A stretch of DNA of 64,000 nt, taken from Malacoplasma sp. GTDB lineage: Bacteria; Bacillota_I; Bacilli_A; Mycoplasmatales; Mycoplasmoidaceae. The stretch is from NCBI GenBank assembly GCA_021444005.1, contig JABUSB010000001.1, positions 276,235 through 340,234 on the forward strand, given 5' to 3'. This document shows, piece by piece, positions 1-64,000 of the stretch. The notes under the pieces are model-generated. The model had not been told where the DNA came from. It worked only from the letters and a program-made list of their open reading frames with translations, and searched no databases. Position 1 is the stretch's first letter; each line of letters starts with the position of its first letter. The position numbers were made by a program, and so were the translations under genes.

Positions 1-1733
1 AAAAAGAATTAAAAAGTAAATATAAAAAAGTAGATAGTTTAAATTTACACAAAACAAATAGAAGTGAAAATGCAGCAAATCGACATAGTTATGTTGGCGC
101 AATTTATAATTATGGTGAAAAGTTACTAAAAAATAAAATTCTAGATGACCTACCAAAGGAATGAGCAGAATTGCACAGACAAGGATATATCCACATTCAC
201 GATCTTGATGCTTATGGGTTAACTTATAACTGTTTAACATTTGATATTGCAAATGCATTCCCTTATGAAAATTTTGAAAACTTAGATACGACAAGCAAAA
301 TCGTAGCTGTGTTTGATTTTTTAAAAGAGCTATTTGCAAAGATGGGAAATGAACAATCTGGGGGAATGGCACTTGCCAATTTCGATATTGATTTTGCCAA
401 TATCTTTGCTAAATTAAATGTTGATTACAAAGGTAACGAATCATTATTCTATGCTTGTATTCACTCATTAGTTTTATGGTGTAATAACATCCACACAAGA
501 ATGGGACAAACAAGTTATTATGTAACATTCAATGTAGGATTAGGAACTTCTGATTTTGCAAGATTTCTAACTGCAACATTAATTGAAAGTTTTTACAATG
601 CAGGTGAATTTATTTACAAACCCAATATTGTTTTTAAAGTTCATAAAGGAATTAGTCGCTTTAAACAAGACCCTAATTATGATTTATTAGAAAAAGCATT
701 ATTGTGTACTGCAAAAAAGATGATTCCCACATATCTACTATGTGATTGTGAAGCAGATAAAAATGTTGACCCCTTAAAGTTATCAATTATGGGATGTCGA
801 ACAAGAGTAGTTGATGATGTATTTGGGATCGAGGGTGCAATCGGAAGAGGTAATATTGATAACATTTCTATTAACTTACCCCGATTAGCATTTGAAGCTA
901 ATGCAGCAAAACAAAATTTGGAAGAAAAAATAAGTGACTTTAAACAAAGATGAAATAAAGTTGCTGAATTGACAAAAGACATTTTGTTAGACCGTTATTA
1001 CAAAACTTTAGATTCAGAAATAGCTTTTTTCTCCACAAATTTAAAATACAAATTATGGTGTCAAGATATTAATGAAGTGGGATTAGCACAAACTTTAAAA
1101 CACGGAACACTATCAATTGGGTTTATAGGATTGTCAGAAGCTATTGAAATTCTTACAGGTAATAAATTTTGAAAAGATGATAATGCTTATAAACTTGCAT
1201 TAGATTTAGTTAAACTAATGCGAGATTATATTGATGCACAAAGAGCAAAATACCATCTAAATTTCTCACTACTAGCAACTAGTGGGGAATTAATAAGTGG
1301 TAGATTTATGGAATTCGATAAAAGAATTTATTCTAGTCCTGTTTTTGATAAAGGCTACTATACTAATTCATTCCACATTGATGTTGACAGTAAGTTACCA
1401 GCTTATAAAAAATTACAGCTAGAAGGTCCATTCCACCTTTATTCAAATGGAGGGTGTATATCATATATTGAATTAATCGATTCTCCGCTTGGGAATGCCG
1501 AAGGACTAGATGATTTGGTAGAAATTGCAATTAATTCTGGTGTGCATTATTTAGGATTTAATTTCCCTAAAGATGTATGTCAAAAATGTGGAGATTCTGG
1601 AGTTTTTGATATATGCCCAACTTGTAAAAGTACTCAAATAACTCGGATTAGAAGAGTTAGTGGATATTTAGAAATTCAAGATCACTTTACAAGTGGAAAA
1701 ATGAATGAGAGTAAAAACCGGAAAGCAAATTAA
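1..1733 (+). CDS. nrdD: Anaerobic (class III) ribonucleoside-triphosphate reductase, 5'-truncated by window
   Basis: Glycyl-radical enzyme that reduces ribonucleoside triphosphates to deoxyribonucleotides in the cytoplasm. The frame is open from base 3 to a TAA at 1731-1733, giving 576 visible residues once TGA codons (for example 162-164 and 951-953) are read as Trp. The true start lies upstream of the window. Seen directly: an HIHDLDAYG segment typical of NrdD, a C-terminal zinc site made of two CxxC pairs (CQKCG and CPTC), and the RVSGYL glycyl-radical loop close to the C-terminus. The order zinc site, then radical glycine, is that of NrdD. The family needs the radical-SAM activase NrdG, which is not in this window and could lie upstream. 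The next gene is a thymidylate-kinase-like protein, so the two may act in dNTP supply. Family assignment is firm. Confidence 0.93.
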
Positions 1734-1812
1734 TTAGTTGTTAGCTTAAATACAAATATAAATTTCCATAAAACTTAAAACTATAAATTTCAACTAAAGG
1801 AGGTTAATTAAA

Positions 1813-2388
1813 ATGATTCATATATCAGTTGAGGGGATGGATGGAGCAGGCAAATCTACAATCTGTGAGTTACTAGCTAAAAAACTCAATTATGTATTTG
1901 TTGAAAAACCACTTCATTTTTTACTAGATGATAACAACGAAATTTCAAGATATCGTGAAATTGCTAAAAGAGTGAATTCCAACCCTAATCGGAATTTCAC
2001 AGCAATGTTTTATGGTTTGGGAAGTATCTATATGTATGAAATGTTTAAAGATAAAAACATCATAACAGACCGGCATCTAGCTTCCAATTATGCTTGAAGT
2101 GGCACTGATTATAATAGCGATATTTATGATCTAATTATTAAGAAAATTGGAACCCCTAAAATAACAGTAATTCTTTATGCAACACACGATGTTATTGTTA
2201 AAAGATTAAAGATGCGCAATAAAGAAGATAATAATATTGCAAAAGCAAATATGTCAGAAACCATTTATGCCAAAATGATTGCTTTTTGTAAATTACACAA
2301 CTTCTTTTATAAAGTTATTGATACCTCATATTTAACGCCAGATGCAATTGTAAATCAAATTATGAAGGAGTTAGGTTATAAAAGCTAA
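1813..2388 (+). CDS. Thymidylate kinase-like P-loop (deoxy)nucleotide kinase
   Basis: A 191-aa kinase of the dTMP/deoxynucleoside kinase superfamily, expected to phosphorylate a nucleotide on the dTTP pathway. An N-terminal Walker A, GMDGAGKST (residues 8-16), and a DR motif, TDRHLASNYAW (near residue 86), resemble the DRYxxSxxAYQG motif of thymidylate kinases. A basic, LID-like stretch (KRLKMRNKE) lies near residue 132. The TGA at 2095-2097 is read as Trp, and the gene ends at TAA 2386-2388. An excellent Shine-Dalgarno sequence (aaaggaggtt, 1796-1805) fixes the ATG. It follows nrdD after 79 nt. It could instead be a deoxynucleoside kinase; the substrate cannot be decided from sequence. Confidence 0.75.
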
Positions 2389-2395
2389 TGATAAT

Positions 2396-4840
2396 ATGAA
2401 TCATATAACTTTATATAGTGCAATAAAGTATTCTAAAAGCAACCCTGCATCTTTGTTTGCAGTAATGCGATTTTTTGAAAAAGAACAGGACATATTTGTT
2501 AAACAATATAAAGATGTTTGCATCTCAATAAATACTCAAACCCAAGAAGTCTTTTTTGATAACCAGCTTGCTTTCTTATTAGATGGGGGAAAAGGTTATA
2601 TAAAACTAGAATGTATCAACCGTATTTTATCCTTAGGATATGAATTAGAAGATATTAGTGTTGGAAGTAAAATAAATAAATTTTGCTTTAAAGGTTTTAA
2701 TGTTATCTTTGTAGCTTGAAAAGAAGATTTAAGTAAATTGAAACTTAACAAAAATGAAGTTATTTATAAATCTAGACTAATTAGTGGTGTATTTGAATAT
2801 AAAACCAAAATAAACAATGGAATAGATATTTATGATTATGGTATTTTTGAAAGCAAAACTGATAATCTAATTTTTACAAAAGCAAAAAAAATTAAATATG
2901 ACGACCCTAACTTTATTATTGAAGAAAACAAAGTTATTAAATACATTGGTAAAGATAAAGTTGTCAAAATTCCAGAAGGAATTGAAGCACTTGGATCATC
3001 ATCTTTTTGAGATAACCAATATATAGAAGAAGTTATAGTCCCCAATACTTTAAAGAATATGGGAGGAGATACTTTCTATTATTGCAAAAACTTAAAAAAA
3101 ATTAATATACCCAAAAGTGTAGTCACAATTGGGAATAATCCATTTGCAGGATGTCTCCAAATCAAAATCGAAAATCAATCCCCACATTTCATTATGGAAA
3201 ATGGAGTATTATATTCTGCTGATAAACAAGCACTAATATATTGCTCTATCAAAGGTGAAGAAACAAAATTTAATGTACCAGAGGGTGTCAAGATTATTTG
3301 TAAGCATGCCTTTTATTGTTGTGACCGCTTTGAATACATATCACTACCAACAACTCTTTTAAAAATGGAAAACAATCCCTTCTCAGGATGTACAAAACTT
3401 GAATTAGAATGCAAATCAAAAACTTATGTTATTCAAGATGACGTCATTTATAATTGTTTTAAAACTGCAGTAATTGGGGTTTTAAATAAAATTAAAACAC
3501 AAAGACTTGAATTAATTGAAGGTCTTAAATCAATTAATCGCAATTCTTTCTGAAATTGTAAAGGAATCCAAACAATTGTATTACCTGAGTCTTTAGAGGA
3601 TATTGGTTACAATCCGTTTGTAGGTTGTACTAACATTCAGTTTGAAAACAAATCCCCACATTTCAAAGTAGTGGATGGAGTTTTATACAATCAGGATTTA
3701 ACCAAAATTATATGTTACCCGACTAATAAAGCAGTCGGTGTTATAAATTTATTAGATAGTGTAATCACACTAGAACGCGGTGCATTCTCGGGGTGTGATA
3801 AGATGACCCAATTAAATTTGCATAATGTTAATGTTATTAGCAAATCTTGTTTTACAAATTGTACCAATTTAAAAAAACTATATTGTAGTGATTTAATTAC
3901 ATATATTGGTGAATGAGCATTTGCTTATTGCAAATCACTCAAAGAAGTATCTGTTAATAAAGAGATAATCATTGATAACAATGCATTCTCCAATTGCAAT
4001 GCAGAGTTAATTGTAAGAAATAAAAATACTAATTATTTAATTGAATCTGAAAATCTTTATACTTTGCAAGCAATGCAAAAAAGATATCTGGCCAAAATTG
4101 ATTCAATTTTAATTGATCCTCCATACAATTCTCACATTGACTATATTGGCTATAAAGACGGTAATTATGAAGATGGTTATGCTGCTTTTATGAAGCAAAG
4201 AATTGAATTATCTTATAACTTATTGTCTGACAAAGGTTTCTTAGTAATTAACATTGATGGTGGTGAAGTGAATAACCTTGCAATTCTTTGCTGCCAATAC
4301 TTTAAACACGAATTTGTGAAAATCCATAAATGAAAAAAGAAACACCCATTCTTTGATGCCAATCGTGTAGAGCTTAATCCAAATAAAATCCAAACCGATT
4401 ATGAATACATTATTATTTGCAGAAAATCAGCGAATGCACAACTTAAAAAAATAAAACAACCTTATTTTGAAGATGGTGTTTTAAAAGAAAAAGAAACAGA
4501 TGTTCCAGAGACTTTTGATTGCTTTGGTACAACATCATCTGCAAAGGATGAAATTCAACAATTGTTTGGTACTAGAGATTATTTTTCCACCCCAAAACCC
4601 TTAAAACTAATGAAAGAATTAATTCAAGCAACCACAGATAAAAATTCAATTATTTTGGATTATTTTGCAGGTAGCGGGACAGTAGGACACGCTTGCTTAG
4701 ATTTAAATCAAGAGGATAGTGGACAACGCACATTTATTTTAGTTTGCAATAATGAAAGTGATATTTGTGAAAAAGTAACTTACCAAAGATTAAAAAAAGC
4801 AACAAATCAATATAAAAAAACTTTTGAATTTATTAAATAG
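2396..4840 (+). CDS. BspA-like leucine-rich repeat protein fused to Mod-like N6-adenine DNA methyltransferase
   Basis: One uninterrupted frame of 814 aa once TGA (2717, 3008, 3551, 3914, 4331) is read as Trp; I followed every junction and found no other stop. Residues 1-115 are an unrecognised domain. Residues about 185-540 are BspA/TpLRR-type repeats, with units such as IPEGIEALGSSSF, NPFAGC, NPFSGC and NPFVGC, plus the intervening 'VVDGVLYNQD' type segment typical of BspA proteins. Residues about 545-814 are a beta-class DNA methyltransferase: motif IV DPPYNS (574-579) precedes the SAM-binding DYFAGSGT (755-762), as in type III Mod subunits. There is no signal peptide, so the LRR part is probably intracellular. 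No restriction subunit is adjacent. The start lies 7 nt after the kinase stop, and the exonuclease follows 10 nt downstream. Target sequence unknown. Confidence 0.82.
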
Positions 4841-4850
4841 GAGGTGCAAA

Positions 4851-6125
4851 ATGAGATATTTATTTTTTGATTTAGAATTTGCAAGTTCATATTACAAAAT
4901 TTTTGAAATTTGTGAATTTGGATATGTTGTTACTGATGAGAATTTTCAAATTCTTGAAAGAAATAATTTCATCATAAATCCACAAATTGAATTACATGAA
5001 TGGGACTGACGTTCAGCTAAAAAAATACTTACTAGAGATGTGTGAGAATACTATAAAGCTAAATCTTTTCCATATTTCTATGAAGACATCAAGAAAATTT
5101 TTAATAGTGTTGATTTTGTTTTTGGGCATACATTAGAATCAGATGCAAAAGCTTTAAATTGTGAATGTAAAAGATATAATTTACCAAATTTAGAATATGA
5201 CTTTTATGATGTTAAATGAATGTATAAAGAATATAAAGAGAGAAAAAATAAGCATACAGCACTTGTTAAAATTCTTGATGAATTAAATATTCAAGGAGAA
5301 CAAAATCTACATGATGCTGAAACTGATGCCTATAACACAATGCTAGGATTAAAAGGAATGCTTAATAAACTAGAAATGCATTTATCAGATATGATTGAAT
5401 TATGCCCATCTGCTAAAGATAATAGCAATAACTATCCTGTTGATTTGGTTGATTTTAAAAATAAAAGAATTATTTCATTATTAAAATTTCTTGGGTTAAG
5501 CAACTGAAAAAACAATTTAGAAAAATCTTGTGAAAATTGAAAAAGTTATCTGTTATTTCTTGATAATGTGAAACCAGAGGGTAATCTTGGTTCAAAATTT
5601 GAGGGGAAGAAAATAGCACTTAGTCCAAGTTATGGGAAGCAGCATTTTAAACAAGTGTTAAATTTAATTCAATTAATCACCAATCAAGGAGGGGACGTAG
5701 TATCAGATGTTTTGCAAGCAAATTTATTTGTAAAGTATGAATATTATGATAAAAAAGGAATTTTGAAAATAGATCAAACACTAAAAAATATTTCTGAAGA
5801 AAATGAAGCACTAAACAAAATAGAAGTTATCGATTTTGCAGATTTATTGAATCAATTAGAAATAACTGAAGAAGAATTAGATAAATTACCTATGGTATCT
5901 TTTGATTTCCTTTTTAAAAAAGAAGCAATTATTAAAGATGAAAATGTTATTTTGAAAATAAAAATAATAAATAACAACAAAAATATTAAATTCAAAAAAT
6001 TAATGAAAAATAGAAAAGTTGAAAAATACAAAAGAGATCGATATGGAAACAAAATTGTCTATAGTGAAAGTGAAAAAGAAAAAAGAATGACTTTAGGTGA
6101 TTTATCTTGTGTCATCATCAAATAA
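4851..6125 (+). CDS. DEDDh 3'-5' exonuclease (DNA polymerase III epsilon-like) with probable C-terminal BRCT domain
   Basis: A 424-aa protein; TGA at 5007, 5040, 5217, 5505 and 5538 are read as Trp. The exonuclease fold occupies roughly residues 1-180: ExoI DLEFA near the N-terminus, ExoII GHTLESDAKAL, and ExoIII HDAETDAYNT supply the DEDDh acidic residues and histidine. Around residues 245-310 a KFEGKKIALSP... segment followed by a 'GG-V' turn resembles a BRCT domain, a known partner of this exonuclease family. The charged C-terminus is unassigned. The Shine-Dalgarno (aggaggt) overlaps the stop of the preceding LRR-methyltransferase gene, so the two are probably cotranscribed and coupled. 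The likely role is DNA or RNA 3'-end trimming; whether it proofreads for a polymerase is unknown. The BRCT call is weaker than the exonuclease call. Confidence 0.8.
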
Positions 6126-6157
6126 TTTCATAAACAACTGTTATTTAGATTCTTGTT

Positions 6158-6193
6158 AATCCTGTTTGTTCTTAAACAGGATTTTTCTTTTTT
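6158..6193 (+). terminator. Rho-independent terminator after the exonuclease gene
   Basis: A perfect 10-bp inverted repeat (aatcctgttt / aaacaggatt) around a 6-nt loop is followed by a T-rich run (tttctttttt). It lies 33 nt after the exonuclease stop and closes the transcription unit that began upstream of or at nrdD. Confidence 0.88.
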
Positions 6194-6430
6194 ACTAAAC
6201 TAAAAAACAATTAATAGCAGAAAGAGATTTTAAGTTTTCAAAACCTGAAATCTAATTTACTTTAGATTTTATAAACCATTTAAATAGATATTTTACTAAC
6301 TAATTTAAATTAATTATTTTTTATTGCTACTTTTTTCTACTTTCCCTATGTAAAAAAATAATAAGTTGTTAAAATATCTATATCTTTATAAGGAATAAAT
6401 GGGACAATTGATTAAACCATCTTAACTAAA
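6194..6430 (+). other. Intergenic leader with a possible 8-codon mini-ORF
   Basis: This AT-rich spacer holds no gene of normal size. At 6399-6425 there is a short frame, ATG to TAA, of 8 codons, preceded by 'aagga' (6390-6394). It ends 5 nt before the GTG start of the YitT gene. It could be a leader whose translation helps initiation at a weak GTG, or it could be chance. No riboswitch fold was recognised. Confidence 0.3.
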
Positions 6431-7765
6431 GTGAAAAAAGATAATAACAAAACCCAAAATGGTGGTGACTTAACAAGTGATTCAACCACCAAAAAAAATA
6501 CTAAAGAATCTAAGATTGGTGTAAAAAATGTATTGGGTTTAAATCCCAATGCAATTTTTAATGGGTCTAATTCAAACAAATCAAAAAAGACTCCAAAACC
6601 ACTACCACCCCCAACTTATAAACTAAATTACTATAAATATGCAATTGGGGTTTTTTCTAAAGTTTATAAAAGAAGTGACATTAAATGAAGGGTGTTTATT
6701 GTCATCATCGTTGGGATTTTAATGTCTTTAACTTCTTTATTTTTAATTCAAAATACAGGAGTTTATATTTCTGGATTATCTGGTATTTTTCAAGGAATTG
6801 CTAGAATTGTTAAAATTATCTTGAAAAAGAATGATGTAAGTCAGCAGACTGTTGAATTGGTTTACCAAATTTTGTTTTATGTCTTATATTTATTTACCAA
6901 CATTCCCTTAATAATATTCTCCTGAAAGAAAATGGGTAAAAGGTTTACTATCCTATCAAGTATTGTGGTTATTTGTTCAAATATAGTACCCCTTGTTTTA
7001 AACCAAATTCCGGGAATTAACCATATCTTTTTATTTGGAAGAACTAGAGTTAATTGAGTAATGAATGGTACCCAAGACATTTCTACTGATTTATTCTTAT
7101 TAAACTTTTCTTCACAACAGATAATCTATGCTTTTCCGATGTTTATCTATGCACTAGCAGCAGCTGCAATTAATGGGTTTGCATATGCAATGGCTGTAGC
7201 TGTGGGGGGAAGCTCTGGAGGGCTAGATTTTCTAAGTTTCTTTTTTGCATATAAAAAAGGAAAACCAATTGGCAAGATTCTAATGATCTTCAACATCTCT
7301 TCAATTTTTATCTCGAGTATGATGGGCTCTTTTATCGCAGGTGGAATTGCGAATGCAACCCTATTGGATGCACAAAACAATATTGTGGGAAGTAGTGGTT
7401 TTGCATTTGAAAACTTCTTATCCCAAAACTTAATCTCTGGAGTACTTTATGGGGTGATATCAATTCAAGTATTGAATGCATTATTCCCAAAAGACCGGGT
7501 TGTTAAAATTCAAGTGTATTGTGAAGATGTGTTAGCGGTAAGAAATTATTTATATTCTACAAACTTTAACCACTCATTAACAATTAATACTTCAACCGGG
7601 GGTTATAGTTTACAACCAAAACAAAACTTTGAAATTATTTGTTTGTTTATTGAAATTCCTCGAATTTTAAGACAACTTAAAGAGGCTAAGCAAAATATGT
7701 TAATAACCGTCACCCCACTTAAAGGAATTGATGGTAAATTATCAGTTGAAGAAGCTTTAAATTAA
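6431..7765 (+). CDS. YitT family (DUF161/DUF2179) membrane protein
   Basis: A 444-aa integral membrane protein of the YitT family, whose transport or sensing role is unknown. Residues 1-85 are a hydrophilic, Lys/Asn/Pro-rich tail predicted to be cytosolic. Five or so hydrophobic segments follow (the first starts near residue 88), including Gly/Ala-rich ones with GSSGGLDFLSFF, which fits the YitT core. The C-terminal soluble part (about residue 355 on, VYCEDVLAVRNYLYSTN...) fits DUF2179. TGA at 6686, 6923 and 7055 are read as Trp. A stop in the same frame at 6413-6415 limits the start; GTG 6431 is the first acceptable codon, without a strong Shine-Dalgarno of its own. The hydrophilic N-terminal extension is longer than usual. 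It converges on the ABC operon with only 10 nt between. Confidence 0.78.
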
Positions 7766-7775
7766 TTGAATCTTA

Positions 7776-9572
7776 TTAAATGTCATAGTGGGTTTCCATT
7801 ATGGCATTTGCTTTATATAATTCATAATAAAAACCCTTGTTTTTTAATAATTGCTGATGGTTCCCAATTTCTTGAATAACACCATTTTTTAAAACAATAA
7901 TTTTATCAGCTTTAATAATTGTTGATAACCGGTGGGCAATGACAATTACTGTTTTATTTTTAGTAACTTTAGTTAATGCATTTTGAATATCTACCTCAGT
8001 TTTAGAATCAACAAATGATGTAGCTTCGTCTAATATTAATATTTTCGCAGGTGACATAAAAGCACGGGCAATCGATAATAATTGAATTTGACCAAGCGAC
8101 AAATTATTCATCTTTTCTGAAATGATTGTTTCATAACCATTTTCTAATTTTTTAATGAAATAATCGACATTTGTTTTTAATGCAACTTCATAGATTTGTT
8201 TTTCATCAGCTTGTATGTTGCCATACCAAATATTTTTCTTAACACTTTCAGAAAATAAAAACGAATCTTGTAACACAATTGAAATATTTTTAAATATTGC
8301 TTCTTGTTTGATGTTTTTGATATTAATGCCATCAATTTTAATTTCACCACATTCAATTTCATAAAATCTGGATAGCAAAGAAATGATAGTTGTTTTACCA
8401 CTTCCTGTAGGACCTACAATTGCTACAGTTTCATTTGGTTTGATACTAAAACTAATGTTATTTAAAACATTCTTGTTTTTATCATATCCAAAGCTGACAT
8501 TCTTAAATTCAATTGCACCTTTAAAGCTTTGGTCTATTGTACCCTCATCTTTTAAGTTTGCTAAATCTAAAATTTCAAAAATGCGAATTGCGGTTGCGTA
8601 TGCTTTTTGTAATGTTCCAATTAGTCTTAAAGAATTACTAGTCTCACCAGTTGCGATTCTAGCTAATAATACAAATGCTGTTATTAACCCAATTTCAAAT
8701 TGTGGAAAGAAAATACTACCACTAGCAATGTTATTAATAAAGAAAATGATCCCAATAAAGTAAATAAAAGCATACATTATCGTTTCCATATAATCGTTTC
8801 AAGGTCAAATAAAATTTAATTTTGATTCTGCACTTTTAGATAAACTTGCTTGTTTTTGATTTACTTGTTTAAATAAATCAATTACTTGGTCTTCATAGCA
8901 AAACGATTTTATTGCTTTTCTACCATTAATATACTCTTCTACAACACTATTCAGATTTCCAATTTCTAATTGCATTTGGTTATACTTTGGTGCTGTTTTT
9001 AAAGAAATTCATAATGATACTGCAATTAGAATTAAATAGAAAAACAAGACAATTGCAGTTAATAGTGGTGAAATAATTAACAGCCCAATAAACACACCCA
9101 CAATAATTAATGGGGCACAAAAGATTTCACCTACACAAAATGATAAATTAATTGCCATTGCATTAATATCAGTAGTGCCACGACTAATTAAATCACCACG
9201 GGCCATTTGCTCAATTGTTTTATAAGGAATTTTTCTAATTTTATCAAAGAACATTTTGCGAACACGATATCCGGTAAAATAAGTTAATTCTAAAATTAGT
9301 TTTTGACTTATAAGATAACAAATAAAATATAGTAAATACCCTGCAAATACTAAAACACACCCGATTATTAATCATTTAAATGCTTCCAAGTAATCAGGAT
9401 TGGAAGATATGATTTGCAAAAATGCATTTTGGATAATAATTCCCAATCCAATTGAAGTGGCAACTGAAAAGATCGTTTTTAAAATTGCTAGTAAAATTGC
9501 AATGATAAAAGCTTTTTTGTTCTTAGATAAAATGGAGATTAACCGGTAAAAAACTCTAAAATAATTTTTCAT
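7776..9572 (-). CDS. ABC exporter half-transporter, subunit B (catalytic Walker B, divergent signature)
   Basis: A 598-aa ABC transporter with an N-terminal six-helix membrane domain (about 1-300) and a C-terminal ATPase. It is the second gene of a pair, starting 2 nt after the stop of its partner. Seen in the ATPase: Walker A GPTGSGKTT near residue 388, Walker B ILILDEATS with the catalytic Glu intact, and a non-standard signature, LSLGQ instead of LSGGQ. The H-loop IAHRLST is present. Several TGA codons are read as Trp, and the 8790-9008 stretch is open. The partner has the opposite defects, which identifies an asymmetric heterodimeric exporter of the MRP/BmrCD/TM287-288 type. The substrate (drug, lipid or peptide) cannot be told. 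Confidence 0.88.
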
Positions 9573-9574
9573 TA

Positions 9575-11338
9575 CTATTGTCCAATTGTTTTTTGTGAAT
9601 CATATATTTTTTTGTAAAGACTACATTTTTTTAATAATTCGTTGTGATTTCCTTTTGCTTTGATTTCACCTTTTTCAATTACTAAAATGTTGTCTGCGTT
9701 TTTGATTGTTTTAATTTGTTGTGATACTAAAATTACAAATTTATCTTTAAAGTGGGTTTGGATATTTTTTAAGATTTGGTTTCGTGTGAGATTGTCAAGT
9801 GCACTTAAAGAATCATCTAGAATATACAATTGTGCTTCTTTCAAAAATGCTCTTGCAATTGCGATGCGTTGTTTTTGTCCCCCTGATAAATTATTCCCAT
9901 TTATGGTTACAACACTATCTAATTTATCAGCACGGTTATTGATAAATTCGAATGCACAAGCTAATTGAATTGCATTATTAATTTCATTTTCCTCTGAATT
10001 TAAATTACCCATAATGATATTGGATTTAATTGTTCCTGAAAAGATGTATTTTTCTTGAAAAGCAACACTGATTTGTTTCCGGATCGCATTCGCATTTGTC
10101 TCTTGTTGAGATCCATAGATTATTTGTCCCGAATCTGGTGTTAATATGTTTGCAGCTAAATCTACAATGGTTGACTTCCCACTCCCAGTTGCTCCAATGA
10201 TTCCCAATACTTCACCTCTTTTAACTTTGAAATTAATTTTATTAATTAAGGGTTTATCTTCATTGTTTTTGTTATAAGAAAAACAAACATCTTTAAATTC
10301 AACAAAATCAATTTCTTTAAAAGATTCATCTCTATTTTTAGTTTCACAATCTTTTTTAAGAATTTCTTCAATTCTTAAAATACAAGGTTTAGTCCGGTTG
10401 ATGGAAACAATTGAATTTGAGATTCCATAAATACAAAAAACAATGTAGATTAAATAGTTAGCAAATGCAACTACACTCGCAACTTCAATTTCATACCCTG
10501 TGCCAATATTGATTTTGTTATAAATCCCACTAATTAAAAGGACAATAATCACAGCTGCATTGATAATAAAAAACCAAAAGATGTTGCCAGCATAAATTAA
10601 AAATTCTCCTTTATAAATTGTTTTGTACCAATTTTTATTATGGTTATCAAAGCGAACTGCTTGAATATTAGATAATAAAAAAGAGTGGACCATTTTTATT
10701 CCAATTATGTTTTCTCGCATAACCCGGTTAACACTATCTAATTCATTTAAATTTTGGGTGTAATATTTTTTCGCTTTTTTATTACTTCAAAAATTGGTAA
10801 ATAAAATTAGAGGAATAATAAGTAAAAAGACAGAAGACAATATTGGACTAATGATAATACAAAAGATAAGTGAACCAATTATCAAAATGACACTTTCAAA
10901 AAAGAATAGAAAAAAGCTTAAAACTGCTTCTTGGTATTGGTAAGCATCATTTGTTGCTCTTGTAACTAATGAGGAGATTGACAAATGGTTAAATTCATTT
11001 TCCTTGATTCATTGGATTTTAGTAAATAATTCATTTCTAAGTTTTTGCATCATCCCGATTGCTATTCGAATTAAAATTGCTCTTGACAAAATCCTTGAAA
11101 TTAATCCAATTGTGACTGCAACTAAAATAATCACAATTAAATTAATTGAGTCTTGTGTTGCAATTGCAATGACAGCTTGATCATTATTGTTATTGAAAAC
11201 CAGTTGAAAATTAGTTGTGATTTTAGCTAACAAAAAAGGTTGGAATGAAGTGATTGTACACTCAATTGCAGAAAAAAATAGTGCGAGCAAAAATCATAAA
11301 ATATTTTCTTTTTTAATTAATTTAAAAATCTTTATCAT
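9575..11338 (-). CDS. ABC exporter half-transporter, subunit A (canonical signature, degenerate Walker B)
   Basis: A 587-aa ABC half-exporter, first gene of the heterodimeric pair. I place the start at ATG 11338, upstream of the next Met at 11290, because it restores the conserved amphipathic N-terminus (MIKIFKLIKKENILWF) through one TGA-Trp. The membrane domain covers about 1-320. In the ATPase, Walker A GATGSGKST (about residue 380) and signature LSGGQKQRIAIARAF are canonical. Walker B reads LYILDDSLSALD, with Asp in place of the catalytic Glu, and the H-loop position reads VSQQIKT, lacking His. Both changes mark the degenerate ATP site of heterodimeric exporters. A -10-like hexamer lies 30 nt upstream. 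Confidence 0.88.
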
Positions 11339-11367
11339 AATTGCAAGTCTTTTTAAACATTGCAATT

Positions 11368-11373
11368 ATTATA
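11368..11373 (-). promoter_or_regulatory. Probable -10 box for the ABC exporter operon
   Basis: TATAAT on the minus strand, 30 nt upstream of the subunit A start in a divergent intergenic region. No clear -35 box is visible, which is common in mollicutes. Confidence 0.5.
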
Positions 11374-11472
11374 ATTTATCATGCTATCAGAAATTGCAAA
11401 TATTTAGATAAAACCACAGTTTATTTGAGTTTTTAAGGCTTGGTGCCATTTTATTTTTAATTTTTCTTAATA

Positions 11473-11478
11473 TATAAT
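11473..11478 (+). promoter_or_regulatory. Probable -10 box for the Pro/Arg-rich membrane protein gene
   Basis: TATAAT 45 nt upstream of the ATG at 11523, in the divergent spacer shared with the ABC operon. No convincing -35 box. Confidence 0.5.
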
Positions 11479-11522
11479 ATTGTTTATCAAATATAAATTT
11501 TTGTGGAGCAATTTTGTAAGTA

Positions 11523-12383
11523 ATGAAACTTTCAAAACTATATTTATTAAACAATTCAGTTCATAACGTGTCATATTATCGTGATTATGATTACGATTAT
11601 GATGATGACTACTATTATCCAGAATATGGTCGGAGAAGACCGCCAAGAGATTATGGACCTCCTCCACCTCCCCCGCCACGACGTCGTCCACGACCAGAGC
11701 CGCCACGTCGTGAATCTAGAAGAAGACCAGAACCAACAATTCCAGGGAATGGGTCAAAATTATTATTCAATTTGATTAAACGCTTTGCAGAGTTATTTTT
11801 AATTATTGCTGCAATTGGAATGATCATTGGTGGTGTTGGTTACATCTTAATTAAGACTTTAAGCAATGCAACACTTAATGAGTTACAAACTAAATACCTT
11901 ATTGATGTAATAGGAGTTAGTTGGGTATTTGGGTCCATTTCAGGAATTATTTGTGCAATCTTGCTTTGTTTCCTATTTATCCTTTGTTTCTTTATGCGAA
12001 AAGGATGGTTTCGCAAAAACCGGTTTAAGATTAACATTTTGTGATTATTTTCTTTTTGCTTAATATTATTACTTTCAATTTACTTTTTCTTTGTTGCTGC
12101 AAGTCTTGTTTGAACTAATGGTTTTCAATTTCAAAATGCAGAAATAGCTTATATATTAACCTTAATTCAAACTAATGCCTTTGGAATTGTTAAAAATTTC
12201 AACCAAGTAGATTTATTTATTGCCAAAGCTGTTAATGTATTCTATCACGCAGCTTGAGGCCCAATTGCAACCGGGTGTGTTTACATTGTAATTATCTTAG
12301 TAGTATCAGCAATCGCAAGCTTTTACTTTAAAACTGTTAACCACACATTAGACGTTGCAACTGACTTTTACGAAGGATATTAA
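11523..12383 (+). CDS. Hypothetical membrane protein with Tyr/Asp-rich and polyproline/Arg-rich cytosolic N-terminus
   Basis: A 286-aa protein I do not recognise. Residues about 20-40 are a run of Tyr and Asp. Residues about 38-75 are a low-complexity stretch of Pro, Arg and Glu with seven consecutive prolines. The rest holds four hydrophobic segments (about 90-115, 135-160, 175-200, 245-270), so it is a polytopic membrane protein. TGA at 12042, 12111 and 12255 are read as Trp. The N-terminal segment is unusually GC-rich for this genome (repeated cca/cgt/cga codons). It stands alone between its own promoter and a strong terminator. The charged proline-rich tail could be a protein-binding or scaffold segment; that is inference. 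Confidence 0.75.
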
Positions 12384-12396
12384 TAAAAGATCTTTA

Positions 12397-12435
12397 AAAC
12401 TAATTTTTAATTACTAAAAATTAGTTTTTTTTATT
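12397..12435 (+). terminator. Rho-independent terminator
   Basis: A perfect 12-bp stem (aaactaattttt / aaaaattagttt) with a 7-nt loop runs into a T-rich tract, 13 nt after the preceding stop codon. It isolates the membrane protein gene from the acidic repeat gene. Confidence 0.85.
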
Positions 12436-12615
12436 TTTTTAAATAATTTTTAATAATTGAAAAAGTTAAAGATATTAAGTTTATTATTAATATGACATTT
12501 TACTTTTATTAATTTTTATTTTGTGATTTAATTTTTATAAGGTGACCTTTGGTGACTTTTAATTTTATTGTCTAAAAACACCAGGTTTTGCAAAATTTAT
12601 TTATTAGGTAAAAGT

Positions 12616-15324
12616 ATGGATTTAACTAAAAAAATATGAATTAAAGCACAAGACAGAAACACTTTTGAAGCTTTAAAACCAGTTCTTGTTGATTTGCTTG
12701 CAAATGATTTAATTGAAGGTTTTAATGCAGAAGAGATTGCATCTGATTTACCAATTGCATTTGATTCAAATTCGATTAGTGTAACAATTAATTCACGCTA
12801 TTGTTTTGATTTATACAAAGCAATTGCAGCTAAATTCAAAGATATCATTTATTGAGTTGATAACCAATGCTTTAAATATGATATTGAGACAAACCAATTG
12901 GTTAGTTTAGATTGTGAAGACAAAAAACCAGTAGATAATGATTTTGAAAAAGAGAATACACCATTAAAAATAAAAACTGATAAAACCCCTAAAGCACATA
13001 AAAAAAGAATTGATCATCAAGAATCTGAATGGTTTGATAGTATGTTTGAATACGTTGATTCATTTTTTCATGCTTTTGAGGGTGCAGAGAGTAAACAAGA
13101 ATGGTATGATACTTCAAGTGATTGAATAGGGCAAGATAAAGAAAAAGAAGCCGATAATGCACATACAATAATTGATGATCTTCTTGCTCATAATTATGAA
13201 CCATACCATTTTGAATGTGTTTGTGAAGATAAAGAAGATAAAAATGATATGCTAGTTGAAAAAGAAGAGAATGATTTTAAAGATAATGAAGCAATTCAAG
13301 AATTAGAACCAATAGATGTTGGTGAAAATGAAATTGAACTTAGACAAGCAGTTGAAAACATTTTTGATTCATTTAATGATATGAGTGAAATTGTAAAGGA
13401 TAATAATATGGAAAAAGATTTTGAAAAAGATGAACTTAATTTAGAAAAAGATCTAAATAATGACAAAAGTATAGAAGATGATATTAAATCAATTGAAGAA
13501 AAAGATTTAATAACTCCTGAAGAACTTGAAAAGTTATTAGAACAAAGTTTGGAAACTCAATTTGAAAATATTGAAAAAGATTTTGAAGCTGAATTTGAAA
13601 AAAGCTTTGAAAAAGATGAAGACAACTTTGTTGAACCAATTGACTTTGAAAGCTTTTTAAAAGAAATTACAAGTGAAGATGTTTCAAAAGATGGTGAAAC
13701 TAATAGTTGTGATGTTAACGAATGCAAGTTAGACGAAGACGAAGCAGAAGCGGATTTTTGTCTTTGTGAAAATGAATTACAAGAAAATGCAGCTTTTGTA
13801 GAGCCAGATAATTTTGATGATTTTTTTGACAATGTAGTTAATGAAGAAGATAGTAAATGCACTAAAGTGTTTGAAACTGAAAACAAAGAAGAATCTTGTG
13901 AATGTAAATGTGAAGAAAATGAAAATCACGACTTTTTATCTTTTGATTACATTGACAAACAAATCCTTAATGATGAACCAAAAGTAGAAGCAGTTGATTT
14001 TGATAGTTTTTTTGATGATTTAAATAAGCAAGAAAGCATTAGTGTTGATGATAATGAATTTAGTTTTGAAAACAACAATGAATCATCAATTTTTGAAGAT
14101 ACTAATTCATTATTTGAAAATGAAATTGTAAAAGAAGAATTTTCTAACTTTGTAACAGCTGATGAATTTGATGCTATTTTTAAAAATGCTAGTAAAGAAA
14201 ACGAAATTGATGAAGCTTCAATTTTTGAAGAACCTTTTATTGAAGAATGCACACAAGATTCTTGTGTATTAGATAACAATTTTGCAGAAGTTAAAAAAGA
14301 GTGCGAAGAAGATTTTGATGCATATTTTGATAAACTATTTTCATCAGAAGTTGTGGATGATAGTGAATTAGTTGAAGACAAATGTGATGTTGACCAACCT
14401 GAATTTAAATTTGTTGATAATTCTGACAAACAATCTTGTAAAGATGATGTTGAATTAGTTGAAAAAAACGATGTTGTTGTAAATACTTTAGATGTTAACA
14501 ACGAAACTGCATCTGAAGAAAAATACCAAGATGATTTTGATTTAGTTTCAGAAATTATTAATAACATTGATTCAGCAGATGAATTTAAATCTGAAACAAA
14601 AAATGCTTGTGAATCTGAAGTGTTGTTTGAAGTTGATGAAAAAACTATTCCACAATTCACATATGTTGATAACAGTGACAAGTTAAGCAACCAATGTGAT
14701 TTAGAGGCACAAGAAGAATCAAAAGAAGACGTTGTTGTAACACCACTTGCGGTGGATGAAGTTTGTGAATGTGAAGCACAAGAAAGCAATGTACCACAAT
14801 TCACATATGTTGATAACAGCGATAAATTAGTTAACCAATGTGATCTAGATGTACAAGAAAAATCTAAAGAAGACGTTGTTGTAACTCCGTTAGATGTGGA
14901 TGAAATTTGCAAATGCGAAGCTGCTGACAAAAAAGAAGCTGAAGTTACAATTGATGCTGGCTTTAAAGATGATGTGATTATTGAAGACATTTCAATTAAC
15001 AAAGATTTAGATAACATCAACTTTGATGACAAAAACTTATTTGACAACTTAAGTTTTGAAGAATTTAAACCAATTGAAGATGTTGAAATCACTTCTGAAC
15101 CAATTACAGTTGTGAATAATAAAAAATCAGATGATGTTGTATTTGAAAGCACACCAAACATTAGCAAAGAAAAAGTTGCAACTGTAGATAAAGAAGTTTC
15201 AAATACTTTACAACACTTCTTAGATCAACTTAAAAAAGAAAAAGAAAAATTACGTCAAAGAAGAGAAAATTTAGAAAAGAAAACAATGAAAGTAAAAGCA
15301 ATGTTTTCTAAATTACAAAGTTAA
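12616..15324 (+). CDS. Large acidic repeat protein with C-terminal coiled coil, putative cytoskeletal/scaffold protein
   Basis: A 902-aa protein, not assigned to a known family. Residues 1-95 look like a small globular domain. A short aromatic-rich patch follows at about 135-175 (five Phe, four Trp and two Tyr in about 40 residues). Then comes a very acidic Asp/Glu-dominated region to about residue 840. The last 60 residues (LQHFLDQLKKEKEKLRQRRE...) form a basic coiled coil. Inside are two repeat families: five copies of an FDxFFDxL-like unit (13627-14340) and three copies of a FTYVDNSDK unit (14395-14934). There is no signal peptide or membrane segment. TGA at 12632, 12853 and 13123 are read as Trp. 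Its composition resembles the acidic proteins of mollicute cytoskeletons and the coiled-coil operon at 34764-58516, but no homology is claimed. Confidence 0.8.
13627..14340 (+). repeat. Five degenerate 'FDxFFDxL' protein repeats
   Basis: Repeats begin near 13627, 13795, 13984, 14149 and 14308. Their cores read IDFESFLKEI, DNFDDFFDNV, VDFDSFFDDL, DEFDAIFKNA and EDFDAYFDKLF. Three of them open with FVEP or FVTA. Each is followed by an acidic linker. The spacing is 159-189 nt, so units are about 53-63 residues. Confidence 0.7.
14395..14934 (+). repeat. Three tandem protein repeats with core 'FTYVDNSDK'
   Basis: Copies start at 14395 (diverged: PEFKFVDNSDK), 14647 and 14791. The last two are exactly 144 nt apart and nearly identical over 48 codons, with shared NQCDL, SKEDVVV and TPL-VDE blocks. 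The near-identity of copies 2 and 3 suggests recent duplication or homogenisation. Confidence 0.85.
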
Positions 15325-15344
15325 TTTTTAATTAAGTTACATAT

Positions 15345-15378
15345 AAAAATATGAATTTGCAAAAATTCATATTTTTTA
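15345..15378 (+). terminator. Rho-independent terminator
   Basis: A perfect 13-bp stem (aaaaatatgaatt / aattcatattttt) with a 6-nt loop and a following T tract, 20 nt after the stop of the acidic repeat gene. Confidence 0.85.
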
Positions 15379-15391
15379 TTTCTGGTTATTA

Positions 15392-15397
15392 TATAAT
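15392..15397 (+). promoter_or_regulatory. Probable -10 box for the potassium transporter gene
   Basis: TATAAT 27 nt upstream of the ktrB-like ATG and just after the terminator. A -35 element is not apparent. Confidence 0.5.
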
Positions 15398-15423
15398 AAT
15401 GTTTGTATTTTGCAGTTTTTAAA

Positions 15424-17364
15424 ATGAGTTACAAAACAAAGAAACTTAGAAAAAAAATTAAATCCTCTTTTAAAAAAAGTGCGAATTTTTTCTTAAGATT
15501 TAATGATTTATTCATTTCCAAATTAAAGTACATTATCTTAATGCACTGAACCTATCCTAAAAAAATCTTTTTAGGGATTATTATCATTTGGATTATTGGG
15601 GCAATTCTACTATACTTACCATGTTCTTTTAATTACGATTCATATGTTTATGTAAACAATGAATATGTATTAAATTTTAATCGCTCAATTTCAAACACTT
15701 ATTTGAATTTGCAAACCCAAGATTTTCATTATAATTTTTTGGATGCCTTATTCACATCAGCTTCTGCTTTTACCAATACAGGGTTATCAGTAATAAATTC
15801 AATCGAAACTGATTATTCCATATTTGGTCAATTTATTATTTTTGTCCTAATTGAGGTTGGAGGCTTTGGGTATATTTCTTTATTTTATTTAATTGGTAAA
15901 ACTTTAAAGAAATTTATTAAACGAAATTTATTCAATACTACTTTATTAAATATTGAAAGAGGGGGGACAAAATTGTCCAACTCTTCTTTTATGATTTTAA
16001 AAATCTTTTTCTTTCTTCTAATTTTGCAAATTATTTTTACATTTGTTTTAAGTATTATTTTTTACACCACTCCTTTTTATATTCAGCAAAACTTGCAGAA
16101 TTTATTAACTAGTAATGATGGTTGAAAAAGTATTCAATTTCAAGTGGGATCCCAAAATTACAATATTGCTAGTAGCCAATTAACTTTTGATAATGGAGTT
16201 TATGATACCAAAAATATTCCGTATCTTGGCTTAACTTTTGATAATACTAGCAATATAACAAACTCTTGTTATGGTAATTATGGTGCATCTTTTTGACACG
16301 GATTATTTATTACCGCATCTGCTATTAACAATGCTGGTTTTGACCTATTTGGTGGTTCCTCATTACAATTGTTTCGTAATGATAGTGGGATTAGTATCCA
16401 AGTATTGATTTTAATTTTGATTTATATTGGGGGAATTGGGTTCCCGGTAATTTATGATTTATCAATTCAGTTCGATTGGTTTTTTAAATACAAGATTTTA
16501 TACCAATGTTTTAATAAATATGAATATGCAAAACTAAATCGTGAAAGACTAAGCGGCTTTAGTAAATTGTGTTTGTTGTCATCTTTGATTGTTGCAATTG
16601 TTTCAATTTTATTAATGTTTTTAACCGAATATGTCGGGATCAATTCCGTTTTCCCAACAATTGTTAATTACCCCAATACGATTGAAATAACATTAAGTGA
16701 CAATAGTATTAAAACAATAGCAATTTGGGGACAAAATCCTTCAGCAAATAAAAACTTTGCGATTTTCTTTAATTGTTTTTCTTGTCGTTCAGCTGGGTTT
16801 TCAACCATTAATTTTCAAAATATGACTGAAACCTCAGTATTTATAATGGCTGTATTAATGTTTATTGGGACTTCTCCTTCATCAACTGGTGGAGGAATAA
16901 GAACAACGACTTTATTTATTATTTTCAAATCTATGATGAATTGGTTTCGGGGTATTAATTCCACAACATTTTTCAAAAGAAAAATTCCAAATAAAACCGT
17001 AAAGAATGCTTTTGCAATCTTTTTGTCATCTTTAATTATTATCTTTGGATTCACAATGATAATGTATATTACAAGTAACCAAGCAATCTTGGATAAAAAC
17101 TTAGTAATTCAAAACTATAACCAAACAGGATATAAGATTACTTTTATCGAGTTTTTATTTGAAGTCTGCTCTGCTTTTGGAACCTCAGGAAATTCTGTTG
17201 GAATCACCGAATCTAATTTTGTCCAACCGTGAAACTTGGCGATTCTAATAATCTTAATGTTTATTGGACAATTAGGAATTACTTCTACCAATTTTTTATT
17301 AGCTAGAAAAGTCCCTAAAAATCACGAAAACACATATTTAGAAGAAGATATTCGTATTGGGTAG
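15424..17364 (+). CDS. ktrB: TrkH/KtrB-family potassium uptake membrane subunit
   Basis: A 646-aa polytopic membrane protein forming the K+ pore of a Ktr/Trk system. The four pore-loop signatures are visible in order: TNTGLS (about residue 119), NNAGFD, RSAGFS and GTSGNSVG, each with the filter glycine. TGA at 16123, 16294, 17230 and others are read as Trp; the gene ends at TAG 17362-17364. A long basic N-terminal cytosolic segment precedes the first helix (IFLGIIIIWIIGAILLYL). It is longer than typical KtrB because of a large loop around residues 235-295. The regulatory RCK subunit KtrA is not in the window. The family is certain; the Ktr versus Trk choice is less so. Confidence 0.88.
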
Positions 17365-17429
17365 TAATTAATTGTAAATGTTTGTTAAATTTACAAAAAT
17401 TTAAAATATAAAAGATTTGAGTAATTGTT

Positions 17430-19403
17430 ATGAATCAGTTTTTTCTTAAATCAAAGTTTAGTCCCAGCGGTGACCAACCCCAAGCAATAGAAAAAATAGT
17501 TGATGGTTTTTTAAATAAAAAATATAAATCACAATTGTTAGTAGGCGCTACAGGAACGGGTAAAACATTTACAATGAGCAATATAATTCAAGCGCTTAAT
17601 TGTAAAACTTTAGTATTGGCTCATAACAAAACATTAGCTGCACAATTGTTTTCTGAATTTAAAGAGATGTTCCCAGAAAACAGGGTGGAGTATTTTGTAT
17701 CAGCTTTTGATTTTTACCAACCAGAGGCTTTTTTGCCCAAAACTAATACTTATATCGAAAAAGAAGCACAATCCAATAATGATATTGAAATGTTAAATCT
17801 TTCCACACTTAATTCATTAGTGGAACGAAATGATGTAATTGTGGTAGCTAGTGTTGCTGCGATTTATGCAACTTCACCCCCAAATGATTTTTTTAAAAAC
17901 CGGGTAAGTTATAAGAAAAACCAAATGATCAAAATGAAACAAGTCCAGTATGAACTGGTTAATTTGAATTACCAGAGAAATGATATTGATGTAGTTCACG
18001 GCAAGTTTTCAGTTAAAGGCGATGTATTAGAAATCGGGCCAGGATACTGTGATGAGTTTAACTTTCGCATTTCTTTTTTTGGGGATGTAATTGAAGACAT
18101 TGCCAAAATTGACCCGCTTACAAAAAAAGTAATTGAAAAACTTGATATGATTGTATTACCAGGGGCTGATTTGTATTTAACTAATAAAGATACTTTAAGT
18201 GAATCATTAAATCGCATTCAAAAAGAATTAGAGATTACTCATAAAGATTTTTTGAAGCAAAACAAATTAATTGAAGCCCAAAGAATTTTGGAACGTACTA
18301 CCCATGACATTGAATCATTTAAAGAGTTTGGTTATTGTAGTGGAATTGAAAATTATTCAAGGCACTTAGAGTTAAGAGCACAAGGTCAAACCCCATATAC
18401 TTTGTTTGATTATTTTGACAATGATTGATTATTAATCATTGATGAATCACATATGATGGTCCCCCAAATTCGGGGAATGTATAATACGGATAGAAGTCGG
18501 AAAGAAACACTAGTAGAATATGGTTTTCGCCTTCCAAGTGCACTTGATAATCGTCCCCTTAATTTCAATGAATTTCTATCAAAGAAAGACAAAGTATTAT
18601 ATGTGTCAGCAACTCCAAATGATTGGGAAATTGACCAATCCCAAAATAGGGTTGAGCAAATTATTCGCCCAACTGGATTGGTAGACCCGATTATTGAAAT
18701 TAGAAAAACAACAGATCAAATTATTGATGTTGAAAATGAGTTGCGAAAACAAATTGCTAAAAAAGCAAGAACTTTTATTACAGTGATGACCATTCGCCTT
18801 GCTGAAGAGTTAACTGAATATCTAAGGGGCAAAAGTATTAAAGTTGCATATTTACATAATGAATTAAAAACGATTGAGCGCTATAAAATTCTTAATAATT
18901 TAAGAAAAGGAATTTATGATGTTGTGGTTGGGATTAATTTATTAAGAGAAGGATTAGATGTCCCAGAAGTTTCTTTAGTTTTAATTTTAGATGCAGATAA
19001 ACCTGGTTTTTTTCGAAGCGAAAAATCATTAATTCAAATCATTGGTAGAGCTTCAAGAAATGTTGAAGGTAAGGTTATTATGTATGCAGATAATATTACT
19101 CAAGCAATGGAGGCTGCAATTGAAGAAACTAATCGGAGAAGAAAAATTCAAATTGAATTTAATAAAACACACAATATTATTCCTAAAACGATTATTAAAC
19201 CAATTGCATTAGATTTAAGCCGTAATGATATTAATGTTGATATTGATGCATTAATATCAAAAAATAAGAAGAGCAAAGAAAAAACAGAAAAAACAATCGC
19301 GAAATTAAAACAAGAAATGCTAGCAGCTGCAAAAAACCAAGAGTATGAAAGGGCAGCATATATTCGTGACATTATCTTAGAATTGAAAAGTAATCAAACA
19401 TAA
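17430..19403 (+). CDS. uvrB: Excinuclease ABC subunit B
   Basis: A 657-aa DNA-damage recognition helicase of nucleotide excision repair, acting with UvrA and UvrC. Seen: Walker A GATGTGKT (39-46), beta-hairpin region with YQPEAF, DESH Walker B just after the TGA-Trp at 18426, helicase motif [11 protein letters not shown], and a C-terminal UVR motif ([19 protein letters not shown]) that contacts UvrC. Length and domain order match the family. ATG at 17430 leads directly into the conserved [17 protein letters not shown]-type start. It sits 65 nt after ktrB, probably with its own promoter. Very confident. Confidence 0.97.
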
Positions 19404-19468
19404 TTTTTTAACAATTTCTAAGATATGTAAATAAAATATTAAAAGACTTAATTTATTAAAGGATTTAT

Positions 19469-20014
19469 ATGAAATTAAATATTACAATTGAAATCCCTAA
19501 AAATTCTAATGTTAAATATGAATTTGACCGTAAAACTAAAAAAATTAGTGTGGACCGAATTCTATATGGTACTGAAGTTTACCCACACAACTATGGTTTT
19601 ATTGAAGAAGCACTTGATTGGGATGGGGATGAATTAGATGCATTAGTTATTGCTAACCAATCATTTTTACCAGGTGTTAGTGTACCGGTTAGAATCATTG
19701 GGGCAATGGAAATGATTGATGATAATGAAACTGATACTAAATTAATTTCTGTAATTGACTGTGACCCGAGATTTAAACACATTAATAACTTGAATGATTT
19801 AGGGGAACACACTTTAAAAGAAATTAAAAACTTTTTTGAAACTTATAAGTTATTGCAAAACAAAAAAGTAGTAATTAAAGGTTTTCACGATGTTAAGTGA
19901 GCTGAAAAAGAATATTTAGAATGTGTTGAATTAATGAAGCAATACAAAAATCTTGATAAGGATGAATTCATTAAGAAAATGCAAAAAGAACATCCTGAAA
20001 AATACAAAATTTAG
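19469..20014 (+). CDS. ppa: Inorganic pyrophosphatase (family I)
   Basis: A 181-aa soluble cytoplasmic enzyme hydrolysing pyrophosphate to phosphate, pulling biosynthetic reactions forward. The metal-binding signature [11 protein letters not shown] (residues about 50-60) and the conserved YPHNYGFI segment are present. A TGA at 19898 is read as Trp, giving the family-typical length of about 180 residues. A Shine-Dalgarno-like aaagga lies just upstream of the ATG. It is separated from uvrB by 65 nt. Confidence 0.96.
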
Positions 20015-20053
20015 TAACTATTTTTCTTACATTTATTATTAAACTTGATATAT

Positions 20054-20059
20054 TATAAT
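20054..20059 (+). promoter_or_regulatory. Probable -10 box upstream of the 113-aa hypothetical gene
   Basis: TATAAT 43 nt before the ATG at 20102, with a good Shine-Dalgarno (taggaga) just ahead of that start. Confidence 0.45.
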
Positions 20060-20101
20060 TTACTATTATTTATACAAATACTTTAGTATTAGGAGACAAT
20101 T

Positions 20102-20443
20102 ATGAGTAATGAAAAAACTAAAATTGAAATTAACACTAAAACTTTTGAAAAGATCGAAAAGATCTTTAACCAATCAAAAGGTGTTTATACTGAATTAAAA
20201 CTTGCAAGTGTAGAAGATTTTATTACATACATTTTAGAAAATTTTTCAAACAGTTCTGTACAATTTGAAAAATTAAATGACCAAATGAAAAACTTAATGG
20301 AAAATGTTAATTTAGAAAATCTAAACTTTGAAGACCTTTTCAAAAACATTGTAAAATCTACCCAAAATAAAGATAAAGCAGTTTCTGAAAAAAAAGAAAC
20401 TGAAGCTGCTAAATCTGATGGAGTAGATAAAACAAAAAGTTAA
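20102..20443 (+). CDS. Small hypothetical protein, possible ribbon-helix-helix-like N-terminus
   Basis: A 113-aa hydrophilic protein I do not recognise. The first 55 residues (KIEINTKTFEKIEKI, then SVEDFITYILENF) have the rhythm of ribbon-helix-helix DNA-binding proteins: a beta strand, a helix, and a 'S-V-E-D-F-I-x-Y-I-L' helix. The rest is acidic, helical and ends in a Lys/Glu/Ala tail. The gene has its own -10 box and Shine-Dalgarno, and a strong bidirectional terminator downstream, so it looks like a real monocistronic gene. The DNA-binding idea is only suggestive. Confidence 0.65.
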   Translation: MSNEKTKIEINTKTFEKIEKIFNQSKGVYTELKLASVEDFITYILENFSNSSVQFEKLNDQMKNLMENVNLENLNFEDLFKNIVKSTQNKDKAVSEKKETEAAKSDGVDKTKS

Positions 20444-20470
20444 TTAATCAATTAAAACTAAGATATTAAA

Positions 20471-20510
20471 AAAACATAGTTATCTATTTAATAGATGACT
20501 ATGTTTTTAT
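20471..20510. terminator. Bidirectional terminator between the hypothetical gene and trmB
   Basis: A 17-bp inverted repeat (aaaacatagttatctat / atagatgactatgtttt, one mismatch) with an A tract on one side and a T tract on the other. It can end the plus-strand hypothetical gene and the minus-strand hisS-aspS-trmB transcript. The trmB stop codon touches its edge. Confidence 0.85.
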
Positions 20511-21160
20511 TATTTAACTAAAATTAGTTTATTAATTTTATTACCCTTACTAATTCATTTTTGTTCGTATTCTGTTGCAATGTTGTTTGCTAACAACTCA
20601 GATTCATAAAGGTCTTTGGTAGCACTTACAATATTTAGTTGGTTTGTTTTTAATTCAATTAATGAGTAATTGAAAAAGTCTATGTTATCAGTTTTGAATT
20701 CAATTCTTTCCGCATCTTTTAATAAACTTAAAATGATTTTTAAGTTTTGGTAATAAGTTAACCGATTTTTTTCATGCCTTTTTTTAGGTCACGGATCCAC
20801 AAAATTTAAATAAATTTTATCAACTTCTTTTTCTGCAAAAACCTTAGTTAATTCTTGTGCATTAGTACAAATGATTTTTAAGTTATTAACAGGTGTTTGA
20901 TAATCCTTAATTTTGTTTAATAGTTTTACTAAAATTGTTTCACTTTTATCAATTGCAACGAAATTAATAGAAGGATTATCTATTGCTTTTAAGAAAACAA
21001 ACCTTCCCTTACCACACCCAATTTCAATCTCGATTGGATTGTTATTTTCAAATACTTTATTGTTTCATTCACCTTTGTATAAATTGGGATTATCTATAAA
21101 ATAATTTAAAGATGCTTTTAATTTTACAATTGCATCACAATCGTATCTTAATCGCCCCAT
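20510..21160 (-). CDS. trmB: tRNA (guanine-N7-)-methyltransferase
   Basis: A 216-aa SAM-dependent enzyme that methylates G46 of tRNAs. The translation begins MGRLRYDCD and contains the SAM motif EIEIGCGKGRF (about residue 43) and the family signature NFVDPWPKKRHEKNR (about residue 120), diagnostic of TrmB. Two TGA codons are read as Trp (N-terminal GEW and C-terminal QKW). The stop TAA is at 20510-20512, abutting the terminator. The start ATG (21160) lies 1 nt after the aspS stop, so it is the last gene of the hisS-aspS-trmB operon. Confidence 0.93.
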
Positions 21161-21161
21161 T

Positions 21162-22901
21162 TTAATCTACCATTTTGATTCCCAATTCTTCTAATGCATC
21201 ATCAGAAGTAGAGGATGGTGCATTAAACAATAAATCAATTCCCTTTGAATTTTTAGGAAATGCAATTACATCACGAATGTTGTTAGTGTTTAGCATTATC
21301 ATCAAAACCCTTTCTAACCCAAATGCAATTCCACCATGTGGAGGAACCCCATATTTAAATGCATTGATAAAAAAACCAAATTTTTTATCAATTTCTTCAT
21401 TTGATAATCCTAAGAATTTAAACATTCTATTTTGTAAATCTGCATCATAAATTCTAATTGACCCACCCCCAATTTCATAACCATTTAATACTAAGTCATA
21501 AGCTTGTGCCAATGCTTCTTTGGGGTTTGTGTCAAAATCATTAATTGATTTAATTGAAGGCATTGTGAAAGGGTGGTGTGCAGAGACATATCGGTTTTCT
21601 TCTTCACTATATTCAAATAGGGGTCAATTCACAATCCATAAGAATGCAAATTTTTGGTTTAATTTAATACTTGTAGAAAAACTTAAGAATTCTTTTCTGA
21701 TTGCCCCCATTGCTTGTAATGAAATTTCTTTTTTGTCTGCTACAAAAAACAAAGTTCCATTTTGGTAATCAAAATCACTACAAATTTTATTAATAATTTC
21801 TTTTTCCATAACATTTATTATTGACCCATCTTTTGCTTGATAATTTTCAATTGTTAGATATGCTAATCCTTTAGCTTTGTTATCGGTTGCAATTTTTTCT
21901 AAGTTTTTAATGTTGTTTTTAGATACTGATTCCTTGATAAAAATGGCACTAATTCGATTATTTTGCTCACAAGTCTTTTGGAATATTTTAAAATTGGAAT
22001 TTTGAAAATATTGAGTTACATTGACAATTTTGTTATCAAACCGTACATCTGGTTTGTCAGATCCGTAATTTTCGATTGCAACTTGGTAATCCATTTTAAT
22101 AAATGGAGTTGCAAGGTTGATATTAAAGAATTTATTAAATATGTAAGCAAACATTTTTTCAACCATTGTTTGAATTTCACTTTCACTTAAAAATGAAGTT
22201 TCGATATCAAGTTGGGTAAATTCAGGTTGGCGGTCAGCTCTTAAGTCTTCGTCACGGAAACATCGTGCCAATTGAAAATATTTATTCATCCCCGCAATCA
22301 TTAATAGTTGTTTGTAAATTTGGGGTGATTGGGGAAGGGCAAAAAACTTTTTACTTCGAGTTGGCACTAAATAATCTCGCGCCCCTTCTGGAGTTGGTTT
22401 TGATAAATATGGCGTTTCAATTTCAATAAAATCATGTGCAATTAAAAAAGCACGAAATAAATTAATAATCTTGCTACGATTAATTAAGTTTTGTTGCATT
22501 ATCGGTCTTCTTAAATCTAAGAAACGGTATTTTAGTCTTAAATCTTCTAATCCATCAGTATCGTTTTGAATTAAAAAAGGTGGTAATTCTGATTTTGAAT
22601 AAATTTTGCAAGAAGACAAAATAATTTCAAACTTACCAGTTTTTTCATTTGCATTAATACTTTTACGGATTTTTAATACCCCTTTAACTTCAACTACTGA
22701 TTCTTTTGGAAGGTTTGATAGCGTTGCAAAGTATTGGTTATTTTGTTCAACCACAACTTGCACAAACCCTGTTAGATCATAAACTTCCATAAAAATAAGT
22801 GATCCAAGTTTTCTGATTTTTCGCACTCACCCATTGATAGTGATCTCTTTTTCTAGCAATGTTTCATTAACTTTTCCACAATAAATTTTTTCATTTTCCA
22901 T
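21162..22901 (-). CDS. aspS: Aspartyl-tRNA synthetase
   Basis: A 579-aa class II synthetase charging tRNA-Asp. I extend the start to ATG 22901 because the region upstream (MENEKIYCGKVNETLLEKEI, then TGA-Trp) gives the conserved OB-fold beginning. Motif 2, FRDEDLRADRQPEFTQLD, and motif 3, GLERVLMI, are visible, with the bacterial GAD insertion between them. TGA 21564-21623 region and 22827-22829 codons are Trp. It follows hisS after 18 nt, the hisS-aspS order conserved in Firmicutes and Mollicutes. Confidence 0.96.
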
Positions 22902-22919
22902 ATTAATTCCTTTTGTATA

Positions 22920-24203
22920 TTAGTTATTTTTAAAAAAACTGTTAAGTTCTTTAAATAATTCACTAATTTTAATAACTCTAGATTCTTTTGTTAACTGATC
23001 TTTAAAAATAAGCGAATTTGTATTTAATTCTTTTTCACCTAAAATCAAAATGATTTTAGGATTTAATTTATTACAAAGTTTGAAGTGTTTTTCAATTTTA
23101 TTGTATTGGTAATTACACTCAACTTTTAATCCTGCTTTTCGCATAAAAGTGCTTAATTTATAAGAATATAAAATTCCTTTGTTATCTACTGGAATAACAT
23201 AAACATCAATTTCATCATTTAAGATATTTCATATTTCTTGGTTTTCTGCTTTTAATGCAATTTGCATTCTTTCCATTCCAATCGCAAAACCACAACACTT
23301 GAAGTTTTTATCTCCCAAATCTTGAGTTAAATTAGCATATTGTCCACCACCAATGATTGTGGATTGGTTTTCTAATTCCTTTAATTCACTTACAAATTCA
23401 AAGATAAACCCTTCATAATAATCTAATCCACGTACTAGCGTATCATCAACTACAAAATCAATGTTGTTAGCTTTTAAGAGATTAAATAAATCAGCTTTTT
23501 CTTTTATTTCTTCTTGTGTTAAAAATTGGTCAATTTTTGGACAATTTTTAACAAAGTCTTTTTTACTTTCATTTTTATCATCTAAAATTCGTAATGGGTT
23601 AGTATCAAGTCTTCTTTGCGAATCTGTGCTTAATTCATTAAAATAATTTGCAAAATATTGTTTTAATGCTTCAATTCATTTTTTTCTAGTTTCAAAACAA
23701 CCAATGTAATTAACTTTCAAAATGTATTTACTAACCTTGATTTGTCTAAGCAACAAGGTACATAAATTAATGATTTCAACTAATTCATAAATGGTGTTTA
23801 TTCCTAAGTATTCAACTCCAAATTGGTAAAACTGACGGTATCTTCCACTTTGTGGTCTTTCATAACGAAACATTGGTCCCAAGTAATAATATTTCAAAGG
23901 TAAAGTGTGTTTGCTAAAAAGTTTATTCTCAATTGCAAACCGAACAACCCCGACTGTGTTTTCTGGTCTTAAAACCATTTCACGATCACTTTTATCTTTA
24001 AACTCATAAAATTCTTTGGTAACGATATCACTTGATTCACCAATATTTCTAACAAAAATTTCTTTGCTTTCAAAAATTGGGGTTGCCACTTGTGTACAGC
24101 AAAAATTTTTAGCAATCTTGATAAAATTATTTGCTAAATATTCAAAAAGCTTTGCATCAGTACCAAATAAATCATAAGTTCCACGTGGTTTTTGATAAAC
24201 CAT
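22920..24203 (-). CDS. hisS: Histidyl-tRNA synthetase
   Basis: A 427-aa class II synthetase charging tRNA-His. The start MVYQKPRGTYDLFG is the family hallmark. Motif 2, FRYERPQSGRYRQFYQFG (about residue 112), and the histidine-specific VRGLDYYEG are present, and a C-terminal anticodon-binding domain follows. TGA codons in the 23145-23675 stretch are read as Trp and the frame is open. First gene of the hisS-aspS-trmB operon; the 210-nt AT-rich spacer upstream is divergent with the phosphatase gene and should hold both promoters. Confidence 0.95.
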
Positions 24204-24413
24204 AAATACCTCATTTTAAATGTGCTAATAAATTTTACAATAAATAAATAAATACAATTTTATAGAATTTTGTAAAAAAATTTTTTAAACCTTATTTTTT
24301 TATGTTTAATTTAAAACAAAAAACACTTTGCAAGATTTTAAAATTAATATATATCAATTGGCTTTTTTTTAATTAATATTTAATTTGAATATATTAATTA
24401 ATAAGGAAATAGA

Positions 24414-24878
24414 ATGAGAAAAGTAATTACTTTTGTTTGCTTGGGCAATATTTGTCGTTCTCCAATTGCCGAATTAGTTTTTAGAAATATGGTAAAGCAA
24501 ACAAAAACAGTTAACCAATACGTGATTCAAAGTGCGGGAACTTCAGGATGGAATGATGGTCAAAAAATTCATGAAGGTTCTAAAAGAATTCTTGCAGTCC
24601 ATAACATTGATTCTTCAAAATTTGTTAGTAAAAAAATCACTCAACAAATGTTTGATGAAAGTGATTTAGTACTTGTAATGGATGATAAGAATTTACAAGA
24701 TGTGAGAAGAATGTTTGGGAGTAATGCAAAAATTCAAAAGCTGACAAAATACTGCATTCTTCAAAAATACGATATTGTCCCAGACCCTTGATACACTAAT
24801 AATTTCGAATTAACATATGACATTATTAATGATGCATTAATCAATTTATTTAATCTTTTAGAAAAAGACGCAATCTAA
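24414..24878 (+). CDS. Low-molecular-weight protein-tyrosine phosphatase
   Basis: A 154-aa cytoplasmic phosphatase. The active-site P-loop VCLGNICRSP (Cys9, Arg15) sits at the N-terminus, and the general-acid loop DPW (Asp124) appears once the TGA at 24789 is read as Trp. Length matches the LMW-PTP/arsenate reductase family. Because the DP(W/Y) acid loop is kept, a phosphatase is more likely than an arsenate reductase. A Shine-Dalgarno-like aagga precedes the ATG. It converges on pepF with a single nucleotide between stop codons. Confidence 0.92.
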
Positions 24879-24879
24879 A

Positions 24880-26697
24880 TTATTTAGTTAATTTTTCATA
24901 CTCATTAATTCAATTTTCAACAACTTTAAACGCATTATTTCAAGTGCTTGCTTCATATAAATCAATTCCTAATTGTTTGATTTTATCAATTGGACTTAGT
25001 GAATTACCTAATGACAAAAACTTAATGTATTGATTCAAAAATGCTTTATCTTGATAAATTTTGGTAGCACATAAAATTGCACAAATCATTCCAATTGCAT
25101 ATTTGTAAACATAAAAAATTCCATCATAAAAATGACTAATTCTAAAAATGGTGGCAAAAAATTCACCATTGTTTTGTTTTAGTTTTTGCTTAATTCTTTT
25201 TTGATTAAATCCGGCAAATTCAACAAAACTATTAGCGTATATTTCCTTAATCTCTTTTGCACCCACAAAATTTTGCTTATTAATTTCATCAATTATTGTT
25301 TTTTCAGTGTAACTGAACATTATCTGTCTAGTTGTGGTTGCAAAAAAGTTTTCAATTAATTCACTATAAGCTAATAACTTGATATTTTTATTATCAGGAT
25401 ATTTTTTAATTAAATAAAGTGATAATAAAATTTCATTTACAATTGATGCAATTTCTGCATCAAAGATTTCATTCTCATAATATATATCTTGTTGTTTATT
25501 AGTGTAATATGCATTTAATGCATGCCCCATTTCATGAACGATCGTACTAACTCCACTAAAGCAATTATCGTAGTTGACTAACATATATATTTTTTCTAAT
25601 CCTTTAGAATCCCCAATTGTGTAAGCTCCAGATACTTTATTTTTAGCTGGAAACCAAGAGATTCAATTTTGTGCAAATGCTTTTTGTACAACTTCGATAT
25701 ATTCTTTCCCCATAATTGAAAGTGCTTCTAAAATGATTTTTTGAGCAGTTTCAACACTGATGTTTTTAAATTCTTTTGGTGTATAGATATCAAAGTATTT
25801 ATCTCAAGGTTCAACTTTATCAACTTTCATTTTTTGAATTCGATATTTATTTTCAAGTTTTAAATACTTTTGGTAACTTGATTTGTATTGGCTAACTTGG
25901 TCATATACAAAATTAATAAAATCAGTATTTACTTCATCATCAAAACAAACACTATCTATATAATCTTTAAATTTATGAATTTTAGCACTTTCATTAGCAA
26001 GAGACAAAAAATTAAATAAAGTAGATGATAGTGTGTTTTCAAAATTAATATAAGATCTGTTTTGGGAAATATAAGCATTTTTTCTTAAAATACGATCATT
26101 ACTTTTTTGTAACGTTTCTTCAATTTCACTAATGTTGCTAAAAGTTATTTGTTTACCATTTTTGTTAGTTGCTGGTAGTAATTTAATTTCAGAATCAACA
26201 AGTGTAGTAAACACAGAATTAGCAATTGAAAAATAAGGACTTAATTTAGTTAGTAGTTTTTGTTCATTTTCTTTTAAACGGTGTTTGTCATATCTAAAAA
26301 CAGAATCAAAGTATTTTTTGTATTTAAAAAGCTCTTTATCTTGATTAATAAAACTTTCAATTGCTTTTCTGTATTTAAAAATCTGGTTAATTTCATCACA
26401 ATAATTTAGTTCATAAGTTTTTAAATAATTACTAATTTTGGTTTCTCAAGCCATCATTTCGTTGTTAACAACATTTTCAGAAAGTTTGTTACTAATAAAA
26501 TTGAATAATTTGTTTTCTAGTGGTGTGCTTTTTTGGATAAAAACTAAATAATTTTTTAGTTTATTTAGATCTGAATAGCACTCACCACTTTCATAAAGGA
26601 TTAACAATTTTTCATTTTGTAATTTAAGTGCTTCAAAAAGTTCTGCAACACTTTTGTTTCCTAAAAGTGATTCTAAATCCCAATTAAATTGATCCAT
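24880..26697 (-). CDS. pepF: Oligoendopeptidase F (M3B metallopeptidase)
   Basis: A 605-aa cytoplasmic zinc peptidase cleaving short peptides, probably those imported by oligopeptide permeases. The zinc motif TIVHEMGHALN (HExxH, His388 to His392) and a downstream Glu-containing helix (EIASIVNEI) fit M3 peptidases, as do the length and the N-terminal QFNWDLESLLG-type start. TGA codons at 24940, 25804, 26446 and elsewhere are read as Trp; the gene ends at TAA 24880-24882. Its end is 1 nt from that of the phosphatase gene, with no room for a separate terminator. Confidence 0.94.
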
Positions 26698-26825
26698 ATC
26701 TCTTAATCCTTTTTAAAGTAATTTTAAAACTAATAGGAAAATAATATGTTGGAAACAATTGTTTTGCTTAATTTTTTGAAATTATTATTTAATAGATTCT
26801 TTTATTTTGTGACAAAACATAAATA

Positions 26826-26831
26826 TATAAT
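26826..26831 (+). promoter_or_regulatory. Probable -10 box for the cardiolipin synthase gene
   Basis: TATAAT 34 nt upstream of the ATG at 26866, in the divergent spacer between pepF and cls. No -35 box at proper spacing. Confidence 0.45.
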
Positions 26832-26865
26832 TGATTGGTAAGAGTGTTAATACAGATTACATAAG

Positions 26866-28422
26866 ATGGACCGAAAAAAGATATTTATAACAACATTTAT
26901 CTCCACTATTTTGCTAGTGTGTTTTTTTGCGCTACTTATCTTTTTTATAGTAATGACAGCTACTAAAAATATGGATACTAGCTATTGGTTTATTGTGATT
27001 CTAGCAATTTATATTGCCAATAATGTCACATCACTTTATTTGCTAAACAATAAAAGAAGAATTGATAATGTTAAAATTTGCTGAATTTTTGTAATTAACA
27101 TACTACCCTTAATTGGTATTTTTGCATTTTATATTTTTGGAATTTTGCCATTTCGAAGTGAAAATTCAAAGCAAATAAAATTAACTTCTTTTGAATTTAA
27201 TGAGAATGAAAATTATGATTACACTACAAGTTTTCTAACAAATACTGCCAATAAAAAATATGTTGATTTTAATTTTGGTTTCAATTATTTGGGTGCTCCA
27301 ATTTACCAAAATAATAAAATTGATATCTTAGAGCAATCTGATTTAGTGCAAGAATCAATTAAATTAATTCAGAATGCAAAAGAGTTTATTCACATTCAGT
27401 TTTATATTATTTCTGATTGTTTGTGATTTTATCTTTTAATTAAAGAATTAATTTTAAAGGCAAAAGAGGGTGTCAAAATCCGGTTTATGTATGATTGAGT
27501 TGGTAGCCATAAAAAATTTAATATTTCCAACCTAAAATATTTAAAAGAATCAGGAATTGATGTGCAACAATTCAACCCCCAAAGCTTTAACCGTTATACT
27601 TCAATTACTAATTTTCGAAGTCATCGAAAATTAATCTTAGTGGATAATAAATACTGCATTACAGGAGGGTCAAATATTGGGGATGAATATATCAATTTAA
27701 AAAAGAAGTATGATAACTGGAAGGATTTAAACTTTTTAATTGAAGGTGAAATTGTTAATTCACTTAATTTAAGATTTTGTAATGATTGAATCAACTATAC
27801 TAAGTTTTCCAAAAGCAAAAATAAAGATACTGATTTTTACAAAAACTTTAAAATTCACAAAGCCAAAGCGAACTATATTTGCCAAGTTATTAACTCTTCC
27901 CCAGAATTTGATTTGTCAGTTTACCAGCAAATCTTAATGTCTAAAATTGCTTCTGCTAAAAAATCAATTTGAATTTTTACACCTTATTTATTAATTCCAA
28001 ATGAAATTATTAACAACCTGCTTTATGCTAACTATTGTGGGATAGATGTCAGAATTATGGTACCTCACTACCCAGATGATAAAAAATTTATCTTAGTTAG
28101 TAACCGTTCTTCTTACAAAAAATTAATGAAAGCAGATATCAAAATTTATGAGTACTACGGTTTTTTACACTCCAAGGCCATTATAATAGATGACGACCAA
28201 TGCTTAATTGGGAGCAACAATTTAGATTACCGTAGTTTAGTAATTAATTTTGAAACTGCAATTTCAGTAGTTTCTTCTTCCTTTAATAAAAAAATGAAGG
28301 ACATTTTTTTAAATGATCAAAAAAATTCACGCTTAATATCACACGAATATTTATCTAAAAAACTAACTATTAAAGAAAAACTTTACAACTGCTTTATTAA
28401 TATAATTGCACCTTTAATATAG
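26866..28422 (+). CDS. cls: Cardiolipin synthase (phospholipase D superfamily)
   Basis: A 518-aa membrane enzyme that joins two phosphatidylglycerols into cardiolipin. Two N-terminal transmembrane helices (about residues 7-30 and 40-58), and a third after the TGA-Trp at 27082, precede two HKD catalytic motifs: SHRKLILVDNKYCITGGSN (His253) and LHSKAIIIDDDQCLIGSNN (His435). TGA codons at 27082, 27424, 27787 and others are Trp; the gene ends at TAG 28420-28422. Length and architecture match bacterial ClsA-type enzymes. Confidence 0.93.
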
Positions 28423-28441
28423 ATAAGGCTTAATTATTTAA

Positions 28442-28447
28442 TATAAT
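28442..28447 (+). promoter_or_regulatory. Probable -10 box for ptsH
   Basis: TATAAT 37 nt upstream of the ptsH ATG, 20 nt after the cls stop. No clear -35 box. Confidence 0.5.
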
Positions 28448-28483
28448 AGTTAATGTTAATTTAATTTAAACTTGGAGAAATTT

Positions 28484-28747
28484 ATGAAATCAATTACAGT
28501 TACAATTGTAGATCCAATTGGGATTCACGCTCGTCCAGCTTCTCGAATCGTTACTGCTACTAGTAAGTTTCAAAGTAGTGTTGCATTTAAAATTGGTGAA
28601 AAAACAGCAAATGCAAAATCACTTGTTAACCTAATGGCATTAGGTGCAACACAAGGTAGTAAAGTTACAATTGAAGTTATTGGTGCTGATGAAGATGCAG
28701 CACTAGCAGCAATTGAAGATATCTTAACATCTGAAAAATTAGTTTAA
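28484..28747 (+). CDS. ptsH: Phosphocarrier protein HPr
   Basis: An 87-aa phosphotransferase-system carrier moving phosphate from enzyme I to sugar-specific EIIA domains. His15 lies in IGIHARPAS, and the regulatory Ser46 in NAKSLVNLM is also present, so phosphorylation by HPr kinase is possible. I choose ATG 28484 rather than an upstream TTG because a 'ggag' Shine-Dalgarno (28474-28477) sits just before it and the product then begins at the usual HPr start. It has its own -10 box and terminator. whiA follows, an adjacency reminiscent of the whiA-crh pairing in Bacilli. Confidence 0.97.
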   Translation: MKSITVTIVDPIGIHARPASRIVTATSKFQSSVAFKIGEKTANAKSLVNLMALGATQGSKVTIEVIGADEDAALAAIEDILTSEKLV

Positions 28748-28768
28748 TAATTTTATTGAATTAGAATT

Positions 28769-28798
28769 AACCATTAAGATTTGTGTCTTAATGGTTTT
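28769..28798 (+). terminator. Rho-independent terminator after ptsH
   Basis: An 11-bp perfect stem (aaccattaaga / tcttaatggtt) with a 6-nt loop, followed by 'ttgctttcc'. The T tract is short, so it may be leaky and allow some read-through into whiA. Confidence 0.7.
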
Positions 28799-28846
28799 GC
28801 TTTCCTAAATTTTTTCAAAATTAATTTTAAATTTAGAGTCTTAGAG

Positions 28847-29758
28847 ATGACATTTTCCCAAAAAATCAAAGAAGAACTTTGCAGAAACGAATATGATTGA
28901 GACCAAAAAAAAGCAATTCTATCTGCATTCTTTAAAAATAATGCACATATAGATATTCAAGAAAACCTTTTGTGCATTAGTTTTAGTATCAAAAACCTTT
29001 TAATAGCTCGTTTTATTTTGTCACTAGTTAGTGAAATTTATGAAAACAATGGTGCAATTTCATATGAGAAACAAAAAAGTGGAAAAGATAATAAATCAAT
29101 TACATTAAATTTTTATAACGGTTTTGAAATTGTGGTTGCTGATTTGTTTTTAGATAGCGACCCTTGGGATTGGTTAGTCAACAAAAAAATTCGAAGCAGC
29201 TATTTAGCTGGTTTATTTTTATCAAGTGGTAGTGTTAACAATCCAAATAGTAGTAATTATCATTTTGAATTAAAAATTCATAATGAAATGATTCTAAATG
29301 TTGTTAACAAAATTTTTAAACAACTCAAAATTGTATTACTCCAATACAAAAGAAACAATGTAGTTACCACATACTTAAAAAAATCAGAAGCAATTTCTGA
29401 TATCTTAAAACTAATGGGTGCAATTGAGAGTATGTATGAATATGAGGATAAAAGAATTACAAGGGATTTTAAAAACCAAAATGTTCGGTTAAACAACCTT
29501 GATATCTCTAACCTAAAAAAAACTGTGGTAGCAAGCAAACTACAAGTTGATAACATTCACAAAATTAAAAATTCTCGCTTTTATAACCAATTAAGTGAAA
29601 AAGAAAGAATTTATTGTGAATTAAGACTTAAAAACCCCCAAGCCTCTTTTTATGAATTAGTAGTTTTGTTTAAGCAAAACTATAATATTGAAATTACAAA
29701 AAGCGGGATTAACCATATTGTTCGCAAAATCAAAGAATTAATTAAGCTTTTTGATTAA
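28847..29758 (+). CDS. whiA: WhiA-family DNA-binding regulator
   Basis: A 303-aa protein of the WhiA family, which combines a LAGLIDADG-homing-endonuclease-like domain with a C-terminal helix-turn-helix. The start MTFSQKIKEELCRNEYDW is typical. The LAGLIDADG remnant appears as YLAGLFLSSGSVNNP (about residue 118), and the C-terminal HTH as LSEKERIYCELRLKNPQASF...GINHIVRKIKEL. The TGA near 28898 is read as Trp. In other bacteria WhiA is involved in cell division and chromosome segregation. Its 3' end overlaps the convergent kinase gene by 21 nt. Confidence 0.92.
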
Positions 29759-30562
29759 ATCAAAATAATTTTGCATCACCCTAATAGCATTTTTACGATA
29801 CTTTAATAATGCATCATTTGCAGTTTCAAAAAAGGTTCATTGCACTGCAAAACAAGTTGTTGCAAATAACATTTTTAAAAAGACACTAAAATCCAAATTA
29901 GGAAAATAGAATTTGAAAAGTTTTTCTAATTGATCTAATGGAAATTCTAATTCACGTGCTGTATTGGCTAAATCCCAATACTGGTTATTTAATGTACACC
30001 ATTCATAATCGATTATGAATGCATCATTGTTGTTAATTATGATATTTGAGGGACGAATGTCATTGTGGCTAACAACTAATGGTAAATCCTTGTATTGGGT
30101 CAAGATTTTTTTATATTCATCAATATATATTTTTTCAATTTCACAAATGTCTAAAAAAACATAAAAATCCCTTACTTGCATTTGTGAAACTTGGCTTAAT
30201 TTGATTTCTTGAATTTTTTTAATTTGCTTAATAATGTTTTCAAAAACTATTGGGTTTCGACAAGTTTCAAAAGTACCACATTCTCCTTTATACCAAATTC
30301 TGATTGCATCCCCATTGTTTTGGTCATAAAAATAATAGTCTTTGAGTTTATCAAAAGCTTTTAGAAATAGGTATTCGTGTAAGCGGTTGATTTTAGTACT
30401 CCCAATTCGAACAAAAAACTCTTTTAAATCATTAGTTTGAAAATAGTAACATACATTACTAAAACCCTCAGTTAGTAATTTAATTTCTAAAATATGATCC
30501 ATTTTGTAGTTTGGCATATTTTTTAAAAAAATTGCTATTGCTTTACTTTTATTGTCATCCAT
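29738..30562 (-). CDS. Choline/ethanolamine kinase-like (LicA/APH-fold) phosphotransferase
   Basis: A 274-aa kinase of the aminoglycoside-phosphotransferase/choline kinase fold. The catalytic loop VSHNDIRPSNIII and the metal-binding IDYEWCTLNNQYWDLAN are the signatures of LicA/choline kinases, whose DxE(W/Y) differs from antibiotic kinases. The probable substrate is choline or a related amino alcohol used for phospholipid or glycolipid head groups. Reading TGA at 29837-29839 as Trp extends the frame to a TAA at 29738-29740, so its tail overlaps the 3' end of whiA by 21 nt. The ATG at 30562 has the normal family N-terminus soon after. Confidence 0.83.
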
Positions 30563-30754
30563 CTATTAAACCCCACAAATTCTATAAATTAATCTTATGA
30601 TTTTATTTAAAACTAGAAAAAGATATTTAAATAATTTTGCAAAGAATGAATTTACTATTGATAACCATTTAGTAATTTAATGCATTATTAATGCAACTTT
30701 TGTCGCATTAATAAAATTTAGCAATCTTTTAATATCTAATTTTGATATAAGACT

Positions 30755-30760
30755 TATAAT
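30755..30760 (+). promoter_or_regulatory. Probable -10 box for asnA
   Basis: TATAAT 46 nt upstream of the asnA ATG, in the 244-nt divergent spacer. The rest of the spacer (30563-30806) shows nothing else recognisable. Confidence 0.45.
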
Positions 30761-30806
30761 ATTTTTATTAAAAATTTTATAAAAATTGTGACGGAAGTAT
30801 TTTATT

Positions 30807-31787
30807 ATGCATGAATTAACTTTATTAGAAACCCAAAAAGCAATTAAATTTGTCAAAGATTTATTCCAAATTAACTTAGCACACGCTCTAAAACTACACC
30901 GTGTTAGTGCTCCAATCGTTTTAGAACGTGGCAAAGGGATTAATGATGATCTAAATGGTGTTGAAGCACCAGTTACTTTTATGAGCAACACAAACGGATT
31001 GATTGGCGAAGTACCCCAATCATTAGCTAAATGAAAAAGAATGGCATTATTCAAATACGATATTCCATTACACGAAGGAATATATGCTGATATGAATGCA
31101 ATTCGTAAGGATGAAATTCTAAGTGATATTCACTCGATTTATGTTGACCAATGGGATTGGGAATTACACATTAAAAAATCAGAAAGAAATTTAGAAACTT
31201 TAAAAGTAGTTGTTAAAAAGATATACGAAATCATTCGTTTTTGTCAAAACGAAGTAAACAAAAAATACGAATGGTATTCAATTCCTTTGTTACCAGAAGA
31301 AATTACTTTTATTACTAGCCAAGAATTGCTAGATCTTTATCCAGATTTATCTCCAAAAGAAAGAGAAGATGCAATTTGTAAAGAAAAACAAGCTGTATTT
31401 ATTATTGGAGTTGGTGCTAAATTATCAAATGGTGAACCACATGATTTAAGAGCACCAGATTATGATGACTGAAGTTTAAATGGTGATATTGTTGTTTACA
31501 ACCACACTACAGAATCGGCACTAGAATTGAGTTCTATGGGAATTCGAGTGGATGAAGATAGTCTTGTAACCCAACTTGAAATTACAAACAAAAAGAACCG
31601 TTTAGACTTAGAATTCCACAAAAAGATTGTTAACAAAGAATTACCATACTCAATTGGTGGGGGAATTGGCCAAAGTCGTTTATGCTACTTTATGTTACAT
31701 AAACACCACATTGGTGAAGTCCAAACTTCAATTTGACCAGAAGATGTACTTGAAAAAGCAGCTAAAAAAGGACTTAAATTACTTTAA
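30807..31787 (+). CDS. asnA: Aspartate-ammonia ligase (asparagine synthetase A)
   Basis: A 326-aa class II synthetase-like enzyme forming asparagine from aspartate, ammonia and ATP. The start [13 protein letters not shown] and LHRVSAPI, the central [11 protein letters not shown], and the C-terminal [11 protein letters not shown] motif are characteristic. TGA codons at 31032, 31470 and 31734 are Trp; the gene ends at TAA 31785-31787. Length matches AsnA (about 330). Its terminator lies inside the 3' end of the convergent dinB gene. Confidence 0.96.
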
Positions 31788-31817
31788 TATTTAAATCCTT
31801 TGCATTTATTAAAAGTT

Positions 31818-31870
31818 AAGTTATTGAAAGTATCTAGTATTTTTTACTAGCAAAATCAATAACTTTTTTA
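31818..31870 (+). terminator. Terminator of asnA overlapping the dinB coding end
   Basis: Nested inverted repeat: outer arms aagttattga / tcaataactt, inner arms ctagta / tactag, then a T tract (31865-31869). It lies 30 nt after asnA and mostly inside the last codons of dinB, which converges from the minus strand. Confidence 0.75.
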
Positions 31871-32991
31871 TTTAGCCTTTTATTTACCATATTTTTAATC
31901 TTTTCCAATTTTGATCCTTTTGAATTTGTTTTATTAAATTCATCAAAAATCGATAATTGGATATTAGTTGTATTTATTTGCGATAAATTAGAAATATTGA
32001 TACTTAAGTTTTTTACTTGATTAAATAAATTAGGAATAACACATTGCTCAAACAAGCCAATTACAATTTGGGGGTCAATTTGGTTAACATATGTAGTGTT
32101 TCTATAACTTTTGTTTATCAAATTCCCATTTAGTAATTTGATTTTTAAATTAATGTTAGTAAATGATTTATTAATTACTTTAAGATTTTTATTAATATCA
32201 CTGCACAAATCTAAAATCAGGTTTTTAAATTCAGTGTAATCATTAAAGTTATAAATGCTTTGACTTCGTCCAATCATTTTCTGCTGGTGGGCATTATTTA
32301 TAAACTCATATGGGATTCCCTTAACTTCCGATTTAAGTTTTGATCATACAACTCCTAGTTTTTTATGAATTAAATAATCTTCTTGGTAATTAATAATATC
32401 TTTTACATAATAAATGTTTTCACCATTTAAAATGTGGGTTGTATTGGGTCCAACTCCCACAATTTTTTTAACTTCTAAGTCTTTTATTAAATCATAAAAA
32501 TTAGTTTTATTAAGGGTTAGAAAACCATTAGGCTTAGCTAAATTAGTTGCCGTTTTTGCTAAAAACTTAGTGAAGGAATTGCCAACCGTACAATCTAATT
32601 TGAAATGGTTTTTAATATAAGTTTTGATATACGTTGCAAATTCTTTTTCGCTCCAGCTATCAAATTGATTCGAATTCATTTCAAGATACCATTCATCAAT
32701 GGACCCAATTTCAATAGTTTTTGAAAGACTTGATAAGAAATCAAAAATTTGTCAAGAAACCTTAGAGTATTTGTCAAAATTTGGTTTAAGTATGATGAGT
32801 TTTTTATATGCGTTTCTGGCATCCTTAATATTCATTCCAGCTTTGATGTTATATTCTCTTGCTTTGTAGTTAGCAGATGCAACCACTTTGTGACCCACAA
32901 CCATTGGAATGTTTTTATACTGGGGGAAATCAATTGTTTCAACAGAAGGAAAAAAGCTATCCATATCAATGTGAAAAATTCTATTTTCCAT
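31834..32991 (-). CDS. dinB: Y-family DNA polymerase IV
   Basis: A 385-aa translesion DNA polymerase. The N-terminus FHIDMDSFFPSVE carries the first catalytic aspartate (Asp9 region), and the palm motif reads GSIDEWYLE, supplying the catalytic Asp-Glu pair. An HhH-type segment (KKIVGVGPNT) follows, then a little-finger domain. TGA codons around 32278, 32680 and 32749 are read as Trp. The start follows the tlyA stop by 2 nt, so the two genes are cotranscribed. The TGG-encoded Trp after the catalytic Glu replaces the Ala/Val more usual in DinB. Confidence 0.9.
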
Positions 32992-32993
32992 TT

Positions 32994-33728
32994 TTAATCC
33001 TTTTTTATAATGAATAAATATTCCTTATTTTGTCTTTTAGCGCCTTTAAGTGGAGACTCGATATACTGGATTAATTCAATATTTTGCTCTTTTAAAAAAA
33101 CAATAAAGTTTTTTAGTAGAATATCGATTTCCTTCTGGTTTACTTTTCCCTTCATTTTTTTAATTTTAATCCCAATCTCAAATTGGGGTTTAAATAAAAT
33201 AATGCCCTTTCATTTATCTCACTTTAATTCAATGATCTTTTTGATTATCGGAATCACACTAGTGAAAGAAACATCAATGCAAATAAAATCAATGTGATCT
33301 TGAATGCTTGTGTTTTGGATATCTTTAAAATTAGTTTTTTGCAAATAAACAACTTGTGGATTGTTTGCGATTAATGGATCTAATTGGTTTAGCCCCACAT
33401 CAATTGCATAAATCTTTTTAACTTGGTTTTCTAGCAACACTTGGCTAAACCCACCTGTAGAGCATCCAATATCAACTGCAACTGCATTTTTTAAATCAAA
33501 GTTAGCAATTTCAAGACCTGCTTTTAATTTATAAGCCCCACGTGAAACATATTGAGTATGGTTAAGTATCTCTATTTGGTCATTTGCATATACTTTAAAA
33601 TCAGGTTCATCACACAATTGATTATTTACTTTTATTAAACCTTTTGATATCAATTGTTTTGCTTTGTTTCTTGAATTTACAAAACCGTTTTTAACTAAAA
33701 ATAAATCAATTCTTATTTTATTTTCCAT
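32994..33728 (-). CDS. tlyA: TlyA-family rRNA 2'-O-methyltransferase
   Basis: A 244-aa protein with an N-terminal S4 RNA-binding domain (RIDLFLVKNGFVNSRNKAKQ, residues 4-23 onward) and a Rossmann SAM methyltransferase with VDIGCSTGGFSQVLL near residue 85. TlyA methylates ribose in 16S and 23S rRNA. After the TGA-Trp at 33219 and a second at 33210-33212 the frame runs to TAA 32994-32996, giving the usual family length. It is followed 2 nt later by dinB. No hemolysin role should be assumed from the historical family name. Confidence 0.9.
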
Positions 33729-33770
33729 TAGTAATTATTTTAAATATCATTTTTAGTTAAAACACAATAA

Positions 33771-33801
33771 AAAACTCCATTATTTGTTTAATGGAGTTTT
33801 T
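33771..33801 (-). terminator. Rho-independent terminator between the DDAH-like gene and tlyA
   Basis: A perfect 12-bp stem (aaaactccatta / taatggagtttt) with a 6-nt loop and T tracts on both strands. It lies 20 nt after the stop of the minus-strand DDAH-like gene and upstream of tlyA. Confidence 0.8.
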
Positions 33802-33820
33802 AAATGAAAGAGATTTTAAA

Positions 33821-34585
33821 TTAAAATAAAACAAGAAATTCTTTTAGCAAAATTTGTTTCAAATTAAGCATATCATTTGCAATGGATAATACTTTATAAC
33901 GGTTAATATTAATTAAAGTTTGTTTAGTTGCTTCACAAACTAAGGGAAGAATAATAGTATCGTTAATTCAAATTGCACCAATTGCACTAGATTCATTTTC
34001 ACTTACTGGAATTTTATTAAAGTTTGCAAAACATTCTGGTACATTTGCATTTTCTTTAAATAATAAATTATTTCCTTCAATGTAATTCAAATATTTTTGT
34101 AAAGGTTCTGGTGAATCTTGAATTAAAACTACTTTATAACTTAATTCTTTTAAAATCTCACTTAATTGATTAATTCCTTCTTGGTTAGTTTTTTCAGATA
34201 GCGACACATAAAAAGTGTCATCTATTTGTAAAACATCTTCACTTGATACTAATCCTTCAAAATCAATAAAAAAGATTTTATCTAATGGGTAAAAACGGCT
34301 CAAATGTGCAGTAAGCATTATCTTTTGGTTATTAGTTGCAGGATCACTAAAGTTGTTTAAAATAACACATTTTTCTGTTGCAATACACAATTGGTTTAAT
34401 TTAGAAACAATACAATCTTTTTTGTCCCCTTTTAATTGGTGGACACGAACTGGTACATTTTTAACAAAATGAATTAAGGTTTCGTGCTCTTTAATAACTT
34501 TTAATCTGTCTCCAGCATCAGATGATTCTAAATTTTGATACGGTTTTGCAGGAGTTCTAAATATTGCATAATTAAATTTTTTCAT
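33821..34585 (-). CDS. DDAH/amidinotransferase-fold protein, probably catalytically degenerate
   Basis: A 254-aa protein resembling the guanidino-group-modifying superfamily (dimethylargininase/arginine deiminase). The N-terminus NYAIFRTPAKPYQNLESSDAG matches the DDAH start. The central SEDVLQIDDTFYVSLSEKTNQEG corresponds to 'GGDVL...YVGLSxRTNxxG'. The frame continues past TGA-Trp 33968 to TAA 33821-33823. The C-terminus, however, ends in a Leu/Ile-rich tail without the GG-x-x-C loop carrying the nucleophile, and no histidine is seen where the catalytic one should be. It may be an inactive relative or bind a guanidino compound. The fold call is moderate. Confidence 0.65.
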
Positions 34586-34673
34586 AAAGCTCCAAATAAT
34601 TTATTGTTAATATTATAAATTTTTGGCCTTGAAAATTGCTATAAAAAATGTAATTTAATCTCTTATGGTTACT

Positions 34674-34679
34674 ATAATC
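34674..34679 (+). promoter_or_regulatory. Probable -10 box for the coiled-coil operon
   Basis: TATAAT 84 nt upstream of the first gene (ATG 34764). It would give a leader of about 78 nt with no recognised riboswitch. No obvious Shine-Dalgarno precedes ATG 34764. Confidence 0.45.
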
Positions 34680-34763
34680 AGTTAAGATATATACAATTAA
34701 GAGAAATAAAAGAGAAATTTTTATAATTTCGCATTTATTTTGTTTTGTTTATTGTGTACAAAT

Positions 34764-37700
34764 ATGACTAAAATAGAAAAGAATTATGATGTATTTTTTC
34801 AAAAAAATGCAAAAAACTTTGCCAATGACTATTTTTTGAAAAAAATAAAAAATAACTATGATGTAGTGGGTCAATTTTCATCAGATTTAAAGCAAAAATC
34901 AAGTGATAACCTTACCCCACAAACTAGTGTGAATGGGCAACAAAATAGTGCTACTAATTCTTTATCTTCTAATTCCTTGCAAAATGTCACACAAAACACA
35001 AATATATACCCTTCTATCAATCACGAAATCAAAGATACAAGAACAGTAATTAATGGTGGAAATTCAAACTCTAATCTTGAATCTAAAACTTATGATGTAA
35101 ATCCAATTAATAGTAATTCTGTTGCTGATGTTTTAGTTTCTAATTCTAGTGTTAACGATTTTCAAAACACTAATGTTGATACTGCTGTTGCAGACACTGA
35201 AATTAAAGATGTTACAGAAGACAATTCTGTTAATGTACAAAGCTTAAATGAAACAGATTATGCAGCTGCTGTAACACCAGTTGCTATCGAGCCAGAAAAA
35301 GAAGTTCAAATTCAAGAAGTTGAAGCAATTGCAAACAATTCACAAGATTTTCAAATTGATTCAATTCCTAAAACCTTTGATTCAGATTTTTCAGATTACT
35401 TAGATGATAATAATGATTTTGATTACCAAAATCTTTCTAATCAGTTAGATTATGAAACTAATAATTATGAAAATCTTGATTTGTATGATTATGAATCAAG
35501 TGAAAACCAAATTAACTATTTAAATGAAACTAATGCTAGTTTTGAATCACAAAACACTTCTTTTTATGAAGATGATGAAGGCGAAATTAAAGATATCCAA
35601 AACTTATTATCAAATTTAGATTTGGATATTAATGATCTAAATTCTGATAACCAAGAATTTTTTGAAGATTATTTTAATTATTTAACACGTCAAAAAATTA
35701 AAGAAATTGTTGAGAAAAAAATTGGTTTTTGTGATGAACAAATGCTTGATCAACTACATTCGATTTCAATTGATGAAAATTGAAAAGAATTAGATGTTGA
35801 AAAGTGATTGCTAAATCCAGAAAATATTAAAAACTTTAAAAATAAAAGTGCAGCAATCTCAAATGTTAAAGTTTCTGATTTGAAGTTAAACGAAGTTGAA
35901 TTGCAAAATCAAATTCCTACTTTTAAGTCTTCTAAAATTGAAGATGTTAATGCTTTTGTAATAAATGAATCAAATTCAGTTAAAGAAGTTAATAATACAA
36001 ACAACAACAATACTAATATTGAAACTGCTATCAAAAAAGAAAATGATTTGTTAGAAAAAATTGTTGATATTTTGTCAGCTAACCAAAAAAACCAAAAAGA
36101 TGTCCAAGACAAAATAATTCAAAACAAAACCAATTTTGTAAAACATAACAATTCTAAAAGATACTTTAAACCTAAACACAAAAAGGTTGACCTACCATTA
36201 GAATATTTAATCAAGATTACAAAATTACTAGAAAACAAACAATCTAGAAGCAATCGTCAATCTAATCACAAACAATTCATTAATGTTTCTTCAAATCCAA
36301 ATGACCCAGTTTTAAACAAAATTGGGATTAACCAAAAGCTTTTAGAAACTAAGGTTAATGACAAACTTAGTGTTTTAGAAGAAAAGATTGGTAATTTAAA
36401 CAATAACTTTAGATCTACCTTGATTGAAGAAAACTACCGGGTTTTGTTAATCAATAACCAAACTGAAACTTTAAAAAACTATTTGAATGAAAGATTAGCA
36501 AATCTTAATAAACCAAATCACTTAGTTTACCAACAACCCGGGGTAAATATTGAATTATTAAATTCAAAAAACCACGAAAATAAACCTCATATTAAAGAAA
36601 TTAAAGAAGAAAAAGGTTTAGATAATAAAGATTTAAGCAAAGATCTAAATACTTTTAAACACGAAATTTATAATAAATACAATGATTTAGATTCTAAAGT
36701 TAGTGCATTTAGCCAAATAAATTCAGATATTGCTAATAAATTTAAAGATTTTGAAAACTTAATTAAAACATTTGATAACAAAACTGTGCAAAAACAAACT
36801 AATGGTTTTGTTTTCCAAGAATTTGATTATCTTAATCCAAATGTTGTTAAAAATGATGTTGGATTTTCTAACAACCAAATAAAAGATAATGATATTAAAT
36901 CTGAATTTAATGCTGATTTTTTAAAAAATTTAGATACTAAAGTTGAAGAATTACCAAAAACAGAAGCAAATACTGATTTTAAAACTGATATCATTGATGA
37001 ACTTCTAAATGATAATTTAGCTGATTTTGGTGGACAAATAGACGATATTAAACCAAATTTAATAGCTGAGAAAATCGAAGTTTTTCAGGATAAAAAAGAG
37101 GAATTACTAATAAATGATGATCTTGGATCTGTTGATACTAACACGATAAATAATGTAGAAGAAGACTCACACACTTTATTTGAATTGGATCTTTTTGAAA
37201 ATAATAATGAAATTGATGAAGCTACTGATTCAATTAGTATAGTAGAGCCACAACAAGAAGATTTTGAAAAATCACAATCAGAAGAAGAAAAAGAAGAGGA
37301 AAAAGAAGAAATCTTAAATCTTGATGATACTGATTTTCTTGAATTAAATGAGATGCAAAAATTGTTAAACCAAGAAATTGAAGCAGTAGTTTTAGAAGAT
37401 TATCAAACTGAAAACGAAGTTACAACAAAACCACAAAACGAAGCTAATTACCTTGAAGAGTTTGACACTTATGATTTTAAAATTTGAGACATTACTAATA
37501 ATGATGAACAAGACGATAATTTAGAATTCAATCAAATTGATTTAAACAATAGTGATGATTTTGAAAACTTCTATGTTGATAATGAATCAAATACAGAAGA
37601 TACAAATTTTTCAAATCAAGCTACAAGTGATTTTGAAAATGATTTCAAAATAGTTTATGAAAGCAATGACGTTAGTGATGAATTTAATGTTTTAGTAGAC

Positions 37701-38579
37701 AACAACAATTCAGAAGAAACTAAAGTTGAAAATGAAATTAGTTTTGTAATTGATGAATTTGATGTTTTTGAAAATGTTGATTCACAAGAAGCAGAAGACC
37801 AAAAAAAAAGCACACAAAACACTAGTTTAGATTTGCTTGAAAATGATGCTGAAACAATTGATTATGAATTTGATGAAGACAAGATTTTAGATAATCTTAA
37901 CAAACTTGAAGACCAAGAATTAGAATTTGCAATTAGTGATAACCAAGATTTTGCAGTTAATGATCTTGTTGCTGAAGATAAATTGAGTAATGAGTGTTTA
38001 GAATTAGAAGCAACAAAATTTGTAAATTATGAAAATAAATTTATGTCTTATGTTGGTGTTACTCGAATTAACACCAATGAGTTTAAGCAAAATATTTCAA
38101 ATGATGGTTTAGATGATATCAATGCTTCTACAAATTCAGAAGAAAGCAGCATTAGTGACCTTAGTTTAGATAACTTAGAAGAAACTAAGTTAAATCAAGT
38201 AAACACAATGCCTCAAACACAAGAATTTGACCAATTTGAAGGTGACAAAGAAACTAAAATTGATTTTTTGAGCGATCCAATGGAAAACACATTGTTTGTC
38301 GATTACCAAAACAACTACTGGTTAGATGAAAATATTGTAACAAAGAGCAATAATGACAATTATAATTTTAATTTAAAGGAGTATCAATCAGAAAAGGATG
38401 AGAGCAAAAAATTAATTAAGAATCAAATTTTTGAAAAAAATGAATCTGAAATTGAAACTTTAAAAAATGAAATGCTTGAAGAATTAGATGATGTAATTCA
38501 AGATTTAAGGAATTTAAATGTCAAAGAAGGCCAAATTACCGGTTTTGAAGATTTGAAAATTAAAGTAAGAAATATTTAG
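34764..38579 (+). CDS. Large acidic Asn/Asp-rich protein, first gene of the coiled-coil operon
   Basis: A 1,271-aa protein of unknown family. An in-frame TTG 24 nt upstream is possible, but ATG 34764 gives a clean start MTKIEKNYDV. The first 330 residues are low-complexity, rich in Asn, Ser and Asp. A basic island of Lys/Arg/His lies around residues 455-500, followed by a short predicted coiled coil (about 530-580). Then come several hundred strongly acidic residues, including a Glu/Lys run near 830-850, and a final helical segment (ESEIETLKNEMLEELDDVI). TGA codons at 35781, 35805 and 37485 are Trp. There is no signal peptide or membrane helix. The next gene starts 9 nt after its stop. A structural role is inferred from composition and neighbours only. 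Confidence 0.82.
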
Positions 38580-38588
38580 AGATTGATT

Positions 38589-41500
38589 ATGAAATACGTT
38601 AATTTAGAGAAAATTAGAGAAGTTTTATTAAAAATAAGTCAGAAAAAACAAAATATTGAAAATACTTATTTTCAAACTTTGACTCACTTTAACGAAATTC
38701 TAAAATCTGATCCAAATAATAAAGACTTACTTATCAAAATTAGTGTTCGCAAAAAAACTTTAGATGACTCTGTTAACAAAATCATTATTTATTTAGAAAA
38801 TTTAACAATCGCATTATCTAATGCTTTTGAACAAATTAGTAATAATCAAGAATTATTAGATGATGGCGAAAATCAAGAATACTTGATTACAAAACCAATT
38901 ACCCCACAAGATTTAGACACTCAATTCGAATATGAAAAAGAATTAAGAAATTACAAAAGTAGTCAATCATTAGATTTTAGTATCTTGGAAAAAGAAGCTA
39001 GTGAATATGACAAAATCTCTAGCGTTTTTGATACTGTTATTAATGAAATTAATAAAGAATTTGAATATAGTGCCCCAAAAGAAGTGCGTAATGGACTAAT
39101 GAATGATAGTGAATATGTTTTTGATGACAAGTTGAATTTAATTGAAACTAGTCTTAGAAATGAAATTGAAAACAATTCAGTTGGTACTAAATTCTTGGAA
39201 GAGCAAAACAAATATTTAATGGATACATTAAATAAAGTTGCTACACAAAATGCTTTAACCCCACAAGGTAAAAACTTAGATAGTGAATTATATTTTTCAA
39301 CACTTGATAAAACTGTAAATGCTGCAGTTGAAAAATTTGGTGTTGCTTCTGAAAAGATGAGCAATGCAATTAATGTTTTATCAATTAACCAAATTGAAAG
39401 CCTTGAAAAATTATCCCTTCCATTAATTAAATCTCTTGAATCTACTTTGAAATCATTGACTCAAGATTTAGAAGTTACTAGAAATGAAAACAACTATTAT
39501 CGTACGCAATTGGATGAATATGCTAAAACAATTGCTGTGCTTCAAAAAGAAAACAATCTTAAAGAAAATGAGTTAAAAAGTTCTTATGATTCTTGACTTT
39601 CAAATTCAAGAAGAGTGAGTGAATTAGAAGAAATTGTTAATGAGCAATCTAATGACATTAAGTCATTTTATGAAGAAAAAAATGACATTATCACAATGCT
39701 TGAACAAAAAATTGTTGATACTGGGAAATTTATCAACAACATTATTTATGAAAAAGAATTATTAATTGAACAAAATTCGAATTTATTTGATGAAGTGAAC
39801 CGCTTAAAACAACAAGTATCTGGTGATTTAGATGGTTATATTAACACAATTTCACTTCAAGATTTAGTAGAAAAAGAGGCTAATAAAATTGTTGAATCCA
39901 AGATTCAAAGTTTAGTTAACCGTTACAAAGAAGAATTAGAACAAATTAAATCAGATTCGATAAGTTACTTTTTAAGTGTTAAAGATAATGATGAAAGAAT
40001 TTTTGAAAAACTAATTGAAGAAAAAGAACAAAACCAAAATGATGTAAGTGATGCTGTAAAAACACTTGAAACAAAAATTCAAAAGTTGGAAGCAAAGTGA
40101 GAGTACGACGCAAAACTAAAACAATCAACACAAGACTCATTAAATGATTTGAATTTATTGTTGGGTGAAGGACCATATTCGATGGTAGAACAAGAAAAAA
40201 CTTTTCTATCTTCTAAGTTTGACAAATTAGAACAAAGAATTGAAGAATCACTTGAAAGAGTCAAAACTTTAGAAGACGAAAAAGAGAAAGCACCAAAGCC
40301 AAAAACTTTTGATGAATCACAATTGGATGATCTAATTTTAAGTTCAAAAATTTATGGTGATATTACTAACCAACTTGTTCACAAAGACTTTGAAATTGAT
40401 GCCCTAAAATCTGAAAATTTTAGAATCCACCAAGAAAATTTAGCAATTAGTAGTGTACTTGATGAAACAATTGCCAAAATTGCTTCTAACAGCAATAAAA
40501 TGAGTGAAATTGAAACTTTGTTAACTAAACAAGAATATGAATTTATGATGCTTGATGAAGAAAAGAATCGGGTAATTGATAAATTGTATAATGCAATTAA
40601 TAAACAAGATGCAACTGCGGTTGAACAAATTGACAATTTAACAATTTTAAACAAATATGACTTTTCTAAATTTGCCAAATCAACAATTGATGACTATTTT
40701 CAAAAAAATGAAAATAGTCAAGTTCCAAGAGTTGATTTGTTAGATTATGTGAAACAAGAAGTGGCTAAAGTGATTGATGAAGAAATTGATGCACTAAAAG
40801 CACAATATGAACAAAAACTTAAAGCACTTGATGAAAAATATGATTACACACTGTTGCCTAAATTTAGACAACCTGTAATTTTTTCTCAACAGCCTTTTAG
40901 CAAAACAATCACTTTAGATTTTCCAAAGATTGATGATAAATATTTTGATTTAGAAGAAAATCTAGAGCTAAAAAAAGATTTACAAGAATATTTTGAATCT
41001 TTAAAGAATACAAATGAAGACATTGTAGTTGAAGAACAAATTGTTGATGAAGACCAAGAAACTCAAGAATTTGATAAACCTACTCTTAACTATGAATACA
41101 TTGGGGAACAAGACAACTTATTAGATGTTACTTTTGAAAAACAATTAAATCCTTGGGAAGAAAAAGAACAAACTCCACAAGTTGTTAAAAAAGCAGTTAA
41201 CAAAATTATTAAACACACAATCACAAACCCTAAAGAGAATGAATTAATTTTCAAACTTTCTAACCGTAATGATGATTTAGAAAACAAAATTAAAAATTTA
41301 CAAAAAATTATTAATGACAAATTCAATCAAGAAATTCAAAAGAACCGTGAAAAAATTGAATTAACTTATAACCAACCAGTTGTAGAATCTGCTCCAATTG
41401 AGTTTATTGCACCAGACTATGCAGCTATTCACAAAGATCTTTATAGTAACCAAATCAACCAAAATCAAACAATTAACAACAACCTTCAAAAAATGCTTGT

Positions 41501-41762
41501 TGATTTTAAAGTTGAACAAAACCAACAACTTGATAATTTAAATCAAAAAATTGATAGCATTAACAAAAACATTAGTGAAACACACATTAGTAATGAATCA
41601 AACTGAAGTGTTTTCGAAAATAGTCTTAAGGAGAACAATAATTCACTTTTAGAAAGAGAAATCATTAATAGTACTAACAGGCTTTTAAATTTAGAAAAAG
41701 AATTACTAGTTTTAGAAACTGAAATTATTAATGAGGAAAAGAAAGTTATTGTGGAATTGTAG
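38589..41762 (+). CDS. Coiled-coil protein, second gene of the operon
   Basis: A 1,057-aa protein, mostly helical coiled coil, starting MKYVNLEKIREVLLKIS. Long heptad stretches cover about residues 300-480 and 500-640, interrupted by acidic linkers (about 780-850). The segment around 39621 (SELEEIVNEQSNDIKSFYEE) matches the signature found repeatedly in the 3,256-aa protein of this operon. The last 150 residues return to Gln/Asn-rich coiled coil. TGA codons at 39594, 40098 and 41604 are Trp; the gene ends at TAG 41760-41762. The next ATG follows after a single nucleotide, implying translational coupling. No enzyme motif, signal peptide or membrane helix seen. Confidence 0.83.
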
Positions 41763-41763
41763 T

Positions 41764-44100
41764 ATGAACGAACGAGAAATAAATAAAAGCTTTTTGTATA
41801 ACAGAATTGATGAATTCAAAAAGAAGTATACTGAGTTGTTAATGCAACTTGATAATTCTTCAATTTTGAATCTTGATAAATTTAACAACATTGAAGATTT
41901 TCAAAACAATGATAATGTTTTTGCATTATTAAAGGAAAATGAACAAGTTGCTAAAAATTTAGTAGTAATTCGTGAAAGTATTAAGAATAAGTTAATTAAC
42001 TTACAATTTTTAGCTGCCAAATCAAAAAACGAAAATGCAGATGCATATGCAAATCTTTATGACTTTGATGTTTTAAATGATGTTCGTCACTACTATGAAT
42101 CAAGTTTTTCTAAAAACCAAATGCAACAAATTTTAAATGATATTGATACTGCAATGTCAAAAATTGAGCAAATGTCAACTTTCATTGAACAAAAAGTAAT
42201 TCCAAAATTGAATCAAGAAGAAGAGCAAAATAAGGAATTAGCAGTTTTACTTAATGAGTCTCAAAAAAGAATTGAGGAATTGTTAACTGAAAAACAAATT
42301 GATCAAAAAACAATTGCTGATCTTTCTCATGCTAATAATGAACTTGAAACTGAATATCACAAATTTGTTGATATGTGAATTGAATTAAACCAAAAAATAA
42401 TTAGTCTTGAAGGACTAATTGATGAAAATGATATTCACAACCGGGAAATTTCTGAAGAAAAAGACAAAATCATTGATTCTTTAGAAAAGAAAATTAATGA
42501 ACTAATGTTGGATTTAGACCCAACCCACATTAGTACTTTTAACCAAGACAATAGCCCAGTTAAAATTTGTGAAGCATTTGTTGGTTTTATTTCAAGAATT
42601 TTTAATGAGTCTTTAAAATGTGTTTACACTTTTGAAAATAACTATTCTTGTAAAATCAAAGATTTTAATAAATACCGTGATTTGCTAACCAAAGATTTAA
42701 CAAACTCAAAAGTTAGAAATGACGCTAGTCAAACATTAATTACTAACCTTTCTAAAAATGATTTTGTTGATGTTGAAAAAGATGATATTTTTGAATTTTT
42801 AAATTTACTAAGAGACATTAAAAATCTAGTTGCATTTAAAGAATATCTAAATCTTAATTTTGTTAATTGTTTTGAAAACATTGAACAAGTTTTTGTTTAT
42901 TTACTAGATGAATTTAAATTAGTTTTAATGGATGAAGCTGATGTTTTATCAAAACGAAGTGTTAAAAGATTAAATAGCTTTATTGTCCAAATTGAAAGCT
43001 ATTTAGAAAAAGTTTCTGTTTTGAAAAGTCAATTTATTTTTTTCATTGATTCATTAAATAGTTTTGTTAACAATACTAATTTTGATATGGTAGACATCAA
43101 ACCTTATTGAGCTGAAGCGGCTTATGGTTTTAATGAAATTTTAATCAAGGTTAACAAAGACTTTTTCACAATTATTAAACTAATGCAAATGTTTTTTGCA
43201 TATTTAAGATATTGAAACAGCGGAGATTTAAACCAAGTGGATTATGAATTTAGTCAAATCTTTAACCAATTACAAGACTTAAGTTTGAATCAAGATTTAA
43301 ATAAATTGCAATATGCTCCAATTCAAAAAAAGCAAACACAAATTAAAGACTATGAAGTAAAGCAAATTCCTGTTGAAACAGAAATTGAAGTTGAAGCAGA
43401 AGAAGTTGAAGCAAATGTTGAAGTTTTAAATTTAGTAGAAGACAATAGTGCAACAATTAGTGAAAACGACTCTGAAGAATCACTATCAAATGACATCAAT
43501 TCTTTCTTTAATGAACTTCAAAAAAATTATGATGTTGAAAATAATGTTGCAAAATCTAAAGAAGACTTTGAAAAGTTTATTAATAACTTTGAACAAAAAG
43601 TTAATTTTGATCAAAACATAATTAAAGCTGATGCTAATGAAGTTGATGATTTTGAAAAAGACCTTGATAAACAATTAAATGATTTAGCTGATTCTGATTT
43701 ATTAAAAAGCTATATTGGTGGTGAAAAATTACAACAACAAATTAGTGACTTTACAACATTTGCCACAAAGATATTTAAAGATTTAGAAAAAACAGATTTG
43801 GATCTTGAAGTTAAAGAATTTGCAAAAAAACAATTGTATGAAATTTTTGTGAATGAAAAGATTTCTGTCAAAAATAAACTAATTGCAATTGAAAAGATTT
43901 TGAAGGAAATTTTTAAAGACCAATATTATAAAAAATCCTTCTGTTATTGGATCATAACCTTTAAAAAATATTTGTTAGATAAAAAATACAATATAAATTT
44001 AAAATTAAAGATAGTTAAATCAAAATTAACAAAATTAAAAATTCTAATTGATTTAGAAAATGAAGCAAATTTCTTAAGTTTGTTTGAAAATGAGGCTTAA
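41764..44100 (+). CDS. Coiled-coil protein, third gene of the operon
   Basis: A 778-aa protein of unknown family. I use ATG 41764 (MNEREINKSFLYNRIDE), 1 nt after the previous stop; a longer in-frame extension would overlap the upstream gene. Residues about 130-250 are coiled coil, with SLEGLIDENDIHNREISEEK weakly matching the operon signature. A middle region (about 260-520) looks more globular, rich in Phe, Tyr and Asn. An acidic linker follows at about 540-600, and then a helical, basic C-terminus. TGA codons at 42376, 43108 and 43213 are Trp. The next gene begins 20 nt downstream. Confidence 0.82.
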
Positions 44101-44120
44101 TTTGGGAAAGTGAGAATGCT

Positions 44121-47100
44121 ATGAAAAACAATAAAAAAAATACAAATAAAATTAGTGAATTGAAACAAAAATTAAAGAATGTTGTTGAAGAATTTTACGA
44201 TATTGAAAGTGATAAAGCAAATTATGATTTGTTTGATCTCTCATCCGATAATGAAAAATTCTTAGAACAACAAAATTTGGAACTTGATAAAAGTTTAACA
44301 GCAATCGAGGAAGATAATTCAAAGCTTTTCTCAAATGTTTATGCTCTCAAACAAGAAGTTGAAAAAGCACTAGCTAGTTTAGACAAAGATTCTCATTTTT
44401 TGAACCTTTTCAAACAATTTATTAATTTTCAGCAGAATAACAAATTAAGTGATTTTGATTTTTCAAATGAAGATATCAAAAAAGATAATTTTGACAACTT
44501 GCACAACTCTAATATTTCATCTCTAAAGGATGAAATTTTGCAATTATTAAAAATTGAAGACAAAACTGCAAAAGAATTAGATTCTAAAAGTGATTCTAAT
44601 CAAAACCAATTAAACTTAGAAAACTACATTTCTTTAAATTTATTTAATTCTTTACAAGATGTTTTTGAAAAAGAAAATGCCAAAATTGCTGTAATCAAAG
44701 AATCATTGCAAGATTTTGTAAATGATTTATCACTTGATAAATTTAATAGCTTTGAAAATCAAAACAAAATTAGCAATAAGATCAAAACTTTAAAAAATGA
44801 GTTTTTTAGAAATATTAATGCTGTTTTTGAAAACAATGATGCCGTTTCAACTCGCAAAGAAGCTAAAATTGTTAAAGATAGTTATAAAAACACAATTACT
44901 TCTTTATATGATGAATTAGAAAAAAAATTAATTAGCTTTATTGAAAGCAATTCTTTCAATAGTGCACCAACCTTGATTGAGCAATCTAAAAACTATGTTG
45001 ATGTTAGCAATATTGATGTTTTATTTAAAGAAATTAGTGAATTAGAAAATAAGATCAATCTTCTTAAAGCTTCACACAACACTACTGACTTTTTTAGTGA
45101 ATTACTAAAGAATTTTTTGTTTTTAAATAAGATTGATGAAAGCTCAATTAAAAAAGAATTAGATGACAGATATTTTGAAATTTGTGAAAAATTTATTAAA
45201 AACATTGAATTAAAAAATAGCATTATTAAAAAATCAATTGATAATTTCAATGTTTACATTGTTGATAACTGTCTAAACTATGTTAGAAAAATTAATGATT
45301 TTTATGCTAATTTCAAAATTAATAATGCAAATTTAAATAGTATTGAATTATCAAACAATAATTTCTTTATTCAAAAAGCAATTGAATGTTTTGAAAGTTT
45401 AGCAAATAAATCAAAAGCCATTTTTGATGAATTAGCAATACTTAGCTCTAAATTACTTAGTGACATCTCTTTAGAATCTTTTAAAAATAAGCAAATTGAT
45501 TTTTCTTGTTTCATTAACTTAATCCAACAAAATGTTAAAACTTTTTCAAAAAACATTGAAATGGTTATAACAAGTTTTAGTAATGAAGTTAACAAACTTA
45601 CAGGATTGCCAATTTCTGGTATTGAATTGATTCGTAACGAAATCCCTGCTAAGGTTAGTGAAGTTTTAAGCTTTATTTCAAAAGTTCCTTTAGAACTTGA
45701 AGAAATTTTAGCAGATGCAAAATCAGCTAACATTGATTTTTACAAATTTAAATTTTCAAAATTAGAGCACGTTTACAACATATTACAAAACTATAAAATT
45801 GAAACAATTGATAGCAATTTGGGCTACAACCAATCTAATAATTATATTGATGTAAGATTAGAACGTTTGGAAAGACAATATTCTAAAATCTTTAATTTGT
45901 TAGACCCAATTGCTGCAAGCATTAATAAACCAAATCAAGAGTTGCAAAATTTTAAACAAAATATTGACCAAAAAATTGATGATTTAATCAATAAGTTAGC
46001 ATCTGATCGTAAAGATTATGAAACCGAGCATAATGATATTATTCGTGAAATTCTTAAACAAAATGAAATGGGTAAAGAAAACGTTATTAATATCATTAAA
46101 AGTTTTGAAGAAAAAAAATTACATTTAATCTCAGAAGAAGCGCAAAAAAGAGTTATTGAAAACAGTAGTAAGTTAGTCGAATTAGAAAACTTGCTAGCTT
46201 TACAAAACCAAGAAATTGAAAGTTTATTATCAGAAAAAAATGAATTCATTAGTGAAATAGAAGATATTTTAATTCACAAAAAACACAAATTAACTGATGA
46301 AAAAATTGCTGATCTAAAAGGATCAATCAATGAAGTTATTACAACATTCAATAACCGGATTTCTGATTTTGAATATAATTTAGATCGCAAACTAAGTTCA
46401 ATTGATTTAGAAGCAGTTTTGGAAGATTCACAAAATACACAACAAAAAGAGTTGTTAAACGAAATTGAACAACGTTTAACTGCAAATTATGGAATTGTTA
46501 AAGAACACGTTAAACAAGACTTTAACCAAATTCTAGATAGTGTTAATAACTTAAATGTCGCTTATGCTGAATTTGCTAATAAAACCCCAAACTATGAATC
46601 ACGATTCAATGAAATTAATGAACAATTTAGCCAATTCTCATTCTTGTTAAAAAACATTACTGAAGCACTACAAGCTAAAAACAGCGAGCAATACGAAGAA
46701 GTTAATGAATTAGTTAAGAGTTTAAATACTAAATTTGAAGGCTTAATCCAAGGGTTAAAAGAAGAAAACAGCAAAACTTCTGCATTATTTAATAAAAATG
46801 CCAACAAGGCTAGTAAAAGACTGAAAAGTATCTTTAATAAATCAATTTCTGAAATTAATGAGAAATTCAACACTTTATTATCTGAAGTAAAACAAGAAAA
46901 CAAATCACTTGAAATTAAACAAAGTGATGTTTTAGATACAGTAATTGCATCTAACCAAGCTCAAAAAGAACAAATTGCTTTCTTGATTAATGAAATTAGC
47001 AACATCAACCGTGACTTCTTATCTGAAATGGAAGCAAAACGAATTAATTCTGAAAACCAAAAACTCATTGAACTTGAAAGATTAATTAATTTACAAAATG

Positions 47101-50100
47101 ATGAAATCGAAAGCTTAGTTCACGAAAAAGACGACTATATCCAAGAGGTAAAAGATTTCTTAATTAATAAAAAAGATGAATTAACTAACCAAGGGTTAAT
47201 TGAATTAAAAGTTAATTTGAATAATGTTGCTGATGATTTCAACAAAAAAATTGAAGAATTGGAATATGCTTTTGACCGTAAGATTAGTGAAATTGATTTA
47301 AATACAATTGATCAAACAATTTTGAATAATCAATCAGAATTCTTAAAGAAAGTTGAGGACACACTAATTATCAATTATGACTTAGTGCGTAATGAATTTA
47401 AACAAAATATTGGTCAAATATTAAGCAATATTAATGATCTAAATCTAACATTAGCAAATTCTAATTTCCTAAAAGATTTTGAAAACCGATTCAATTATAT
47501 TGACCAACAATTTGAACAATTCAGATACTTACTAAAAACTGTAACTGACGGATTAATTGATAAAAACAATAAATTATCATTTGAAGTTAATAGCATTATT
47601 GATGATCTAAACTCTAAATTTGAATCATTAATTAAAGGTATTAAAGAAGATAATTTAGCTTCAATCAATTCTTTAACTACCTTCTTTAGTGAAAACAATT
47701 TAAGTTTAAAAAATGAAATTCAAAGTGATATTAGTTCATTCTCAAGTCGTTTAAACAATTTGAGTGACGAATTTAAAAATACAGCAAACTCAATTGCAAA
47801 TGATCAATTAGACAAAATTAATTATGTTATTGAATTAAATAACAAGACCCGTTTTGAAATCTTAAATCTAATTAAGAACATTGAAATTAATAATGAAAAT
47901 TTCTTAACAAAATTAGAAGAAAAGAAAAATATTGAAACTAATTTAAAACTTAAAGAATTAGATGAATTAATTGAATTACAAAATAATGAAATCGAAGCTT
48001 TATTGGCTGAAAAAAATGAATTTATTTTTGATTTGGAAAATTATCTAATTACTAAAAAAGACCAATTAGATAATAAAAAGATTGCAGAATTAGAACGATC
48101 TGTTGAGGCAATGATTTCTTCACTTGATTACAAAATCATTCAGTTAGAAGTTAACTTTAACAACCGCTTTAATGAATTAGATTTAAAACCAATTGAAAAT
48201 GCTTTTGCTAGCCAATCTGATTTATTAAACTCAATTGAAGAAAAATTATCTAATAACTATGAAATTGTTAAACAAGAATTAAGTCACGACATTAACCAAG
48301 TGTTAAGTGGTGTTGGTGAATTAAACACTTTATATAAATCATTCCCATTCGAAAAATACGATTCAAAATTTGTTGATATTAACAACCAATTTGATCAATT
48401 TAGATTCTTAATTAAAGATGTAATTAATAGCAATTTAAAAAACATTGATGAAACTAAAAAAGTTGATGAATTAGTTGATGTGATTAATTCTAAATTTGAT
48501 GTGTTATTCAAAAACCTAAAATGAGAAACAATTAAATCTATAAAATCACTTAATAACAAAATTAAAAACTCAGAATCACGTATTTCTAAACAATTAGATT
48601 CTTCAGTTGACAAGGTTAATGCGAAATTTAAATTATTTGTTGATGAAATTAAAAACCAAAACAAAAACTTTGAAAATAGTCAACTTGATACAATTTATGC
48701 GATTATTGAAGGCAATAAAGCCAATCAATATGAAATTTTGAGATGCATTAAGAACTTAGAGTTATCTAATGCTAACTTCTTAGATGAAATGCAATCACAA
48801 AAATTAAATTATGAAAATTCAAAACTTAAAGAATTAGACCAATTGATTGAATTGCAAAATTCAGAAATTGAAGCACTAATCACTGAGAAAAATGAATTTA
48901 TCAATGATATTCAATCATTCCTATTTGATAAGAAAAACAAAATTGATAACCAAAACATTTTAGATTTAAAAGTAACTGTTGATAATGCGATTTTAGGATT
49001 TAATGAAAAAATCGATAATCTTGAAAAAGACTTTGATGCTAAACTTGCTAAATTTGATTTGAAATCACTATCTGATTTAATTTCAAGTGAACAAGCACAA
49101 TTCTTTGATTCTGTACAAAACTCATTGACTTACAATTATGAAATTGTTAAATCTGAATTCCAAAGTAATTTAAGTGAAATCATTAATAGTATTGTTGACA
49201 TCAATGCTAACAATGATGCTAAATTTGAAAGCTTAAATGAACAACTTGATGGATTTAGATTCATTCTAAAAGACTTGGTAGAAAGCTTTAATAGAAACAG
49301 CAAAGAATCTGCAATTGATTTAGCTGCTGTTACACAAAACTTAGAAAATCTTTTTGAAAAAGAAATTCAAAAAGTGAAATCTGAAGCTTTTTCAAATAAC
49401 AAATTCATCGTTTCTAAAATTAATAAGATAAACAAGAAATTATCTAAAAATATTGATTCAAATATTTTAAATATGAACACTAAGTTTGATGATTTAATTT
49501 CCCACATTCAAACACAATCAGACTTAGTTATTCAACAATCTAATATTTTAGAAACATTGATTGAAGTTAACCGTCAAAGCCAAAAAGAGTTAACTGATTA
49601 CATCACAAATTTAGAAAGTACAACACTACAAATTGCAGATGAGTTTAAAGAAATTCAAATGGAAAAACAAAGCTTGAAGATGAAAGAATTGGAAAGCTTA
49701 ATTGAATTGCAAAATACTGAAGTTGAAGCTTTAATTCAAGATAAGAATGATTTAATTTCTGACATTGAAAGCTTCTTAAGAGAAAAGAATGAAATGATCA
49801 CAAACCAAAACTTTGTGAAATTAGAAAACACAATTAAAAACATTGCTGATTGCTTTGACAAGAAAATTGGTAATTTAGAAGTTGATTTAGACACTAAATT
49901 AGCTTTATTTAATGCAGATTTCTTAAAGCAAAATACAGAATTTTACAAAAACAATTTAGTAACTGACATTGAAAAACAATTAAGCTCAAATTATGAAATT
50001 GTGCGAAATGAATTTAAAGTTGAATTGAGCAAAATTTTAGATAGTGCTGAAACTAAATTTGACAAATTTGCATCACAACAAGAAGAAATTAACCGTAGTG

Positions 50101-53100
50101 GTTTATTAGAATTGAATTACCAATTTGATGCATTTAAAGATTTAGTTGTTAGAAAACTAGAAATGATTAACGATCCTTCAAATTCAATCCAAATAAAAGT
50201 TGATGAATTGTTAAACAACATCACTATTGAATTTAAACGACTTGTAAATACATTAGCTTCAGAATACGAAGTTTCTAATGAAAACTTAGTTAATAAGGTT
50301 GATGAATTAAACCATTACTTAATTGAAAACCTTAATGATAACTTGTTAAATGTTGATAAGAAATTCGATAATTTTATCGATACTGTTAATAAAAAACTAC
50401 AAGACTTTGAAGTGCAACAAAGTGATTTGATAACAACTTTATTCAATGCTAATGAATTGTTTAGAAAAGATGCAAATGATGCAATTGCTAGAATCGAAAA
50501 AATGATTCCCCAAATTTTAGATGCAAATTTATCAAACCGTTACAACCTTGACATTGATAACTTAAAGAAATTGGATGAATTAATCGATTCGCAAAACCAA
50601 GAAATTAACGAATTGATTAATGAAAACAACGATTACATTGATAATGTTGAAAAGTTCTTAAGAAATTCTCAAGATGCTTTTGAAAATGAAAAACTAAATA
50701 AAATTGAAAAATTAATTAGTGATATCAACGATAAATTTGATGCAAAAATTAAAAACTTTGCTGATGAATTTAATGCTAAATTAAACCAATTTAATTTAAA
50801 TGATGAAGATTCACTAGAAAATGAATCAATTTTTGGAGTGTGTAAAAAACTTGAAAGAAATTATAGTCTTTTACAACAAGAGTTCACAAGTAATTTTGAT
50901 GCAATTTTTGAAACTTTAAAAAACTTGGATATTAATGAAAACAAAAACTACATTGCAAATGAATTAGAACAATTTAAATATGAAATCATTGATAAGTTTG
51001 AGGCACACGTCGATGAAATTAATACTAAATTTGCAGGTTTAGTAAAAGATGTTGAAAACACACAAGTGGATGCAATTAGTTTAATTTTGGATTCAAATAA
51101 AATTAATCAAAAAGAAATTAGTTTATTTTTAGATAACCTTAAAAATTATGGTGATGATTTAGTTGCAAAGTTTGGGTTTAATGATAAACAAAAAATGGTT
51201 GTTTTACTACAAGAATTAAAGGATTTAATTGAACTTCAAAGTGAAGAAATCAAATTATTCTTGTCTGAAAGAGAAAGATTTATAGTTGAAACCGAAACTT
51301 ATATTAACAAAATCTTAACTGCAAAGAATTTCTATGCAAATACTCAAGAAATTGTTAATGATTTTGTTGCACCAGTTAAGAATGTTTTAAATGAATTCAT
51401 TAATAATTTTGGTAAAAAACTATCAACTTTAAGAATGGATATGACTAAACGCATTTCTTTAGTTGTAAGAGATTCTAAAATGGTTTCTAAAGATTTTAGA
51501 GATAAAGTTTATTTAGTGCAAAAAAATCTTGCTGATAACTATGATTTCTTAAATCAAGACTTCAATTTATTTTTTGAAAAAATTAGTGTTATGATAGCAG
51601 ACTTGGAAAATGGGTCTTGCAACCTAACTTTTTATGCGAAAATTGATGAATTACAAGCTAACTTTAATAAAGTAAAAGAAATCGATTACCCCCTTGATAA
51701 GATCTTTAAAGACAATGCTTTGTTTAACCAAATTGATGATTTTGTTTCTGCCAAATTTGAAGCAAACAAAAACCAACTAAACCCCGAAATTTTACAAAAA
51801 TTAGATGATCTTGATAACTTAGAATTAAATACAAAAATTAAAAACGCTAATACTTGATACCAAGACTTATCGTCTTACATTGAAAACAAAAACAAAACAA
51901 CCACAAACTATGTTTCTTCAAAACTTGAAGATTTAGAAAAAAAAAGCAATAAAACACCTTTTAGCAACCAAGTTAATCAAAAAGACTTAGAAAAAACTTA
52001 CCAACAAGTTTTAAATAAGTTTTTAGAAATTTCCAATTACATTAGTCTTGTTAAAACAAATAGCTTAAAACTAAGTTCAAAATTGACTGCTAATTTAGTT
52101 TCAGACACACAAGTTAATGACATCTTTAAATGATTCAAGAAACTATTAGATTCACAAAACGAATTAATTGATAAAGTCCTTTTGCAAAACCAAAAATACA
52201 CTAATTCAATTAATGCAATTTACAATGACAACAATTTAAATGAAAATGCTAATGATTTAGAAGAAATTCTAGAATTGCTAGAAAAAAACACAACTTCTAT
52301 AAAACAAGAACTTAAATCATTTGAGTTAGAAATTAGCAAGTTAAACAGCATTATAATCGAAGCAAAATCGTCTCAAGAATTTAGCAATGACTTCTTATTA
52401 GATTTAAATGATGCAATTAGAAATAACATTGATATTTTAGGAGGTTTGTTCATTAACTTTAAAGTTAAAAAAGATGCAAATTTAATTAAACTACAATGTA
52501 TCGAAGATTGATTAGCACAAATAAATAATAGTGTTAAGAGTTTAACTAATTCTCAATTCAATCAAGAAAACTTTTCTAAATTCAATAATGAAATTGACAA
52601 AATTAAATCCTTACTTCTGTTTTGTCACCTTGATTTAATCCTTTTAAAAGAATGTGAAATTGAAAAGACATATGCTAACAGTTGCGAAAATAGTGATGCA
52701 TCAGTTTTAGAATTTAAAAAGATTGTCTTGCTAGAAGACTTAATTAAATACACAAAAGATTATTTAAAAAACATCTACTTGCAAAAAAACAAACTAATTA
52801 GTTTACTAACACAAGACAAAAACATTGATAACTACTTAGTGGAATTAAAAGTTAACCAATTCTATGAAAACTTGTTTACAAAACTTTGTACAGACCAAAT
52901 TAAAGATCTTAAAGAAATTGTTAATAAATTTAACCAAATCAACTTTAAAAATAATTCAAAATTAGAAGAGTTATTATCTGCTAATGCAATAAAAAACAAA
53001 AAGGAATTATATGCTAAAGTTGCTCAATTGGAATTAAAGATTGGCCAACTATTTGATGTAATTGAAAATAAGAAAAAAGAATTTATTGATTTAATCTCTG

Positions 53101-53891
53101 CTAATTGATTGGATGATGACAAAGCAGTTAATGCAATCTTTACTCAATTTGAAAAAGCAGAAGCCAAAATTAAAAATGAATATGAGCTTGAATTAAATGC
53201 TTTTAAAAACCGTATATATGATTGAAAAGCTGCAGAGTTAGACAATTATAAACAACACGTTAGTGATCTTGAAACAGAATTAAATGAATTAAAAAATAAT
53301 GAATCACTAAAATCAAATAAAAACGATTTTGAACCGCTTGATAATTTAGTTGAAGAATTAAATCTAGAAATTGATTCTTTTGAACAAGAAAGAGAAAACC
53401 AATTCAAAATCGCTAAATCAAAACTTGAATACCTAAATTCTTTAGTTAGTCAAAATCAAGAAGAAATTGTAAACAATGTTAATGTCGATAAATTCAAATT
53501 AAATTTAAATAATGAAATTAAGCAATTTATTGAAGAAGAATTTAATGAATTTGAAAAAACATTTACTAAGAATTTAGCTCAAGTTAAAGCTGGACTTAAT
53601 TTAATGAAAGCAAGTCTAGAAGTTGAAGCTAATGATAGTGATGCTGAAATTGACAATCCCGAATGGTTTAAAAGTTTTGATGATAAGTTAAAAAACATTG
53701 AAGACGAGATATTCAAAAACGATAACCATTCTCAAAAAAATGTAATTCAAAACTCACATAATAATATAAAATTAAATGTAAGCAATGAGAAAATTAAAAA
53801 TTTTATTGTTGAAACAGAAAAAAAGAAAAAAGAGATCGAAGGGTTTTACCAAAAAGTTGAAGAACTGATAAATCATAATAAAAATAATTAA
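44121..53891 (+). CDS. Giant 3,256-aa coiled-coil repeat protein, fourth gene of the operon
   Basis: A single frame of 9,771 nt; I read through every TGA (48522, 51855, 52131, 52509, 53106, 53222) and found no other stop. Residues 1-680 are helical and irregular. From residue 687 to about 2,580, seven modules repeat about every 290 residues, each opening with a variant of ELxxLIxLQxxEIExLxxEK. Later in a typical module come NYEIVKxEF and FxQFRFLLK blocks. The last 670 residues are further coiled coil ending in a Lys/Glu-rich tail. There is no signal peptide, membrane helix or enzymatic motif. At this length an extended helix would span several hundred nanometres (inference), comparable to a mycoplasma cell. 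The likely role is a filament, spacer or spring in an internal skeleton. Confidence 0.86.
46179..51860 (+). repeat. Seven tandem protein modules of about 290 residues
   Basis: Module starts, taken at the Glu/Lys of the ELxxLI signature, are 46179, 47070, 47955, 48831, 49686, 50568 and 51213. Spacings are 891, 885, 876, 855, 882 and 645 nt (297, 295, 292, 285, 294 and 215 residues). All are multiples of three but vary, so these are diverged protein repeats rather than recent DNA duplications. Conserved blocks within modules: the opening signature, a 'F-x-x-K-I-x-x-L-E' block about 60 residues later, NYEIVK near +115, and an F/R-F/Y-L-L/I-K block near +160. The sixth module is shortened and the seventh most diverged. 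Confidence 0.88.
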
Positions 53892-53930
53892 TTCAATTTT
53901 TACAGAAACAAAAGGTTAAGGAAATAAGCT

Positions 53931-56285
53931 ATGAGTGATTTTAAAAATAAAAATGGGTTTGACTTTGTTGAATCATTTCAAGAAGAAAATAAAGATTCAA
54001 CTGTTGAAACCAATGTATTAATTCGAGAAGAAGCAAAATATATGCTAAAAAACTTCACCCTTTTTGACTCTAGAAGACACTTTAAAGATTCACAATACAA
54101 AAATGGTAATTTTCTTAACTATGTTGATCAAAAATTTCGGCCTCATTTTCAAAAATTGGAACAACAAGAATTAGATAATGCTCAAAAAATTCTTGCTTTA
54201 CAATCAGATTTTCAAGAATCTAAATCAATCTTGAAAAAAATTGAAAATGATATGGCAACCTTTGCCAATAATTTTGTTAATGCTTCACCAAAAATTGAAG
54301 CAAAAGCAATTGAGAATGAAGTTGTTGCAAAAAAGGAAGAACCTTTAGTTTATGTTGACAAAAACTTTGTTGATGCAAATCTTGAAGCTGAATTAATGCA
54401 AAGTTTTGAAAATTTAGTCAATTTAAAAATTGAAGAAGCGACAGACAAACTTAATAGTTTGAGTGAAGAAATTGTTGATACTAAAAATAGTTTCAATAAT
54501 TTCATTAATAATTACAAACTTAATTTAGAAACTTTAAATTCACAACAAAATGATCTAAACAATTATTTAGCAAGCTCTAACAATAGTTTTATTGAAGAAA
54601 TCAAATTCAACCACGATAAATTTGACAAAATCGAGACTGAAATCCAAAAGATTTCTAGTGTTTGAATTGAAAGTGATAAACTAATTGCTAAACTTGAAAA
54701 ACTTTTATACGAAATTAGTGACACTAAGTATGGTTACAACCAAGATTTAAATGAATTGATTAGTGAAATTAGAAATCAAACAATTGAAAATAAAGACATT
54801 CTAACTAAGCTAAATTTAGAAATTGAAAATGCAAAAGCTAAGATTGAACAATTAGCTACTAACCAAAATGATATTTATGAAGCTACTAACAAAAACGATA
54901 GTGCAATTCAAAAAATTAATACTGAGTTAAGACAATATGATGCTAAAAACATTGAAAACTTTGCTGTTATTGACCAAAAAATCGATGCCCAGGATTCTCG
55001 AATTAAAACTTTAGAAGATAAAGTAGAGGATTTAGTGAATGTTGAAAACTTCTTAGATTCAGTACTATCTTCAAAACTATTCCAAAAATCATTGGAATCA
55101 AAAATCTCTAATATGATTTGTGAAAACAATAACTATTTGGGTGATGAATTCAAGTTTAGAATTAATCATTTAGAAAACAAATTAGATATGGATTTAAATG
55201 ATTTTAAATTAAACCAAAAGAACCTAATGCAAAATGTGCAAAACCTTGAAAGCAATGTTTATGACATTAATAGTGAAATAACATTAATTCACAAAAAATA
55301 TAACATCAGTGATCAATTAATGTTGATTGAAAACAAATACAATTCTTTATATGGTGCTGAATCTGAAAAACTAAAAAAAGCAATTGAAGAACTTTCTAAT
55401 TACATTAACAACTTTGAATTGGATGAAAATGAAGTTTATAAATTGTTAGAAAATTCTGTGGAATTATCTGCAATTATTCGAGAAAAGATTGCACAAGCGA
55501 TTGATGAAAAAATCAACCAAATTGCAGTTGAAGTAAATGCGTTAACAAAAGATGTTGCAGTTTATAAAGATGAAGTTGTTAGCAATTATGTTAGCAATGA
55601 GAAGTTTAATGACATTACCTTGAATGTTAAAAATGAAGTTTTAAATAGTTTATGTAATGAATTAAACTCACGTGATAAATTAATTGAATTACACAATGAT
55701 GAAATTTTAAGAAACTACAAAGCGACATTAAAATTTACTTCACTATTAGGTGATCTTGAAGCATTGGTAATGCAACAAACTAATGAAATTGATGGCTTAA
55801 AAACTGATTATGATAATTCATTTACTTCAGTTTTAGAAAAAATAACTTTCCAAAAAGCACAACTTGAAGAATTAGCAGAAGTTTTAAAGAAACAAATTTT
55901 AGACTTTGATTTTTACAAGAACAATGCTTCAATTAAAAAAGCTTTTGAAGTTTGAAAAAATGATTTGAAATCAGATTTAATTACCCTTGTTAAAAACTTG
56001 GTAGAAGATGAAATTAAGGGTAAATGTATGGTTTCATATGCTAAAGAAGACAAAGCTACAATTAAAAAAGCTGCATCTGATGATTTCTTTGTAAACCGTG
56101 TTAAAGATATTTTAAACCGTCTAGATAATGAATCACTAAAAGCAACATTCAAAACAAAAGTTGCTGATCTTAACTTTAAGATTGATGATTTGAAAAAAGA
56201 ACAACCTACCGTTAAAGATGACGATATGGAATGATTTTTCGAAAAGGAATATAACGAATTTGTTTCCTCTAAGCAGAAACAATAA
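53931..56285 (+). CDS. Coiled-coil protein, fifth gene of the operon
   Basis: A 784-aa protein starting MSDFKNKNGFDFVESFQEE after a Shine-Dalgarno-like aaggttaaggaaa. Residues 1-70 look non-coiled, with some charged and aromatic residues. From about 80 to 700 it is near-continuous coiled coil. Around 55752 (residue about 608) the segment DLEALVMQQTNEIDGLKTDY matches the operon signature. TGA codons at 54663, 55953 and 56232 are Trp; the gene ends at TAA 56283-56285. It lies 39 nt after the giant gene and 20 nt before the next. No known domain recognised. Confidence 0.83.
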
Positions 56286-56305
56286 AGTTAGGAAGGATAA
56301 ATAAT

Positions 56306-58516
56306 ATGATTAATGATCAAAAACAATTATCTAGATTAGAAGAACTTGAACAAAATGAAGAATTTCAATCACTTTCAGAGGATAAGAAAATTATCTTAAT
56401 TGCTGGTGAAAAAATTCTTGAGATGAACGAATATTTAAAGAGCTTTTTTGGAAAATTAGAACTGTTTGCATCTGATAGCTTTAATGCCCAGAGTTTCAAA
56501 AACCAAATAATGGATGACATTCTTTCTAATCTTAAACTTCAAATTAATGAACAAAAAAGTCTTTCAAAACAAGAAGTATTAGATTTAATTAATTCCCGTT
56601 ATTTTGAAGAGATTTCCACATTAGAAAATAAGTTTCAATTCACTGCACAACAAACTATTAATTCAGTTACTGAATCTTTTAGCGAAGCATTACAAAGAGT
56701 TGAGTCATTAAATTTATTCCAAGTCCAAGCTCGTGAGGAAATTAGAAGAAGTCAAGACAAGATTTACATTTTAGAAGAAGAGTTATTAAAGCAAAAAGAA
56801 CAAAACGAATCATTAAGAAATTTGATTGATGAAAAACTAGCATCGATTGATGACTTAGTTAAATACCAAGAATCTAATGGTGCTACTGGATTTAACTTAA
56901 TTGATTCAAACTTTGAATCATTCACTGAATTAGAAAATTATATTTCCACCCAAGCAAGAGAGGTTGCAGAAGAAAAAATCGAGGAATACTTATTAAACCA
57001 AGATACCTTTTTTGGAGATGGTAACCTTGATGAAAATGAAATGGAGGAGATGTTAAATAACTGAAGAGCTTCTAAAGAAAATTTTGACAAAATTTACCAA
57101 TCACAAATCGAAAACGGTAATCGCTTAATTGAACTTGAAAAACTAATTGATTTGCAATCACAACAAATTGAATTATTATCCCAAGAGCGAAAAGATTTAA
57201 TTTATGCCATTGTAAATTTAATTAAGAATAAAAAGTTCAATGCTCAGGAAATGGCTAATTATTTAAATGATCAAGTTGGTAAAATCAATTCTGTAGAAGA
57301 TGAAAAAAGGATTATCAATACTTTAGAAAAATCAGATTTAGACTTTTTAATTAACAATCAAGCTAATCAAATTATTAAAGATAAATTTGATGAATACACC
57401 CCATATGAATTTGTGAGTGACCCCAATGAGCATAATATGTTTAATGAAGAGTCTTTATCACTTCAAGATGAAATTGATAAACTTGATAAAATCTCTGCAG
57501 ATAACAAAGATAGTGAAACAAGACTAAGAGAAATTAATAAGCAAATTTATTCACTTCAAGATGAGTTGGAAAGACAAAAACTTGAAAATGAAAAATTGCA
57601 AGATGAATTGTTTAATGAAATTAAAAAAAATGCTTTTTATACTTCAAATAATGGTAATATTAACCAAGACTGTGAATTTTGAGAATATTTAAATGGAGAT
57701 GACATGAAATACAATTACTATAATGGTAATAAACCAATTCCAGGCACTAAGATAACTAGAATTAACAACTATCGCACTAACAATGACACAAATGATTTAG
57801 TTGACCAAACCCAAACTATTAATTATGTTGCACCACAAGAAGTTGAAAACAATTGGGAAGTTGAAAACCAAAAAATCATTGATTTAGAAAACACTGTACA
57901 AAGACAAGAAGCTGAAATTAACCGTTTAAAAAATTTAGAACAAGACCAAATGTTACGTAAGCAAAATGCAACTAACAATCAAAAAGATTTTATGCATTCC
58001 CTTGAAAAAACTTTGCAACAATTAAATGAGTTATCAAAGGTTCAAGCACAAACAGTTTATGATTTAAAAGAACAATCTCGTAAGCTGGATGAAATTGAAA
58101 GAAAAGTTAAATCTAATAAAGTTAATGAAAATTTAGATGAAATTATGCATCAAAAATATGCACAACGTGACAACTCATATTATGAAAGTTTAAAGAAAAT
58201 TGAAGATGAACGTCGTAAGATTGATGAAACTCTAGAAGTTGAACGTTTAAGATTATTAACAGAAATTAGCTTAGGTACTAAGAAATTAAACGAATTACAA
58301 CAACAAGCTGTACAAGAACAACCTAAAGCTGCACCTGTTGTTGAACAAAAAGTTGAACAACCTGCACGTAAAGGATTCTTTGGCAGATTTGGTGGAAGCT
58401 CAAGCGGAAGTACATCAGTTACTGGGGAACAAATGAAGAAAAGACGTCAACAAATCTTTTATGAAGTTAGAGTTCACTCTAATCCAAAATTAACAAGAGC
58501 TGATATCGAAAAATAA
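56306..58516 (+). CDS. Coiled-coil protein, sixth and last gene of the operon (possible internal start at 57704)
   Basis: A 736-aa frame, open throughout when TGA codons 57062 and 57680 are read as Trp. Residues 1-270 and 560-680 are coiled coil. At 57131 (residue 276) the signature appears as ELEKLIDLQSQQIELLSQER. Near residue 460 the sequence changes to a Tyr/Asn/Pro-rich linker (NYYNGNKPIPGTKI), preceded in the DNA by 'tggagatgac' directly before ATG 57704. That looks like a ribosome-binding site, so a separate 270-aa product may also be made. The C-terminus has a Gly/Ser-rich GRFGGSSSGSTS linker and a basic tail ending LTRADIEK. A strong terminator follows. Family unknown. Confidence 0.8.
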
Positions 58517-58551
58517 TTAATCACAAAAAAGCATTAAACTATTCTCAATAA

Positions 58552-58584
58552 AAAAATACTTCAATTTAATTTGAAGTATTTTTA
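58552..58584. terminator. Bidirectional terminator closing the coiled-coil operon and grpE
   Basis: A perfect 13-bp stem (aaaaatacttcaa / ttgaagtattttt) with a 6-nt loop, flanked by A and T tracts. It lies 35 nt after the last coiled-coil gene and 33 nt after the grpE stop on the other strand, so it can serve both. Confidence 0.88.
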
Positions 58585-58617
58585 TTTCTCCCTTTAATTT
58601 ACAATAAATTAATTTTT

Positions 58618-59406
58618 TTATTGGGATACGATGACAGTAGTTGGTACGATCACAATATCAAAAAGTTTGTAACCTTTACGAAGTACTTTTATTACTTTGT
58701 TAGTAGCAAAGCCTTCTTTTTTTTCAGTTTCGAATGCTTGCATAAATGCAGCATCAAATTCATCACCCACATTAACATTAATTTCATTGATGTTGTTTTG
58801 GTTTAAAAAGTTTTTAAACATTGATAAAAACATTTGAAACCCTTTTAAATAATTTGCAATTGCTTCATTATTGGTTTTTGAATTCACTGCTAACTCAAAG
58901 TTATTAATGATATCAATTAAATCAATTGCTGCTTCTTTTAAAGCATATTTTTTATAATGCTTTAATTCTTGGTCATATTTTGCTTGGTATTCACTAAGTT
59001 TTAAATTAATTTGGTTTTGTGCTTCTTGACTCTTTTTTAAGATGTCATTTTTGTAATTTAAGTTCGTTAAATTGATTTGGTTTTCAAGCGTTTTAATACG
59101 ATCTACTAATTCATTGTTTTTGTTCATTAAATCTTTGATTTTATGATTCAAGATTTTGTTTTCTTTTTTTAAATTAAATTCAATATGATTTTGGTCTTTT
59201 GCACTATCTTTTTCTAAATCAATTTGTTGTTCATCTAATTCTTGATTTTCAAGATTATCATCTATATTTAATTCATTTTCTTGATTTAAATCTTCTTGTG
59301 CTTTTTGGTTTTGGTCTTGTTTTATTTTTGAATTTAAATTAGCTTTGTTTTCTGAATTGTTATTGTTTTCACTATTTTTGTTTTTGTCCTTATTGAATTT
59401 CATCAT
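58618..59406 (-). CDS. grpE: Co-chaperone GrpE (DnaK nucleotide-exchange factor)
   Basis: A 262-aa protein. The first 85 residues are a low-complexity, Asn/Glu/Gln/Lys-rich acidic extension longer than in most GrpE proteins. A long helix (about 85-150) and the conserved core follow: a LLDIIDNFE-like segment seen as AAIDLIDIINNFELAVN, and a C-terminal beta domain ending VLRKGYKLFDIVIVPTTVIVS, which is diagnostic. Two consecutive ATGs occur; the first (59406) overlaps the dnaJ stop as TAATG, indicating coupling, and a ggaga Shine-Dalgarno lies in the dnaJ end. dnaK and hrcA are not in the window. Confidence 0.93.
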   Translation of the reverse strand: MMKFNKDKNKNSENNNNSENKANLNSKIKQDQNQKAQEDLNQENELNIDDNLENQELDEQQIDLEKDSAKDQNHIEFNLKKENKILNHKIKDLMNKNNELVDRIKTLENQINLTNLNYKNDILKKSQEAQNQINLKLSEYQAKYDQELKHYKKYALKEAAIDLIDIINNFELAVNSKTNNEAIANYLKGFQMFLSMFKNFLNQNNINEINVNVGDEFDAAFMQAFETEKKEGFATNKVIKVLRKGYKLFDIVIVPTTVIVSQ

Positions 59407-60578
59407 TATTTAATCTCCTTTCTAGCCTCTTTTAAATAACTTTCAATTTCGCTATTAGTCTCTTGTGCAAATTTAGATAGAGTTTTAAGATCACTTGCAG
59501 AATAGTATTTTGGACTAGTGTATTCAACAACCGCAAATAAATCACCACTGCTACTAAATCTTTTTGTAGTTTTAATTCCGTGAGATGGTACTGTAATGAT
59601 TTCCCCGTTTTTCGTACCTGGTTTTAGTTTAACCTTTTTAATTCCATAAGGGGTTGGGATACTTACTTCTCCTCCCACTATTGCTAAGATTGGGTCAACT
59701 TTAACAACTACATAAATATCATTGCCCTTACGGGTGAAAATCTTACTTGGTAATACTTTAATATTAATGAATAAATCACCAGTACGGTTACCAATTGTTG
59801 ACCCTTTCTTACTAACTTTTAAGTGTTCTTGATTTGTAACTCCAGATGGGATTTCAACTTCAATCTCTTCTTTGATTTCATCAACTTTTTTACCCTTACA
59901 TTTACTACACTTTTTAAGGATTTCTTTGCCATCCCCATTACATTGGCTACAGATGTTTTGGGATTGAATAATTCCCATTATTGTTCTTTTCTGAGTAACT
60001 TCTACCCCACGACCATTACACTTGCTACAAACATTAATTGAATTTGCAACTGAGTTATCAGCACCTGTACCTTTACAAGCATTACAATCTTTTTCTAATT
60101 TATAATTAATTACTTTTTTAGCACCTATAATTGACTCTACAAAAGTTAAAGTAATTGAAACGACAATGTTAACGTCTTTTTGAGAATAATTATTTGCATT
60201 TCTACTACCACCAAAAAAACTAGAGAAGATATCTTCAAATCCTTCGCCACCAAAAGATTGCTCAAAATGAACATTTCCGCTACGTCCACCCCCCCCTCCA
60301 AAGAATTGGTTAAAGATGTCAAAAGGATCAAATCCTCCACCTGCAAATTGTCCATCAACCCCAGCAGCTCCAAATTGATCATAATTAGCTCTTTTTTGTG
60401 GGTCTGATAAAACTTCATATGCTTGATTTACTTCTTTAAATTTTTCTTCAGCATCTTTTTCTTTATTTCGGTCAGGGTGATATTGCATTGCTTTTTTACG
60501 GAATGCCGATTTAATTTGGTCCTCAGTTGCATTTTTTGACACACCCAAAATTTCGTAATAATCTTTTTCTTTAGCCAT
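59406..60578 (-). CDS. dnaJ: Chaperone protein DnaJ (class A J-protein)
   Basis: A 390-aa co-chaperone stimulating DnaK ATPase. J domain at residues 5-70 with HPD at 34-36, Gly/Phe-rich linker (about 75-125), four zinc-finger repeats ([32 protein letters not shown]; the last lacks the final Gly) at about 160-225, and the substrate-binding C-terminal domains. Length is typical. Behind a CIRCE operator and -10 box, it is first in a dnaJ-grpE unit, so it is probably heat-inducible through HrcA. Canonical DnaJ, not the shortened J-proteins with EAGR boxes linked to attachment organelles. Confidence 0.97.
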
Positions 60579-60606
60579 TTTTGTTATTCCAAATAATATG
60601 TAAATC

Positions 60607-60633
60607 TTATCACACTAAATATTAAAGTGCTAA
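60607..60633 (-). promoter_or_regulatory. CIRCE operator (HrcA binding site) upstream of dnaJ
   Basis: On the minus strand: TTAGCACTT, then exactly 9 nt, then GTGTGATAA. The consensus is TTAGCACTC-N9-GAGTGCTAA, so the halves match at 8/9 and 7/9 positions with the correct spacer. It lies 29 nt before the dnaJ start and directly after a -10 box, where HrcA would block transcription. Confidence 0.85.
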
Positions 60634-60636
60634 TAT

Positions 60637-60642
60637 ATTATA
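60637..60642 (-). promoter_or_regulatory. Probable -10 box of the dnaJ-grpE operon
   Basis: TATAAT on the minus strand, 3 nt upstream of the CIRCE repeat, placing the start of transcription inside the operator as expected for HrcA-regulated genes. Confidence 0.65.
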
Positions 60643-60654
60643 ACTTCAATTGAA

Positions 60655-62691
60655 TTAATTTTTGGAAATGATATTTCTAACAAATAATTCAATTGCAATC
60701 ATACTTCTCACATCATTTTCACAATAGATTTGCATTTGTTTTGCTAGTTTTTTTCATTCACTATCATTAACTAAATTTAAAAATCTTTCTGTGGTTTTGT
60801 TTTGGCAGACTAAACCATTACCAATCTCTAAGCCATTATAATCCAAGCACTTTGTTAATGCATAGATTTGACTATCATATTTATTAATCAAAGGTAATAC
60901 CTTTTTAATTGAATAAAAGCCAAATAATTCTTTGAAAAAAATTAGATAAGGATTTCTTTTAGGATTGGCATTAATTTTAAAAAAATCAGCTAAATCAAAG
61001 ATGTTGTTATTAATTTGGTTAATTTTGAATCAGTATAAATCTTCATTGATAAAATCAGCCATCTCTTTAAGTCTGGTACATTCAAAGCTTTTATTGTACA
61101 CAATATAAGAAACTTCATTTTCTTTATCAAGCGTGTAAACTTCGTTTTGCTTAACCGGAGTGTTTCCTGCATATAGTGAATCAATTACTTTTTTAAACCA
61201 CTGGATATCAATTTTTTTAGGATCTCTAATTAGGTTATTGCACTTCAAGTCTTCAACTTTTTGCTTTTGGTTTCAAGTAATAATTGAGCATTGGGTTACA
61301 ATTTGCATAAAGGGAAGCGAGTTATCAATTACCCGAATTGGGGAATTGATTGTTTCAAAGTCAAAATAAACTTTAGTACTTTTAAGCTTTTGTAAAAATT
61401 CATTACACAAACTTTTATTAACTACTATTTTTTTCTTTTTTTTAAACAAGTTTAAATAAAAGTCAGGGTTAGCTTTTGGTTTTTTAAGAAAGTCTTCAAT
61501 TTTAGCTTTCTTAGAAGTTTTTTTAATATCTTCTGCTGATTGGGATGCAACATTACCTGAGAAGTTAAAAAGTTTATATCCCATCAGAGCATAGATCTTT
61601 TTTTCTTTTTGAAAGTAATCACAATTTTTAATAATGCTTTTGTCTTTTTCAGAGGGTTGGAATTTAACAAAACTTTTATCATTTAATTTATCTTTGAAGG
61701 CTTGCAGTTTTTTCATAACTTCAAAAAACTCATTATTAATATTGGATACTGCTTCATAGCATTTTTCATATTTTTGTCTTGTTTGAAAATTTTGTGCGCC
61801 ACAATTAATGCTTAAATCATCATAGTTTTGATAGATTAAATCTTTAATCTTTAAAGGAGTAATTTCATTGTTGTATGGAATTCCTTTTTTAATGTTGTTT
61901 TTAATTGTAGCTAATTCTGTTTTTTGAATATTTAATTTTTTTAATTGGGTTGTGATTGAAACTGTTTTTGATAAATTAATAAAAGGAGTTGTTTGCAGTG
62001 TAACATCGTTTTTATTTAAATAGTTGTATTCAATTAAGCAAAGTTCATAAAAGAATTTGGGATTTAATGCTTTTAGATAATCTTGGTTTTCAATTACTTG
62101 TTTTTGAAATAATAAATCTAAGTAGTGGACAAACTTTGCAGATGTTGTCCCTTTAGTTTCAATAATATAAATTTTGTTTTTATTTTTAACTAAAGTATCA
62201 GATTTTGTAATGAGGTTTTTGTAAATAAAAACCGGCTGGAAAATAATCAAATTATCATATTGCAAAATTAATTCTTTGGTTTTTAAAGCTTGTTGTTCAT
62301 TTGTTAAAAATTTTTTTTGATTATTTTCTAAATCAAATATGTTTTTAATTTCTTTATATTTATTTTTGATAAACTCACGTGATTTTTTATCAATGATATT
62401 TCCAATTGTTAAATATATTTCTTTGTCACTTTCAACTTCTAATTCACCCATCTCTTTTAGATATTTGTATTTTTCATACCAATCAATTTCATTATCTTCG
62501 TTTTCATTTTCTTCATCTTCGTTTTCTTCTTCCAAATCAAACACAATATCTTTTTTGTTTTTGCTAGCATAATACTTAATTCAAAATTCAAGTTTTTCTT
62601 CAATTTCGTTAATACTAAAAAACCATAACCCTTCAGGTTTAGTGTAGAAATCAATAAAGTTATATTTATTTAAATATTTACTTAGCTTCAT
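60655..62691 (-). CDS. DUF2779 protein: Cas4-like PD-(D/E)XK nuclease plus DEDD exonuclease domain
   Basis: A 678-aa predicted nuclease. I extend the start to ATG 62691 because it adds MKLSKYLNKYNFIDFYTKPE and a TGA-Trp in frame. I extend the end to TAA 60655-60657 through further Trp codons. Residues about 50-70 are a Glu/Asp/Asn run. Around residue 180, KIYIIETKGTTS is the E-x-K half of a PD-(D/E)XK nuclease, with upstream SDTLV. From about residue 440, YFDFETIN starts an RNase H-like DEDD exonuclease (DUF2779), closed by YCENDV near residue 660. The combination is known from DUF2779 proteins; function unproven. No CRISPR array is visible nearby. The stop lies 76 nt before dnaJ, with the CIRCE operator between. 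Confidence 0.78.
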
Positions 62692-62823
62692 AACTTATTA
62701 TTACTTTCTTTAATTTGCTAATTAAGTTGTATTTTTATTTTTTTAGTATATTATTTACTATTTTTTAAAATTTATTAACTTATCTTTTCATAAATATGAT
62801 AAAAATAATACAAGGTAGATTTT
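62692..62823 (+). other. AT-rich divergent intergenic region
   Basis: Spacer between the minus-strand nuclease gene and the possible small ORF. Only A/T-rich promoter-like sequence is seen (for example tatgat about 30 nt before ATG 62824). The full gene-poor stretch 62692-63189 also holds the 51-codon ORF and a terminator, listed separately. Confidence 0.4.
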
Positions 62824-62979
62824 ATGAATAGAAAAAATTGTAGACTATTTAAAAATAATCACATTATGCGAACCGTTTGATCGCAAATTTTTTCTATTCA
62901 AGATAAAAGAGAAAAGGAACAACGTCCCTTAGAGAATTTTACAAATAATTATCTTTTTACTTTAAATGGTAAAAACTAG
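62824..62979 (+). CDS. Possible small basic protein, 51 aa
   Basis: An ATG preceded by 'caaggtag' opens a 51-codon frame ending at TAG 62977-62979, using one TGA as Trp (HIMRTVWSQIFS). The product is basic, begins MNRKNCRLFKNN, and has no recognisable domain. Together with a T-tailed hairpin downstream (63066) it could form a short independent transcript. It could also be chance or an untranslated small RNA. Confidence 0.35.
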
Positions 62980-63065
62980 TTAAAAAAGAGGAATGCTTCA
63001 TACAGATATCTATTAATATAAAAAGTTAGTAAGGCTTAACTTGAGTTTTAATTTTATTTTATGCT

Positions 63066-63098
63066 AAGAGAGTGTGAAGCAACACGCTCTCTTTTTCT
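63066..63098 (+). terminator. Strong Rho-independent terminator
   Basis: An 11-bp stem (aagagagtgtg / cacgctctctt, one T-G pair), relatively GC-rich for this genome, with a 6-nt loop followed by 'ttttcttt'. It lies 86 nt after the small ORF and 90 nt before oppB, so it ends a transcript from the small ORF region rather than from the minus-strand nuclease. Confidence 0.85.
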
Positions 63099-63189
63099 TT
63101 ATTTGTATAAAAATCTACCGATTATGATGTTTGTTTATTAAAATCAAATATTTTTTTATAAAGATAAAAGAAAGGAAATCACATTACAT

Positions 63190-64000
63190 ATGACTAGATA
63201 TGTAGTTATAAGATTGCTATTTGCAATTTTTGCGCTTTGGGTCTTAATGAGCATTGTGTTCTTTTTGATGACAGCATTACCTAATGCCCCAATCACAAAA
63301 GCGCAAGGTGAAGATGACCAAAGTTATCTGCAAAAACTAGCATCTATTGGATGGTTTAACCCGCCAATTGTAAGATACTTCGATTATTGAGGTACTTTCT
63401 TTGGCGGAACATTTGGGGTTGTATATAATAATGAAGGTACGCCTTTAACTACTTACTTCTTCCAAAACATTCCAAACACGATCTATATTGCCGCATTAGC
63501 TTATATATTGGCAATCTTTCTAGGCTTTTTGTTTGGGTTAATATCTGGTGTCTATCGTGGTAAGTGGCAAGATACATTCATTAATGTAATATCAGTTATT
63601 CTAATTAGTGTACCAAGCTTTATTATTGGTATCTTATTACTAAGATTAGCTGGTGTCATTGGATTGCCACAGAACTTCGTTAACTTTGATGATCCAAACT
63701 TCACCTCACTAACATTTGTTGGCTCTTCAATAATGCCAATTCTATGTTTAACTTTTGGTTTAGCTTCAACACTAACGTATTATGTGCGGAATGAACTTGT
63801 TGAAGTTTTAAGTCAGGATTATATTAAAACAGCCCTTTCTAAAGGTCTGTCTAAATGAAAAGTAATTTTCAAACATGCAGTTCGTAATTCATTAATTCCT
63901 GCACTATCAGTTTTAGGACCAAGTTTCTTATCTGTATTTACAGGATCAATTATTATTGAACAAATCTTTGGGGTTAACGGAATTGCGAATATTATGTTTA
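63190..64000 (+). CDS. oppB: Oligopeptide ABC transporter permease OppB, 3'-truncated by window
   Basis: The first 270 residues of a binding-protein-dependent permease. An N-terminal transmembrane helix with MTRYVVIRLLFAIFALWVL is typical of OppB/DppB. Several membrane helices follow, along with the EAA loop (YIKTALSKGLSKWKVIFKHA), which docks on the OppD/OppF ATPases. TGA codons at 63388 and 63856 are Trp. A Shine-Dalgarno-like aaagga lies about 15 nt upstream. Imports peptides across the membrane, which would feed PepF. Downstream opp genes lie outside the window. Confidence 0.93.

Follow-up and report, generated by a model that had tools for sequence, protein, structure and literature searches.

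An 814-amino acid protein encoded within a 64,000-nucleotide stretch of a Malacoplasma sp. genome (here called the window) joins an N-terminal domain (NTD), a BspA-type LRR array and a methyltransferase core in one reading frame. Its gene closes the core of a cassette that also encodes the radical-SAM activase NrdG, the ribonucleotide reductase (RNR) NrdD and a kinase. Computational analysis establishes that the fusion exists and arose in a single clade, that the cassette exists and is transferred as a unit, and that housekeeping copies make its RNR and kinase redundant. The anatomy of the module is well supported, whereas its function is inferred. The cassette is best, if tentatively, explained as a mobile module of defence type that derives from restriction-modification parts and has a dNTP branch of its own; in it the 814-amino acid protein would be the effector or the recognition component. 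The coordinates are collected in Table 1.

Table 1. Features of the cassette region in the window
Feature	Position	Strand	Evidence
nrdD, short class III (anaerobic) ribonucleotide reductase, no ATP-cone	1..1733	+	Pfam NRDD 3e-101; start upstream of window, partly masked (L032)
Divergent thymidylate-kinase/deoxynucleoside-kinase-like protein, 191 aa	1813..2388	+	Pfam Thymidylate_kin 2.8e-14
NTD-LRR-methyltransferase fusion, 814 aa (code 4)	2396..4840	+	Reading frame, Pfam, homologues, AlphaFold2, tree
NTD, predicted restriction-nuclease-like fold, catalytic residues not conserved	2396..2890 (~residues 1-165)	+	AlphaFold2, structure match, PADLOC, active-site comparison
BspA-type LRR array	2948..4018 (~residues 185-541)	+	Pfam LRR_5; AlphaFold2 pLDDT ~87-96
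Minimal beta-class amino-methyltransferase core, no Mod-type TRD	4019..4837 (~residues 542-814)	+	Pfam N6_N4_Mtase; fold match; Mod alignment
DEDDh (DnaQ-like) exonuclease, 424 aa	4851..6125	+	Pfam DEDDh_C 5e-7; synteny

Anatomy of the fusion protein

Read with table 11, the gene is interrupted by five in-frame TGA codons, whereas table 4 gives an uninterrupted frame of 814 amino acids in which W108, W205, W386, W507 and W646 are encoded by TGA. The host assembly, 984 kb in 13 contigs, is of the Mollicute type, and TGA must be read as tryptophan in other long genes of the window too, so that code 4 is the code of the organism rather than a sign of decay, and the gene has been recoded to it. 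The initial annotation had placed a BspA-type LRR domain and a methyltransferase in one frame, and this is borne out by Pfam, since both LRR_5 (2.1e-47) and N6_N4_Mtase (7.2e-36, residues 568-782) match the protein far over their curated cut-offs. AlphaFold2 gave a confident model of the whole protein (mean pLDDT 88.4, pTM 0.82). The annotation was also right that a secretion signal and an adjacent restriction gene are absent: judged from the sequence, the protein has no obvious hydrophobic N-terminal signal and is cytoplasmic in character, and the neighbours of its gene are nrdD, the nucleotide kinase, the DEDDh exonuclease and YitT. This anatomy corrects an easy mis-annotation, in which the LRR would be taken for a surface protein and the Mod-like part for an orphan methylase.

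The first 115 residues had been set apart as a further unassigned domain. There is indeed an additional domain, but it extends over ~165 residues, and we assign it a type IIB/IIG nuclease-like fold in degenerate form. Modelled alone, the NTD reached a pLDDT of 85. It matched residues 2-188 of the BsaXI RM subunit, the N-terminal endonuclease domain, with a VIA Z of 8.6 over 130 residues at 3.4 Å, the next unrelated entries having a Z of 4.0; by Foldseek alone the match was weak (E 0.22), and a sequence profile of the NTD found no match in the PDB. The PADLOC model for the type IIG REase-MTase N-terminus was matched by 13 of 20 family members (best 1.1e-10), the window copy not being among them. 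No NTD was found in plasmids by tblastn. Cutting by BsaXI needs E73, D90, E105 and K107 (PMC11997821). In an alignment with the type IIG enzyme at L069, which is remote and carries some uncertainty, ITLE...SLDV...IEVK of that enzyme faces ISVG...KFCF...VIFV of the window copy; the BsaXI-type catalytic positions are absent from the window copy and are not conserved across the NTD family. The link in fold and sequence to BsaXI and the type IIG enzymes, together with the loss of the catalytic positions, argues with moderate strength for a degenerate nuclease-type domain, which is the least certain of our structural assignments given the remote alignment.

The catalytic motifs of the methyltransferase are intact (DPPY at 574-577 and FAGSGT at 757-762), and its nearest solved folds are those of type III Mod proteins (6k0w, 7dsu and 4zcf; Z 27-28). 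As an alignment control we used a complete Mod of E. faecium (L070), which has a DEAD/DEAH helicase partner alongside. Compared with it, the core lacks the N-terminal ~95 aa, a target-recognition domain (TRD) of ~110 aa and the C-terminal ~90 aa. Between the two motif blocks, where the ~110 aa are missing, only ~35 aa are left, well short of the ~100 aa taken to define a TRD. The label "Mod-like" thus holds for ancestry but not for the N-terminal region, TRD and C-terminal region of Mod. The role proposed earlier for the LRR array, a platform for interaction or recognition, is plausible for a methyltransferase that has no TRD of its own.

A substrate other than duplex DNA, such as single-stranded DNA, RNA or a nucleotide, would explain both the lost TRD and the linkage to NrdD and a dNMP kinase, and the beta-class fold also resembles that of the RNA m6A enzyme METTL3, at a lower score (Z 13). 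The nearest relatives by sequence as well as by fold are nevertheless the DNA Mod enzymes, and we consider such a substrate quite unlikely.

Conservation and history of the fusion

Search of other genomes revealed the same fusion at 15 further loci, most of them in genomes with the standard code, so that the concern that homologues might always be encoded as separate genes can be set aside. Full-length homologues of 58-65% identity were found among contigs of gut and rumen Bacillota (L021-L026), where tryptophan is encoded by TGG and no in-frame TGA occurs, and one of 46% identity in a related Mollicute (L002/L033). Further fused copies (L048-L054 and L056) came from two samples of ~390 genomes each. 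At three loci, L034 (G016), L028 and L036 (the human-gut temperate phage PV036423), two separate genes encode the halves, with an overlap of a few bases. In the NTD-LRR tree all 16 fused proteins fall into one clade (support 100/99), as would be expected if two neighbouring genes had fused once; the clade was not recovered on the less resolved NrdD tree.

Between close pairs, dN/dS was 0.06-0.23 in the NTD, the LRR array and the methyltransferase, all of which are under purifying selection; for the junction it could be computed in three pairs and was 0.09-0.13. These low values, the junction included, indicate that selection maintains the two halves as a single product. A sequencing or assembly error, or two products read as one, could be argued from the three loci with separate overlapping genes, but the same fused frame recurs at 16 loci, in independent assemblies with differing genetic codes, the fused homologues form one clade, and the junction is constrained. 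Chance fusion and the sequencing error feared initially were therefore rejected, and an artefact of either kind is very improbable.

Two loci depart from this pattern. At L055 the NTD-LRR protein and NrdD are kept, and no methyltransferase was found within the 20 kb read; at L027 the methyltransferase half is disrupted by frame breaks. From these two loci, methylation may not be the core activity of the system. The variant cassette at L055:2403-13754 encodes an NrdG-HAD phosphatase fusion and the NTD-LRR protein. It also encodes a glycosyltransferase-Sel1-LRR-metallophosphoesterase fusion, an AAA_14-LRR protein and an LRR protein fused to the 140-aa upstream domain described below, which points to fusion with LRRs as a recurring feature of the system.

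The cassette, its nucleotide enzymes and its mobility

The methyltransferase had been described as solitary, which does not hold. The order NrdG - NrdD - kinase - LRR was found wherever a locus offered enough sequence, and a metallophosphoesterase often separates NrdD from the kinase; at L025 and L026 the kinase reading frame is present and overlaps the LRR call, the ORF filter having missed it. NrdG has ~150 aa, NrdD ~565 aa and the kinase ~190 aa. In 12 aligned cassette copies of NrdD the YNC and MGCRT cysteine motifs, the Zn-site cysteines and the glycyl-radical sequence RRVSGYL are all conserved. In the window genome, NrdG is at L032:13628 and NrdD continues into the window; a masked N stretch between them (L032 ~14090-14240) hides where the one ends and the other starts, making their exact junction unreadable. 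The kinase was matched by the PADLOC models PDC-M51B (3e-13) and VakA (1e-12).

The window genome has a second, better-scoring Tmk (G000:C8), and its one other RNR that was found is a class I/II large subunit. Likewise, a second RNR (a longer NrdD or an NrdE-type enzyme, the latter in G147 and G000) and a second, better-scoring Tmk were present in 12 of the 12 cassette genomes tested. With the housekeeping enzymes accounted for, the cassette RNR and kinase are extra, dedicated copies. The DEDDh exonuclease that follows the cassette in the window is also found there at L024, L025, L026 and L051, not at all loci. Another conserved protein, of ~570 aa, follows the cassette at L021:8389-10113 and L022:8398-10098; neither Pfam nor PADLOC matched the L022 copy.

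Upstream of NrdG, in divergent orientation, the window genome and L048 encode WYL-family proteins (PADLOC 9e-17 and 1e-14) that share 38% identity. WYL regulators co-localise with phage defence systems (PMC9122601). In L022-L026 and L071 the upstream regulator is of the XRE type. A 140-aa protein with no Pfam match lies upstream in 11 loci, the phage included; the family has the motif KCGHVG...YIP and in most of these loci directly precedes NrdG (L029:2824-3252, with homologues in L028, L036 and L048-L055). A conserved 270-aa protein of no confident family was also seen upstream (L029:680-1492), with homologues in L036 and L049-L054 and a duplication in L053. The flanks further contain DUF4238 (6 members), AAA_21/AAA_15, HNH and Fic proteins; these were counted with no control region and give weak support at most, and ABC/AAA models match many housekeeping proteins. 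Elsewhere in the window, a 3256-aa frame (44121-53891, plus strand, code 4) has no Pfam family above cut-off, and the large neighbouring frames at 34740-38579 and 38583-41762 are also without a family. In the product of 11523-12383 (plus strand), apparent membrane segments come after an N-terminal region rich in Tyr/Asp and Pro/Arg.

The pairwise distances of NrdD, kinase, LRR and methyltransferase are mutually correlated (r 0.60-0.94; 12 genomes) and follow those of rpoB far less (r 0.21-0.30). The cassette genes thus co-evolve without tracking rpoB, which indicates that the cassette moves as a unit. The window rpoB is nearest to G029 (0.71 identity) and G016 (0.68), whereas the window cassette is nearest to standard-code Bacilli such as G235 (NrdD 0.70, rpoB 0.50). 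No full-length match was found in the nine other genomes of the genus that were sampled. In two genomes of the same genus (G005 and G008) the gap between PTS and YitT, the genes flanking the region here, is ~150 bp, against ~10 kb in the window genome, where PTS ends near C5:272525 and YitT starts at C5:282665; the order of the two genes is opposite in G005 and G008, so that this is a variable locus rather than a clean empty site.

Viral carriage was also observed. In the temperate gut phage PV036423 the cassette adjoins two serine recombinases, and a rumen viral contig (L071) carries two serine recombinases, XRE, NrdG, NrdD, metallophosphoesterase and kinase before it ends; at L051, recombinase pieces lie 1-2 kb from the cassette. 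In IMG/VR only the NrdD alignment gave a match, which was L071. The other queries, namely the alignments of the fusion and of the split LRR, the single phage NrdD and phage LRR proteins, and the NTD, returned nothing, the pattern-based scan being weak for such queries. We conclude that the cassette is a conserved package moving between gut bacteria and gut phages.

This carriage beside recombinases could mean that the cassette is a phage-type nucleotide-supply cargo, a moron of mobile anaerobic NrdDG and kinase whose LRR-methyltransferase protects or marks the DNA of the element (anti-restriction or counter-defence). NrdD and NrdG are common phage auxiliary genes (PHROG 487 and 626), the catalytic residues of NrdD are intact, and a DnaQ exonuclease follows the cassette in some loci. 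On the other hand, most copies found lie in bacterial genome contigs rather than phage records, a WYL or XRE regulator is atypical for a plain nucleotide-supply operon, and among 80 viral NrdD loci the kinase was present only in L071 and the LRR in none (L071 ends before it). We regard cargo as an unlikely account, though the strongest of the alternatives. A solitary epigenetic regulator is less probable, on a par with a non-duplex substrate. The LRR-methyltransferase would then methylate a motif and switch host genes, including its own nrdDG operon, while the LRR senses a cell protein or ligand. The intact methyltransferase motifs, the lack of a predicted nuclease activity and the lack of an adjacent Res agree with such a regulator; it sits poorly with a cassette that is patchily distributed, transferred as a unit and carried by phage, and it leaves L055 unexplained.

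Proposed role and comparison with known systems

The defence-type reading that we favour would work as follows. The cassette, NrdG - short NrdD - (metallophosphoesterase) - dNMP kinase - NTD/LRR/methyltransferase with a dedicated regulator (WYL here, XRE elsewhere), would derive from restriction-modification parts. In a methyltransferase that lacks a TRD, the NTD and the LRR solenoid most likely supply the targeting; they would replace the TRD and hold the enzyme to a DNA or protein target, which would explain why the two genes became coupled and then fused. The methyltransferase would then mark adenine (or cytosine-N4) in DNA. That the module has its own RNR, activase and kinase suggests a need for dNTP supply during its action, and an NrdD that lacks the ATP-cone, with its activase and kinase, could sustain dNTP synthesis outside the usual allosteric control once the system is switched on. 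The most likely role would be defence of the host or of a resident prophage against other mobile DNA, by methyltransferase-based exclusion and not by cutting.

Such a role best fits the types of regulator, the flanking genes (counted as above), the patchy spread and the carriage by prophages, with phage cargo or counter-defence second. Several points count against it: we know of no private RNR among the parts of defence systems, nucleotide-metabolism genes are common phage cargo, PADLOC lacks such a gene set, and L055 and L027 put methylation as the core activity in doubt. A bolder form of the defence reading, which we hold as doubtful, is a hitherto undescribed kind of mobile immunity: an intracellular LRR receptor would carry a TRD-less DNA methyltransferase and be wired to its own anaerobic RNR and kinase, so that solenoid recognition and dNTP control act jointly against invading DNA. 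Should the reading hold, an LRR recognition platform would steer a DNA-modifying enzyme inside bacteria in conjunction with dNTP synthesis dedicated to it. This would make it possible to test how LRR arrays recognise targets in the cytoplasm of prokaryotes, and what a mobile element gains by bringing a ribonucleotide reductase along.

No system with this gene set is present in PADLOC, and among open-access papers we found none that describes it. With type III Mod (EcoP15I, Mbo45V, H. pylori Mod) the fusion shares the beta-class core, with DPPY preceding FAGSGT, and the nearest fold, but the Mod-specific regions are absent and an NTD-LRR part is attached. A Res helicase-nuclease was absent beside all cassette loci read; generic ResIII helicases occur in the genome, and a Res elsewhere is possible. 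With the type IIB/IIG enzymes (the BsaXI RM subunit, PADLOC REase_MTase_IIG) the NTD shares the fold region of the endonuclease domain, whereas the BsaXI catalytic residues have no conserved counterparts, the Mod-like beta-class core is C-terminal and an LRR array lies between. Membership of type III or type IIG was rejected on TRD, Res and active site alike. BspA-type LRR surface proteins have the LRR_5 repeats in common with the fusion (PDB relatives such as 4fs7), but the fusion has no visible signal peptide and is joined to cytoplasmic nucleic-acid enzyme domains.

The cassette resembles BREX in having a methyltransferase without an active nuclease and, in the window genome and L048, a WYL regulator upstream; in BREX the WYL regulator BrxR occurs in many, not all, systems (PMC9122589, PMC9122601). 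No BREX model (PglX, PglZ, BrxC) was among the PADLOC matches listed for the cassette proteins, which include NrdG, NrdD, kinase and LRR instead. A radical-SAM protein near a thymidylate-kinase-like protein recalls prokaryotic viperin (pVip) with VakA, with weak cross-matches, but the radical-SAM protein of the cassette is an NrdG activase beside a real NrdD (PHROG 626 at 6.5e-29 against pVip at 2.4e-5). In outline the cassette would act as a nuclease-free methyltransferase exclusion system, but we conclude that its gene set is distinct from type III, type IIG/IIB, BREX and viperin systems and encodes a module of putative function.

Follow-up and report, generated by a model that had tools for sequence, protein, structure and literature searches.

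A six-gene coiled-coil operon of Malacoplasma with a shared 40-residue signature: a candidate internal scaffold of the attachment organelle

What does a Malacoplasma cell build from six large coiled-coil proteins encoded by one run of adjacent genes? The locus lies in a 64,000-nucleotide stretch of a Malacoplasma sp. draft assembly (here, the window), and a preliminary description made from the letters alone had proposed an undescribed internal cytoskeleton. Under translation table 4 (TGA = Trp), the six same-strand genes were reproduced exactly, with gaps of 9, 1, 20, 39 and 20 nt from gene A to gene F. The products sum to 7,882 aa (~7,900 had been claimed), or 2.4% of the 983,880-base draft assembly.

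34764..38579, + strand: gene A, 1271 aa
38589..41762, + strand: gene B, 1057 aa, coiled coil
41764..44100, + strand: gene C, 778 aa
44121..53891, + strand: gene D, 3256 aa, repetitive coiled coil
53931..56285, + strand: gene E, 784 aa, coiled coil
56306..58516, + strand: gene F, 736 aa
58552..58583, usable on both strands: terminator hairpin, 13-bp AU-rich stem with T runs on both strands

The stem 3′ of gene F (−12.9 kcal/mol, z −6.7) agrees with the strong bidirectional terminator that had been proposed; a pattern scan overlooked it because the stem holds few G-C pairs. The candidate promoter proposed before the operon fared differently: a TATAAT is located at 34673-34678, upstream of gene A, but promoter-like sites numbered 2 vs. 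3.7 expected by chance, so that the promoter has no statistical support.

A homologue of gene F was detected by single-sequence search in 10 of 10 genomes of the genus and in none of 49 others. All six genes were found in the same order in G001, G005, G006, G007 and G009, the relatives with enough contiguous sequence, and in the window; gene A of G005 is a fragment at a contig edge, and the G001 copy of the operon lies at 179,569-203,553. G001 is probably M. penetrans HF-2, and G009 probably M. iowae. Because the long frames keep their order across the genus, chance open frames are excluded, and the operon is a genus trait. Compared with G001, protein A of the window is 32% identical over its best segment and the other five products are 40-53% identical; gene F is the most conserved member of the operon. 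A single-sequence scan of the genome contigs for F gave nothing, because the peptides chosen are not conserved; the alignment-based scan returned seven relatives.

In the relatives examined, the gene for elongation factor P (efp) directly follows gene F. In the genome analyzed here efp is on contig C7, and grpE and dnaJ (58618-60578, − strand) adjoin the operon, which points to a rearrangement that ended at the 3′ side of the operon. On the other side, the divergent neighbour (33821-34585, − strand, 254 aa) belongs to no Pfam family and has a counterpart with 57% identity in the same place in G001. The M. penetrans locus tag MYPE1510 (DDAH), known from a paper, was not located near the operon.

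The composition of the six proteins is that of acidic, coiled-coil-like chains, as had been described. Asp plus Glu make up 17.6-21.2% of residues, Gly accounts for 0.8-2.6% and Pro for ≤2.0%, and cysteine is nearly absent. Helix-type hydrophobic periodicity was observed in 18-37% of sequence windows vs. 7-12% once the sequences were shuffled, and was weakest in proteins A and F. The highest 19-residue hydropathy values were only 0.42-1.22, compared with 2.8-3.1 for true membrane proteins in the window, so that none of the six has a membrane segment. Inspection of the six translations revealed no signal peptide or lipobox. Large repetitive mycoplasma proteins are often exposed at the surface, and the products could be taken for secreted or surface adhesins; with a hydropathy maximum of 1.22, no lipobox or signal seen and almost no cysteine, we consider this very unlikely.

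When all six proteins were compared with Pfam and NCBIfam, no domain reached its cut-off and only sub-threshold coiled-coil matches were obtained. Homology to a known enzyme or secreted family was not found in these databases, and the earlier statement that the proteins carry no signal peptide, membrane segment or enzyme motif stands. Among the weak matches was that of E to the coiled-coil arm of TIGR02169 (25.9 bits), as might be expected if the operon encoded SMC-like or other DNA-associated coiled coils. The match, however, covers the arm only and compares with a cut-off of 729 bits, and the six proteins yielded no ATPase head with Pfam or NCBIfam (nor any other ATPase domain with Pfam); such a function appears extremely improbable.

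A PDB sequence search with the F family and protein C returned no family. The AlphaFold models are all or nearly all helix, at low confidence (pLDDT 55 for F and 67 for the D unit), and the best Foldseek matches in the PDB were generic helical bundles and BAR domains, none with an E-value ≤0.001. In the D-unit model, helices of ~48, 35 and 44 residues surround the signature described below and are followed by one long helix, although the model is too uncertain for naming a fold.

Proteins B to F (five of the six) have in common a 40-residue signature, KLxELExLIxxQNxEIxxLxxEKNxxI, which was first spotted by eye and afterwards recovered by profile. The preliminary description had overlooked it. 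The copies in the window are the following.

39612..39731, + strand: signature B1 (residue 342), W-L-x-N just before it
40497..40616, + strand: signature B2 (residue 637)
42394..42513, + strand: signature in C (residue 211), W-I just before it
46170..46289, + strand: signature D1 (residue 684)
47061..47180, + strand: signature D2 (residue 981)
47946..48065, + strand: signature D3 (residue 1276)
48822..48941, + strand: signature D4 (residue 1568)
49677..49796, + strand: signature D5 (residue 1853)
50559..50678, + strand: signature D6 (residue 2147)
51204..51323, + strand: signature D7 (residue 2362), the weakest
55743..55862, + strand: signature in E (residue 605)
57122..57241, + strand: signature in F (residue 273)

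A profile built from D copies only matched F with E-values of 8e-8 to 2.5e-7 and yielded no reversed-sequence match. Upon iteration it picked up B (twice), then E and C (the latter in species with complete genes). Sequences that are themselves part of an iterated profile necessarily receive strong E-values; the case for the signature is made by the first-round matches, profile-profile tests with reversed controls, and exclusivity. In the profile-profile tests, the probability was 97.1% for B-C vs. 0.2% for its reversed control, 93-97% for D-F, 91% for B-F, 70-94% for B-D and 68-92% for C-D (ranges span two alignment settings and two profile lengths), and the reversed controls for these pairs reached ≤12%, with values of ≤0.5% beside the matches of 97% for B-C, 93-96% for D-F and 91% for B-F. 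Protein E is weakly linked (B-E, 65%; core profile, 10% vs. 0.5% reversed). One block-shuffled D control scored 2.7e-6, most likely because real D motif blocks stayed together; the controls relied on are the reversed sequences, not the block-shuffled ones. In the whole genome, 12 signature matches were obtained at E-values ≤2.3e-8, all of them inside the operon, and the next best match had an E-value of 0.5.

The positions of the signature are fixed across species. Protein B carries two copies, 295-311 aa apart across species (295 aa here), and D carries three to seven per species (seven here), mostly 285-319 aa apart, with a period of ~295 aa that the DNA repeats in gene D also show. The length of D varies between 1620 and 3317 aa and follows the number of copies (r 0.92 over five species), a correlation expected from repeats and for that reason not evidence that D acts as a ruler.

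Since coiled coils converge easily, the signature could reflect convergent coiled-coil sequence instead of common descent; the profile match of E to the long unit, no better than that of its reversed control, would fit such an origin. Exclusivity to the operon within the genome, fixed positions across species with a 295-aa step in both B and D, and negative reversed controls for B, C, D and F all argue to the contrary, and convergence is in our judgment improbable. A signature present in five of the six proteins and in no other gene of this genome most likely means that they evolved from one building block. It is not known to have been reported earlier.

Other conserved segments are found in the first and last genes.

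35673..35837, + strand: conserved domain of A, 55 residues, YL...K(I/V)(K/R)E...W...W L.NP.N, one copy per genome
57713..57772, + strand: NYYNG..P.PGTKITRINNY block of F, nearly invariant
57872..57931, + strand: partial second signature of F, KIIDLENTVQRQEAEINRLK, matched to W-x-x-N-Q-K sites of the sister-genus F proteins
58430..58513, + strand: C-terminal tail of F, KKR.QQ.FYEV..H..PKLTRAD.EK, conserved and common to the sister genus

Protein A, very acidic (net charge −149), is the sole member of the operon without the signature. Its 55-residue domain gave a single strong match in nine of the ten genus genomes (E-values 2.7e-20 to 2.1e-29) and nothing strong in the rest of the family. The partial second signature of F is weak by itself in this genome.

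With the F-family profile, divergent relatives were detected in a sister genus within the family. There the locus consists of two genes, a 3334-aa coiled coil and then an F homologue of 404-489 aa (G011, contig C5, 54276-66171, L028 and L029; G020, contig C27; G029, contig C49). The giant protein is complete in G011, where efp comes next after the F homologue, and partial in G020 and G029. The sister genus was tested with a profile of Malacoplasma B and C copies only, extended by the preceding W-[LI]-x-N. This profile matched the giant protein with an E-value of 1.4e-14 and the three F homologues with 2.2e-9 to 1.8e-6, compared with 0.056 for the best protein outside the locus and 0.37 for the best reversed match. 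We conclude that the sister-genus locus is a reduced form of the operon. Strong signature matches were found in 13 of 320 genomes of the order, all from these two genera. Four other genomes gave single weak matches (E-values 3e-4 to 8e-4), which were taken as coiled-coil noise. What is new here is the signature, its exclusivity to the operon and the reduced locus of the sister genus.

This distribution bears on whether the six proteins make up a general cytoskeleton (serving cell shape, cell division or the positioning of the chromosome) and not one specific to an organelle. F is present in 10 of 10 genomes, most of them MAGs of uncultured cells, and a reduced form occurs in the sister genus, as a general function would predict. 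On the other hand, all mycoplasmas divide and segregate their chromosomes, whereas the signature is confined to two genera, and a polar organelle is present in those genus members whose morphology is known (PMC4134286, PMC9282661). A general cytoskeleton is, on this balance, possible but rather unlikely. The members of the clade that have been studied carry an attachment organelle whose interior holds a cytoskeleton (PMC4134286), and M. penetrans glides with the protrusion in front (PMC9282661).

Our preferred reading, with a probability of roughly 0.68, is that the operon supplies the Malacoplasma attachment organelle, or an equivalent cell pole, with its main internal scaffold, built on a shared module. 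An internal structural role is the reading with the best support, because the proteins have no membrane segment, enzyme motif or known family, the signature recurs in five of the six, and the set is vertically conserved in an organelle-bearing clade. We infer co-assembly, a polar location, a mechanical role and a single ancestry of the module. Counted against the scaffold are the weak link of E, the lack of the signature in A, the low-confidence models, the lack of a significant Foldseek match and the fact that most of the genus members covered are MAGs of uncultured cells.

We propose that (i) B to F have a helical module in common as their core, in which the 40-residue signature would mark where long coiled coils come into register or associate with one another; (ii) D would chain up to seven modules in ~295-aa steps into a long rod and possibly acts as a ruler; (iii) B, C, E and F, with one or two modules, would join or cap the assembly; and (iv) A, which is highly acidic and has a single small conserved domain, may serve as a flexible linker or adaptor. 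Assembly of the six products probably takes place inside the cell.

Two other frames of the window deserve mention. A 918-aa protein (12568-15324, + strand; 28% Asp + Glu, net charge −160, 2.8% Cys) has repeated short F-D-x-F-F segments, a basic coiled-coil tail and no Pfam family; its relative of similar size in G001 (1238444-1241176) matches at the two ends only. It is a possible partner of the scaffold. A single 814-aa frame (2396-4840, + strand) combines BspA-type leucine-rich repeats with an N6/N4 DNA methylase domain, and its relatives match the methylase part only.

The word "undescribed" in the original proposal is uncertain, because M. penetrans proteomics of 2017 may already include some of the products. 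In that work Distelhorst et al. reportedly obtained, from detergent-insoluble M. penetrans proteins, 12 candidate components that are biochemically like M. pneumoniae organelle proteins. These proteins come from the same clade as the operon, and a possible overlap between the two sets is the main caveat on novelty.

Mycoplasma attachment organelles probably evolved on more than one occasion, and detailed knowledge of their molecular parts is limited to the lineages of M. pneumoniae and M. mobile. The operon supplies a concrete, clade-restricted parts list and a shared signature for the M. penetrans/M. iowae lineage, which yielded no EAGR-box protein. The convergent evolution of bacterial polar scaffolds thereby becomes open to testing, since contacts between the proteins are predicted from the signature and organelle length from the varying number of repeats in D.

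The M. pneumoniae organelle core (HMW1, HMW2, HMW3, P65 and TopJ) is likewise internal, non-enzymatic, acidic and coiled-coil-rich, in a wall-less host with a polar tip. That type of organelle is marked by the EAGR box, known from HMW1, P65 and TopJ, and by a P1-type adhesin in the same genome. No match to the EAGR box (PF16713) or to the P1-type adhesin (PF12378) was obtained in ten Malacoplasma genomes, compared with 18 and 4, respectively, in the control relative G015, in agreement with the preliminary description, which had seen neither. Conversely, the Malacoplasma signature is absent from M. pneumoniae-group genomes, and as judged by the signature the scaffold would be unrelated to that core.

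HMW2 sets the length of the M. pneumoniae organelle, at 0.15 nm per residue (PMC8191905). Compared by length only, the product of gene D is almost twice HMW2, and it has regular 295-aa steps. At the same rise, a fully helical D would extend up to ~490 nm vs. ~270 nm for all of HMW2; the rod would be shorter if the helices that surround the signature are folded back on themselves, as the low-confidence model suggests. By analogy with HMW2, D could have a length-setting role.

The gliding machinery and jellyfish cytoskeleton of M. mobile are made of lineage-specific large proteins too. It works with Gli proteins anchored in the membrane and with relatives of ATPases, whereas the six Malacoplasma proteins, compared at the domain level only, have no ATPase domain or membrane segment. 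Judged by its sequence, the operon would add non-homologous parts to a kind of structure that is already known.
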